This document shows, piece after piece, positions 1 to 64,000 of a stretch of 64,000 nt of DNA (the stretch's first letter is position 1; each line of letters opens with the position of its first letter). Made by a program: the position numbers and the translations under genes. The notes under the pieces were generated by a model. The model was given only the letters and a program-made list of their open reading frames with translations. It ran no database searches and had not been told where the DNA came from. The stretch comes from Amphiura filiformis. Taxonomy: Eukaryota; Echinodermata; Ophiuroidea; Amphilepidida; Amphiuridae. The stretch spans positions 49,861,281 through 49,925,280 of the forward strand of contig NC_092644.1 in the NCBI RefSeq assembly GCF_039555335.1, written 5' to 3'.

Positions 1-309
1 GAAAAAATCCATATCTTCAATACGAAAGGTCAAAATTTTCAATTGATCGTCGGCTTTTCATCCTACCTACATACACTTCAAGTATAAATCATCAGATTTA
101 TAAAGTTTACTTCAAGTACTGTTAAATATCAAAAATATCAATTTTCAATGATTTGCCATAAAATGTGTATTAAATTGCAAATTTCAAAAAATCAAAATTA
201 TTTGATATCAGAATGACATTCTTCGTATTCATAATGCAATTCGATATGTCTGATGTGCTCTAATGTCCTAAAATAAATACTGTCCAAACGTTCATACCCC
301 AGCCCTTAA
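1..309 (-). mobile_element. Foldback-type repeat (family F1), truncated by window edge
   Basis: This segment recurs in the window at about 30690-31912, 40264-40512 and 53881-54475. Shared landmarks are GGTCAAAATTTTCAATTGAT, TTTGATATCAGAA and CAATTCGATATGTCTGA. In the other full copies the sequence is present twice in inverted order around a short centre, so this is one arm of a palindromic non-autonomous element. No coding capacity is visible. Confidence 0.8.
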
Positions 310-626
310 GATGATTCAAATTCTGTCGCTTTACCAACTGAGCTAATGTAGTTGACACACAAATTTGTAGGTTTAATTGTTCGTATATAGCTATGTGTAT
401 CGATGATTTGCTCAAAACCCTTTACACTTTTGTCACTTTTGTGGATGGCGCTGTTCTTTTTTTTTTCGTTTTTGCACGTTTTCAAAAGCCCTCGATAGTA
501 AGCACATGTGCTAACTATCGAGTGAATACGGTATAGTAAATCACAATAATTTGAGTTAAAAGAAGACATACAGGGTTTCCAAAAACAGAACCCTTATTGT
601 GCCTATTTCAGAAAGGTGGATCACAT

Positions 627-1102
627 ACAGTAAGCCAAAGAATTAAGGTACCAGTTGTGTTCACCCCTATCCTAAACAAAGACAAATGTGTCATAATTAA
701 CACAAGCAGCCAATACCTGTACTCTTTAGCTCTGATTTAAGACCTTATTTGATGAAATTGCTTGAGCATTAAAGAAACGGGATCTAAAACCTAATGAAGA
801 AACGAAATCAGAAGTTGCACTTTTGTGTTCTAATTTATGAAAGCACGACGCTGGTATTAACGTGCTAATCAATGGAAGCACGGCTGTAGTTCTCTTGTTC
901 GCGAACGTTTTGTGTAGGGCATGCAATGGAGGAAACTGCAACTTTTGGCTTGGATCGTAGTGTCTTTATTTTTTGCACAATTTCAACGATTCGAGCTAAA
1001 AGATGCTGCTATTGGCTGCTGATTCCAATTATGACATATCTGTCTTTGTTGAGGATATACAGGGGTGCACATAACTGGTACCTTAATTCTTTGGCTAACT
1101 GT
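627..1102. mobile_element. Small TIR element
   Basis: The left end (from 627) begins ACAGTAAGCCAAAGAATTAAGG-like sequence and continues through a GGTACCAGTTGTGTTCACCC-like stretch. The reverse complement of 1055-1102 repeats it closely. This gives terminal inverted repeats of about 45 bp around 380 bp of unrecognised sequence. No gene is visible between 310 and 1103. Confidence 0.6.
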
Positions 1103-1103
1103 A

Positions 1104-1840
1104 TATTTTGGTATGTCAAGCAACCTTTAATAAACCGAAAAATATTTCAATCGGATCACAACTTTTGTTGAAGATATGCACTTTTTAACAAATTACCAGT
1201 TTTTTACGTACCATGCATGAATATCAACCATTCCTCAATGCTAACTTTATAAAATAAGAACTTTATTTAGGGAATGGGCTTTACCGGTGTGCTTATTGGC
1301 TATGGATTTGGTTAAGTGTCAATAATTTTGGGCAAAGCGGATGTGAGATGGGACATCTTTTGCTATACTCGCAATTACTTATTTTTTTCTTGCTGATTTA
1401 TGCCTTTTTACTTTGGTATTTCTTGCTTTCTTTTTATTTACAAAAAGTCATTTCTCTTTTTGAGATAAAAGAGAAAAGGGCTGTTTGGTTTGTCTTTGGT
1501 TCTTCTGAAGTGAGTTTACTGTGCTGCTCTGCCCTCTACCTGGTTACCTCCTTGACGAATACATGTTTCAGCCCTGGTCTTCATTGCTTCAATTGCGTTG
1601 CGTACCATCCTTGTGCGCCGGATACTTGTGAATGCATAATGCGTTCCGAAGCCTTATTTTATTATCTTTCCATGTCATTAACCGTTTGTTTCATTTTAAT
1701 CTTTGATTTAGCCAAACCTCATCCGTGGACAGAGTGAAAACGGGTACATTTCTTAAAAAGGGCAAGTTGTGATCCGATTGAAAGAATTTTTTTTTGTCTA
1801 TTAAAGCTAACGGTTGACAGTTGTCTTACATACCAAAATA
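1104..1840. mobile_element. TIR element bordered by TATTTTGGTATGT
   Basis: The left terminus TATTTTGGTATGT (1104) is mirrored at the right (ACATACCAAAATA, ending 1840). A second shared block, TTTCAATCGGATCACAACTT, lies further inside both arms. The interior has a 129-codon hydrophobic open frame (1348-1737). I recognise no domain in it and do not call it a gene. Confidence 0.55.
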
Positions 1841-1938
1841 CATTTTTGTTTTTTTGTTTTTTTGACACCCAGTAAAAAATAACGCAAAAATAATATATTT
1901 ATACTTATTCAATTAAAATAACCATTGTTTTTTTTCAG

Positions 1939-1983
1939 ACAACGTATCCAGTCATGATTCTGAAATACTATCGCTTCAGTCAG
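1939..1983 (+). CDS. Possible small upstream exon of the LDLa-LRR GPCR gene
   Basis: A pyrimidine-rich acceptor (TTTTTTTTTCAG) precedes 45 nt that are open in phase 1 to phase 1, encoding D-N-V-S-S-H-D-S-E-I-L-S-L-Q-S, followed by the donor GGTAATAC. The length is divisible by three and the phases match the LDLa exons downstream, so it could precede the 3203 exon. It has no cysteine and no domain match. The call rests on splice signals and phase only. Confidence 0.3.
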
Positions 1984-1997
1984 GTAATACTATATTG

Positions 1998-2209
1998 ACA
2001 TGCTACCTACATCCATATCTATCAATCTACCAAAATTCATTCATTTACTTACCTATAGGACCCAAGTTGTGGAATGAGCTACCTGAAAATGTTGTCTCTT
2101 GTTCAGGGGGTGGCACTAAATTCACGGTTTTTGTATTAGCCACGCAAACCTATGGCGAATTTTGTTGGCTTGCTCTCAACAAAGTGAGGCAAGGTATCGA
2201 TCGGTTATG
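1998..2209 (+). pseudogene. LINE reverse transcriptase C-terminal remnant
   Basis: The open frame contains GPKLWNELPENV, the conserved tail motif (G-P-x-L-W-N-x-L-P) seen near the C-terminus of many non-LTR retrotransposon ORF2 proteins. It is preceded by a degraded YLPI stretch. No RT core motifs are present nearby, so this is a short 5'-truncated relic. Confidence 0.5.
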
Positions 2210-2860
2210 AATAATTCACATCAACTCTTACTCGGCCCATGTGATTGAGGCCACCACATAAAGGTGTCGTAAAAAGTTTAGCTAATCGTAGGGGAGAGTG
2301 GAGTAATCCCGAACACATTTTCATTTAAGTCTGTTACTACACATTAAAACAAGTTAAGATAAAATAAACTATACCAATATTAAGAGTGAGTAATACTTTA
2401 ATAAAACCACGTTCTCATTAGCTCAGCCTTAATTAGGAGATATGATGAAACAAAGAAAATAGCGTCGTTCGGGATTACCCTGCGATCTGGGCCAATGCGT
2501 GTCAAACCGTCGGTCATGCTACGGTATGGTCCTTTGGTGTGTGTATGGCAGTCCAGCACGCCATTGACGTATTGTGTTATGAACATCGCGTACGCGTTCG
2601 ACTAACATTTCCATCGTAATAATAAACCGTCTTGTTCAGGCCGTTTATTCAAAATCTGATTTTTTTACCAAACTACAGCACCTAAAGTTTACTAAAGTAC
2701 ATTACAATCGACGTGTAAAAACCGAATTTTGAAAAATATTGAGGGCGTCCTCCTCAGCAAATGTTACACTTACAATATGGCTTTAATATTGACTTAATAG
2801 AAATTAATGGTGAAATGTTTGGTCAATGCATTACATAAATATTAAACGTTATCACAATTG
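2210..2860. other. Intergenic or intronic stretch, no gene seen
   Basis: No supported exon. A weak inverted pair around GTAATCCCGAAC (near 2311 and 2468) suggests a decayed small TIR element, but I cannot define its ends. Confidence 0.4.
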
Positions 2861-3151
2861 TAGTGGTCTTCTCACTCGCTTCTCACCGCTGTGGCCGGGG
2901 TTCAATTCCCCGCGGCGCCACATGTGAGTTTGGTTGCCGATCCATGCTCGTCCTCGCAGGTTTTTCTCCGGGTGCTCCGGTTTTCCTCCTGCATCTAAAA
3001 TCGGACTTCTTTCCATATCCCTGTCCCGTCATATCCGGATGGCATCCCTTGAATTTAGTAGCCTTTGAGCACTATTGGGATTAGCCTGGCTTCGGCCGAA
3101 TGTTATAAATATAAATAAATAAATAAATAAATAAATAAAATAAATAAATAA
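2861..3151 (+). mobile_element. tRNA-derived SINE with (AAAT)n tail
   Basis: The head contains a clear Pol III B box (GGTTCAATTCC at about 2899) within a tRNA-like 3' arm ending GCGGCGCCA. The body has the block TTTTTCTCCGGGTGCTCCGG, which resembles a conserved central domain shared by several deuterostome SINEs (from memory). The 3' end is an (AAAT)n run at 3108-3151. The tRNA 5' half is degenerate. Confidence 0.8.
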
Positions 3152-3202
3152 TTGGCACCATTTCCTAAGACAATATTACCTATCTTTTATATACTATAAT
3201 AG

Positions 3203-3328
3203 ATATATCAAACAGGACTTGCCCAAAATCGTTTTTTACCTGTCAAAGTTGGGAATGCATTCATCATGTCTATGTATGCGATGAAAACAAGGATTGCTTC
3301 GATGGAAGTGATGAAATCTGTGAAAATG
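3203..3328 (+). CDS. LDLa exon 1
   Basis: It encodes a complete LDL-receptor class A module with six cysteines and the calcium-cage signature D-C-F-D-G-S-D-E. The donor is GGTAAGAT, phase 1. Two acceptors are possible. AG at 3201-3202 gives phase 1, like all neighbouring LDLa exons, and is preferred. AG at 3214-3215 gives phase 2. Confidence 0.85.
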
Positions 3329-6223
3329 GTAAGATTAGCTTAACATTGAAGTGTGCAGTAACGAATGGCAGTTTTCATGGTGAAATATGAGACACAAAAA
3401 TAACATTATGTTAGAATGTTTTGCATACCGTTTTCAAAAATGTTTTGGAACGTTATTAAAACGTTTTATATTCTTTATATAAGTAAAAGATAGGAAGCTG
3501 ACGTGTCTCTCTGGCTGGTTATTTTCAAAATAACATGGATCCGAGCCTATAAGATCTGTTGGTAAGCTTTCCCTTTTTGAAACTAATCTCAATTAGTTAC
3601 AACAATTACTTAAACATGACGTACACTTGTCATTTCCTCGTACAGAGACAAATATTGAAGGTCCTCTGCTTACATGCCCGGTTGGAAAATGGTTATGCAA
3701 CGTGACCGACAGCTGTTTGCCAATTTCTCTGTTTTGTGACTTTATTCCACATTGCGAATATGGAAGTGACGAACATTGTGGTGAGATTAATAGGGGGGTG
3801 TGTGGATGTGTTTGCCGTCAAACGCGGATATTTTATGGAACTTGACATTTCATTGCAAATGTTTCTCTACTATAGACTCTTTACTCTCGGAGTTTGCGCG
3901 CCGACAGCCCCCTCTCCCACATCGGATTTTGGTTACCCACTAAATGTACATACGAGTACATGAGTGGTGGGTGCTGGTAATGTTGACAAGGGCCAAGAAT
4001 GAGTTCAATGTTAACTTTTAACATAATGTAGGCTATGCTTCTAATTGGATAAAAGTAACATTAGATCTGATTTAAATTTTTACTTAATTAAAAATATCAT
4101 GTGTTATAACAATTATGATTTAAGCCTATATATCCACCTCGGGTGCTAGATACACAAACGGCGATAGCGCGCCACGTGGGGAGTTACCTTGGCTGGCCAA
4201 GCTTTCTGTGCCCATAATGTGCTTTCGCATGATGACGCAATCGCATCACGTGGGATACGTGCGCTCGCAGTTGCTGGGTGCTCTCTATTGTATATAGCTT
4301 TGGAATAAGTTAGAGTTGAATTTACATTTCATAACCATGTCAATTAACATCCAACTGGCGCTTGGACATAATTTTAAAACGAACGCTAGGCAGTAAGCTT
4401 TAGGGTCAGGCGTACTCGCATAAATAGACTTGGGACTCAACGCCTACAGGTAGTCTCCTTCGTAGCCCCATTTAAATTTAAATCAAAATATCAATTCATT
4501 TTCAACGATATTACATTTAGAAAGAGAAAAAAGCTATCATTTGGGATGTGTGTTGTGTTTTGTGGAAAGGCGTAGATGGGTTGAAAATTATTGTTGATCC
4601 AAAGGAGACCAACAAGCACGTTGTACAAGTAGCCCACTGGTAGACGTCTGTATTTTACATATTTTACACATTTACATACTCTTTCCATATAAGGCTATCC
4701 CAATTGTTCGATTGACCAATTCCAGTGCAACAATGGAGAGTGTATTAACATTACCAAGCAGTGTGATTTGGTTAGCGATTGTATTGATCAAAGTGACGAA
4801 TATCGATGTGGTAGGTTGACACGGTTGTTTGATGCATGTAGAGCACTAATTGAAGACCAAATTCAAAAGACTAGTTTGCCTATGACGTCCTGTCAACTAG
4901 ACCAAAAATTGCTGTACTGCGCAGGTCAGCAACCAATCACGCCGCGCCTTTGCCATGACGTCAGACGAAAACTAGTTTTTTAATTCGGTCTTCAATTATA
5001 GAGTCATTTTCAACTAAATATGATCACTGATGGCGCTATTAATCTTAAAACTTATTTGCTTATTTAAAAGGGATGTTCACTTGTATACCGTCATCAGAAC
5101 ATCAGAAAAATTTCCGGATTTTAATGATTTCACAAAACCAGATAATGAGTCTGGAGTGCAGTCCAGGAGCTGCTAGAGAAAAGTCTTTATTCATTGTTGC
5201 CGGCAGAATGAGGAGATTTGCTTTAGGATTTATGTTCAACAAGCCGCGTTTTATCTCTGTTGTTGAGCACAGTTCATTACGTGATTGACTGACTGTACAA
5301 TGTAAAACAAGAGACAATATAAGCAGAAGCATGTCCGTTTAGGCATTTAAAAACATACACATAGTGCAGTTATGTCAACGGCAAATTCACCGTGACCTTT
5401 CCAGCCATAAACACGCTTAGTGAAGATTAAACCGAGATATGCAGTACTACCCATTATAGTCCAATGCAAATTTATTACCACGTAATAATATTAATCCAAT
5501 GAGCGATCGAATTGTCCGCTACGGTCTACTAATCGACTAAATGAAAATATTTCATCAAATTTAATGTCTTCTGCTAACCCATCCCCGGTAATTTGACATT
5601 TTGTTTTCAAATCCTGGATCCGCCCCTAAAAGAAGCTGTACGACATGAAGTCTGGCGGATTCTCTCTACTGGGAGTAAAGCGTTCTGTACACAACTAATT
5701 CGGCAGCTGAAATGTTATTTTTTCAGATACCAACTCAAACGGGTTCCAGTGTTTCAGCGGTGTTTGGATTCCATCAGAAGCGAAATGTAATCACCAAATA
5801 GACTGTGGTGGACAAGATCACGAGGACGAGACTGATTGTTCTTACCTTTCTTCTGGTATATTGAATTACTCTAGTAACGTTATTGATTTCAATCGACAAA
5901 GAGGAAGAGTGGCTTCGAAAAGAGCCGTTCAGGATACACTGTCCCACCTATGATGGTCATTATATTGGTTTTGAAAAGTGCCCGCTAAAAATCGATTTAA
6001 GATAGTGCCTCGAGCGCTCTTAATTGAGTGTATATGTGCCTTGTCGCTATTATTATTATTATTATTATCTTGATAACGAATGTTGGTCACAGAATACTTC
6101 CAGAGAATACTTCCAGAGAATATAATACACGCAGCGCAGTTAACAACAATTGAGAAAACAAGCAGTGTTAATTTTCAGATATATCCCCTCTGCTAAAATT
6201 AGATATGAAATTGACTCATTTAT

Positions 6224-6277
<54 letters not shown>

Positions 6278-9200
6278 GAATTATGCATTACAGACGAATT
6301 GGAAAATCGATGTGATAACAATGATGTGATTCAGTGCAAAAACGGTGCCATAGTGGACAATAACTACCGATGTATGTATGGCGTAAACAAATATGGTTAT
6401 CCCCTTGGATGCCCAGATGCTACTCATTTGGAAAACTGTAGTAAGTGAATTCTTAAACAGATGAATAAATATATGTGCCAGGCAAATGGGCAAATGTCAA
6501 TGGTTTATGAATAGCGAACGAGGCAATACATTGCTACGCACACTCTTCGTCTTTCATTGAGTTTTTCCACAGAAAACCCACGGGCTTAAAACGCCGTGCG
6601 TAATGTGTTGGATGCGAGCAACAACTTTTTAATTTTGATTTAATCGCACTATTTTACAGGTAACTTTACATGTGATTCGACGACATTCAAATGTCCGCAG
6701 TCATATTGTATTCCTCTCAAGAATCGTTGTGATGCCGCATGGGACTGTCCAAATGGAGAGGATGAGAAGAATTGCGGTAGGTTTCAAGATAATAAAAAAA
6801 AGATGGTTATTTGGTCTTCCGAATACGAATATGCTGATAATGTACACGGTCTTGTAAAAATGAAACGGTTTTTATTAATAAAGACACATTCTCCTATTCC
6901 AATAACATTTGTATAGCCACAAAGCCTCTTTTCTTACATAACCTGGGTGAATCATACAATGTTTAGCACTGTTCTCCGATGATGCCCAGTACAGACACCA
7001 AGGTGTTACACTGTTTGTCGTTCCCCGCCCACAATTCAATACAGTAATTGAGAGAAGGGATAATAATTTACTTACTTATCTCTTTGTAGCATCGTATGTA
7101 TGTAAAGGAATGTACCGTTGTCATTACTCCTTAAATTGCATAATCCACTCAGAAGTTTGCAACGGCATCAGAGACTGCCCAAATGGTGATGACGAAATGT
7201 TTTGCGGTATGTTTAACTGATTATACGTTTGCACAAATTTTAACTTTCCTGTATTTTTGCAGTTCATTTAAAAGTATAGATCTGCACCCATAGGAAAAAC
7301 AAATAAACTGTCCTCCTTGCAGAATGACACAATAATTCTACAGTTGGTAAAGCGAGCGCCACAAGAGTATAAGAGACTTGTATTTAAAAAAATGCAAACA
7401 AAGTTCAGGCACATGCTGATAAATTAATGAGCTACTCTGTAAGCATTCTTCGTAAGTTTGCATTTTTTGTAAATTTTCTTTTTAACCTTATAATATTCTC
7501 GACCTCAGATATTGAATGTCCACTTGGCTGTGTATGTAACGGGTTGTCATATGAGTGTCACACTACAACCTGGAATGAAGAAAAAGCTCAACTTGTTCCA
7601 AAAAATATCAAAAGCTTGTGAGTATCCCCGGTCGTAAAAAGGACTAACTTGCACATGTCAAGGCAATTAAGCTAGAACCCTGGTGCCCTGTCTCATTACC
7701 GCTCATGCACTGCCCAACCACAATTGGGAAGCAATCAAGAAAAATCGGGAAGCGAGTGGTGACAAGAAAGTTTCGCACCATGTACGTCGAAGTTCACTTT
7801 TCAAAGGGCGAACTGTTGTTAAGAAAACAAAACGACTGGTAAACAAGTCTACTAAATGACCTCAAAAGGTCAAGTCGTCTGTGAAAAATAAAATGACGAA
7901 ATTGCAACAAAAATTGTCAGTGACTGTCACCCTTACGAGTGAAAATACAGCTTACTTAGCCAGTGTCAACATGGTGTCACGGTTTGAATATTTTCCTATA
8001 TATTGGACATATCTCCACAGCTATATGGTTTTTCACAATATAACGGTATCTAGGGTTATATCTATATCACTGATAGGCCTGAGCGATGCATGAAAATGTG
8101 ACGAGGAACTATTTGTTTGTGGGTCATCTGAAAAAGCTGATTTAAAATAAGTAAAATTGACCAGGTTATTAGCAAAAAATGTACAATTTGGGTTCCATAT
8201 GCTTCAAAATGGTATATTTTCTCTCATTATGTGACATGTTTGTTAAAATATTACCAAAATTAATCCGCACGGCATCGATTTTTAGTAAATATTCTCCGTA
8301 CCTAATTGTGACTTTCAGCTTCGAGGGCGCACTGCCATTTTAAGCCATTTACGGTTCAGTGCGTTAAAACGATAAAGTCTCAGGTCAACCTATGTTGACT
8401 TTTTGATCATTTGGCATCAAAATCATCTAGTTTCATCTGATATTATTGGCGTTTAACATTGAGATTCTGAATATGAGAAAATTACGCCTGAAATTAGCCA
8501 TTTTTCCATTGATAACTTGGTAATAGGCAATAGTGGTATTGAACCATTATAGAGATACCTACACCTGCATATACGCCCCGTATTCAATTAGGCTACCGGT
8601 CGGTGATCTTGTGCTTGGCACGCGATCGGGGTCTAAGGTTCGTATTTCGGGGTTACGGGTACCAAGTGACTTCTTTTTTCTTCTCTCCTTTTTCGTTCCT
8701 TCTTTATAGCAGGGTTAAAGCCAATCACTTATTAGTCAATTTTGAAGCGAAATTGAGTATAACAACTTGTTTCAAATGCCTTTCTTTTATAGAAACGTGA
8801 CGGGAGTAAGAAGTCCATATACCAATCCGGGCAATGCCTCCATTTTAGAAAAATTGCACTTGAACCCCAGTCATTACAAACTGCTTATATTCCTGTAAGT
8901 AATATTTACATTACTCCTGTCAATTGCAACTAAATGATACTAAAGTTTACACCCAAATAGAATACATGATCCAGTAGACGTCATCTTATGGAACAACCGG
9001 GCTGAACTTCATCAATTAAGGTAGAAGTTGCGTCCGCATTATCCACTTTCTGATAAGGATCATGGATGGTTTCCAAGATTACCAGCCTCCTTTTACAGTC
9101 ACATTCATAGACTTCTAGAAGGTCTTTTATCCCATTAGCAGAAGCAGTAGTCAACGCCATTAGTGCGCGTTATAGAGTACCGAAGTGATGACGTCACAAA

Positions 9201-12200
9201 AAACTTTTTTTACATTTCAGCATTTTTATGACCATATTTCAGTAGAACATGATGAAAAACATCCGCAGTCCAAATTTGGTGGGAATCGGATCATGAGGGC
9301 CCGAGATATGGCCGCACGAATACCTAATTAGCCCCATTGAAATCAGTGTTGATTGGCCTGGTTCCAAATAGTTATGAACCAGGCCAATTTACACTGATTT
9401 GAATGGGGCTGATTAGTTATTCATGCGGCCATATCTCGGGCCCTCACGATCCGATTCCCACCAAATTTGGACTGTGGATGTTTTTCATCATGTTCTACTG
9501 AAATATGGTCATGAAAATGCTGAAATGCAAAAAAGAAAATTTCATGACGTCACACTTCGATACTCTATACAACAACTCAAAAGTGTAGTAAAGATAGAAT
9601 GGTAACATCTCCGATCCTTTCAGTGTCTACGTACGCAGGAGTTCTGCGGTTGTGATGTTATTGCTCCATTCCTATTTATGGCGTTGATCGTTGCATTCTC
9701 TCCAACAAAAAGCAGTTAAGCTCATATTCTATGGCACCAGACTTGATCGCCCCACACCATTGATGCATAACCTTTATAGTAGATTACAGTAAGAGATCGG
9801 ATCAATTTCAAACTCTGAATGACTTCAAATGCTGGCATGAATCTGCCCCCTTCATACCTCACTGAATTAATATTATACAGAATACGCTTATCTGGACCCA
9901 TCACAAGATCCTCTATAGATACCAGTCTTCTGAACACACACACACACATCGGTAAAAATCGCAGTGGGGACAAGTCTTTTCATTATGCTGGTCCAGCATT
10001 GTGGAACTGCCTCCCACATTCCACCAGGGAGGCAACCTCGGTGGTAGCATTCAAAAAATTCCTTAGGGCTCATTATTATCATTTTTGACATTTTGCTTTA
10101 GTTCATTCTCTTCTTTTTGTTGCAGTTTTTCAGTTAGCGCATTGATCTATTTGTAATAGTGACGTAAACTTTTTCTTCACGGCCGTGAGACATTTTCGAG
10201 AAAATATAATCATTACTTCGCAGGCAGATTCGCTATGAGGTGTTGTGGCGTGTGGTCGTGAGTGCGCGCTGGTTCGAATCCGAATGGTTCTGATTTTGTT
10301 TTTCCTTAGTGCCAGTTTGCCTGAGCTCTATTTCTTTATAATTAAAATACACAGTTCTTGTTAGGGGAACCTTATATGTTTCAAGAATATTCATTGTATT
10401 GGATAATAATATGGAAAATCCCTGTAGATGATGAATATTATGTTTTTGAAAAAAATCCATGTTGATGGCTAACCTAAAATATTTATGCAAAGGTGACAAT
10501 TCTGAAAGTTCTTAACATTATATTATGCAATATAGTTTATACGCTTCCAGACGCAACTTAGCAAAAGGTAAGTTCCAGTATTAGATTTATTTCCATATAT
10601 TTATAATCAGTGTGCTTATACTGGTATTATTTTATAATTACACAGCCGTGACGTTAGTCACGGCTGTGTCTTTTTTCTTACAGGTTCTTCTTTCTTTACA
10701 GTGTCTTTTTTCTTACAGGTTCTTTCTTTTTTACACAGCCGTGACGTTAGTCACGGCTGTGTCTTTTTCTTACAGGTTCTTCTTTTTCTTACACAGCCGT
10801 GACGTTAGTCACGGCTGTGTTTTTTCTTACAGGTTCTTCTTCTTCTTTCTTCTTTCTTTCTGTCAACCATTACATTTGCTCTAGCACTCAAACGCTTACA
10901 TCGATTTTGACCTAACTTGGTCACAATGATCATTGACCGTGCCCCTACATGTCACATGAAACTTGTGGGGTCAAAGGTCATGCAGGGGTCACAGGGGTCA
11001 AAAACGTGATTTCAACTAATTCTTTCTTTCTTCTTTCTGTCAACCATTACATTTGCGGTCTAGCACTCACATTAAAAAAAAAATGACCTAACTTGGTCAC
11101 AATGATCATTGACCGTGCCCTACATGTCACATGAAACTCGTGGGGTCAAAGGTCACACAGGGTCACAGGGTCAAAAACGTGATTTCAACTCAAAATGCAT
11201 CTTCTCCTACAAATTACGTAGGACAGTGACGCCACTTGCACACATGCATTGTAATTACCCAGTGTCTATGTGGTGTACACAGATTTGGGGTCAAAGGTCA
11301 TTAAGGGGTCACTTCCGGTGTAAAACGAAAAAGCTTCAAAAATTTTATTAGCTAAGTAAAACATAGCACAGTAACGGTATGTTCACATATGATCTGCAGT
11401 CACACAATGTATATGTGGTATTTTTTTTATTTGGGGTCAAAGTTCATTAAGGGGTCACTTCCGGTATAAAAAGAAATACCTTTAAAATGCATCTTCTTCC
11501 ACAAATTATGTGGGACAGAGACGCCACTTGCACACATGCATTGTTATTACCCAGTGTATATGGGGTGTACACAGATTTGGGGTCAAATGTCATTAAGGTG
11601 TCACTTCCGGTATAAAACGAAAAACTTACAAAAAATTTTATTAGCTAAGTAAAACATGTGACAGTAACGGTATGTTCACACATGATCTGCAGTCACCCAA
11701 TGTATATGTGGTATTTTTTTTTTTATTTGGGGTCAAATCCCATTAAGGGGTCACTTCCGGTACAAAACGAAATACCTTTAAAATGCATCTTCTTCCACAG
11801 ATTCTGTAGGACAGTGACGCCACTTGTACACATGCATTGTTATTACCCAGTGTCAATGGGGTGTACACAGATTTGGGGTCAAAGGTCATTAAGGGGTCAC
11901 TTCCGGTATAAAACGAAAAACTTTCAAAAAATTTTATTTGCTAAGAAAAACATAGGACAGTAACGGTATGTTTACACATTAATTGTGGTTACCCAATTCA
12001 TATGTGTTATTTTTTATTTGGGGTCAAATGTCATTAAGGGGTCACTTCCGGTCTGAGACGAAAAACCTTCAAAATGCCCCTTCTGCCACAAGTAACATGG
12101 CAAAGTGATGCCACGTGCACACATGCGTTGACATTAGCCAACGTCTATGGGCATTTTCATATATTTTGGGGTCAAAGGTCATTAAGGGGTAACAACACGG

Positions 12201-15200
12201 CTGTGTTCGTGGTCTTAGACCACAGCTAAGTCTAGTTCTTCTTTCTTCTTCTTCTGTCAACCATTACATTTGCTCTAGCACTCACATGCTTACATCGATT
12301 TTCACCTAACTTGGTCATAATAATCATTGACCGTGCCCCTACATGTCACATGAAACTCGCGGGGTCAAAGGTCACGCAGGGGTCACAGAGGTCAAAAACG
12401 TGATTTCAACTAAAAATGCATCTTCTCCCACAACTTACGTAAGACAGCAACCCCACTTGCACACATGTATTGCTATTACCCAGTGTCTATGTGGTGTACA
12501 CAGATTTGGGGTCAAAGGTCATTAAGGGGTCACTTCCGGTATAAAACGAAAAACCTTCAAAAAAATTTTATTAGCTAAATAAAACATAGCACAGTAACGG
12601 TATGTTCACATATGATCTGCAGTCACCCAATGTATATGTGGTATTTTTTTTTTTTATTTGGGGTCAAAGCTCATTAAGGGGTCACTTCCGGTATAAAAAG
12701 AAATACCTTTAAAATGCATCTTCTTCCACAAATTATGTGGGACAGAGACGCCACTTGCACACATGCATTGTTATTACCCAGTGTCTATGGGGGGTACACA
12801 GATTTGGGGTCAAATGTCATTAAGGGGTCACTTCCGGTATAAAACGAAATACCTTCAAAAATTTTATTAGCTAAGTAAAACATGGGACAGTAACGGTATG
12901 TTCACACATGATCTGCAGTCACCCAATGTATATGTGGTATTTTTTTTATTTGGGGTCAAATCTCATTAAGGGTCACTTCCGGTATAAAACGAAATACCTT
13001 TAAAATGCATCTTCTTCCACAGATTCTGTAGGACAGAGACGCCACTTGCACACATGCATTGTTATTACCCAGTGTCTATGGGGTGTACACAGATTTGGGG
13101 TCAAAGGTCATTAAGGGGTCACTTCCGGTATAAAACGAAAAACCTTCAAAAATTTTATTTGCTAAGAAAAACATAGGACAGTAACGGTATGTTCACACAT
13201 GAATTGTGGTTACCCAGTTTATATGTGGTATTATTTTATTTGGGGTCAAAGGTCATTAAGGGGTCACTTCCGGTATAAAACGAAATACCTTTAAAATGCT
13301 TCTTCTTCCACAAATTACGTAGGACAGTGACGCCACTTGCACACATGCATTGTTATAACACAGTGTCTATATGGTGTACACACATTTGGGGTCAATGGTC
13401 AGTAAGGAGTCACTTCCAGTATAAAACGATATACCTTCAAAATGGCCCTTCTGCCACAAAAAGCATTGCAAAGTGATGCCACGTGGACACATGCATTGAC
13501 ATTAGCCAATGTCTATGGGGTTTTCATATATTTTGGGGTCAAAGGTGATTAAGGGGTCACCACACGGCTGTGTTCGTGGTCTTAGACCACAGCTAAGTCT
13601 AGTTCTTCTTCTGTCAACCATTACATTTGCTCTAGCACTCACACGCTTACATCGATTTTGACCTAACTTGGTCACAATGATTATTGACCGTGCCCCTACA
13701 TGTCACATGAAACTTGTGGGGTCAAAGGTCACGCAGAGGTCATAGGGGTCAAAACGTGATTTCAACTAAAAATGCATCTTCTCCCACGACTTACGTATGA
13801 CAGCGACGCCACTTGCACACATGAATTGTTATTACCCAGTGTCTATGTGGTGTACACAGATTTGGGGTCAAAGGTCATTAAGGGGTCACTTCCGGTATAA
13901 AACGAAAAACCTTCAAAAATTGTTATTAGCTAAGTAAAACATGGGACGGTAACGGTATGTTCACATATGATCTTCAGTCACCCAATGTATATGTGGTATT
14001 TTTTTTATTTGAGGTCAAATCTCATTAAGGGGTCACTTCCGGTATAAAACGAAAAACCTTTAAAATGCATCTTCTTCCACAGATTATGTAGGACAGTGAC
14101 GCTACTTACACACATGCATTGTTATTACCTAGTGTCTATGGGGTGTACACAGATTTGGGGTCAAAGGTCATTAAGGGGTCACTTCCGGTATAAATCGAAA
14201 TATCTTCAAAAATTTTTATTAGCTAAGAAAAACATAGGAGAGTGATGGTATGTTTACACATGAATTAGGTTTACCCAATGTATATATGGTATTTTTTTGT
14301 TTGGGGTCAAAGGTCATTAAGGGGTCACTTCCGGAATAAAACGAAATACCTTTAAAATGCATCTTCTCCCACAAATTACGTAGGACAGTGATGCCACTTA
14401 CACACATGCATTGTTATTACCCAGTGTCTATGGGGTGTACACAGATTCGGGGTCAAAGGTCATTAAGGGGTCACTTCCGGTCTGAGACGAAAAACTTCAA
14501 AATGCCCCTTCTGCCACAAGTAACATGGCAAAGTAATGCCACGTGCACGCATACATTGACATTAGCCAATGTCTATGGGGTTTTCATATATTTTGGGGTC
14601 AAAGGTCATTAAGGGGTAACAACACGGCTGTGTTCGTGGTCTTAGACCACAGCTAAGTCTAGTTCTTTCTTTCTTTACACAGCCGTGACGTTAGTCACGG
14701 CTGTGTCTTTTTTCTTACAGGTTCTTTCTTTCTTACCTAGCCGGGACACCGGCTAGGTCTTGTGATGCTATCGGATCTTTCTTCTTACCTAGCCGGGACA
14801 CCGGCTAGGTCTTGTGATGCTATCGGATCTTTCTTCTTTCTGGCAACACGTGCGTGACTTGCCACGTTTCGCCCTAGCTCTGTTATGCTTTGACAGTTTT
14901 TGACCATACTTGGTCACAAACACCACTGACCATGTCCCCATATGTGACATGACATTGAACTCCATTTGACCTTTGACCTGCTCACAATGGCAAAAATGTG
15001 ATTTTTACTCTAAAATGCTTCTTCTTCCACAAATAACATGTGATGGTGACATGCTTAGGTCATGTGACTTGACTTTGGTCGGTGTCTATAATTTATTCAC
15101 AGAATTTGGGTCAAAGGTCATTAATGGGGTCATTTCCGGTCTGAGAGCTAAAAATATTCCAAAAATCACTGTTTTTACAAATTACATAGCAGAGTGCTGT

Positions 15201-18200
15201 CATTAGCACACATGCATTGCTACTAACCAGGGTCTTTGGGGTGTCTACAGTTTTGGGGTCAAAGGTCATTAAGGGGTCGCTTCCGGTCAAAACCCAAAAA
15301 TCATCAAATATGTTCATTTTTTAAAATCTCAAAACGTAACCAGACCAGAGTGACATAAACTTCATATATGCATTAGTGTTACCCGATGTATGCACAGTAT
15401 TTTTATTTTTTTGGTCAAAGGTCATTTAGACGTCATTTCCGGTTTTAAGCTAAATAACTTCAAGAATTTTTATCTCCATAACTAAACATAGAAGATTTTT
15501 TAATTTAAACTGTAACAATGCATTTTCTCGGTGTAAATGAGGGTTTTTTTATATTGGGGTCAAAGGTCATTAAGGAGGTCAAAACGTCAAATTCGCAAAA
15601 ACATGTTTAAAATTACGGAAAAGTAGCTGTATCTCAGCATATGGAAGACGGATAAAGCCCCTACACGCTACAGTGATGCACCATTAATGGTGTGAGATGT
15701 CCATAATAGCCGGTCAAAGGTCAAACTTTAAGTTAAGACTGGCATTTCCGGCCCCAGCTAGGTCCAGATCTGTAACCAGATCTAGTTTCTTCTTTCTTCT
15801 GGCAACAAATTTCAAAATGCTTCTTCTCCTACATGTTACATCCTACAACTTGACGTCACTTGCACATATGCATCGGCTATATCCAGTGTCTATAGGATAT
15901 TCACAAATTTGGGGTCAAAGGTCATTAAGGGGTCATTTCCGGTATAAAACCAAATATCTTCAAAATGCTTCTTCTGCTACAAATTACATAGTACGATGAT
16001 GTCACTTACACATATGCATCGGCTATATCCAGTGCCTATAAATTATTCACAGAATTTGGGTCAAAGGTCATTAAGGGGTCACTTCCGGTATAAATCGAAA
16101 TATTTTCAAAAAATTTATTAGCTAAGAAAACATAGGAGAGTGATGGTATGTTCACACATGAATTGTGTTTTCCCAATGTATATATGGTATTTTTTTATTT
16201 GGGGTCATAGGTCATTAAGGGGTCATTTCCGGTTTGAGACAAAAAAACTTTCAAAATGCCCTTCTGCACACAAATAACATGGCAAAAGTGGTGCCACGTA
16301 CACACATACATTGACATTTGCCAATGTCTATGGGGTTTTCATATATTTTGTGGTCAAATGTCATTAAGGGGTAACAACACGGCTGTGTTCGTGGTCTTAG
16401 ACCACAGCTAAGTCTAGTTCTTTTTCTGTCAACCATTACATTTACTCTAGCACTCACACGCTTACATCGATTTTGACCTAACTTGGTCACAATGATCATT
16501 GACCGTGCCCCTACATGCCACATGAAACTTGTGGGGTCAAAGGTCACACAGGGGTCATAGGGGTCAAAAACATGATTTCAACTAAAAATGCATCTTCTCC
16601 CACAACTTACGTATGACAGCAATGCCACTTGCACACATGAATTGTTATTACCCAGTGTCTATGTGGTGTACACTGATTTGGGGTTAAAGGTCATTAAGGG
16701 GTCACTTCCGGTATAAAACGAAATTCCTTCAAAAATTTTTATTAGCGAAACAAAACATAGGACAGTAACGGTATGTTCACACATGAATTGTTGTTACCCA
16801 GTGTATAAGTGGTATTATTTAAATTTGGGTCAAAGGTCATTAAGGGGTCACTTCCGGTATAAAACGAAATACCTTTAAAATGCATCTTCTCCCACAAATT
16901 ACGTAGGACAGTGACGCCACTTGCGCACATGAATTGTTATTACCTAGTGTCTATGTGGTGTACACAGATTTGGGGTCAAAGGTCATTAAGAGGTCACTTC
17001 CGGTATAAAACGAAATACCTTCAAAAATTTCTATTAGCTAAATAAAACATAGGACAGTAACGGTATGTTCACACATGAATTGTGGTTTTCCAGTGTATAT
17101 GTGGTATTTTTTATTTTGGGTCAAAGGTCATTAAGGGCTCACTTCCGGTATAAAACGAAATACATTTAAAATGCATCTTCTCCCACAAATTACGTAGGAG
17201 AGTGATGCCACTTGCACACATGCATTATCATTACCCAGTGTCTACGGGGTGTACACAGATTTGGGGTCAAAAGTAATTAAAGGGTCACTTCCGGTATAAA
17301 ACGAAATACCTTCAAAAATTTGTATTAGCTAAACAAAACATAGGACAGTAATAGTATGTTCACACATGAATTGTGGTTATCCAGTGTATCTCTGGTATTT
17401 TTTTATTATTTAGGATCAAAGGTCATAAAGAGGTCACTTCCGGTCTAAAACGAAATTCCTTCTAAATGGCTCTTCTGGCACAAATAACATAGCAGAGTGA
17501 TGCCACGTGCACACGTGCATTGACATTAACCAATGTCTATGGGGTTTTCATATATTTTGGGATCAAAGGTCATTAAGGGGTCACAACACGGCTGTGTTCG
17601 TGGTCTTAGACCACAGCTAAGTCTAGTATTCATCTTTTTTCTTTTCAGTGATCTTTCTTCCGATGGAATTTCCTTCATAGGACAAGGAGTTTTTCTGGAA
17701 AATATCAATCTGAAATATCTGTATGTTTACGTGTAATATTTATAAGTTAAAACTGTAGTAAAACAGCATAAATGAAATTACCTGAATAGAAATTAAGTAA
17801 ACACAATGACAAGTGGCTCAATACTTAAAGGCCCATTCAGTGTTTTGCTCATCCGGACGATTGTAAAAATCATAAAACTTCAGATTTTGGTACCTTTGTC
17901 ATTGTCATAGTAAACATAGCCTGCGAGTGATTCAGCCGAAAGCCGTGTATATGTGAGATCTGTAATTTAGATACTGACAGTATGTAAATTAGCGACATGT
18001 ATTTGAATGGGGCAGAAACTTCGTCAGTACTGCTGTTTTCTTTGTGTTTTGCCAAATTTGTCATTGCAAAAATACCAAATGACAATTTGAATAACTTATC
18101 CTTCACTTTTAAGCAATTTATAAACAATTTTAATTAACTGAATGGGTCTTTAATCAGAGAAGTAAGCTTTAGATCTAATTTTCAATGACGACACTTTTTG

Positions 18201-21200
18201 AAATGATAAAATCAGCATTCATGCTACAACTATGGCAGAATATATTAAAAAAGACTAGCTTTTTTTAAACATATGACGTAATAAAACAAAGGTATGCTCA
18301 TTCACCTATTATCTTTTCTTTAAATACAGGAGTCTGGCAAAAAATAACATTACACAACTTTTCCAAAGAGTATTTGATGGGCTTTCGACACTCCAACAAC
18401 TGTAAGTTCTATTATCAATATTGTTTGTGGGTGATTAGCTACTAGATTACTACTTCTCTGAAGTTAGATCTTTTTAAAGTCGCCAACATTTTGCCCAAAG
18501 ACACAGTGCAACAATACTATATATATTTGAGACTAAGCAAATTATATATTAGTCATGTTAGGTGGTGCAGCCAGCCGAATGCCAGGCGCTTACATCGATT
18601 TCGACCAAACTTGGGCAAAAGAAGCACTAAAAGGGAAGGTGTGCACCAAAAACACTTTTTTTCTTATTAAACCTGCTAGACACTTCATATATGGCGTCAA
18701 GGACACTTGGGGTGAATAAAAGCGAAAAATGAAAAAAATACCTAATTTGCATATTTTATTGGCGGCCATCTTGGATTTTTTGGTGTCGGATTTCAAAAGA
18801 GTCCAGGTACACAACGAAACATGTTATAAACCAAATTCTTTTTTTTAATGAAAGATAATAAACAAACTAAAAAATGTAGGAGTTAGATTGTTTTAAAACA
18901 TTCAATTTTCTCAGGAAAAGATAAAATCAAATTATAGAGGGCGCTATTGAGAGCAAAATGTCCATGTTTTTCTTTACTTTAGATTTGTTTTTACTCTCAT
19001 TAGAAAATGGAATATTTTATTAAAAATCTAATTCCTACATTTTTTAAGTTTGCTTGTTGTCTTTCATTTAAAAAAAGAATTAGGTTTATAACATGTTTCG
19101 TTGTGTACCTGGACTCATTTGAAATCTGACACGCCAAAAATCCAAGATGGCCGCGAATATAATATGCAAATTGGGTATTATTTTCATTTTTCGCTTTCAT
19201 TCATTCCAAGTGTCCTTGACACCATATATGACGTGTCTATCAAGTTTAATAAGGAAAAGGTGTTTTTGGTGCACACCTTCCTTTTTACTATAAGGTATAC
19301 ACGGATAGGGGTCGAAGGTCATGATGGGGTTATTATTGGTCATTTTGTGAAAAACATTAAACTGCTACTCCTACAACTTACAAGCTATGACCACCAAACT
19401 TGGTTAGAAGAACCAATAACCCTAGCTTATAAATTGTACCCAGCTTGGGGTCAAAGGTCAAAAACAACAATAAGACTACCAAAATGTCTTTGTCTGATTA
19501 ACTGCATTCATGATGATACATACATGTATATCCATCCAAGGACAAAGATCAAATGGGTCAAATCAGTGTCGAAATTTGGCCAATTAGAATTAAATTTGGT
19601 GCAAATCATCCACGATATGAAGGAATCATGAAAAAAAATCAATCTGGGCTTAAACTTGGCGAATATAATCCTAAGGTCAGTTATGGGTAAATGTTATAAT
19701 TCGCCAATTTGATCTTAAACGTGGCCATACTTGGTCAGAAATAACATATAATTGAGAATAATAAATTGCTTATAACCTTTGAGGTCAAAAGCCACCGCCT
19801 TACATTCGTGGCTCGTGCGCCACAGCATCTCTAGGTTTTGTTTTTTTGGTGTTTTTTTGGTGGTAGCGGGACTAGCTGCTGGTCAAGAGTGAGTTGTATT
19901 TGTGATGCCGACGTAGTCCACTTTTGTATTCGATGATATTATTTACCATTATAAATTTATAATTTCAGCATTCTACGAGGAAATCCGTTAAAAGAAATTT
20001 ACGCCGGGGCCTTTATCAGTCTGAGGAATCTGAAGTACTTGTGAGTATGAATAAATCAGCATTAAAATTGAGAAACATACGCTCGTGTGGTTCTATTGCG
20101 GAAGCATTTATGCAAAATATATTAAACAATTAAACAATATTTAGATATTTAGCCTAATATCGATTTGTCTTTCTTTGTACAAGAAACTGTGTTCACTTGA
20201 TAAATTGGGTGTTCTAATTATAACATTTTTTTTTTTTTCAGCCCATAATGATGGGCTGGAAACACGCGCTGCGTTTCAGTGGCATCCTCATCATTTGCAC
20301 CATATTATACCATGTTTGTAAAAGCTTTTTTTATATATATATTGTAATTATTAGCATGGATGGAATTTGATGAAATAAAACTGAACTGAACTGGGGAAGG
20401 GGTGAATAAATGTAATTTATCTTCACCAGTAGTATAAAACAAATTACAATGCATAACGGCTGATTACGCTAATCACGAATTTTACGCTTAGAATATGTTC
20501 CTGTTCCTTTCAGGAATATTGAGCAACAGGAAACATATATTGTGCAAATAGATGATATGGATCTCTTTCGGGCAAATCTTAAATCACTTGATTTTTTGTA
20601 AGTATTAAAATTAATATTGAGAGGTCTGATGTGTGGAAGAGGATGTATGAGTGTTTGTTGGTGCTTTTCCGTAGGGGTGTGGCGTGTGTTGGGGTGCGTA
20701 TACGTGTTTGGGCCTTTGAATAAATTGCTTCTGGAGTTTTGCAATTAAAGTATTTAATGCATTGTTTCTGTTTTCTGTTTACTAGATATTCCAGCAATCA
20801 TCTTTACTGCTGCCTGGTTGATCCTCCTACAAAATGCCTACCAGAATCAGATCAGTTTTCGTCTTGTGCAGATCTAATGCGTAATACTGCTTTGCGATTG
20901 TTTATTTGGATTCTCGGACTCAGTGCCCTTCTCGGCAACGCGTTTGTTATTTTTTGGCGAGTACGTCCTGGCAAAACTGGTACTCAGTCAAAAAATACAG
21001 TTCAATCCATGTTAGTCCTAAACCTTGCAATTGCTGATGAACTTATGGGCATATATATGTTGATAATCGCATCAGCAGATATGTACTTCCGTAATGTTTA
21101 CATTCTGCACGCAGAATATTGGAAAACAAGTTTTGTTTGCAAAATGGCAGGATTTTTATCCGTCTTATCCAGTGAGGCATCTGTGTTGTTCCTAACAGTG

Positions 21201-24108
21201 ATCAGTTTGGACCGTTGGATTTCTATTACGTTCCCGTTTACATTTAAAAGGCTGAACGAAAAATCTTGTAGGGTAGTTGTTGTAATTGTGTGGGCATTGT
21301 GCTTGATCCTAAGTGCCATGCCATTGCTTGTGAGTACTTATTTTGAAGATGAATTTTACGGTCATTCAAGTGTTTGCCTGGCCTTGCCTCTCGCAGGATT
21401 ACCAGATAGGCTGGGAGTATTCAGTAGCTTTGTTTCTTGGAGTAAATATGGTGGGTTTTGGCATATGGCTTGCTGTTATGTAAGTATTTACATAACAGCG
21501 AAAACCTCTGCTCAGAAGATAAAACACAGGAGTGGAAATGTACGGATTGAGCAAATTGAAATGGCAACCCGTATGGCATTCTTAGTGCTGACTGATCTTA
21601 TTTGTTGGATGCCTATCATTATCATGGGTTTGTTGTCTACAGCTGGTGTGGTTACAATTCCCGGACAAGTTTATGTTTGGGTTGCTGTATTTGTTCTCCC
21701 TATCAATTCCTCATTAAATCCGTATCTGTACACAATTTTGACACGGGAGATAGCCCGAAGGAAGGGTCGAACAAAGTCTAAACAGCCGAAGTCTTCAGAT
21801 ACTGATAACTTTGCGTTAGTTAGCGGAAGAGAAGGCAAGTAGCTGTGTTTTGTTATTATTTGATATTAACATTGAATTCTCTGCCTTTTCAGCAATCCTA
21901 GCAAATCTTTGGACACAATGCATGTTGTTGCAACCAAGAAGAATGTTAATGAAACTAGAGTTTGGTTCTAATGAATTTAGATTGAAAGTTGTTCCCGTTG
22001 AAGTAATGACGCGATATATTAGAGAGTTTGCGAAATGAAGTTATCAAATATACTTCGACTATGTACTTCACGTATATCGATTGTTTTTATTGCTCTGATT
22101 TACTTCAATGCGAACGTGTAATTGTTACTGTACCAATAGCAACTTTACAACTTAATGGTCTTGACCCTTAAACTCGGAACATTATGAGTATCAATAGGCG
22201 ATAATGTGTCCCTTTTGATCTTACAAGTGGGTTATTGGTCACACCACACCTTCCTACCCTTTCTTACGAAACACAACCTATGACAGTCATGTTCTATTCA
22301 AAAACACATGCACTTAACACATGCCATACACTTCCCAGAACTTTCCCAGAAGTATGCTACTAAACTGCTAGCTCCAGTAAAAACAAGCCATTTTACGTGA
22401 ACATTATCACCGATGCCATCTCGCAAGCTGATTTTTTTACATCATGATCACACACAAAAGTATATACCAAGCTTGAACATTATTTTAACCTAATTCAATC
22501 ACTAATTTTCAACAACACGTGGCGCGTTTTTTATACCCAGACCAATAGACATTTCCAATGGTTGCTCTTTTAACTAGATAATACATAACTTCATATTTTG
22601 TATAGTGCATGAGGAAATGTAGAAACTATTGTTCTTACATTGACGAATTCTCGTTCATACATACTCACGATATTACGACGTTTCTGATTGGATTTGCGCT
22701 CTTTTTTGCTGGTCATAAATACCGTTTATGACCAGTACGCAGGGCATAAACAAGCTGCGTCACGCAGCGTTGGAACCCAATTAACACGATCCACGATTTG
22801 CTAGTGTTGCGTATACACGCATGTCACCGCGCCCATCTCACGCGGGCGCAAAAGATGACGCGTATCACGCGTTGACTCCCGGCCGTTGACCTCATGAGCC
22901 GAGCTGCTCCTGCAAGTAGGCCTACTCATTTTCTTCCAATTTATGAAGGAAAACGGTATGGAAATGTTATTTAAACTTGTAAACCCTTATTATTTTCATC
23001 TATATTGAATTGCTAAGAATGTTGGGTATGTATGAACGGGACGCCTCGGGCATAAACAGCAATCATGCCCTCAATCCTATGAATGAACCCCTAATTCATA
23101 ATTTACTTCTCTGTTGATTTAGGCGTTCACTTCGACCTCTGGAAGCTTTCATGGCAGAGTGGCTTAGAATAGATAATCCTCTAGACTGTGAAGTTTTGCG
23201 TTTGAACCGCATTTCGCAAACTCTCTTATGATTGTATTCGCTCAGAATATTGACTCGAAGAAAAGAAACATCTATGTTGTATAAATGAAACAACAAAAAC
23301 GATTGTATTAAACAAAATCGTGTTTCTTTCAACATACGTCATAAATACTTTATTTAATCTTTTATATTCCAATATAGAAGGGTCTTTTCTTATGGCTTCA
23401 ACATGTCGTCTGTTACCATTCATGGATGTCAGCAAATTGGAACCATATCGACTTGCACAATATACGAAAGACAAAGAAGTCTACTTTAGCGATGCAGAGG
23501 TGCTCGCTATTACCAGGGATATTGAGAAAGCTCTTTGCTTTTTGCGGCATCATGGTATTACTCACGGAGCGATTTCGGAGGAGTATGTTTTTGTTGAAGA
23601 GGTTAGAAAAGAAAAACTAATAACAAGTTTCTTAGTGGTTTTTGTGTGTGGGTGTTTTTTTTGTTTTTTTTAACTTTTTTATAAAGTCAGGATTAATTCA
23701 TAAATATTTCATTTCAAATTTAGTAGGTATATTCGATATGAAAATTATAAGCTTTAGGAAAACGAAATAATGATTTTCATAGGATTGATTGATTTCATTA
23801 TTCATAGGCCTTATAAAGTGCACTTGTTGCCCATTTCATCAGGTATATTTGTACTTTTCAGATTCATGACAAAATACGGGGCCCGGATACGGGGTGCATT
23901 CCTTATGATGACCGCCTATGATAAGCGAGTGGCTTCTGAAGCAGCACCGGAGAGTGACCAACTCGGATTTGTCAATGACGCAATGCTACTGGATAATGAA
24001 GACGCAGAGAATGAAAATACAGAGACAAGTAGTAACATTTCTTTGTCACAGGACGAGCAAATGCTGCAAGATGTCATTATCAGATTAAATAAAACAATGT
24101 TGAAGTAA
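3203..24108 (+). CDS. LDLa-LRR-7TM receptor (GRL101/RXFP-like) with kinase-like 3' exons, overall gene span
   Basis: This is the span of a plus-strand split gene. Seven LDLa-type exons (3203-7206, all phase 1-1) would bind calcium and ligand outside the cell. They lead into an LRR N-cap exon (7509), LRR exons in phase 2 (8793, 17649, 18330, 19969, 20514), then a long exon with the LRR C-cap hinge and a rhodopsin-family 7TM domain (20786). This domain order is known from the snail receptor GRL101 and, with one LDLa, from RXFP1/2, which signal through G proteins at the plasma membrane. Two further exons (23378, 23862) read as a pseudokinase C-lobe ending in a stop. The signal-peptide exon is not identified. 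TM5 is out of frame (see the 7TM exon), so this copy may be a decaying paralogue or contain assembly errors. Domain order is certain; joining of the 7TM exon to the kinase-like exons is inference. Confidence 0.85.
3646..3780 (+). CDS. LDLa exon 2
   Basis: 135 nt, phase 1-1, between TCGTACAG and GGTGAGAT. It encodes T-C-P-V-G-K-W-L-C ... Y-G-S-D-E-H-C with all six LDLa cysteines and the acidic GSDE calcium motif. The usual hydrophobic F/I position is taken by W. Confidence 0.9.
4694..4810 (+). CDS. LDLa exon 3
   Basis: 117 nt, phase 1-1, encoding a canonical module: N-C-S-I-D-Q-F-Q-C, then C-I, then S-D-C-I-D-Q-S-D-E-Y-R-C. All six cysteines and the D-x-S-D-E cage are present. The 912-bp intron before it (3781-4693) shows nothing I recognise. 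Confidence 0.92.
4841..5005. mobile_element. Short intronic MITE
   Basis: The left arm reads CTAATTGAAGACCAAATTC with ACTAGTTTG further in. The reverse complement of the right arm (ending near 5005) reads TATAATTGAAGACCGAATT with ACTAGTTTTCG. TGACGTC lies inside both arms. It sits about 30 bp after the LDLa 3 donor. Confidence 0.55.
5358..5540. repeat. Dispersed repeat shared with 38661-38855
   Basis: Both copies share CACCGTGACCTTTCCAGCC, GCAAATTTATTACCAC and GAATTGTCCGCTACGG in the same order and spacing, with scattered substitutions. Family unknown. The rest of the 4811-5726 intron shows only the MITE above. Confidence 0.7.
5727..5855 (+). CDS. LDLa-like exon 4 (degenerate)
   Basis: 129 nt, phase 1-1 (TTTTTTCAG acceptor, GGTATATT donor). 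The peptide G-F-Q-C ... A-K-C-N-H-Q-I-D-C ... E-D-E-T-D-C has four of six LDLa cysteines. C1 and C3 are absent, a matched loss since these form a disulfide in normal modules. The C-terminal acidic cage is partly kept. Confidence 0.75.
6228..6276. repeat. (AAT)n microsatellite against an acceptor site
   Basis: About 16 AAT repeats run directly up to the acceptor AACAG of the next exon, replacing the usual pyrimidine tract. A shorter (ATT)n lies at about 6049-6067. Confidence 0.95.
6279..6440 (+). CDS. LDLa-like exon 5 (divergent, long)
   Basis: 162 nt, phase 1-1. It encodes E-L-C-I-T-D ... V-I-Q-C-K-N-G ... Y-R-C ... P-L-G-C-P-D-A-T-H-L-E-N-C. Six cysteines are present but the third canonical one is missing and an extra one lies at the start. 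The loop before the last pair is enlarged and the D-x-S-D-E cage is lost. The acceptor lacks a pyrimidine tract. Confidence 0.75.
6660..6776 (+). CDS. LDLa exon 6
   Basis: 117 nt, phase 1-1, acceptor TTTTACAG, donor GGTAGGTT. It encodes F-T-C ... F-K-C ... Y-C-I-P ... N-R-C ... W-D-C-P-N-G-E-D-E-K-N-C, a fully canonical LDLa with six cysteines. Confidence 0.92.
7090..7206 (+). CDS. LDLa exon 7
   Basis: 117 nt, phase 1-1, acceptor TTTGTAG, donor GGTATGTT. It encodes Y-V-C ... Y-R-C ... N-C-I-I ... E-V-C ... R-D-C-P-N-G-D-D-E-M-F-C, a canonical module. It is the last LDLa before the LRR domain. Confidence 0.92.
7509..7617 (+). CDS. LRR N-terminal cap exon
   Basis: Phase 1 in, phase 2 out. It encodes I-E-C-P-L-G-C-V-C-N-G-L-S-Y-E-C, the C-x3-C-x-C-x6-C pattern of an LRRNT cap, followed by a stretch running into the first LRR. 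The donor is GTGAGTAT. The following 1.17-kb intron (7618-8792) shows no recognised element. Confidence 0.88.
8793..8894 (+). CDS. LRR exon 1
   Basis: 102 nt, phase 2-2, acceptor TTTTATAG, donor GTAAGTAA. It continues the reading frame from the N-cap exon (L-N-V-T-G-V ... L-E-K-L-H-L ... L-L-I-F-L). The repeat is longer and looser than the following 72-nt exons. Confidence 0.75.
9171..9569. mobile_element. Foldback MITE with arms of about 170 bp
   Basis: TATAGAGTACCGAAGTG at the left is mirrored at the right (tail ...CTTCGATACTCTATA). The inner arms, including CATATTTCAGTAGAACATGA and GGCCATATCTCGGGC-type sequence, pair around a centre near 9375. No ORF of interest. Confidence 0.85.
9785..10087 (+). 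pseudogene. LINE (CR1/L2-like) ORF2 C-terminal fragment
   Basis: An open frame of about 90 codons reads L-P-P-S-Y-L-T-E-L-I early, then A-G-P-A-L-W-N-C-L-P-H-S-T-R and F-K-K-F-L-R-A-H-Y, then a stop. This is the usual tail of CR1/L2-type non-LTR retrotransposons. It is 5' truncated and lies within the receptor intron. A CACACACACACA run interrupts it at about 9935. Confidence 0.75.
10640..10820. repeat. Three perfect 30-bp palindromes in a pyrimidine-rich tract
   Basis: Palindromes at 10640-10669, 10733-10762 and 10791-10820 have 13-bp arms beginning ACACAGCCGTGAC around GTTA. Each is followed by a T-rich stretch and CTTACAGGTTCTT. A fourth identical copy is at 14677-14706. They could be isolated termini of the modules that follow. 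Confidence 0.9.
10858..12235 (+). mobile_element. Module 1 of the nuclear-receptor-motif repeat array
   Basis: It opens with CTGTCAACCATTACATTTG (a second partial head is at 11037), continues with CTTACATCGATTTTGACC and then alternating units of about 148 bp. It closes with the hairpin GTGGTCTTAGACCAC (12209-12223), AGCTAAGT and CTAG (12232-12235). No transposase or Rep/helicase ORF. Confidence 0.8.
12253..13602 (+). mobile_element. Module 2 of the array
   Basis: Same head, the same A/B alternation, a terminal type C unit (AAAATGGCCCTTCTGCCAC) and the same hairpin ending at CTAG (13599-13602). It abuts module 3 through a short TTCTTCTT spacer. Confidence 0.8.
13610..14662 (+). mobile_element. 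Module 3 of the array
   Basis: Head at 13611, fewer A/B units than modules 1 and 2, a terminal C unit and the hairpin plus CTAG at 14659-14662. The unit number therefore varies between modules with the same ends. Confidence 0.8.
14677..14810. repeat. Palindrome cluster between modules
   Basis: Contains a fourth ACACAGCCGTGAC palindrome (14677-14706) and two identical 24-bp palindromes with arms ACCTAGCCGG around GACA (14735-14758, 14787-14810). The latter two are separated by TCTTGTGATGCTATCGGATC. Pyrimidine-rich spacers match those at 10.64-10.83 kb. Confidence 0.9.
14835..15785 (+). mobile_element. Divergent module with a different terminal hairpin
   Basis: The head is TTCTGGCAACACGTGCG followed by TTGACCATACTTGGTCAC. 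It has diverged units with GGGTCAAAGGTCATTAA and ends with the palindrome AGATCTGTAACCAGATCT running into CTAG (15782-15785). It has the same architecture as modules 1-5 with different sequence. Confidence 0.65.
15795..16417 (+). mobile_element. Module 4 (short) of the array
   Basis: Starts at TTCTGGCAACAAATTTC, carries about four units and ends with the module 1-type hairpin and CTAG (16414-16417). It may be a recombinant between the divergent module's head and the common tail. Confidence 0.65.
16425..17626 (+). mobile_element. Module 5 of the array
   Basis: Common head at 16426, alternating A and B units, terminal C unit, hairpin and CTAG (17623-17626). The end lies only 22 nt upstream of the LRR exon at 17649, so just the pyrimidine tract and acceptor of the host intron remain downstream. 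Confidence 0.8.
17649..17720 (+). CDS. LRR exon 2
   Basis: 72 nt, phase 2-2, one 24-residue leucine-rich repeat: D-L-S-S-D-G-I-S-F-I-G ... F-L-E-N-I-N-L-K-Y-L. The acceptor is TTTTCTTTTCAG and the donor GTATGTTT. The 72-nt phase-2 exon is the standard LRR unit of LGR/RXFP-type receptors. Confidence 0.88.
17829..18150. mobile_element. MITE family F2 (TTAAAGGCCCATTCAGT ends)
   Basis: Left TTAAAGGCCCATTCAGTG and right ACTGAATGGGTCTTTAA are inverted. Related copies or fragments are at 28070-28735, 39517-40178 and 41724-42470. Shared internal marks are ATCCGGACGAT and ATGTATTTGAATGGGGC. Confidence 0.75.
18330..18401 (+). CDS. LRR exon 3
   Basis: 72 nt, phase 2-2: S-L-A-K-N-N-I-T-Q-L ... V-F-D-G-L-S-T-L-Q-Q-L, a textbook LRR with the L-x-x-N-x-I core and F-x-x-L-x-x-L back. 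Acceptor AAATACAG, donor GTAAGTTC. Confidence 0.92.
18560..19834 (+). mobile_element. Related long element with internal foldback and hairpin-CTAG end
   Basis: The head CGCTTACATCGATTTCGACC matches the array modules. The interior is a large inverted repeat (about 18635-18900 against 19020-19292) containing CCAAGATGG on both arms. The 3' end has the hairpin GTGGCTCGTGCGCCAC (19808-19823), AGCATCT and CTAG (19831-19834). It carries GGGGTCAAAGGTCA at about 19446. The 176-codon open frame inside is not protein-like. Confidence 0.7.
19969..20040 (+). CDS. LRR exon 4
   Basis: 72 nt, phase 2-2: I-L-R-G-N-P-L-K-E-I ... A-F-I-S-L-R-N-L-K-Y-L. Acceptor AATTTCAG, donor GTGAGTAT. Canonical LRR. Confidence 0.92.
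20235..20392 (+). mobile_element. Probable LINE 3' tail
   Basis: CCCATAATGATGGGCTGG, then a T-rich stretch and GATGAAATAAAACTGAACTG resemble the 3' UTR end of CR1/L2-type LINEs, which close on a short tandem such as GAACT. No coding part remains. Confidence 0.4.
20514..20597 (+). CDS. LRR exon 5
   Basis: 84 nt, phase 2-2: N-I-E-Q-Q-E-T-Y-I-V ... D-L-F-R-A-N-L-K-S-L-D-F-L. Slightly long (28 residues) with an insertion before the convex side. Acceptor CCTTTCAG, donor GTAAGTAT. Confidence 0.88.
20786..21842 (+). CDS. LRR C-cap plus 7TM exon of the GPCR
   Basis: It continues phase 2 from the last LRR exon (TTTACTAG acceptor). The hinge has C-C-L-V ... K-C-L-P ... F-S-S-C, as in LGR/RXFP receptors. 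Then come TM1 (L-L-G-N-A-F-V-I-F), TM2 (L-N-L-A-I-A-D-E-L-M-G), TM3 ending S-L-D-R-W (DRY variant, about 21210), TM4 (V-V-V-I-V-W-A-L-C), TM6 (F-L-V-L-T-D-L-I-C-W-M-P) and TM7 with S-L-N-P-Y-L-Y (NPxxY). The frame stays open to TAG at 21840. However, between about 21400 and 21480 it encodes a poor helix, while the next frame encodes WEYSVALFLGVNMVGF, a strong TM5 match. The coding exon could instead end at a GC donor (21834, AAG/GCAAGT) or at 21814 (GTTAGT) for splicing into a longer tail. Likely couples to a G protein; the ligand is unknown. Confidence 0.9.
21893..22038 (+). CDS. Possible tail or kinase N-lobe-like exon, uncertain
   Basis: It follows the acceptor CTGCCTTTTCAG, 58-78 nt after the candidate donors of the 7TM exon. 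One frame reads V-N-E-T-R-V-W-F then stops. The overlapping next frame reads N-E-F-R-L-K-V-V-P-V-E-V-M to a stop at 22036. Together they resemble a kinase N-lobe (x-V-W ... K-V-V-P-V) broken by a frame change. Could also be non-coding. Confidence 0.3.
22040..23377. other. Intronic or intergenic stretch without supported exon
   Basis: No clear exon. Contains a short hairpin (GGTCATAAA around TACC, near 22710) and a tRNA-like relic near 23150-23215 (A-box-like TGGCAGAGTGG, imperfect B box). If the receptor has a complete kinase-like domain, its missing N-lobe exon should be here, and I could not find it. Confidence 0.4.
23378..23582 (+). CDS. Pseudokinase-like exon (hinge to catalytic loop)
   Basis: 205 nt, phase 1 in, phase 2 out (TTCCAATATAG acceptor, GTATGTTT donor inside GGAGGA/GTATGT). 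It reads R-L-L-P-F-M-D-V, then an alpha-E-like helix A-I-T-R-D-I-E-K-A-L-C-F-L, then T-H-G-A-I-S-E-E. That aligns with the kinase catalytic loop, but HRD is replaced by H-G-A, so the catalytic Asp is absent. Phase allows direct joining to the GC donor at 21834 (G+AA gives Glu) or to a missing N-lobe exon. The kinase-fold call is from motif pattern; attachment to the receptor is inference. Confidence 0.65.
23862..24108 (+). CDS. Terminal exon of the pseudokinase-like region
   Basis: The acceptor TACTTTTCAG at 23861 gives phase 2, matching the donor at 23582. The joined frame reads S-E-E-F-M-T-K-Y-G-A-R-I-R-G-A-F, where R-G-A-F replaces the DFG motif. An acidic tail follows (D-N-E-D-A-E-N-E-N-T-E-T-S-S) and a TAA stop at 24106. 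Loss of DFG along with HRD supports a pseudokinase. The domain is short for a full kinase because most of the C-lobe after the activation segment is missing. Confidence 0.6.
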
Positions 24109-24356
24109 TAAGAAGTCGTTAATGATACACGTTAATGGTAGGCTAAATATTGTAAATATGTTGGCGTATAAAATAATTTCGAAATACGTTGAACGGTAAA
24201 GAATAAGATGGTAAATATTTAACGCTAGAAAATATACTATCAAGTGGATATTGAAATATGGCCAGCACTTTTTGAATATGAGATTTAGTAAACTCTGCTA
24301 CCTGGTCGATTTCTCTGTGTAAGCTATGAATGAACCTTATAAAAGATATCAATTGA

Positions 24357-27300
24357 CGCGATTCCAAATACAGCGCGCCACCAACGACGGCAGTGAAAAT
24401 TGGCATTTCCCGTGTCTGGGGTCGACATCCTTAACCATAGCTGACCATGTTTGTGATTATTACTCTAATTTCCTAAAAACACAATGTTTTACAGTACTTT
24501 TTGAAATTTTTTGAGATTTTCTGTGTTGAAGTGAAATATTGTAGTTTGATATTCACAGATGTCCTTCTAAAACCCGCAAACTTGATGTTGATACTAGGTG
24601 TTTCCTTTTTGTTATACATTTTCTAAAACCGCCCTTTTTTGTTTTTAAACTTTACGATGCTTTTCAGCTCGATACGCGCGAGCCTAGTCAATGCGAAGTA
24701 GGTCTAGGCCTGTCCTTTTTAAATGGAAAACGCATAGGTTTTATTTTGTTTATTAGAATAAATTGTTTTAATTCTTTCTGAATTTATTGTTTGTTCAATA
24801 CCATAATAATATAACACCAGCATACTTCAGAACATCCATACTACATGTATGTGTTGCGTTTTGTAATCGGCCTACATTTTATAAAATGGGGTTTTTTTTG
24901 CACGAAGGCGCTTATAGCGGCTCGCCGCGCGGGATAGGCCTAGCAAAGAAATTCGAGTAAATTTTAAAAAGATTCTTGATGTCTCATTACTTATAAACAT
25001 GCATCACATTGGTTTGCCGTTTTTGTAATTGTTTGATTTGTCCTTATTTCATTTTAGCCTAAAATTGTATTTTTAATTATATTACTATCAAACATTTAAA
25101 AAATTACGATCGCAATAAAAACACTTTGTAGGCATAGCCTACCGCATAAAATTAACATTTATTTTTTGTTAATATTTCAATTTGAGACTTTAATGCATAA
25201 GTTCAACAATACCTCATAGAGTTCTAGCATTATAATAAAGATGAAGAAAGTTTCAAACTGCAAAAGAGTACATTAATTTTAAAAGATCATTATTTTAAGG
25301 CATATCAAGAAAATATGCATGAAAAAACTTCATCACTTTAGAACCAAGTATGGTAGACCTTTGGTGTTTTCAGTTTGCCTGTTGTACGTGTAATGTATAA
25401 TAATTACAGTAACACAATTTTCAAAAATGCCTCCTTTGGTTCCCATGAACCAGATCGTGTCACAATTAAGGTTTAAATTTGACAATTGTCATGCCCGATT
25501 TTAATATTAATTCATGTTTCTTTTTCATATTTTATTTTTACTTCCTCTTTCTTGCATGTCACACCATCTTTATTTCATCCTTCCCTTTAATAATTCATAA
25601 CCCAAGGAAATTTACTCTTAATGTAGGCCTAGGCCTACTCCCAAATAGCACACGTTGGTTGGAATGAGTTTCTTTTTAGTCATATTATTATCGGTCGGCA
25701 CAACATTGAAACATCAAACACTTTTTCGACTAAATATTCAATTGGACAATTTTAAACACCTAGGCCTAGGCCTATACATGTTTTTTAAAAAGTCAACACT
25801 GTGAAAAGAACTGAACTGTAGCCCAACCTTTACGGCATTGTGGACTTTGGCCAAATTGGAAAGGTTTAAATTGAGGAGGGTCGACATTTCTTGCATATTA
25901 AATAATGGATCAGGCCCATGGATCAAGGACTCAACCTACAAAGTAAAGAGGTCAAATCTGGGGATGGACTTTATTGGAGGGTAAACGCATTGTTTAGGCC
26001 TGCTTCATTTGAGACTGAAGGGGCGAACCAGGACACCCCCCCGCCCACACCACCACACACACCGATGAACACAACGGTGAAGGATATACTGTACAATAAG
26101 GGACACTTTGCAGTTGATGTTTTTGACAAAAACAAGATAACTTAACATGCTTAACAATGTAGTTTGGAGGCCATTATAGGCCTAAATGAAAATGAAAACG
26201 TGCCTATTCATACAGAAGGCAGGGTAGGCCTATTCGAGCCGGCCCTGCACCAAATTTATTGAGGGGCTGAGCCCCCAGCCCCGGTTCATAAGCCTATGTA
26301 ATTTTGTTGACAGAATTGCACCACGAGAGTTTATTTTAAAAATTAACAGGTTTATTTGTTTAGTGCAAGTATATATTTTCTCCCGACATTATTCATTGGG
26401 GCCAAAGTGTTTTGTTTATAGGGCTATATAGAAGGAAATGACTTCTAAATTTATGACCTTTCGTGATCATACAGTAGGCCTACATCATGCTACAAAGAGC
26501 GTTTCAAAACGTCACACGAAAAATGCTTTAAAACAATTAATTCATATCTATTCAAGTTTGTAAAAAGGTTATAAATGTAAAACATGCATCTATAGGCCTA
26601 GGTTAGGAAAAAAATAATAAAAATAAAAATAAGACAAGCGTTCAAAACATGTATGAAAACCAAAAGCTTTTATCTTAATCATGTAGGCCTATCACGCATG
26701 GTAATAATTATGGGAAAATTTATCCAAACAAGAAATAAAAAAGGCACGAATTTGCGTTTTAGATTAAATTTCCTGTTTGAAATTGTCTTGCATCAAAAGC
26801 ATTTGCTATTATAGGCCTACCCAAACTCGAAAATTGACATTTTGACATCGGGTTTATAGGCCTAGATGGTCGATCAGAGACATCAACATTTTGGACATCG
26901 AGTTTTAACCGTAGATGGTTGAAAAGGAATAGAGTACATTTGAAATTCGAAAACGTTTTAATCGTATTAAAAAAATAAATGCTTTACGCTCTCCATGTCG
27001 TTAAAATATGTATTGAATATTTCGTTATTCTAAATATTGAGAATTAGGCCTACTTTACTTAAAACAAACAAGGTTTAAAAATTGGGTTTTTAAAGGATAT
27101 ATTCGTAAGGGTCTAAGTAGGCCTATCCCCAATCATATTTTTCAGTGTTTTCTTTTCTTGTAAACGAGAGCCTAAAGTATTTTCCCAAGCGCCTCGGATC
27201 GGGTTCGGAAAAGTTTGAAAATAAGGGTTTAAAATAATTGATGCCCATTATTTTGTGTGGGAATAGGCCTAACACTCTGAACATTCACAGTCACAGAGGT

Positions 27301-27936
27301 AGGCCATGACTGTCGAAATTAACTTTAAAAAGGAGGCAGAGAAAAAAAAACACATTAAAAAAATGCTTTACGCTGTCCATGCTGTTAAAATATGTATTGA
27401 ATATTTCGTTATTCTAAATATTGAGAATTAGACCTACTTTACTTAAAACAAACAAGGTTTAAAAATTGGGTTTTTTTAAAGGATATATGCATGAGGGTCT
27501 AAGTAGGCCTAACCCCAATCATATTTTTTTTTTTAATCAAGTCTATTATAGGCCTACTTACAACAAAGCTTAAAGACCTGAAAGTGTTTTCTCTTCTTGT
27601 AAACGAGAGCCTAAAGTATTTTCCCAAGCGCCTCGGAAAGTTCGGGAAAGTTTGAAAATAAGGGTTTAATTGATGCCCATTATTTTGTATGGGAATAGAC
27701 CTAACACTCTGAACATTCACAGAGGTAGGCCTAAACCATGACTGTCGAAATTAACTTTAAAAAGGAGGCAGAAATGAAAAAAGTGGTTGAGTAATCGATA
27801 GCAACACTCGTTTCCGTTTCCTTGGTCGATGGTTCATCGTCGACGCGTCATGGATGTCGACTTTTACCCATGATGCTCTGCGCGAAGTAGATCAGCCAGG
27901 CGTGATCGTAGGTGGCGCGCTGTATTTGGAATCGCG
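24357..27936. mobile_element. 3.58-kb TIR element rich in AGGCCT
   Basis: CGCGATTCCAAATACAGCGC (continuing GCCACC) at 24357 is repeated in perfect inverted form ending at 27936, and the match extends to about 31 bp with few mismatches. The interior is AT-rich, has no recognisable transposase, and holds about 20 AGGCCT hexamers, mostly as TAGGCCTA-like words, from 24700 to 27730. Confidence 0.7.
26968..27775. repeat. Tandem duplication, period about 384 bp
   Basis: The block starting ATGCTTTACGCT (26979) and ending GGAGGCAGA recurs from 27363 with small indels. Shared marks include TATTGAATATTTCGTTATTC and TTTTCCCAAGCGCCTCGG. It lies inside the 24357-27936 element. Confidence 0.9.
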
Positions 27937-28069
27937 AGAATTATATTTATATATATATAATTACATTGTTCTGAATCATGGTACCACCCATTTCAATCGA
28001 TCCTACTAACAGTGACAATTTCTCAGGCTTGTATTATGTTCAACTACAACAGTATAGCGCCAAAGTTGT

Positions 28070-28735
28070 TGGAACAAATCCGGACGATCGTAAAAATCAT
28101 CAAAATTCAGATTTTGGTACCTTTGTAATTGGCATAGATGTGCTAACATAGCCTGCTAGTGGTTCGGTCGAAAGCCGTGTATTTTAGACAAAATAAAGCA
28201 TTTACATGAATCTGGACTTTTGATACTGACAGTACAAAAAGTCCGACTCGAGATCAAAAGAAGCTCACTCTCCACCGTACCAACACGCGTTGCGTATTGT
28301 TTCTACTACTGACATGACTTATTACATCAGTAGCTACTATTTTAAACAAAATACACAATTTTAACTGTTTTTCATATTTGAATTGACCGTTAGTTTGCCT
28401 CGGTGACCTTTAATTGCTTATTTTGTTTTCTACTACAAAAATTAAGCGTCTGTTTTAAATCAATTTAGACTCTACTTCCCCGTGTTAGAAACACTGGACT
28501 AGGAAGTTTTTCCAGTCGATTGGTGGCGCACTGTACGAAAATCTCGATTTTCTCGAGTCGATCTGATTTGAGTTAGAAAACCTTTCTAAAACTTCTGTTT
28601 TTTGACTAATTTGTCGATGTATTCAGGGGAAAAGTGGTTTAATGAAATTCTGTAGACTTATTCTTTATTTTTAAGCAACTCTGACAAATTTCCATTTTTT
28701 TTAATGTTTTTGTGAAATCACTGAAAGGGCCTTTA
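28070..28735. mobile_element. Copy of MITE family F2, diverged
   Basis: TCCGGACGATCGTAAAAATC at the left and CACTGAAAGGGCCTTTAA at the right match family F2, with the internal mark GTGCTAACATAGCCTGC. The middle is divergent. 28736-29296 shows nothing further. Confidence 0.6.
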
Positions 28736-29296
28736 AATTCCTATCGTGTAGAAATGAAGGCTCGGTGAATAGAGGGTGTGTTCTATCAGTGTTCATTCAT
28801 CTTCGCGTTCAAGATTGTGTGTAATCAAAAATATTTAATTAAAATATATTTGAAAATCATTTATGAAATCCGTTGCTATGAGTACGTCAAAATGGGATAT
28901 ATATTCGACTTGATTCCATTGATAGGTGATCATTTGGCGATTGCCTAGTTATGTAATAAAACTAACAATTCGGAACCATTCTGCGAGTTTATGTTAATTG
29001 TTATCTTAAGGGTAGACGAGGTATTGTTGGTCGAAGCAACCAAAAAATCGATTTTCATTATCTAGATCAATATATTATTGAAAAATAACACTTTGATGTT
29101 TTGTAAAAGTTCATTCTACAAATCCTATACTTTGAAAACTTGCTTAATTTATTGTTGTTATTGAGTTGTGTACGTTTTAAAAAAGTGTTGTTGTTTCAGT
29201 CCTCTTTACAACATATTTCAAGAACCACATGACCTACAAAAGTATATCTGTGATATTTGAATTCTTCTACACGCTCGCTATGAAATGAGCAATGTA

Positions 29297-30158
29297 CAGG
29301 GTGAGTCAAAAAAGTGCAATAGAGCAAAGAATCGATATTTATGAAAGAACCAAGTTGAACTTTCACATTATTTAAAGTTTCTATAAATGCCACACTCAAT
29401 AGTCACCTTCTGTGAAAATTGAAGTTACTCGCTTTTACCGTTTAATTTTTAGGAGTCCTTTTGCTGCGATACCCAATTTCATTATTTGTCCACGAAGTAC
29501 CATGTATTTTGAATGGGAGCACACAATGCACGATAAATGCACCAGCTCTGAAACTGACTTTAACTTAAATAAGGTTGATTTTTACTTTTTTTCTGTTCAA
29601 ACAAACTTTGTAACATTACTTTAAGTCCTTCATACCTCATTCGACTCAAACTCAAGTTTTTTTAATCCCAATATGTCCAACTTACTGGATATTTTGAAAT
29701 TTTGAAACTCCACTTCAATTTGCGCGCATTTCATTTCGACATTTGAAAAACTCGCCTACAAATATATATGGTTTTGATAGAGAATAAAGGGAAGAAATGA
29801 AAATAACAACAAATAATGTTTCTTCTCCTTAAACAAGACCAAGGGCAATAACACTTTGGGTGTTCCATTTTATTTCAATGCCAATGAGGTTAAGAAAATG
29901 GCAGTGGTTCCAAATCTACCTTGCACAGAGTGTTCTGACATTCAAATTTTAGATGTCTCTTGGACAAACATTAAAATTGGGTGTCGTTATAAAATGTGTT
30001 ATAAAAACAAAACGGTTAATGACAATTCCTTGATTTTTTCACACAAGATCACTAATGGATATGCTAATTATAAAATGTTTTAAAACATAAAAGGTTCAAC
30101 TCGGTTCTTAAATAAAAATGGATTCTTTTCTCTATTGCACTTTTTTTGACTCACCCTG
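29297..30158. mobile_element. 862-bp Tc1/mariner-like non-autonomous element
   Basis: Left CAGGGTGAGTCAAAAAAGTG and right CACTTTTTTTGACTCACCCTG are inverted, flanked on both sides by TA. A TA target duplication and CAGGGTG-type ends are typical of Tc1/mariner-related elements. Two open frames of 70-75 codons lie inside, with no DDE transposase signature seen. Confidence 0.8.
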
Positions 30159-30689
30159 TAGGTTTTGCCAAAGCTCACTACCATTCGCAAGATGCTGTGA
30201 ACTACCAAATCGCAACAGTTTAAAAAAGTTAATAACCTTAAGACCTTAAAAACCCTACGGTATTACACATTTAAACATGTATTAATTAAAATTCAATCCA
30301 CCTTTTGTTGTATATTTGCATAAGGCTTAAAAACAAGTTTGTTTTCCGATAGTATTTATTTATATTTACGACGAGGAGTCCCGAGTGTCTATGAAATAGC
30401 AAAACTTTGAGAAAGTTAAAGAATTTTTGTTAATATCCACTGAAGATAGCATTTGGATTCTGATAAAATAATACAAGAAATAATTCATACGCAGGTTAGG
30501 AAAGTACATTTTGACGTTTGTTTGTTTTTCGCTATCTACTGACGGTATTATTTGTTCACGGCGAGGAGTGTCTATAAACAGGGCCGGATTTACCATAGGG
30601 CCAGATGGGCCCCCAAAATTGCCCCGGCAATGTGCATCTTCCATTTTAGCCGAAAAACACCATGTGTTGGGCCAAAGTAGCCAGTATCT
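30159..30689. other. No gene; possible hAT-type terminus
   Basis: CAGGGCCGGATTTACC at 30580 resembles the end of a hAT-type element, but no matching inverted end was found in the window. Nothing else supported. Confidence 0.3.
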
Positions 30690-31912
30690 TGAATTTAAAA
30701 AAATGAAAAATATTTGATATCAGAAAGACATGCTTCGTATTCAGAATGCAATTCTCGGTATTCGCAATAAGGGCGCCGCCAGCGGTTTGCGATGTAATCG
30801 TGATGTATCATGGGAAAAGGTCGACATCCAAGTCCGCGTAATACGAATATTACCATGCTATTACATAGGAACACGTGACAACATTTTTTTAGTTTGTCAA
30901 TATAACGGTGTTACACGCGAATCGATACTCAATAATACTTAATAATGTGATTTGAAATGTGCACAATTAATTTTTTCTCTATCGATTTGCGTGTAATACC
31001 GTTATTGGCAAACTAAAAAATATTATCACGTGTTCCTATGTAAAAGCATGGTAATATTCGTATTGCGCGGACTTGGATGTCGACCTTTTCCCATGATACA
31101 TCACGAATACATCGCAAACCGCTGGCGGCGCCCTTATTGCGAATACCGAGAATTCGATATGTCTGAGGTGCTCTCATGTCCCACAAAAAATACTGTCGAA
31201 ACGCCATAAACGCTCATTCTAGATCCCTTAAGCGAAGGGTATGAACGTTTGGACAGTATTTATTGTGGGACATTAGAGCACATCAGACATATCGAATTGC
31301 ATTCTGAATACGAAGAATGTCCTTCTGATATCAAATAATTTTGATTTTTTGAAATTCGCAACGAGGTTACGTAATACATTTTATGGCAAATCATTAAAAA
31401 TTTACATTTTTGATATTTAACAGTACTCGAAGTAAACTTTATAAATCTGATGATTTATACTTAAAGTGTATGTAGGTGGGATGCAAAGCCGACGATCAAT
31501 TGAAAATTTTGACCTTTCGTATTGAAGATATGGATTTTTTTCCCAAAACACCCAACAAAATTAGGTCTTTTGGGGAAAAATCCATATCTTCAATATGAAA
31601 GGTCAAAATTTTCAATTGATCATCGGCTTTTCCTCCTAGCTATATACATAGACTTTAAGAATATATCATTAGATTTATAAAATTTACTTCGAGGACTGTT
31701 ATATATCAAAAATTTGACAAATCAAATTTTAATAATTTGTCATAAAATTTATATTATATCGTGAATTTCAAAAAATGAAAATTATTTGATATCAGAATTA
31801 TCTGAATGCATCGTATTCAGAATGCAATTCGATACGTCTGAGGTGCTCTCATGTCCCACAAAAAATACTGTCGAAACGCTCAAAACGCTCATTCCAGATC
31901 CCTTAAAGCATT
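30690..31912. mobile_element. Compound copy of foldback family F1 with a nested insertion
   Basis: Two inverted arms (about 31210-31550 and 31570-31905) pair around a centre near 31558 (TTTTGGG/CCCAAAA). A further arm to the left (30705-30753 plus 31151-31205) is interrupted by the 397-bp MITE at 30754. All three arms share CAATTCGATA and TTTGATATCAGAA. Confidence 0.85.
30754..31150. mobile_element. 397-bp MITE nested in family F1
   Basis: Near-perfect arms of about 180 bp begin CTCGGTATTCGCAATAAGGG and pair around 30950. AATT is duplicated at both borders (30750-30753, 31151-31154). Removing one AATT plus the insert restores the family F1 sequence GCAATTCGATATG, so ends and target duplication are certain. 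Confidence 0.95.
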
Positions 31913-32934
31913 TTAAAATATCAATTTAATCTAGGTCATGAAAAACACATGAATATTAACAAAATAAACTGATTTAGGGATACCTTAAAATACGTTTCGT
32001 TTCGTTTCATTTCATTTCGTTTCGCAATGATCCACTAGTAGGCCCTAAGCCTTTCTCCACACGTACACGTGCAGATCTGAACCGGCTCCGGTACACCGTC
32101 AGCTCCCAAAGACCCACCATTCCCCGGGATCCCATCACCTCCCAATTTCGGGAGCGTGACCAATAATTGATGATGTTCCCTCTCCTCAGCAGCCAGTTCG
32201 GTTCAGCTCCAGTACGCTTCATTTCCCGGGCTGATACAGAATGTATATAATATGATGAAACATGACTTTCATTTTTTTAGGAGGGGGGCTAACTTGTACA
32301 CGAATGGCTTCAATGTTAATTGTTATGTAATCCCGTGGGATTTTAATGATGAGATCCCACCTATCCAGCCAGTCAGACTATATGATATTGATAAAGGTCC
32401 ATTCAGTGATCTCAGCAAAAGTGAAAAAAATAATATAAGTTGTTTAAAAAATTTCAGGCTATCTTGTATTTTTTGCTTTAGGACTATAGTGCACTTAAAT
32501 GCTGTACAGCAAACATGCATCGACCTTTGCAGTACTTAAACTTGGTTAACATGAAATTACTCCAGCCAATCATCAATCGATAAAATCTAGTCTATCCTCC
32601 ACATGGTGGACTGCACTTATGCCCAAATATATGGCACTTGCCAATCAATAATCATCCACTTGAAATCCCCTGGCTCACTGCACTGACCAAAATTACGGAC
32701 AGATATGGGAGCTGTTTTTGCTGTTATCTAATTTTTTTTTATTTGATTTGATTTGATTTGTTCGGGGTTTGACAACCCTGGATAACCCAAGAAAGCCTCT
32801 ATTGATATTGAAGCTTATTTCCATTGGGGTCCATTTGAACACCGGGACGGGTTGGGAACAGCCAGGGGTTAACACCCTAATCTTTTCGAAAAGTTTTTCT
32901 CAAGAGTGACTTAAAAAAACACCTTCGATACGGG
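31913..32934. other. Unassigned stretch with repeat scraps
   Basis: Holds a short (TTTCG)/(TTTCA) run at about 31995-32024 and a family F2 fragment (GGTCCATTCAGTGATC at about 32396). A block near 32760-32880 contains GGATAACCCAAGAAAGCC, which looks like repeat 3' UTR but is unplaced. Confidence 0.35.
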
Positions 32935-33650
32935 GGGGTACCGTCAATCACGAAGTGCTCATTAAGAAGCTTATTAGCATTGGAGTGCAGGGCCGGGAGC
33001 TTGATTGGTTTTTATCGTACCTGAGTGATATCAAGTTACAAAAGTCAATGATCACCATTCTAATAAAGCCCCAGTTAAGTTTGGGGTTCCTCATGGCTCA
33101 ATCCTGGCCCCCTACTTTTTACTCTTTATATTAATGATCTTCCTGGCAACATAGAGTAGAAGCTCTAAAGTGTATCTTTATGCAGATGATACTGCTATTT
33201 TTGTTAAAGGGAAATCTATCGATGTAATCAATACAACTCTGAACACTGAACTTGCTCATGTTTCCCAGTGGTTACAATCCAATTATTTCACTCTTAATGT
33301 AAAAAAAAACCAAATCTATGTTAATTGGTACCCAACAAAGACTCAGTCGTACTTTAAAGCCAGCTTAATATTAGTATCAGGGGTGAACATTTTTGGCTTA
33401 ATCCATCGCTTTCATGGAGTTTCAACATTGACAAACTTGTGTCCAAAATTAATCAGCGCATCGGTCTTCTTAGAAGAGTACGTAACATCTTGCCAAAGGC
33501 TACCTTAAATATTTTATTTACGCTCGTAAGTCTTTAATTCTACCTCATTTTGATTATTGTGATGTTGTTTGGGGAAACGCTTGTACTACCCATCATGATC
33601 TTTCCAGGCTTGATAAACTGCACAATACTGCTGGGAAGGTCATACTTGCC
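32935..33650 (+). pseudogene. LINE reverse transcriptase fragment (5' part)
   Basis: With frameshifts the sequence reads V-N-H-E-V-L-I-K-K-L, then G-V-P-H-G-S-I-L-A-P, then I-N-D-L-P-G, then the catalytic box L-Y-A-D-D-T-A-I-F (about 33174). It continues with L-N-V-K-K and H-F-D-Y-C-D-V-V-W-G-N. These are RT motifs in order for a non-LTR retrotransposon. Stops and shifts show it is dead. It breaks off at about 33650. Confidence 0.85.
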
Positions 33651-33885
33651 GTCGTTTTATCTTTTCAGTTTCTGTTTCTGTATCCGTATCCGTTTTTGCA
33701 AGTCATTGTTATTCTGAAGTGGTAGTCTCCCAGGTGTGACCAATCTTTTATTCTAGCCTTTTGTTTACTGAAAATTTGAAGCTCGTGAATTTCAGTTTTC
33801 GTTTTGGTAAGTTATATTGATTTTTTACATAAAACCAAGTTGAGATGTGCGGTTGGGTGCTAATCTAGACAAAAGAAGAGTCTAA

Positions 33886-34926
33886 ATTTTACGGTCCTAA
33901 ATTCGGTGACGGTTCGCTATCTCTAAGGACCGCTATCTCTAAGGTTCGCTATCTCTAAGGTTCGTTATCACTAATTACGAAAAAGGTCCACTATACCTAA
34001 GGTTCGATATCACTAATTTTGAAAAAGGTTCGGCATTTCTAAGGTTCGATATCACTAATTTTAAATAAGGTTCGCTATCTCTAATTTTAAATAAGGTCCG
34101 CTATCACTAATTTATTGAAGTTTCGCTATCTCTAAGGTTCGCTATCACTAATTTAAAATAAGGTCCGCTATCTCTAATTTTAACAATCCCGGTATCCCTA
34201 AGGTTCGCTATATCTAATTTTAAATAAGGTCCGCTATCTCTAAGGTTCGCTATCTCTAATTTTAAATAAGGTTCACTATCTCTAATTTTAAATAAGGTTC
34301 GCTATCTCTAATTTCAAATGAGGTTCGCTATAGCGGTCCTTATTTAAAATTAGAGATGGCGGACCTTATTTGAAATTAGAGATAGCGGACCTTATTTAAA
34401 ATTAGAGATAGTGGACCTTATTTGAGATTAGTGATAACGAACCTTAGGTATAGCGAACCTTAATCGAAATTAGTGATAGCGAACCTTAGAGATAGCGAAC
34501 CTTGATTAATTAGGGATAGCGAACCTTAAACAAAATTAGTGATAGCGAACCTTAGGTATAGCGGACCTTTATTGCAATTAGTGATAGTGAACCTTAGAGA
34601 TAGCGAACCTTCAATAAATTAGTGATAGCGGACCTTATTCAAAATTAGTGATAGCGAACCTTATTTTAAATTAGTGATAGCGAACCTTATTTTAAATTAG
34701 TGATATCGAACCTTAGAACTAGCGAACCTTATTCTAAATTAGTGATATCGAACCTTAGAAGTAGCGGACCTTTTTAGGTATAGCGAACCCTTTTCTCTAT
34801 TAGAGATAGCGGGATTCTGATCTCCATAGACTTTACACGTTAGTGATAGCGAACCTTAGAGATAGCGAACCTTAGAGATACCGGACCTTAGAGATAGCGG
34901 GATGTCACCCTAAATTCACGGTAAAT
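33886..34926. repeat. Inverted satellite based on GGTTCGCTATCNCTAA
   Basis: From 33910 to 34329 the word GGTTCGCTATC(T/A)CTAA and variants (GGTCCGC..) repeat in plus orientation, with spacers such as TTTTAAATAA. From 34330 to 34905 the same word repeats in minus orientation (TTAGAGATAGCGAACC). The switch is at GCTATAGC. Flanks TTACGG..CCTAAATTC are also mirrored. The whole could fold into a hairpin of about 1 kb. Confidence 0.95.
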
Positions 34927-35194
34927 TGTACGGCTTCAATTGACTTGTGTTTGGTGTATATGCACTTACGGCACATTCTCCGATAAAGCGTCCAAAATGC
35001 CAAATATGTGTCGCCCATAGTTTCAAGTCGTATTCAGACTTGTTTCGTCAGAAAGAAATAACTTTTAATAATATAACTTATACTTAGGACATACTGCAGT
35101 TACTGTCCGTTTTCCTATACACAATACACAGTGCTCTTTCCCATTGACGCGTGACCTTTACAAATAGCCCTACGTTAACAGTATGGGGATATGA

Positions 35195-35502
35195 CTAGTT
35201 AACGTCGCTGTGTGAAAAATAACCGGCCAATATTAAAAGTACTCTTCTAAAGTTCTAGAAAATATAGTTTTTAACATGTCCTTAATTTTTAGCTAATTTA
35301 GATGTTTGGAAATATTCGTACTTTGGTGTTTTAGTTAATGTTATAGGTAATAGTACATTGCCTAGTTAACGTCGCTGTGTGAAAAATAACCGGCCAATAT
35401 TAAAAGTACTCTTCTAAAATTCTAGACAATATAGTTTTGTAACATGTCCTAAATTTTAGCAAATTTAGATGTTTGGAAATACTCGTACTTTGGTGTTTTA
35501 GG
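35195..35502. repeat. Tandem duplication, period 167 bp
   Basis: CTAGTTAACGTCGCTGTGTG starts at 35195 and again at 35362, and both copies run on through ACCGGCCAATATTAAAAG. An inverted related copy lies at about 43908-44055. Confidence 0.9.
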
Positions 35503-37057
35503 AAGGATATGTAAACGACAGATAACACCAAAATATGAAGAAATTATTTCTAAACCGTGTTAAGTCAAAAATCATTATGTTGCTCATTTTCAAGAATGCT
35601 GGTTTACAAAAGCACGACATTGTCTGATTTCGTGAACAAAGCCACACATAACATTGTTTCCTTTCGTTTCCTTTATAATCGGTTACCCAACTGAAGCTAT
35701 GAATACTAGCTTTATGCGATATCGCACATGAAAACAGTCACTTGTGCACAACCAGAGAAGATCCGATTTAATCAGTTGAGCTGTTTCAATGAGTGTTATC
35801 TTGGTTTAATAGCTTTTAATGGGGTTAAGTCCTGCAAAGGTCGAGATGAATTCTACTGTAGACATGACTGCATCATGAGTTGCTTTTTAAAATGTGTGAG
35901 GCTAGAGGTTGTAACATGCCTAGAAAGTATAAAACAATAAAGATGATTATGCATATCCACTGTTTTCCTCCATGTCGCCAGCCAAGGTGTGTTCAGTATA
36001 ATGTGTCCCTGCTCTCTAAACATGCGCGCATATAATGGATTATAGGTACTTTTCATTAGCTGGTATCATGCCCTAATTATAAAGTATAAATCATCACAAC
36101 ACAGATTATTAAATTTTTCCAACAGGTCTTTCAGACTATGTCGCCATATTTTTCACAGATACGTTACCATATTTCTAATAGATAACAATCTGTGAAAATA
36201 ATTGGCTAGATGAATGTTCTCATATGTGATGGATCAAGCAGGCTCCATAGTTATATTATATATATGGAACAAAACATAATGGTTTCAAAGTAAACAAAAT
36301 CAGGTCTATTAATGGCAAAAGTCCTGACGTTACGTTCATGCCTTCACAGATACGTTACCTAAATTATACTCCCCTCGGAAAAAACGCTATGATAAATGAA
36401 GCCAAATACCATACCAGACTTTAGTACATTGGGTGATGACTGATCAAGTATGGGTATTAATTCGGTCAGTTTTTACACTTGCACGATTAAGACAAAGATA
36501 GGAAAGGGTTTCACAGATACGTTACCACTGATACGTTACCCCCAATACGTACAAGTAATATTGCTCAAAAATGATCACCCATGCATTGTTTTGTGTTCTT
36601 AAACTATTAAAGTTTACGATTCTGAATGAATTTGATTAATTCTTTGTGGTTGGCATTTTGTCATTCCTGAGACCAAACTTGGACGCTTTAACGGAGAATG
36701 GGCCTTACGCCTAGACGTAAGTGGCTCGTAAAATAGTCTTGCATTGAAATATATACTAACCAATGTTGCCAAGTTATAAGCAAAAGTCTTTCATATTGGC
36801 GATGAAACGAGCGTCTGAAATAGTCAAATATCTCCCAATGAGGCGCGTACAAGTGGTGATTTGGTAATCATGTTTTATATTGAAATGCAATACAAAAGAA
36901 TTGCAGTGGAGCAAAGATAATGTATTCTATTCATTCGTACCAATGGCAAGCTAATCTGATAATTGGTTGGGCCTATATGCAAGACTCGGGTTTATTTTAA
37001 ATGTTTTATTTTTCCAGAGCTTATTTTCAGTCATGGATCATACTGATAAATTTCGCG

Positions 37058-37172
37058 AGGGAGGGAGGGAGATACTTGAGACTAAACAAGTGAGAGTGGG
37101 AGGGGGGAGGAAGAAAGAGAGGAGAGGGAGATACGGAAAGACTAGAAAGAGAAAGCTCGAGAGGAGGGAGTA
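37058..37172. repeat. Purine-rich tract
   Basis: About 115 nt almost entirely A and G on the plus strand (GGGAGGGAGGGAGATAC, then AGAAAGAGAGGAGAGGGAG). Possible triplex or G-rich structure. The frames through it are low complexity and not called coding. Confidence 0.8.
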
Positions 37173-37588
37173 GGGAATGGGGAGACTGATCACGGGGGAG
37201 GAAGCAAAATAGGAGATAGACATTGATACGAGGGAAGGGCGACACTGTGGCCCTGCACAAGTGCATTGGGGCGCGACAGGCTCATAAGCGGACCTTTTGT
37301 GATTTAAGGGCTTATTTTCAACGTTTTTACAGAAAAAAAGTGGACATTATCATTCGGATTGGCATGCATTTTGTCAAATTTAATGTAGATCAATTTAGCA
37401 ATGCAAAGACGAGAGGGCGCTAGACCATCGGTCTTGTCTCTCCCGCTTTTATTGACATAGGCATCTGTCTCTATTGAAATAAGCTGATTGGTACTTCAAA
37501 GTTAACAATGAAGTCAGATTACAGTAAACTTACCGGATCACTTGCGTTTTCGTATCTGAACAATAGACTTACAGAAACTGAATAGATA

Positions 37589-38135
37589 AAAAGACCCTTG
37601 GCCTTCCACGTAGATTTCCCACTGATGTTTTATTACAAATGCTAGACTGGAAAAAACTTTCTGATCGGCGTTCAACACATCTCAACATTTTGGTATACAA
37701 AAGCCTTGCTCAAAAACTTCCTTCCAATTTGTGCAATATTTTCAACTCAGTCTCTGACAGTCATATTTATAGTAGGCCTACGAGAGCTGGCTCTCAATGA
37801 AATCTATATAGTTTTATGTAGAAACAACTCAGATGAAAGAAAATTTATCTCTGGCGGGTGGTAACTTTTAATAATCTGCCTGTCACGGCCAAACAACCTC
37901 TCATCTTGCTAGTGTTTCAATTTTCAAACAGATTATTTCTTAACATTTGTTTTTTTACACTTGTATATTGATAATGTATTGTTGTATTTTGCTTTATTTC
38001 TCTATACATCATACTTTTAAGAATTTGTATATTTCATATGTAATGTTTTAACCTTTTGATGTATTTTGTTTGACCCCTGGGCACCCATGGAAAACAGTAC
38101 TTCTGATTGGGTATCCCCAGGCTAAAGAAAATGTA
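37589..38135 (+). pseudogene. LINE fragment (3' part and 3' UTR)
   Basis: L-D-W-K-K-L-S-D-R-R-S-T-H-L-N-I-L-V-Y-K-S-L is the standard block following the RT domain of the same LINE class as 32935-33650. It is followed by R-N-N-S-D-E-R and a 3' UTR with GGGTATCCCCAGGCTAAAG leading into the (TAAA)n tail. Confidence 0.8.
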
Positions 38136-38277
<142 letters not shown>

Positions 38278-38296
38278 TGACTGCGAGATACATACA

Positions 38297-38575
38297 GGTA
38301 TAGCTCTCTATACACGGGACCGATGGCTTAACGTCCCCTCTGAGTACTTTCATGATTCATTTACCCAATTGTACATGAATAAAGCAACACGGGACCGACT
38401 GCTTAACGTCCCCTCCGAAGGACGGAGTACTTTCATGATTGCCAATTATATTTCAGGAAAAAAATTCCAAGTCAATATCCCAGCAAATCTCCACCGCCGG
38501 GAACTGAACCCGAGACCTCATGCACTAAAGGCAAGTACCCTAACCATTAGACCACGATCTCCATCTGTCATTTAC
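38297..38575 (-). mobile_element. tRNA-derived SINE, minus strand
   Basis: On the minus strand the head reads TGGTCTAATGG (A box) and GGGTTCAGTTCCC (B box), about 45 nt apart. The body carries GGACGTTAAGCAGTCGG. A partial duplicate of the body end (ACGGGACCGATGGCTTAACG) lies at 38315. Confidence 0.75.
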
Positions 38576-38660
38576 ATCAGGGAAGTACGAATATTTGTAG
38601 ATCCTACTCAGTTTTTAGTCTACATGTATTGTAGGCCTATACATTATTCTTGATTGACGT

Positions 38661-38855
38661 CATAGTGCAGTTTCGTCCACGGCAAAATCACCGTGACCTT
38701 TCCAGCCATAAACCCGCTTATTAAAGATTAAACCGATATATGCAGTACTAAACCATTATATAGTAATCTAAGTAATGCAAATTTATTACCACCTGAAAAT
38801 GATATTAATCCAATGAGCTACCGAATTGTCCGCTACGGACGACTAATCCAATCGA
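38661..38855. repeat. Dispersed repeat shared with 5358-5540
   Basis: Same order of marks as the copy in the receptor gene (CACCGTGACCTTTCCAGCC, GAATTGTCCGCTACGG). Confidence 0.7.
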
Positions 38856-39294
38856 TAATGACGCTATTGACATGTACGAGCGGAGCTCCACTGACCGAGT
38901 TTTGGGTTATTTTTCACTAAAAGGCAGCTGTTTGCTGTCATTTACTCATCAAGGCGGACCACCGTTATTATAAGGCATAGGGCCTGCACTTTGGCTCGTT
39001 TTTTGCAGGTTTACACGGTCCAATAATCACAAGATGACTGACATGTGGTAACAAAGGAAGCAGTCACTGCAATTTGATTATGTCCCATATGATTGGCCAT
39101 TCAAGACACCCCTGTGAATATACTATAGCGGCCTTTTCAAAATATAATACCTGTTTGCTTGACTGTATTGACAATACCGGGAACAATACACACAGTATAT
39201 GCATTGGACAAACTTTTTACAATAAGCATGATAAGTGATGATGTGACCTCCAGATTTATACATCGTTCGTCTCGCACACTGACAACATTTGATT

Positions 39295-39362
39295 GAATGG
39301 ACTGTAGGCTCCTGCGCCGTGATTACGGTGAAGGACACCGGTTCAAATCCTTTGTTTGGAGC
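39295..39362 (+). other. Compact tRNA-like sequence
   Basis: GGCTCCTGCGCC and TTTGGAGCCA can form an acceptor-like stem of 6-7 bp, and GGTTCAAATCC is a perfect B box. The interval is only about 58 nt, so a D arm or anticodon arm is missing. A diverged second copy is at 42733-42787. Likely repeat-derived, not a functional tRNA. Confidence 0.45.
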
Positions 39363-39516
39363 CAATCGATAAAAGCATGCAGGGCTTCTATACCCATGTA
39401 CAGTTTATCCCTACATAACCTATGTCTTGAATACGCTGGCAAAGTTATGTAATAATCGGATTAATACTATATAGCAGTAGGTAAAAACAAGTTTTGAATA
39501 ATATAATCCGCGCTAT

Positions 39517-40178
39517 AAAGTCCCATTCAGTGATCCCAGCGAAAGTGAAAAAAAATCAAATTGTTACGTTTATAAATTTTTTGATGAAAACAAATGGCAA
39601 AAAAACAAAACAGGAAAACGACAGTATTGACGAAGTTGAAGCCCCATTCAAATACATGTAGCTAATTTATACTGTCAGTACCGGTATATAAATTACAGAC
39701 TCACGTAAATGCATTATTTTTTGTCTTAGACACACGGTTTTCGGCTGAACCACTGCACTAGCAAGCTATGTTAGCACATCTATGACAATGACGAAAGGTA
39801 CAAAATCAGCCAATAGGCCTTTAGATAGCAGAATACACAAAAGTGGTGTTTTATGACCTTTGACATTCTTTTGTGGCGAGTGACATGGTCTTTCAATTCA
39901 CGCCGAGTGTCCTTGACAGGTTTGACTATGCTTCAGTGGTCATGAAAGAATTCAAAAGATAACCTCTGCCTCAATAATCCCAAGCAATTGTCTGAAACTG
40001 CTCCTCGGATCATAAGAACTCAGTCCTCAAATGATAGTCATAATAATGTCCAAAATATAAAAATTACTGACTATCATTGAAGACTGAGTTCCGCAGTCTA
40101 GTATCCAAAATCTGAATTTTGATGATTTTTACGATCGTCGGGATGAAAAAAAATCAAAAAATCACTGAATGGGCCTTT
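39517..40178. mobile_element. MITE family F2 copy with nested second repeat
   Basis: Outer ends TCCCATTCAGTGATCCCAGC and ACTGAATGGGCCTTTA are inverted. From about 39812 to 40100 it contains another repeat (CTCAGTCCTCAAATGATAG ... GACTGAGTTCCGCAG) also present inverted in the 41724-42470 copy. Confidence 0.7.
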
Positions 40179-40263
40179 AGTTCCCTCTCCTTACCCTGGC
40201 AATATAAATCAAAGAAAAATAAAGAAAGAAAACAAGAAAAGAAAATTAACCAAATTAATGGAT

Positions 40264-40512
40264 CTGGAATGAGCGTTTTGAGCGTTTCGATAGTATTTTT
40301 TGTGGGACATGAGAGCACATCAGACATATCGAATTGCATTCTGAATACGAAGAATGTCTTTCTGATAACAAATAAATTTCATTGTTTGAAATTCACGATA
40401 TAATACAAATTTTATGACAAATTATTAAAATTTGATATTTTTCACATTTTTGATAAATAACAGTCCTCGAAGTAAATATCATAAATCTAATGTTATATTC
40501 TTAAACAGTCCC
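40264..40512 (+). mobile_element. Foldback family F1, single arm
   Basis: Contains TTTTTTGTGGGACATGAGAG, CATATCGAATTGCATTCTG and AGTCCTCGAAGTAAA, matching one arm of the 30690-31912 copy in opposite orientation. It is cut at about 40512. Confidence 0.8.
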
Positions 40513-41474
40513 TGGCATGATACCATACATGTATAGGCCTATGTATAGTAAATTTGTCTGCTTTATCTGTTTTGTGCTGTTTAAGCAAATAGTTAAACAT
40601 AATTTCCATAAAATGTAAGCTTTTACTGTCAGCTAGATATGTCCCCTTTTAATTTTGAGCAGAACAAGTGAGGTAAAGCAAAGAAAATTGAAATTTACTA
40701 CTACTAGCGCCAATGAATGTTATAAGATTGTAAAACGGTACGATCCTCTGGGTGGGGTGTGTGTGTGGGGGTGTGTGCGTATGTGTGTCCTGCATGCGTA
40801 TTTTTTTTCTACAACTATAACGGGACGCAATACGATACCGGTATGTTATAAGAATCAAACTTACAAGAAAGATGGCTCTTGTCAAATCCTACAATTCTGT
40901 CAGAGAAAATATGCATATTTGCATTAAATTTTTAATTAATTGACATAATTGATTAATTAATAAATATTTTATTTAATGATTTACCATAATTCCAAATATG
41001 TCAAACAATATGTCAAATTAAAGCTAATGAAATGCTTTATAAATTGGTCAGAGCGCATTTTGCAGAATGCATTTAGTACTTTAGTTACATGATTCCAAAC
41101 ATTCTATTCCAATTTTTTGGCTATACACGCATAGGAGCTGTACTTTTAAAATCCGCGCCTAATCAATAATAATATTCTTTCACTCCATTGTCAAAGTACT
41201 GTGCTCCCTGTAGCTGTAGCATTATGGAGTGTTAAAAACCCAAATGTGATATAAGGACAAAGCTGTGCATGTTGGTACTTAATTGTTTGGATTCTTACGT
41301 TGAAATTCCCTTGTATTAGTATTTTTATGTGTAGTGTGTAGTGGTCATAAATTATATAGCTTTTAAATTTTGGGCATTTTTGCTCTGTTGCACTGTACCA
41401 TTATGGAATTTGAGCAAATCAATTACCGACACAAGCAGGTATACAGTGTATTATTTTATTTTTATTTCGTATCT
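40513..41474. other. No gene seen
   Basis: AT-rich stretch with a GT-rich run (GGGTGTGTGCGTATGTGTG, about 40768) and an ATTAATTAAT-rich patch at about 40928-40965. No supported gene. Confidence 0.4.
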
Positions 41475-41572
41475 CAGGAGCACAGCTCACTTGGTAAGGC
41501 ATCAGAATTTGGTACACTAGCGCTTCGAACTTTAAATCGGAAGGTGGTGAGTTCGAGCCTCATCACGGTCAC
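41475..41572 (+). mobile_element. tRNA-derived SINE head
   Basis: CAGCTCACTTGGTAAGGC (A-box region) and GTGAGTTCGAGCCTCATCAC (B-box region, T arm intact) are about 50 nt apart. The 3' body is not recognisable and runs into a T-rich tract. Confidence 0.55.
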
Positions 41573-41723
41573 ATTAATTTTATAAACCAAATATTGTTCG
41601 AACTTTTCATATTTGTTTTTCTTTTATTGTTTCTTTTCTTTGTCTTTTTTCTTCTTGTTTTCTTTATTTTTTCTTTATTTTTCTTTGATCCATATTGCCA
41701 GTGTAAGGAGAGGAGGAACTAAC

Positions 41724-42470
41724 GGCCCATTCAGTGATTTTTTTTCATCCGGACGATCGTAAAAATCATCAAAATTCAGATTTTGTACAAGACTGCGGAA
41801 CTCAGTCTTCAATGATATAGTCAGTAATAATCTTTTGGTCATTATATGACTATCATCATTTGACGACTGAGTTCTTATGATACATCATCCGAAGAGCAGT
41901 TTCAGACAATTCAGTATCGAAGTTACGTAATGTTACTATGTCAACGAGATCACGCACTTGAGTAGTGAACCACGATCGAAACAATCACCACGCAAAGTAT
42001 ATGGCACTCGAAGGCATACCAAAATAGCGTGATCCGGTAACCAAGGGAATTACGTAACCACTTCGATGGTGAATTGCTTGGGATTGTTGGGGCAGAGGTT
42101 ATCTTTTGAATTCTTTCATGACCACCGAAGCAGAGTTAAACCTGTCAAGGACACTCGGCGTGAATTGAACTGACCATGTCACTCGCCACAAAAGAATGTC
42201 AAAGGTCATAAAACATCAACTTGGTGTCTTCTGCTAGTGGTTCAGCCCTAAGCCGTGTAGGCCTATTTAAGACAAAAATAATGCATTTACGTGAATCTGT
42301 AATTTATATACTGACAGTATATATAAATTAGCTACATGTATTTGAATGGGGCTTCAACTTCGTCAATACTGCCGTTTTCTTGGGTTTTGTGCCAATTTTT
42401 TTCATTACATTTTTTTATAAAAGTAACAATTTGATTTTTTTTTCACTTTCGCTGGGATCACTGGGGCTTT
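41724..42470. mobile_element. MITE family F2 copy with nested repeat
   Basis: GGCCCATTCAGTGATTTTTT at the left and GCTGGGATCACTGGGGC at the right match the 39517 copy in inverse orientation. The internal GACTGAGTTCTTATGAT block is the same nested repeat. Confidence 0.7.
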
Positions 42471-42732
42471 GCGACGCGATATATTCAAAACTTGTATTCA
42501 CCTACTGTTATAGCATTAATCCGATTATTACACAACCTCACCAGCGTATTCAAGATATCCAATGCAAATAATCACCTAGATCATACCGTAAATATGGCGG
42601 AGTACTCAAATTCATTCAATAAAAGCATGATTACAAGCTATTGCAATCTACCGCGACAGCTCGTCTCACACACATAACAAATGCACAAATACGATCAAAT
42701 AGGTTGACGACAACGTTTGATTGAATGCACTG

Positions 42733-42787
42733 CATTGTGCCATGATTACGGTGAAGGACACCGGTTCAATTCCTTTGTATGGAGCCA
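42733..42787 (+). other. Second compact tRNA-like sequence
   Basis: GATTACGGTGAAGGACACCG and GGTTCAATTCC followed by TGGAGCCAATC match the 39295 copy, but the 5' acceptor strand has decayed. Upstream TTTGATTGAATG is also shared, so both are parts of one dispersed repeat. Confidence 0.45.
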
Positions 42788-43512
42788 ATCAATAATTTCA
42801 CGCACATCCTCTATTATTGCCCAATTATTGCCCGGGATGATTGCACACTGTAAAAGAGGTATTGTTATAATGTTTGATGAAATCGTGTTTAACTACCGTA
42901 TTTGCTTAAGAAGGGGCACAATACAGATAAAGCAGACAGATTGACTACATGTGGTACATGTATATACATATTAATATAGGGAATGTGTGTGAGTCGAGTA
43001 TTACCTAATTATAATAGGGCGTATCCAAAAATGAATTCACGCCCCTTTCAAATGTCGAGCCAAAGTGCAGGCCCTATGGACTATGCCAATTATTTAAAGA
43101 TTGACATGTACGGAATAAGCCATACTTGATTGACAGAAGTACTAAATTTGTACCTATGACGGTTTTATGACACCAATCTTCCAAATATGACCAAGCCAGG
43201 GCTGCCCGGTGAAGCAAAATGTGCATTGGAATAACACGGCGAGTTTGGATAGATGGTAGGATTTCTTTTAATAAAATGTATGTCCCCCGTTATTAAAGCT
43301 TGTACCGGGTTCAGATATTTGGAAAAGAATAAGTAATTGAAACATAGAGTAAGTACTAAAATCATAGCTTTTATACTTTTTGATATATGATGCTCACTAG
43401 TTCATCCCGTATAGCTACAACACAGCGCTACCAGTAGGGTTCAATGCCTATTGTGAGTGCCCCTGTGTTGTGTGCATACATGTAGTTAACCATGATACCG
43501 GCATGATGTCAA

Positions 43513-43768
43513 CAGGCCCGTACGCAGGGGGGTGCGGGGGGAGGGGCGCACCCCCCCCCCCCCCAAATCTGGAAAAGTGTACAAAAAGTCCCAAAATTTC
43601 AGTATTTGCGAGAGTAGCGAGCCAAAAAATGGGGTTTTTTACGCTTTTTTGGACAAAAAAGGTCCAAATTTGGTCCACTTTACACAAAATCACCCCCCTT
43701 GGAAAAAGGTTCTCTTTTTGAAAATCAGCGCCCCCCCCCCCCCAAATGAAATCCTGCGTACGGGCCTG
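43513..43768. mobile_element. hAT-type MITE, 256 bp
   Basis: Perfect 16-bp inverted ends CAGGCCCGTACGCAGG, flanked by the perfect 8-bp duplication GATGTCAA (43505-43512, 43769-43776). CAGGG-like ends with 8-bp duplications are diagnostic of the hAT superfamily. Long C runs lie just inside both ends. Confidence 0.93.
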
Positions 43769-44055
43769 GATGTCAAGTACAAAAAAGATCCGTCAAGTGG
43801 TTTATCTTTAATGCCCTTCGGAAAAGAGCGGTCTACAGTACAAGTGAGTGATAGTCACTAAAAGTTGCACTCGATTTACACAGGGAATTTTGCAGGCATG
43901 CCGTGCCCTTCTTTAACACCAAAGTGCGAATATTACCAAATAGGCTATCTAAATTAGCTAAAAATTTAGGACATGTTACAAAACTATATTTTCTAGAATT
44001 TCTGAGAGTACTCCGGTACAAACAATATTGGCCGGTTATTTTTCACACAGTGACT

Positions 44056-44424
44056 TTAAGGGGGTACTACACCCCTGCCCAATTTTGTGCCTATTTTTGC
44101 ATTTTTCTCAAAAATTATAGCGCATTCGGCATTGGGGACAAGTAAGATATGTATATTATAGGGGCAGGGACTACAACTACTGCACTGGAAATTTTATTTC
44201 AGCACAGACAACAGCTGTGCAGTTACAGTCAAAAATGAGGGAAAACCAATATTTGATCAATAAATCAATAACTACTTACCTTGAGTTGCTTAATTTTCAG
44301 TGCAGTATAGTTGTAGTCCTTGCCCCTATAATATACATATCTTACTTGTCACCAATGCGCTATAATTTTTGAGAAAATGGCAAAAATAGGCCCAAAATTG
44401 GCCAGGGGTGTAGTACCCCCTTAA
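44056..44424. mobile_element. TTAA-flanked foldback MITE, copy 1
   Basis: TTAAGGGGGTACTACACCCC at the left and its inverse at the right (GGGGTGTAGTACCCCCTTAA), with arms of over 100 bp. TTAA at both borders suggests a piggyBac-like insertion preference. The inner parts carry GCACAGACAACAGCTGTGC. Confidence 0.88.
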
Positions 44425-44693
44425 CCATGGAAATAGTAGATTCTCATCTACTATATCCATGCTTTCCTAACTATATAAGACAACGCCATATAAATACATT
44501 AGTGGGAGGGGGGCTGGACAATTTTTGCCCCCCCCCCTTGGACCTATGAGCTTTTTGACCCCTCATATTAGGTATAAATGCCCCCCATTAGGCTCGTGTG
44601 GCTCCAACTTGGATTTTAAATTTAAAAAATTTAAAAAAATATGTATATTTGAGTTGTAAATGGCCCCGGGTGCCACTCTATGCCACATCCCCC

Positions 44694-45045
44694 CATGTTT
44701 GTTTCCATGGGGACATTCCCTACAAATCATAATAGAAGGAAAATAAAGCATGATTGCCCTGTGTAACTTTTTAAGCACGTTGAAAAGCACGAAGAGGGGA
44801 GTTTAAATAAATTTAATACAATATTTATTTTCCAGCCCACCCCCCCCCCCACACCCCCGGCCCATGTTTGTTTCCATGGGGACATTCCCTACAAATCATA
44901 CTAGAAGGAAAATAAACCATGATTGCCCTGTGTAACTTTTTAAGCACGTTGAAAAGCACGAAGAGGGGGGTTTAAAAAATTTAATACAATATTTATTTTC
45001 CAGCCCACACCCCCACACACACCATGCACACCCCCGGCCCACACC
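44694..45045. repeat. Tandem duplication, period 169 bp
   Basis: CATGTTTGTTTCCATGGGGA starts at 44694 and 44863. Both copies run through TAAGCACGTTGAAAAGCACG to a C-rich end. It lies just upstream of the IFT172 start, so it could influence or be part of the 5' region. Confidence 0.9.
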
Positions 45046-45128
45046 CAATTATTCCTAGTACTACTTTTATATGGCGTTGTCTTTTTTAAAGACAGTTCTT
45101 GTATGATAATTGATTGGCTCAAAACTGA

Positions 45129-45136
45129 TGACGTCA
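45129..45136. promoter_or_regulatory. Palindromic CRE-like site upstream of IFT172
   Basis: TGACGTCA, the full CREB/ATF consensus, lies 120 bp before the IFT172 ATG. A second ACGTCA half-site follows at about 45210. No clear TATA box or RFX X-box was found by eye. Function is inferred from motif and position. Confidence 0.4.
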
Positions 45137-45255
45137 CATATTTGTGTGGATATTTGTGCACACACATTTTTCCTCGATAAACAAAATTGATGCATGAACA
45201 ATAAAAGGGACGTCAAATTAAACGTTTTATAAAAAGTTTGCAACCAAAAAACACC

Positions 45256-45294
45256 ATGCAGCTGAAGCATATGAAGACATTGCTAACGCCTCAG
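45256..45294 (+). CDS. IFT172: IFT172 coding exon 1
   Basis: 13 codons, [13 protein letters not shown], then donor GTACGTGT in phase 0. This matches the conserved IFT172 start (M-x-L-K-H-x-K-T-L-L-x-P-Q). The ATG is in context CACCATGC. Confidence 0.92.
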
Positions 45295-47908
45295 GTACGT
45301 GTATAGTCAGTGTTAGTTCTATGAAAACGGTCGCCCTAAAAAGCATCTCGAGTCATGTGTTGTCACGGACGCTCTCAACTTGCTCGAGAACTCTACTGCT
45401 CTAGCTTCGAATTTGCACACGATAGTTACGCATTCGATGCTAGAGTACTTTACTATGGTTTTTCGGTCGGACAGCGGTGCAATTTTTAACACCGGAGGTT
45501 ATTTATTCTGTTAATGTTGAAATTTGAATGAAAGTTATTTCGATGAGTCAACTGTATCTTTTGAGCAAGATTTGCGTATTTTGTAGGTAACCTAGGCAAA
45601 CCTTAGTTAACACATTTACTAGTCAGCGAATTCGCCGAGACCGGGGCCCCAACACAATGCATATTTACATAGAAATTTGAATTTTTTTCGAGAATAGGTG
45701 GGTGAAGGAAACCTACATAAATATGTTTTCTATACTTCACTTGACCCAAATATATGATTTTTATGGTGATAATCAAGTCGCATTATGGAATTTTAGAGGA
45801 TTTTGATAGCAGTTCCATTAAAAAAAGCTGCCATCGCCATGAGACTAAGATCTAGAAACACCCCGAAATGCCGTTTTGGGGAATTTTGCTAGCTGAATCT
45901 TTTTGATGAAAGTCAATCTTTGACAAGATGTAACTTTGCTACGGAAAGTGCTATGAAAAAAAGGTTTTCAGTTTTGGCTTAGTTTACTCAAGGGCTTTAA
46001 TTTGATATATAAAACGATGCAATTTGATGGCAAATTTGAATTCACCTAGGATACCTATATTTTGGACTGTCAAAAATTTTGCTAAGTGTAATTTTAGCAA
46101 CATTTTTGATGCAATAGGGTATATTGCTGATCCATTAATTATCCTTTTCTGGTGCATTGTGGGATTGAAAAGGGCGCAAATCGATCGCTAATTTGCTCCC
46201 TTTTCTATCCCACAATGCACCAGAAAAGGATAATTAATGGATCAGCAATATACCCTATCGCCTGTCGTGATCGGCTGTGTTTACTTCTGACCTTCCATTG
46301 CTTTACACGGTGTCATGCTTCAGCGGATCCGACTAGATTTTGAATGCAAAGGTCTCTAGCCTAGAATGTGAAGCTATCGGTGAGCAAATTCTTGGCTAGA
46401 GTTCTCGAGCAACTCTCAACATGTCATCTGTCAGTGTCATCATGTTTGACTTTTAAGCTTACATGATGTACTATACTAAATTCATACACTCCTATATCAA
46501 AGCAGCCAATCAGAAAAGCTGTTAGAAAAGTACGAAACATGCATTGATTGTGTATATTGTGCACTCCGCGTACTACGCGCAGTGTTTCGCGCGCGTTCGC
46601 GTCTCTTAGGATTGATTCATTTTTCGAGCGGTTTGATGCATTTATATTTGGTTCTGTTTTCCAACATTTTTAGTGATTATTTGTTATATAAAAAAAGTAA
46701 AAATCATGCGTGTTTTTCTTCTCGTGTATGAAATAGATTAATGAACTTGTATTACTTTTTGAGAGAAATTAGACAAAATAATGCACTTGCGCTGATGTTA
46801 ATGCGTCTAATGCACTCCCCCCTTCGGGGCTCGTGCATTAAACGCATCAACATCAGCGCGCGGGCATTATTTTGTCTAATTTCTCTCCCAAAAAGTAATA
46901 TGCGTTCATTAACCTATAAATGCAGTAAACCTTTGACGAGCGTGTATTGTAAGGATACGTCGCGTATTTACTGCGTTGCACGCACTTGTCTCTGATTGGC
47001 TGCTAAGGCTATCTGTTGTTGCTGAGTGGAAATTTATGAATGAACTGTGCGCCGTACACATTAATGTTTAATCGAGAAATCTATCTACTATCCACAACGA
47101 CACGATGGTTACTGTGTGGATAGAAGATAGAGATTGCTATAATATTTACAGTAATTTCTTGGCCAAACTGGAACATACGCGTTGCGTCCATGTAGCGTAC
47201 TAAGCGTGTACGCAATGTAAGGCGCGTGTATGCTTTGTTCTGTACCACGCTAACGCTATATTCGCGTGTGTTTATCGCGGAGCCACTAGCGTTTATAGTG
47301 TTCCAGTTTGGCCAAGAAATTACCTGGTACTGTAAATATTATAGTATAACACGGTCAGTCATCGTAGCATCTTCAGTTTTAAAACGCATCCAAACAATTT
47401 TTTAGATTGTCCAATTTGGCTTCAATTTAGCTTGGCTAACATTTATGTATCTCAGGCGCTGAAGTACAAATTCCGACCATATATTGAGTCTGTTTAATTC
47501 TGCAACCTTGCTTGATCAATAGTTGTTTTGACAACTGCCAACTGCGTCGGTGATTAAAGATTTGAGAAAATCCAGTGCTGGGCAAATCAATCCATCTCCC
47601 GATTTGCAAAGGTTGACTTGTCCTTGCAAAATGATGGTGATACCCTTCCGGTTCTTGAACATGTGAGCCCAGCACTACATGTGTTGATCACCTATTTACA
47701 ATGGGGACTGTGTGATGTCTGGCGATCACTCGAGAAAAATACAAAACATTCAAACCTGACTCGTAGTCTATTATTATTATAATGCCATCCTTTCATATTA
47801 TAATAAAGTAGTCTTCGTAAGATAATCCCTTCAAGAGGTGAGCTCTTACAGGAAGTTTTAAAGGACTGCCGACTCGACGATTTACCGTTATATTAAATAT
47901 TAATTAAT

Positions 47909-47939
<31 letters not shown>

Positions 47940-49002
47940 TGGCCACGCGTTTTGAACTCGCCACCCAAAAATGGTGGTTTTGTTACGCTTTTCCAAATCG
48001 AGACTCGTTCAAATTGTTATATCTCTGCTTAAACAAAAGGTATTGTAGTGTGTTTGGTGTCATTTTGTAGCTAAATGAGTGACCTAACAGACCTCCAAAG
48101 GAGAATTGTTTATCAGCTAAGATAGTGGAGTTATAATTTGTTGAGTTCAGAATGGCCGAGGTGGTTGTTGTGGCGGTGGCGGTTGTGGCGGTGGCGGTAT
48201 GTACAAAGTCTATGAGAAATACAGATTTTGTGTGTGCACGTTGAATCAACTGATCATATCTTTGCATCCATATGGGCTACAGGCATGGTTAAGAGCTCTT
48301 GTGAAAGGTTATTAATTATGCTAATTGTTTTTAATCATTTTGAACTCTTTATGATTGGTTTAGTCTATAAAATACAAACTTTTACGTACAAAACTACCCG
48401 TTTTCATATTAAACACTGTAGTAAGCAATGCGGATGTCTTCAAAATCTAAAAGTTGCTGTAAATATTTAATAACTTATCCTATCATAGTCAAAGTATACA
48501 TTTTCTGAGAGGAAATTTGATGAGGAATCTAAATATGGACTTACTTTTTCTGTATGGGTTAGGGGTAAAAATGTTTCAGTTCAAAATATGTTGAATTGTA
48601 AAAAAATTTGAACATATTTTGGGACACCCTGTATTCTGAGATTACCAAACAGCTGTGATTTTTTTTCTTCCCCAGTCAGTAGGATCCCCCTAACCTCTAA
48701 CCAAATCAATGTTGTTTACTTTCAGTTGATAACTGCAAGTTAGTAATAAGCAATGCATTAAGTGACCCATTTTTTATTTGGAATTTTTTTATTCCACCCT
48801 GTATAACTTCAAGGTCACCCTGTACAATGAGTTGAAATGTGTATATTTGAATTGTATATGCCTTCAGCTTTTCAAAAATGTATACTTTTGCTAGTTTAGG
48901 GTTGATAGTTGTGTAGATATTCTAATTTGAAACTTGATTGGTGTAAAAATTCATAATATTTGTGATGTAACGCTAAGGGTGGCGAGTTCAAAACACACAG
49001 CC

Positions 49003-49049
<47 letters not shown>

Positions 49050-52000
49050 TTAGTTTATTTATTAGTTTATTTATTTATTTATTTAAATCAGTTAAATTTG
49101 TTTTTAATTGGGGCTTGTATTGTATGATTATTTTTGGTATTTGATATTAGTTATATTACCATTATTATTTATTCTTATTATCAATATTTAGGCTGGCTTT
49201 ATAGGCCTATTATATGCTCCACTCCAGGGCTGATATTCATAAAACCACGCTAGGCCTAGTTGACAGCTAAAATTGACTTTAGCAAGCTGCTAAGCCTAGC
49301 TGATTGCTAATTCTTATTCATAAAACCCAGTTAGAGTTAGCAACATTCTAAAATTTTGCCAAAACTTAGAGTTGATCTGGGGCAGCGCTAAGTCACTAGT
49401 TGACAACTAGTCTTAATGATTTTGAACTAAGTTTGACATGATTTATTGTTTTAATTTCATATTAACTGTTGTCAATTATGAAAAATAATGTTCTCAGAAT
49501 ATTCTGTTTCTGAGGTCTTCAGTGTGTTTTACACATAAGAAACTGTCTTAAAAACACACAACAAATTTAGGGTGAATGAATAAACATTGAACTAAGCCAG
49601 TATTGTTTAACCAAATTTGCACAAGAAAAATGATTATGATATAGCAAGTAATCTTTAGTTAAGCAGATATGTTCAATCGAAGCAATTCTGTTCAATTGTT
49701 TGATACGTAAAATATATATTTTGGAGACATGTTACCAATGTTCTCTTTGGTAAAGATGCATGACTTATTTTCAATAACAAATTATATGTCAATTTGATAA
49801 AGATAAATCATGCTTGGCTTTTGTCAGGACAACAAGCAAGATATATCATATGCTATTAAATTATCTAATATTATTTACACAGTGTTGCTCATGAAGCTAA
49901 ATGAGCAGCGTTAAGTGGATGCATGTTGTTTTCTATTTGATGAAGCAATATAGTATGTATAGTATGTTTTTACAACAAACCAAGGACTTAACATGTATAT
50001 GAACTTTACTTGTTCAGAGTATCTTTTTAATTTAATTTGCCGTAACAACCTTGTAGGCCTATATAGCTTACAAAATACACATGTAATTTTATTAACGAAA
50101 TCTCAATGAAGACCATCAGCAATGAGTCATTACATTTTGATCATTTTGACTGTGGTTCAGAGCTCAAGTATAATAGACATGTATTATATAAGCCTATTGT
50201 ATTAGATGTTACACAACTGTTGAAGGCCATATCACCCAAAACACCCAAATAAGTTATCAGCTAAATATTTCTAGTTGATAGCTAGTTAGCAAAGTGTTTA
50301 GCAAGGTTTTATGAATAAGAAATTAGTTGATTGCTACGTAGCTATCAACTAGTGGATTTAGCATCTTGCTAAGCACTAGTTGGTTGCTAATTTAGCAAGG
50401 CTTTATGAATATCGGCCCAGTACTCTACAATGTTTATTTAATCTTTGTTTGTTTCGTTTATTTGCTTATTAATTTTTATTTATGTATGTACTGGTATTTC
50501 AATCTAACTGAATCTTAATCTAACTGTATTTATTTATTCATTTAGAAATAAATAATTTCATTTATTAATTTATTTAAAAGTATTTATTTATTTACTCCTT
50601 GTAGCCTTGTTACTTATACTTGTACTTGAAACTTCTAGTCTTACTACTTGTTGAAAAACAATTTGTCAGAGACGATCAATGGGTATTGATTTATGGACAA
50701 GTCAATTGACACACGATCAGTGGCGATCGTGTCATCGAGGAAAAGTTAATCCCACTTAACAATAGGCTACGAGTCAGGTTTGAACGTTTTGTAGAAAAAT
50801 TGACACAAAATGACGTTTTTCGTGAGTAACGTCATGGTGAATTGATGAAAGAATATAGCACATGTGTCACTAATATGTCAATAACAATTATCCTCATATT
50901 TTTGAGACAATAATTAACTTGAGGAAGAAGTTTTTATTCATATGCATGACATTGGGCCCTGGATGGCAACCGTGTGTGCCAAACAAGGTACGGTACGTTA
51001 CATGAGTACGTATACTTCCACGTTCTAACTTTCGTATCACAAGCTATCGGTTGTTCATACGAAAGTTAGAAATTTTTGAACAAGTTAATGTTAGCGCCGA
51101 ATTTGCAACATCACGGTAGTCGCGCTCGTCAAAGGTTTGACCGTTTGCTGCATTTGACTATAAAGTTAATTTTTTATTACTTCCGTGGTCCGGGTATGCA
51201 TTGGTGAATTGCGATCGCGTAGAAGTGACAAGGTCGCCTACTACGCGCCGCGCCGAAGACCAATGGGGTTAACTGACTTGTTATCAAGTGCGTTGTTGAT
51301 CAGCCAATCAGCTTCCTTCCTTCCTTCCTTCCTTCCTTCCTTATACGTGCTTACCTCAAATGGTTGAGTATCAACGCACTGGCTTTACGTGCACAGTTTA
51401 CCTATGCACGATCCTGGAACCTAGGATTGATTGCAGATATCAGAACCGGGATGGTCCCCCTTCTCTTTTCAAATAGCTCTGACACTTAACGTGCACAGGG
51501 TTTGACTCTTCCTGTACACGGGACCAACGGCTTTACGTGACTTCCTAATCACGGACAAAGCACATACACTACCTAAATCTGCACGTGCTAGGCAGTGTAT
51601 GGGAGCGAGAAGAAATTCTTCAATTAAATTCTGAAATTAAATTACTGAACCTAATTGAAGGATTCCCGACCATATAGGAACTTTTTAGGAGGGAAGAGAA
51701 TTTTCACCTATGGCAAGCCCAAGGCTCGAACCCTCGTCGATCGTATCTCCCGGCCGGCAGCGCAATGCCTTAACCACTCGGCCATCTCGCCGTTAATGTT
51801 TATTTCTTCTGTGTGCATGCTCGTCTACGCTAATACAGATCTGTATATCAATTATGTATAGGATAATGGCCAAGGATTAGAACGTGAGTGGGTAAGAATG
51901 GCTGAGCGCGGAGCGGCGAAGCCATTCTACCCACTCACGTTCTAATCCGCGCCATTAACCGACTTAATACACACCTATGACGTCGCGCTATTGTTTTACC

Positions 52001-55000
52001 GCTCCATTATTTTTCACGAATGGAGTGTTATTGAAATAGGTTGCTCTTTACAAATTGATCAATTACTCATTGATGCCGGACAATACACTAATATAATGAT
52101 CATACTAAATTTTAGGTGCGAGTGCAAAAATAGTCCGACTCAGCTTTATGTAAAATTTCTATAGAAATACCCATCATATCACGATCCAGGTGTTTAGTTC
52201 AAATCATCCGTAACCACCTTCTTGAATTATAAAGATTTAAAATGTTTGTTACACAAATTGAATAAACATAGATTAAGTAAAATCATTAAAGTGATTAGAC
52301 CATCAATAGTTCTTTATGCCCACTTCTAATGTATTAACTGTTGAAGTAGTTGCGTTTAGGTCTCTATTTTGCATAATAAGGAAAATTGGCAAAAAGGTCA
52401 TATAGCATGTATAGGCTCATATGAAATGGTCATTACAGTTTTCAACCTCAAGAAAACTACACCTATCGCTATACCTGAGCAATGATACTCTTCTCTGTGA
52501 ATCGAGTTTACGATTTTGGAACAACCATGCAATTATGGACACTATTGTTTATCTTGGATAATTTTGTGATGGAATCATTCCGAGGATATCAACGATATCT
52601 GCTGCGAATCAACGATATATCGTTGATTCGCAGCAGAAGGACCAAAATCAGGAAAATTTTAAATGTACTACAACACATTTTACCTAGGCCTATTATTGTC
52701 CTTGAACTTTGTCGGCAAAAAACAAAACAAACTTCGCCGCCTTCGACGCGAAATAAAAGCCACCTCAACTTCCAGTCCCCTTCCGAAATCAAATGGAGCG
52801 TCCCTTACATTGTAATATTTAATTACCGTAAAATGGGGGTAACTTCGGTAAGCGGGTAACTTTGGTCGTTCAAATATATTTTTAAATGGTCATATTTCCA
52901 TTACAGCAATATTGTTTTTAGTCATATTTGGTCTCAATTTGTTAAGAAATATATTTGGAAGAAGTCGCTCATGTCCAATTTCTTTGAAAGTTACGAAAAT
53001 ATTGGCATTTTTGACCAAAAATGAGCATTTTTTTTTTTTCAGACAAAATAAAAATCGATATTTGTGAGCAAGGATGCGTGCTTGCTTAATTTTGCATGGG
53101 GACAAATGTCACAAAAAACAAAACCTTGCCCATATACAGCGAAGATCAATTTTTTTCATTTTCTTTTCTTCATGGAATGTAATACTCTGACCAAAGTTGC
53201 CCCAAATGCGGGGTAACTTTGGTCAGGCTATTTTCAACCCCTAGGGCACCCTTTCAAAATTATTCAAAAATCTTTTTCAACTTCAAGGTGTAGAAGGGAA
53301 CCATAACGTCATAAAAAAGAGATAATTAGAAATATATTTGGTTTTGTTTGGAAGCAGTGCATGTTTAAAAACTCTGAAAAGTGCCCAAAGTTACCCGTTT
53401 TACGGTATCGGATAGGCCTACTGATCGATGTAAGTAAATATTCAAGCATGCCAAAATACCATCAGATGAAACATCAGATATACTAATGACAAATAAAAAT
53501 TATACAGAAAATAGACCTACTGTGGCTTTTATCATTATTAAACATGCCCGAAGAGAACGATTTGAAAATAAACAGATTCATAGGCCTAAATACATTGATA
53601 CAGAATGTGTATTATGTATATGTAGCAATGTTGCCCAAAATATGACAAATTATATGTAGGGCCTAAGCCACTGAAAACGTATAAAAATATAAAGAAGGAA
53701 AAAAATGTTATAAAAACAGTAAGCGTAGAAAGAAAGGTCCAAATAAATAAAAGTAAAGGCCTACGTAAGTAAAGCCTAAGTGAGGGTAAAACACATCTTG
53801 CATAATAAGTACAACGTACTTAGCCAACAATTTAACCTGCCCGTTTTGATCTTGACTTGCTTTTCACAGATTGCATTGTAAGGGCTCGGATAGCGACGTT
53901 TTACGTATTTTGTTTGTGGCACCTAAGAGCAAATCAGACACATCCTTCTGATATCAAATAATTTAGATTTTTATTAAATTCGCGATACAATACACATTTT
54001 AAGGCAAATTATTAAAATTGATATTTTGAAATTTAACAGTCCTCAAAGTAAATTGTATAAATCTAACGATATACAGTAAATAGTAGGAAGTTGGGTTGAA
54101 CAGCCGTCAATCATATGAAAATTGTGACCTTCATTATTAAAGATATAAATTTTTTCCTCAAAACACTAAAAATGTAGGTCTTTTGGAAACAAATGTTTAA
54201 GTTCTATATGAAAGGTCAAATTTTCAATTGAGTCGGCTTTTCATGCCAGCTACATAGGCCTATAGTTTAATCATTAGATTTATAAAGTTTACTTCGAGGA
54301 CTGTTAAATTTGGAAAAATATAAAAAAAATATGAAATTTTAATAATTTGTATTATATCGCGAATTTCACAAAATCAAAATTATTATTATTATTAGATATA
54401 GGGACAATCCTCGTATTCAGCATGCAATTCGATATGTCTGATGTGCTCTCAGGTCCCATGACAATACTGTGCACATGTTGCTATCCGCTTCCTCAATTTA
54501 TTGTATTAATGAAAATCATTTTCTTCTTGTTTTTCGTATCATTGTTTTGCATGAATGAAGTGATGATAACAATACCGCACTTTTCGCAAATACTTGCTTT
54601 TCAAAAGTGCAATTGATATTAACACTACATTCGTAAATGCCAGTACTTTTTCCCTGAAAAGTATTTGCTTTTCAGAGAAAAGAGAAAGGCATTTACGAAT
54701 GGCGTGTTATTGTGATCATCGCTCCATTCGTGGAAAATAATGGAGCGGTAAAACAATAGCGCGACGTCATAGGTGTGTATTAATATGATATAATGTAGGT
54801 ATGACAGGGAAACCTCAGTTAACACATTTGCTAGTCAGCCAAAATGGCCTAAACCGGCAATACAAATTTACATTGAAATTTAAAAGAACCGCTTGCTCAA
54901 GGAAACCTTCATAAATATGTTGTCTATACTTCACTATTATATAAACCATCTCCATACAAACAAGGTAATATAAAAGTTCTCCAGAGAGTCAGTACAAAAT

Positions 55001-58000
55001 GTGTAAACGTAAATACAGTCAGATTGTCATCACTTTTTTCTACATCTTACCGCATTCCCACACAAATGTTGATTTAAGAGGGTCACCCGAGTGTTGGAAA
55101 GCTACCTGCACTATGGATGTAAATTTTTTTGTCTAAATGAGTTAAAAAACGATGAAAATCTCACCATCTCTCGACAAACACCTACGTGAATTGATTATTT
55201 ATGTCAGCATGTTGACTTCCCATCATGCATCATATTGACCTTGGGCTATTCATAACTTTGTGGCGCTCGTGGCTATTTGTCACGAACTACAATATCATTA
55301 CACTTCAGTAAATCGCTCTCAGCGCTATGTCTCATTTATATTCAGTTGCAATATTTAAGGGGGTACTACACCCCTGCCCAATTTTGTGCCTATTTTTGCA
55401 TTTTTCTCAAAAATTATAGCACATTGGTGACAAGTAAGGTATGTATATTAAAGGGGCAAGGACTACGACTATTGTACTAAAAATTCAGCAACTCAAAGCA
55501 AGTAGTTATTGATTTATTGATCAAATATTGGTTTTCCCTCATTTTTTACTGTAACTCCGCAACTGTTGTCTGTGCTGAAACAAAATTTCCAGTGTAGTAG
55601 TTGTAGTACTTGCCCTTAGTATAATATACATATCTTACTTGTCCCCAATGCGCTATATTTTTTGAGAAAAATGCAAAAATGGGCACAAAATTGGGCAGGG
55701 GTGTAGTACCCCCTTAAACACGACAGGTTGTTTCTATATGAAATAATATAATTTGTCTACAGTATATGTTTATTTTTATTCCTTTTAGTGAATGCACTTA
55801 TATGATAATGTAGATCTAGTTTTCTTAGTCGTATTGATATTATGGGTTCTTAGCGGTTAGCCTCTTTCCCGGGGGGATCACTCACATAAATGGTCTGTAC
55901 GCATGCGTGACCAAAAAAACAAGTAAAAAGGGGTGTTATTTTTAGGCAAGGCAAGTTACACGCGTGACGCATTTAGGGTCTAAAAAACACTGATTTTCAA
56001 GAATAAGGGTAGTTTTCTGAAACTGGACAACTTGTTTGGGGTACCTTTTCAAATTTTTGGTAAATTATGAGTCCAAAAAGTGTACATTTGTTGTATTTTC
56101 ACCAGCCAAAAACTCATTAGGGGGTAAATTCTATATTAAATTACCTTATTAAGGGGCTAAATTTGCTGGTAGGGTAAAACTCGTTTAGGGGGTGTTTGAA
56201 AAAAATTTGGTCACGCATGCGTACACTGTCATATTTGAGTGGCCCCCCCCCCCCCGGGGCCTCTTTCGCGTCATTTAATTCGTTTTTATTGGCTACCCGG
56301 ACTTGGCTAGCGGGATTTATGAACTGTTAAGAACGACTACGACTCAAGAATAAAACAGGTCACAGGTCATTGTAGTTCCGGCGTAAAATCATGTGCGAAT
56401 AATGTAAACATGGCTTCTTGAGCTAGTTAAGCTGTGTTTGTCGGAAATTCTTTTCATTTTTTCTCCTGTTTACTTAATGCATACTTACTACCAAATGATT
56501 AAGACTGCTCCCTAATATGTTGTGACAACATTAAAGCAAAACGAATGAGCGTAAGTATTGTCTGAGGTTAGATATTAGTGAGGTAAGCATGTATCAAAAC
56601 AACCAATTCAAAACTCGTATTCATGTATTTTTAATGTACATGCGTGTGTGAGTAAGGATTGTGAGGGACCACGGCTCCACCCTGTGATTTATTTACCTCA
56701 ACAATCATAACTCAAGAAATTTACATGGTATGTGCAAAGTTAAGGTACCATTTTAAAGAGCTCATCAATAGCTTTAATTTAATATGTATTTTACCTATGT
56801 AGAGTATCATGATGTGAACTAAAATTGAATAAGAACGTAAAAAATCTTGCGCCAATGTCACGGCTCCAGGCTATCAGTGTACCAGTTCAAAACACATGGC
56901 CATGACTGTATACTATACTACACATGTACTAATTTTTTAGTATGCATGCATGCATACATACTAAATAAGTAAGTTATTCCTGTCAGTCTCGGAGTCATGG
57001 GAGTGTTGTTAAATTACATGGCGATCTTTTCTTTTTAGACATAAAATTACAAATTTATCAATAACGCTCGCATCATGGTTAAACATGTTTTTAGCTGAAC
57101 AAACATACCTTTTTTGTCAAACAAGCTTTATTTTGTTCCAAAATCCATGTTTTTATCGCAATTTTTAACGTAAAGGAGCTGAATGTAAAATTGGTGATAC
57201 ACAGTGTATTTTAATTTTTTTTTTTTCCCTGCAATGAATCAGGTCTTAATACTCCATTGGTGAGCGACGGGCGATTGGTATTTCACGGAACGCAAGAAAA
57301 GGAGTCCTGTCTGATGGCTATAAACTGATCGCTAGATGATCGCTCTGTGGTATTCTCTTAGCCTGAGTCGCTTGGCCTATCTCGAACAAAATCGTCATTC
57401 GTAGCTATTGAAAAACAAGTGGATTCGCCGTACTATCACAACAATTGTTGACACAAAGATATAGGGATGATGACACTGTGTGATGCCAACTCAAAAACTT
57501 TCGCTTTGCATGTATGCTCGTTTTGAAAATCTCCAAAAATCTGTGAGGGCGTGGAACGATATACATGTTATTTATTTTACTTGTCCTAATGCAGCCACCA
57601 GATGAAAAACAAATTTAACCTTCCCCTGTATTGACCCCTTGACCTTATTGATTAGACCCCAAATCCAACTCAATTTTTTTCTGGGTCATAGAATCACTGC
57701 CCTAGAAAGACTACAAGGTATTTTAAAATGATAGTATTTTCATAGACCTATAATTTGTTTATAATATGAATTATGATGTGAATAATGGCAAACTGGCAAT
57801 TGCTGGCGACTATTAAAGGAAATGCAGTATTTCTTTAAACAGTCATACAGCACATTGTATATGGCTATCACAGTATCAAAATGCAACAGTTACCTTGACA
57901 AGCATATTCTATATAGAAAGGTCCCATTCCGCTTTAGGTTTACAGAAGCTGAATAGTTTTGAGACAAAGGATTTAATTAATATTCCTAAGTATGTTCCTT

Positions 58001-61000
58001 TGGACATTTTAATAAATTGAGTGTGCTTATTCATTTTAAAAAGTTATGCTAACATAAATTCATGAATTACAGTACTGGTACCTTCTTCTTCTTCTTCTAT
58101 GCTGATACTTGTCCAGGGTGCATTTATATATGGTCATTTTCACAGTAAAGGGTGTAACTTTTGATTTTTAGGGTCAAAATTTCAAACCACTTAAATATGT
58201 TTCTGTTTACTGTAATCATGCATAGAAGCAACTTAAATTCCAGTAAAATAGTGTTTCAAGGCTTAAACCTTTTGATTTCTGATAAAAAATTTGACATTTC
58301 CATAACATTTTGGTTAAAATCTAAGAAAAAATGTATTTTACATAAGCTCAGAAAATTATGACATGAAAGCTGGAATACACGTGAAATCCCATTCCAAAGT
58401 AAGTCAACAGATATAAGTTAAATTTTATACCATGTTTTGCTATGTTTGTAATTGCAATTTTGAAAATTTTTAACATCAAGGGTCATTTGCAATGGAAATT
58501 TCCCAACCTTAAACATATTTTTAAAGTTTTAATTGGGTTCCTAAAATAATTTAAATGTCTAACTTCATGTACAAATACTACTTGATGAAAGGAACCTCCC
58601 AGCCAAGTTTCACAGAAATTGGAGTTATTTTTTAGAATTGGCAATTCAAGCGATTTGTGTTTCGGAGGCTTCAGTTAACAACACAGGTGATCATAAAAGT
58701 AAAATATTTGGCTAACTACTACAAGTTGACATGAAAAATAGGTAAAAAATATCACAATTACCAATTTTCATGCTTTGCTTCTAAGTATTGAATTTCAGTT
58801 GTGACAAAAATTAAATTATCACAGCAAGTCATTTTTTTTGTTTCGGAGGCTTCATGTTTACAATGGTTAAACATGGCAGAAGTAGTTTTTTTTTAAACAA
58901 CACTGTTGGGATCATCTAAGCTGTTATTTTCTTGTGTGTATTGAATCAATGATTCTATGCGGCAGATATTGCAGATTTATAACATGATAATTTTTTCACC
59001 CATTTGTTAAGTATGGTGTTATTTGCATGTGAAGCCTCCGAAACGGGCTTTCTTGGATATCAGTATATTTTTCAAGCATTAACCATAATATCAATTTTTT
59101 TTAAAATTATGACATTCTGCACATATCATGCAACAATTACAATGCAGATATCAATATGGAACATACCAATTTAGATATGCATAGATGATAATTAAGTTTA
59201 CTGTTGTTTCGGAGGCTTCATTTGTTTCGGAGGCTTCAATTGTTAACGGAAAGTTTGTATTGGGTCCCATTTTCAAACGGTGATATATATCTCCATGATT
59301 TAAAAACAAGTGACTTGAGGATCTACTTTGCTACATTTTGATCAATAGATTGGATGAGCTCTTTTATTTATATTTGCCCAAGCTTGCTGAACAGTTTGTT
59401 TCGGAGGCTTCAAAAAAGTTAACGGAAAATCGGCTCTTTGAAGTCAAGATTTTATAAAAATTTTTAAAGCTTGCAAATCAACTAATTTTTGTTACCCATT
59501 TCAAGTTAAGATATCAACTGTTATGAATCAAGAAGAAGTGAAGAAATAACCAAGAATTATGAACCAAAGCTATACCCACAAAGTTTGTTAACAATTGTTA
59601 ACGGAAAATGAAGCCTCCGAAGCGACAAATATCAAGTCCGGTTCTCAAAAATACAGGGCTGTTCACAATTAAATCTAATGTGGCAGTGTTTACTGAACAT
59701 ATGACCGTACTTTCAGGATAAGAAAAATTATCCATGAACTAACTGAAGAAAACACAGGGTTTTACAAAAATGTTACTGTTTTTTACAGTTTTTCAAAATG
59801 GCAATATTAGGTACATTTAAGCCTACTAAAACTAAACGCAGTAACTCCCGAAGATGATTATGCTACCCAAGGTAGCTGCTAACTAGATGACTTATGTGGC
59901 CAAAAATCATGGAATTCTGTGGCTTTATTAGAAAACTACGGATCAAAATGTTAAAAATCCAAAGTTACACCCTTTACCGTGAAAATGACCATATAAATTA
60001 TCGTGTATTGTAGGGTCAAGTTGATAGATTATTTGTACATGTAATACTCTAAAATGACATTATTATTTATTTGTCACAGGATGGGGCAGCAAAGATTACA
60101 GCTCTAGCCTGGGCACCAAACAATACCAAACTTGCAGTGTGCACTGTAGAGAGAGTTATTCTATTGTATGATGAGCATGGGGAACGCAGGGACAAGTTTT
60201 CTACTAAACCTATTGATTCAAAGGTAAGAATACCCAGCCTGAGTCATAGCATAGCCATACACTATGAGCTTGGTGAACGCAGGGACAAGTTTTCTAATAA
60301 ACCTATTGATTCAAAGGTAAGAATACCCAGCCTGATGAGTCATAGCATAGCCATACATTATGAGCATGGTGAACACAGGGACAAGTTTTCTACTAAACCT
60401 ATTGATTCAAAGGTAAGAATATACAGCCTGAGTCATAGCATAGCCATACACTATGAGCTTGGTGAATGCAGGGACAAGTTTTCTACTAAACCTATTGATT
60501 CAAAGGTAAGAATACCCAGCCTGAGTCATAGCATAGCCATACACTATGAGCTTGGTGAACGCAGGGACAAGTTTTCTACTAAACCTATTGATTCAAAGGT
60601 AAGAATATCCAGCCTGAATCATAGCATAGCCATACACTATGAGCTTGGTGAATGCAGGGACAAGTTTTCTACTAAACCTATTGATTCAAAGGTAAGAATA
60701 CCCAGCCTGAGTCATAGCATAGCCATACACTATGAGCTTGGTGAACGTAGGGACAAGTTTTCTACTAAACCTATTGATTCAAAGGTAAGAATACCCAGCC
60801 TGATGAGTCATAGCATAGCCATACATTATGAGCATGGTGAACACAGGGACAAGTTTTCTACTAAACCTATTGATTCAAAGGTAAGAATATACAGCCTGAG
60901 TCATAGCATAGCCATACACTATGAGCTTGGTGAATGCAGGGACAAGTTTTCTACTAAACCTATTGATTCAAAGGTAAGAATACCCAGCCTGAGTCATAGC

Positions 61001-63537
61001 ATAGCCATACACTATGAGCTTGGTGAACGCAGGGACAAGTTTTCTACTAAACCTATTGATTCAAAGGTAAGAATATCCAGCCTGAATCATAGCATAGCCA
61101 TACACTACTGAGCTTGGTGAACTTGAGGGACAAGTTTTCTACTAAACCTATTGATTCAAAGGTAAGAATACCCAGCCTGAGTCATAGCATAGCCATACAC
61201 TATGAGCTTGGTGAACGCAGGGACAAGTTTTCTACTAAACCTATTGATTCAAAGGTAAGAATATCCAGCCTGAATCATAGCATAGCCATACACTATGAGC
61301 TTGGTGAACACAGGGACAAGTTTTCTACTAAACCTATTGATTCAAAGGTAAGAATACCCAGCCTGAGTCATAGCATAGCCATACACTATGAGCTTGGTGA
61401 ACACAGCGACAAGTTTTCTACTAAACCTATTGATTCAAAGGTAAGAATATCCAGCCTGAGTCATAACATAGCCATACACTATCTATGAGCTTGGTGAACG
61501 TAGGGACAAGTTTTCTACTAAACCTATTGATTCAAAGGTAAGAATATACAGCCTGAGTCATAGCATAGCCATACACTATGAGCTTGGTGAACGCAGGGAC
61601 AAGTTTTCTACTAAACCTATTGATTCAAAGGTAAGAATATCCAGCCTGAATCATAGCATAGCCATACACTATGAGCTTGGTGAATGCAGGGACAAGTTTT
61701 CTACTAAACCTATTGATTCAAAGGTAAGAATATCCAGCCTGAGTCATAACATAGCCATACACTATCTATGAGCTTGGTGAACGTAGGGACAAGTTTTCTA
61801 CTAAACCTATTGATTCAAAGGTAAGAATACCCAGCCTGAGTCATAGCATAGCCATACACTATGAGCTTGGTGAACGCAGGGACAAGTTTTCTACTAAACC
61901 TATTGATTCAAAGGTAAGAATACCCAGCCTGAGTCATAGCATAGCCATACACTATGAGCTTGGTGAACACAGCGACAAGTTTTCTACTAAACCTATTGAT
62001 TCAAAGGTAAGAATAGCCAGCCTGAGTCATAGCATAGCCATACACTATGAGCATGGTGAACGCAGGGACAAGTTTTCTACTAAACCTATTGATTCAAAGG
62101 TAAGAATATCCAGCCTGAGTCATAGTATAGCCATACACTATGAGCTTGGTGAAGCATGAGGGACAAGTTTTCTACTAAACCTATTGATTCAAAGGTAAGA
62201 ATATCCAGCCTGAGTCATAGTATAGCCATACACTATGAGCATGGTGAACGTAGGGACAAGTTTTCTACTAAACCTATTGATTCAAAGGTAAGAATATCCA
62301 GCCTGAATCATAGCATAGCCATACACTATGAGCTTGGTGAACGCAGGGACAAGTTTTCTACTAAACCTATTGATTCAAAGGTAAGAATATCCAGCCTGAG
62401 TCATAGCATAGCCATACACTATGAGCATGGTGAACGCAGGGACAAGTTTTCTACTAAACCTATTGATTCAAAGGTAAGAATATCCAGCCTGAGTCATAGC
62501 ATAGCCATACACTATGAGCTTGGTGAATGCAGGGACAAGTTTTCTACTAAACAGAGACTGTCTTTTGCCATTTGCAGGAGAGCATTAAATAGCTCTTCTG
62601 GAGCCTTCAAGGAGAGCTGTTAAAAACATTTAAAATAGAATGTAAGGAGAGAATGGTCAACTAAGGAGAGTTCAAAATCACTCTCCCATATCAGATTTAA
62701 GGAGAGCAGTAGAGAGTGATTGCTCTTGCTCTCCTCAAAAGGCAGTCCCTGACTAAACCTATTGATTCAAAGGTAAGAATATCCAGCCTGAGTCATAGCA
62801 TAGCCATATATACTATGAGCTTGGTGAAGTTTTCTACTAAACCTATTGATTCAAAGGTAAGAATATCCAGCCTGAGTCATAGCATAGCCATACACTATGA
62901 GCTTGGTGAACGCAGGGACAAGTTTCTACTAAACCTATTGATTCAAAGGTAAGAATATCCAGCCTGAGTCATAGCATAGCCATACACTATGAGCTTGGTG
63001 AATGTAGGGACAAGTTTTCTACTAAACCTATTGATTCAAAGGTAAGAATATCCTGCCTGAGTCATAGTATAGCCATACACTATGAGCATGGTGAACGTAG
63101 GGACAAGTTTTCTACTAAACCTATTGATTCAAAGGTAAGAATAGCCAGCCTGAGTCATAGCATAGCCATACACTATGAGCTTGGTGAACGTAGGGACAAG
63201 TTTCTACTAAACCTATTGATTCAAAGGTAAGAATTAGAGTTATTCTATTGTATAATGACCATAGAGTTTGCTCTGCGGACATTACATCCCCTTAAAATGA
63301 ATTGATTTAATGAATTAAAGTGAATGGTCACATATTAGATTTTTCATGTTTCGCGATTGAAAATTGAAAAATCAAAACCTTGACCTTGACATTGATCATG
63401 TCTTTTGTTCTATTATATATGCAGTATGGGAAGAAGAGTTACACAGTGAAAGCACTAGCATTCTCACCGGATTCAACTAAGATAGCAGTGGGACAAACGG
63501 ACAACATTATCTATGTCTATAAGATTGGGGATGATTG
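45256..63537 (+). CDS. IFT172: IFT172, intraflagellar transport protein 172 (5' three coding exons)
   Basis: Coding exons at 45256-45294, 60080-60223 and 63425-63537 join in frame (phases 0, 0, 2) to give about 98 residues of the IFT172 N-terminus. They contain the start of its first WD40 propeller: [46 protein letters not shown] and [13 protein letters not shown]172 is a roughly 1,750-residue peripheral IFT-B subunit that moves along ciliary axonemes and is needed to build cilia. Its N-terminal propellers and C-terminal TPR-like solenoid bind IFT partners and membranes. The rest of the gene continues beyond 64000. Intron 1 (14.8 kb) is filled with transposable elements, and intron 2 (3.2 kb) is almost entirely a tandem array of exon 2 end copies. 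The coding exons themselves look intact. Confidence 0.94.
45598..45742. repeat. Dispersed repeat shared with 54808-54937
   Basis: Common marks are GTTAACACATTTACTAGTCAG (one substitution), TTTACATAGAAATTT-like sequence, and AAATATGTTTTCTATACTTCAC. It lies within IFT172 intron 1. Confidence 0.7.
46114..46258. repeat. Near-perfect 145-bp palindrome
   Basis: Arms ATAGGGTATATTGCTGATCC onward, with GGTGCATTGTGGGAT further in, pair over about 65 bp around CAAATCGATCGCTAATTTG. Extreme arm identity suggests a recent foldback or palindromic duplication. Confidence 0.9.
46739..46911. repeat. 173-bp foldback with GC loop
   Basis: TAATGAAC ... ATTACTTTTTGAGAGAAATT is mirrored by AATTTCTCTCCCAAAAAGTAAT ... 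GTTCATTA. The centre is a CCCCCTTCGGGG mini-hairpin. Arms are about 80 bp with few mismatches. Confidence 0.88.
47137..47345. mobile_element. Short TIR element
   Basis: CTATAATATTTACAGTA and ATTTCTTGGCCAAACTGGAA at the left are inverted at the right (TTCCAGTTTGGCCAAGAAAT, then TACTGTAAATATTATAG). Internal sequence is CG-rich (TACGCGTTGCGTCC) and unlike the flanks. Confidence 0.75.
47941..49002. mobile_element. 1.06-kb TIR element inside a (TTTA)n microsatellite
   Basis: Left GGCCACGCGTTTTGAACTCG and right CGAGTTCAAAACACACAGCC are inverted, with CCACCC extending the match. (TTTA)n runs to the left border and resumes right after the right border, so the insertion split the microsatellite. Inside are a (GGCGGT)-like run at about 48170-48198 and CACCCTGTA words. 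No transposase seen. Confidence 0.8.
49227..50418. mobile_element. 1.19-kb TIR element with ATATTCATAAA ends
   Basis: GGGCTGATATTCATAAAACC at the left and GGCTTTATGAATATCGGCCC at the right are inverted. Subterminal regions on both sides are packed with TAGCAA, TTAGCA and TAGTTG words in both orientations (GCTAAGCACTAGTTGGTTGC and similar). No ORF of interest. Confidence 0.8.
50795..51310. other. No gene seen
   Basis: Intronic. Contains a GAAAGTTAGAA/TTCTAACTTTC inverted pair (about 51023-51070). Nothing else recognised. Confidence 0.4.
51311..51342. repeat. (CTTC)n/(TTCC)n microsatellite
   Basis: About eight TTCC repeats directly before the SINE at 51363. Confidence 0.95.
51363..51797 (-). 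mobile_element. tRNA-derived SINE, minus strand
   Basis: The minus strand reads GGCGAGATGGCCGAGTGGTT (A box TGGCCGAGTGG) and GAGGGTTCGAGCC (B box) about 50 nt later. The spacing with a long variable arm resembles tRNA-Ser or tRNA-Leu. The body includes CACGTAAAGCCGTTGGTCCC and is related to the 38297 SINE (GGACGTTAAGC). Confidence 0.8.
51875..51947. repeat. 73-bp hairpin
   Basis: GATTAGAACGTGAGTGGGTA is mirrored by TACCCACTCACGTTCTAATC, with AGAATGGCT/AGCCATTCT inside and a GC-rich centre. Confidence 0.9.
52599..52636. repeat. Perfect 38-bp palindrome
   Basis: CTGCTGCGAATCAACGATA followed immediately by its exact inverse. There is no spacer and no mismatch. Confidence 0.97.
52824..53407. 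mobile_element. 584-bp TIR element with GGTAACTTTGGTC motifs
   Basis: TACCGTAAAATGGGGGTAAC at the left and GTTACCCGTTTTACGGTA at the right are inverted. The motif GGTAACTTTGGTC occurs near both ends and again at about 53210. TA at both edges is part of the TIR or a TA duplication. Confidence 0.8.
53881..54475. mobile_element. Full foldback family F1 copy
   Basis: The left arm (CTTCTGATATCAAATAATTT at about 53945) and the right arm (ending AATTCGATATGTCTGATGTG at about 54446) mirror each other around about 54170 (AAAGATATAAATTTTTTCC). Diverged from the 30690 copy. Confidence 0.8.
55355..55717. mobile_element. TTAA-flanked foldback MITE, copy 2
   Basis: Same ends as 44056-44424 (TTAAGGGGGTACTACACCCC), but the internal sequence is inverted relative to copy 1 (CAGCAACTCAAAGCAAGTAG against CTACTTACCTTGAGTTGC). 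TTAA is at both borders. Confidence 0.88.
55868..56258. mobile_element. hAT-like MITE with 8-bp duplication
   Basis: Ends CCCGGGGGGATCACTCA and the inverse of CCCGGGGG..GGCCACTCA, with GTACGCATGCGTGACCAAA mirrored inside. GCCTCTTT flanks both sides (55860-55867, 56259-56266). The poly-C run at the right end is expanded. Confidence 0.85.
56267..58126. other. IFT172 intron 1, no recognised element
   Basis: No supported exon or repeat family. Short features only: an ATGCATGCATGC-like run at about 56941 and a (CTT)n run at 58083-58097. Confidence 0.4.
58127..59995. mobile_element. 1.87-kb TIR element with repeated GTTTCGGAGGCTTCA motif
   Basis: TATATGGTCATTTTCACAGT (continuing AAAGGGTGTAACTTT) at the left is inverted at the right. 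Inside, the 15-mer GTTTCGGAGGCTTCA occurs at 58659, 58840, 59206, 59224 and 59398, and in reverse at 59030 and (one variant) 59609. GTTAACGGAAA occurs several times beside it (59242, about 59418, about 59597). No ORF of note. Confidence 0.85.
60080..60223 (+). CDS. IFT172: IFT172 coding exon 2
   Basis: 144 nt, phase 0-0. Acceptor TTTGTCACAG, donor AAG/GTAAGA. It encodes [11 protein letters not shown] ... [21 protein letters not shown], the first WD40 repeat of IFT172. Its last 50 nt and the donor are the seed of the array that follows. Confidence 0.95.
60174..63232 (+). repeat. Exon-derived 93-bp tandem array, about 31 copies, each with a splice donor
   Basis: Each unit holds the end of IFT172 exon 2 (GGACAAGTTTTCTACTAAAC ... 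GATTCAAAG), the donor GTAAGAAT and about 45 nt of intron (CCAGCCTGAGTCATAGCATA). The period is 93 bp, 96 in units with an extra ATG. All copies are in plus orientation and very similar. The frame stays open from exon 2 through the first ten units to TGA at 61109. Variant positions (GAGCTT/GAGCAT, CCCAGC/TCCAGC/TACAGC) recur in blocks, suggesting multi-unit duplications. After the last unit, TTAGAGTTATTCTATTGTAT matches exon 2 sequence near 60152, so the original duplication began upstream of the repeated core. These are probably intronic and not separate exons. Confidence 0.97.
62552..62751. mobile_element. 200-bp TIR insertion inside the array
   Basis: CAGAGACTGTCTTTTG at the left and CAAAAGGCAGTCCCTG at the right are inverted. 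ACTAAA is repeated on both sides (62546-62551, 62752-62757). The interior has several AGGAGAG words. It is a small hAT-like (CAGRG end) non-autonomous element that broke one array unit. Confidence 0.75.
63425..63537 (+). CDS. IFT172: IFT172 coding exon 3
   Basis: 113 nt, phase 0 in and phase 2 out. Acceptor TATATGCAG, donor GTAAGTGT. It encodes [20 protein letters not shown], then [13 protein letters not shown], the next WD40 repeat. It joins exon 2 exactly where IFT172 orthologues continue (S-K/Y-G-K-K-S-Y). Confidence 0.95.
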
Positions 63538-64000
63538 GTAAGTGTGTATGTGCTTTTCCAACTGCTGTTCACTCTTTATTTTTTCAAAATGTGACCCGCT
63601 CTGACAAAACCAGGAACAAGTAGCATTTTTGACATTTCATGATTTGAATAAAAATGTAAGCACTAGACAATCAGCTTTAAAATGATACCTAAATTATAAA
63701 TAGCATCAATACTTTCCAACATTTTGTAAATGATACCTTGATATTATTTGCCAAATTTCTATTCTGAGTAATGGGCCAATTAGTTTCCTGCCTTACACAG
63801 GATTGAATAGGGATTATCATAATTCAACTGTTATTTGTTGATTAAATAAACCTCTTTTTAATAAGAACTTTCAAGGATTTGAAAGTCTACTTTGTCCCAC
63901 AGTCAAATACCATGAAATTAAGAATTCCAAAATTTAATTATTTTTTTTGATGGGAATGTCATCTTTAAAGGCCTATGACTCAAAAACATGTCTGGCGACT
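63538..64000 (+). other. IFT172 intron 3, start
   Basis: Non-coding, AT-rich, no recognised element. The gene continues past the window. Confidence 0.6.

Follow-up and report, generated by a model that had tools for sequence, protein, structure and literature searches.

Intron 2 of the IFT172 gene in the brittle star Amphiura filiformis contains a head-to-tail array of a 93-bp unit in which the end of exon 2, its 5' splice site and the beginning of the intron are repeated together, and in which 31 identical donors lie upstream of a single good acceptor at 63424. Both of these features, a roughly 31-fold repeat of the exon-intron junction inside the intron and near-identical donors facing one acceptor, had been proposed by a first-pass annotation and were confirmed by our analysis of the window, by which we mean the whole 64-kb stretch of DNA. 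We consider it likely that the array is a young minisatellite derived from an exon-intron junction by expansion and that it is tolerated by the gene, with exon definition settling on the first donor and the later donors being of minor importance.

The array and its setting in IFT172

IFT172 is a cilium-building protein and its gene is needed for cilia. The gene name given by the first-pass annotation is well founded, in that the peptide of the joined exons 2 and 3 has the IFT172 chain 8bd7_S as its best PDB match (E 3.4e-26), compared with E 6.1e-16 for the runner-up among the best 60 matches listed, a generic WD40 protein. The window covers exons 1-3 of the gene, and the N-terminal WD40 peptide resembles IFT172 more closely than it does other WD40 proteins. 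When spliced at donor 1 the peptide aligns with 8bd7_S over residues 4-84, with one gap of a single residue near the junction and no repeat inserted. Exon 1 was sought with a loose peptide pattern in the three + frames of the window, and the one fitting match was selected by its donor, its phase and its likeness to the N-terminus of IFT172; we take its peptide to resemble the N-terminus of the animal protein. A narrow pattern applied to positions 50000-60080 gave four matches, none of which fitted. With the exons placed as in Table 1, the lengths of introns 1 and 2 come to 14,785 and 3,201 nt.

Table 1. Features of the IFT172 locus and its array (positions within the window)
Feature	Position	Strand	Remarks
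IFT172 exon 1, coding part	45256..45294	+	followed by donor GTACGT; picked from 5 loose-pattern matches
IFT172 exon 2	60080..60223	+	144 nt; ends in the genuine donor (donor 1)
IFT172 exon 3	63425..63537	+	113 nt; acceptor AG at 63423-63424; GTAAGT at 63538
Extra copies, units 2-31 (n=30)	60224..63226	+	93-bp unit; each ends in AAAG, then GTAAGA
Units 2-10	60224..61066	+	stop-free, in frame with exon 2; 31-32 aa per unit if donors 2-10 were used
Block duplication	60224..61161	+	units 2-6 repeated as units 7-11
200-bp element	62552..62751		terminal inverted repeats matching at 14/16 bases; ACTAAA on both sides
Second exon-2 piece, 27 nt	63236..63262	+	25/27 identical to 60152-60178; shortly past donor 31

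The 93-bp array was reported by TRF as two stretches, 60171-62552 (25.4 copies, 94% matches) and 62752-63234 (5.3 copies, 93% matches), and its overall span, 60171 to 63234, lies within intron 2 and the end of exon 2. The donor string CAAAGGTAAGAA occurs 31 times, first at 60219 and last at 63222, with donors identical in all 31 instances. Within the 64-kb window, the + strand has the 9-mer AAGGTAAGA 31 times as well, every time inside the array, and the - strand has it once; a scan of 60100-63400 for the donor string with one to three mismatches found no decayed donors. In the sequence as given, the array is genuine and well outside anything chance would produce; its copy number is one that we infer from the assembled sequence. 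The copy count of 31 put forward earlier is accurate as the total of donors, but this total includes the genuine donor of exon 2 and the number of extra copies is 30. Spacing from donor to donor is 93 nt in 20 of the 30 intervals; the others measure 96, 95, 97 and 92 nt (two of each), 84 nt (one, unit 27 being cut down to this length) and 299 nt (one, the interval with a 200-bp insertion in unit 26). Head-to-tail units in the range of about 10-100 bp, with many near-identical copies, are characteristic of minisatellites, and this term fits an array with a period of 93 and 31 donors better than "satellite," the label that had been attached to it.

Read from donor to donor, the unit starts with intron sequence, GTAAGAAT..., of about 40-41 nt and continues with exon sequence, ATGAGC...TTCAAAG, of 52-53 nt; the proposed unit length of 93 bp is correct, but the intron share is smaller than the 45 nt assigned to it. 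ATGAGC is common to the exon and the unit at the first junction and is the apparent breakpoint. When 29 of the 30 extra units were aligned (unit 26 was omitted because of its insertion), substitutions were found in 14 columns, in addition to several indels. Alignment had been suggested as a means of detecting block duplications and it did reveal one, in which units 3/8, 4/9 and 5/10 are identical pairs, units 2/7 differ in two columns and units 6/11 in five, which is the pattern expected from unequal exchange. Exon 2 itself has GGGGAA at a position where the aligned copies have GGTGAA and so has been kept distinct from them.

Two further features bear on the history of the array. The 200-bp element interrupts the exon-derived part of unit 26, and when it is subtracted the sequence of the unit continues normally; the insertion therefore postdates at least part of the array expansion. 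We found no further copy of the element in the window, just matches of 12-16 nt. The 3' edge of the array adjoins the second, 27-nt piece of exon 2, whose local score of 22 compares with a maximum of 14.5 over 500 shuffles of the tail, and because its counterpart in exon 2 lies mostly upstream of the repeated segment, this piece represents a separate and different duplication of the exon.

Other repeats and genes were recorded in the window. Close to the end of intron 1 of IFT172, CGGAGGCTTCA is present seven times (five on the + strand, two on the - strand) within 1 kb, at 58663-59619. A 146/291-bp satellite occupies 10967-17584, with several TRF arrays at 11192-17584, and the + strand of the window has 21 instances of GGGGTCAAAGGTCA, of which 20 fall within 10967-16985 and one is at 19447, while the - strand has none; in 10 of the 21 instances it extends to GGGGTCAAAGGTCATTAAGGGGTCA. 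We take this motif to resemble a nuclear-receptor DR1 half-site pair. The stretch at 33911-34899, about 1 kb long, consists of short repeats of the type AAGGTTCGCTATCTCTAA and switches strand near 34330, the two halves forming a large inverted repeat. Excluding this array at 33.9-34.8 kb, at least 10 stretches in the unfiltered parts of the window align with their own reverse complement over 103-674 columns (9171-9569, 18628-19287, 30750-31154, 31151-31298, 31242-31882, 44056-44424, 46111-46261, 46733-46917, 51861-51960 and 53957-54384), and these are probably foldback or inverted-repeat elements. A 372-codon open frame at 20724-21842 encodes a rhodopsin-family receptor (7tm_1, E 1.3e-30), and a weak reverse-transcriptase fragment lies at 33155-33508 (RVT_1, E 3.3e-06), its 27.4 bits being below the curated cut-off of 29.6.

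Reading frame and variation of the units

Ninety-three nucleotides make 31 codons, and in the frame of IFT172 the intron-derived part of the unit contains no stop. The exon length preceding each of donors 1-10 is a multiple of three and free of stops, these donors lying in an open frame of 352 codons (60053-61111), and at least three stops precede each of donors 11-31. Taken individually, 23 of the 30 extra units are open multiples of three, as is the 93-nt consensus; the seven that are not are units 11, 15, 18, 22, 26, 28 and 31. Is the open frame a sign that the repeats are translated? A unit that is a multiple of three with 13-14 open intron codons would come about by chance with a probability of about 0.12-0.14, and its openness is therefore no proof of coding use. 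We rejected it as such on this basis and also because seven units break the frame and synonymous changes are at the level of chance, with 4 of 18 substitution types (0.22) being synonymous vs. 60 of 279 possible ones (0.215), which in turn indicates that the repeat peptide is not conserved. As donors 2-10 are in frame and stop-free, a slip to any of them would nevertheless be mild as regards frame.

Structural and domain predictions were discounted as well. AlphaFold2 gave the read-through array a beta fold (mean pLDDT 78.0, pTM 0.84), and it also gave a beta fold (pLDDT 73.6, pTM 0.71) to one out-of-frame nonsense control in which stops were entered as residues. With this control nearly equal, and with a bias of the program toward confident folds on repeats described in PMC11795689, we assigned the predicted fold zero weight as coding evidence. 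A Pfam match to EndoS_helical (E 2.3e-13), obtained with the read-through array, is a sum over the repeats in which no stretch passes alone, and we did not accept it as a domain.

Across the 29 aligned extra units, without unit 26, the intron piece has 8 variable columns among its 41 and the exon piece has 6 among its 52 (Fisher p 0.38), and no selection on the exon-derived half was seen. None of the 12 donor columns is variable; the probability of this by chance is 0.12, which is not significant, and we did not accept donor conservation as an indication of function. There is a weak hint of uneven change in one of three such tests, in that the longest run with at most one variable column covers 42 of the 93 nt, a length reached by 2.7% of permutations, while two companion tests of uneven spread gave 8.1% and 8.6%. 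Judged by their sequences, the copies look young and unconstrained.

Donor choice and alternative readings

How might such an array have arisen, and how would a transcript bearing 31 equal donors be spliced? We envisage that a segment running from the end of exon 2 into the beginning of intron 2 underwent tandem duplication and that unequal exchange or slippage, together with block duplications, would have enlarged it into an intronic minisatellite of 30 extra copies, every one of which would have brought along an intact 5' splice site. Exon 2, which is 144 nt long and has a 14.8-kb intron before it and a 3.2-kb intron after it, would most likely be recognized by exon definition, whereby factors bound at its acceptor would pair with U1 at the nearest good donor, donor 1. 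The remaining 30 donors would then leave with intron 2 and the main mRNA would be normal. Minor transcripts may use later donors, of which donors 2-10 would add in-frame steps of 31-32 aa and donors 11-31 would lead to stops and probable decay.

The first-pass annotation had left it between the first donor winning by position and the formation of isoforms, and the former appears supported over the latter by published data on equal donors between long introns. Four points go beyond that annotation: the open 31-codon frame, a possible acceptor role of AG/GT, the short distance from donor 31 to the acceptor, and the tandem arrays of splice sites already described in UBC (PMC10809524). Where near-equal donors lie between long introns, the upstream donor is favored, and five exon-defined minigenes carrying two identical donors were all spliced solely at the upstream one (PMC9225289), although these data are human and concern pairs of donors, whereas the array here has 31. 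With a long intron on either side of exon 2, donor 1 would be the expected choice. If exon definition favors the first among equal donors in this way (PMC9225289), that would also be the reason the array is tolerated. The same source states that about 60% of all its human events, taken without a filter for equal strength, show a preference for the downstream donor, and that the switch to intron definition occurs at about 250 nt, below which the downstream donor is favored (PMC9225289). Donor 31 is 198 nt from the acceptor, inside the intron-definition range, so that the cross-exon and cross-intron rules are opposed in one transcript, and this proximity would favor the last donor and speak against the use of donor 1. 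SRSF1 can favor intron-proximal donors in other genes, a further point against donor 1, and hnRNP A1 can favor intron-distal ones (PMC5585400). On balance, the effect of the array on splicing is most likely small, with splicing mostly ignoring it.

An entirely different possibility is that AAAG/GTAAGA acts as acceptor and donor both, as in human UBC, with the units either removed stepwise or retained, each retained unit being a cassette exon of 93 nt and 31 codons. We think this unlikely. In stepwise removal, lariats would be of 93 nt or multiples thereof and the exon-2 junction would be restored at each step. The array does have tandem units with AG/GT at a fixed place, AAAG/GTAAGA being present at 31 of 31 sites, and any two of these sites when joined give the same junction again; the open multiples of three, in the consensus and in 23 extra units, are likewise what is found in dual-specific arrays. 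TACTAAAC, which we take to resemble a branch-point consensus, occurs 30 times in the array. Pyrimidines make up 60% of the 20 nt from -23 to -4, more than at 75% of the 207 other AGGT sites in the window, but less than the 65% and 70% at two genuine acceptors, and the AG-free run of 27 nt is short relative to the 52 and 86 nt at those acceptors. The acceptor side also looks weak in having AAAG, without a pyrimidine before the AG, and retention of a unit would shift or stop the frame in 7 of the 30 cases. Weighing these sequence characters, we would rate the acceptor side of the array sites as of middling quality. Still less likely, in our estimation, is an active ladder in which units would be excised or kept singly, yielding 93-nt lariats and IFT172 mRNAs that differ in their number of 31-aa repeats, and in which the array's own splicing-out would have permitted it to expand beside an essential coding exon.

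We give very little credence to regulated or noisy use of alternative donors as a source of real IFT172 isoforms, whose first beta-propeller would hold between one and nine repeats of 31 aa. Such isoforms would be compatible with donors 1-10 being in frame and stop-free, but this openness is weak evidence (chance about 0.12-0.13), seven units break the frame, the chance-level synonymous share argues for a peptide without conservation, and the pTM of the read-through model is nearly equaled by that of the out-of-frame control, an outcome of the kind that PMC11795689 warns of. The least probable reading to us, by a shade, is that mis-assembly inflated one or a few true copies, a scenario that is compatible with the other readings as far as the true copies are concerned. 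Tandem arrays are often mis-assembled in copy number, and exact block copies are present here; however, variation among the 29 aligned units, together with the 200-bp element inside the array, does not fit a simple stacking of reads. We retain the tolerated minisatellite, most likely spliced at donor 1, as our preferred reading.

Relation to known systems and significance

With intronic minisatellites and VNTRs, as they are generally known, the IFT172 array shares a unit of tens of bases, tandem arrangement, block duplications and near-identical copies, but its unit is unlike theirs in being an exon-intron junction with a full donor in each copy. A second point of comparison is human UBC, in which nine ubiquitin units are parted by dual-specific sites and yield an isoform ladder (PMC10809524). 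It is not unusual for splice sites to lie within tandem repeats, given a human count of 792 introns in 262 tandem repeats, with 77 a multiple of the unit (PMC10809524). Like UBC (and VCX3A), the IFT172 array has head-to-tail AG/GT units whose length is a multiple of three and which could be kept or removed without change of frame; however, the UBC units are whole coding ubiquitins with demonstrated splicing (PMC10809524), whereas the IFT172 unit is nearly half intron, with a putative role as acceptor, and the array lies in an intron that has its own acceptor outside the array, with 31 sites as opposed to nine units.

Tandem duplication of AGGT segments is also a described source of introns, including duplications across an intron-exon border, with the Rogers model, ATP2A1, the 24-bp repeats of fission yeast and the potato RdRp gene as examples (PMC4974935). 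The likeness lies in the tandem duplication of a segment with AGGT, which in potato RdRp crosses an intron-exon boundary too, but that is a single tandem duplication (PMC4974935) while IFT172 has 30 copies. Furthermore, in contrast to intron gain, what seems to have happened in IFT172 is the lengthening of an intron already present, with multiplication of its donor and no new intron needed; the location of the acceptor at 63424, outside the array, suggests that intron 2 was lengthened rather than newly gained. Among the open-licence PMC papers listed by our searches, none concerned, by its title or the start of its abstract, an exon-intron junction amplified inside an intron, and the matches listed from the same collection made no mention of IFT172, which says little. 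Within that scope, splice sites in tandem repeats and tandem AGGT duplication are known, and amplification of a junction to 31 intact intronic donors is apparently new.

The locus is a natural experiment in which 31 equal donors lie between one upstream and one downstream acceptor, and in which the first-donor rule acting across the exon is set against the last-donor rule acting across 198 nt of intron, within one transcript. Variants among the units would help to identify the donor that is used. The array indicates that a minisatellite can originate at the edge of a coding exon while the exon itself is preserved, and it is a possible intermediate on the route by which tandem duplication leads to altered intron-exon structure.
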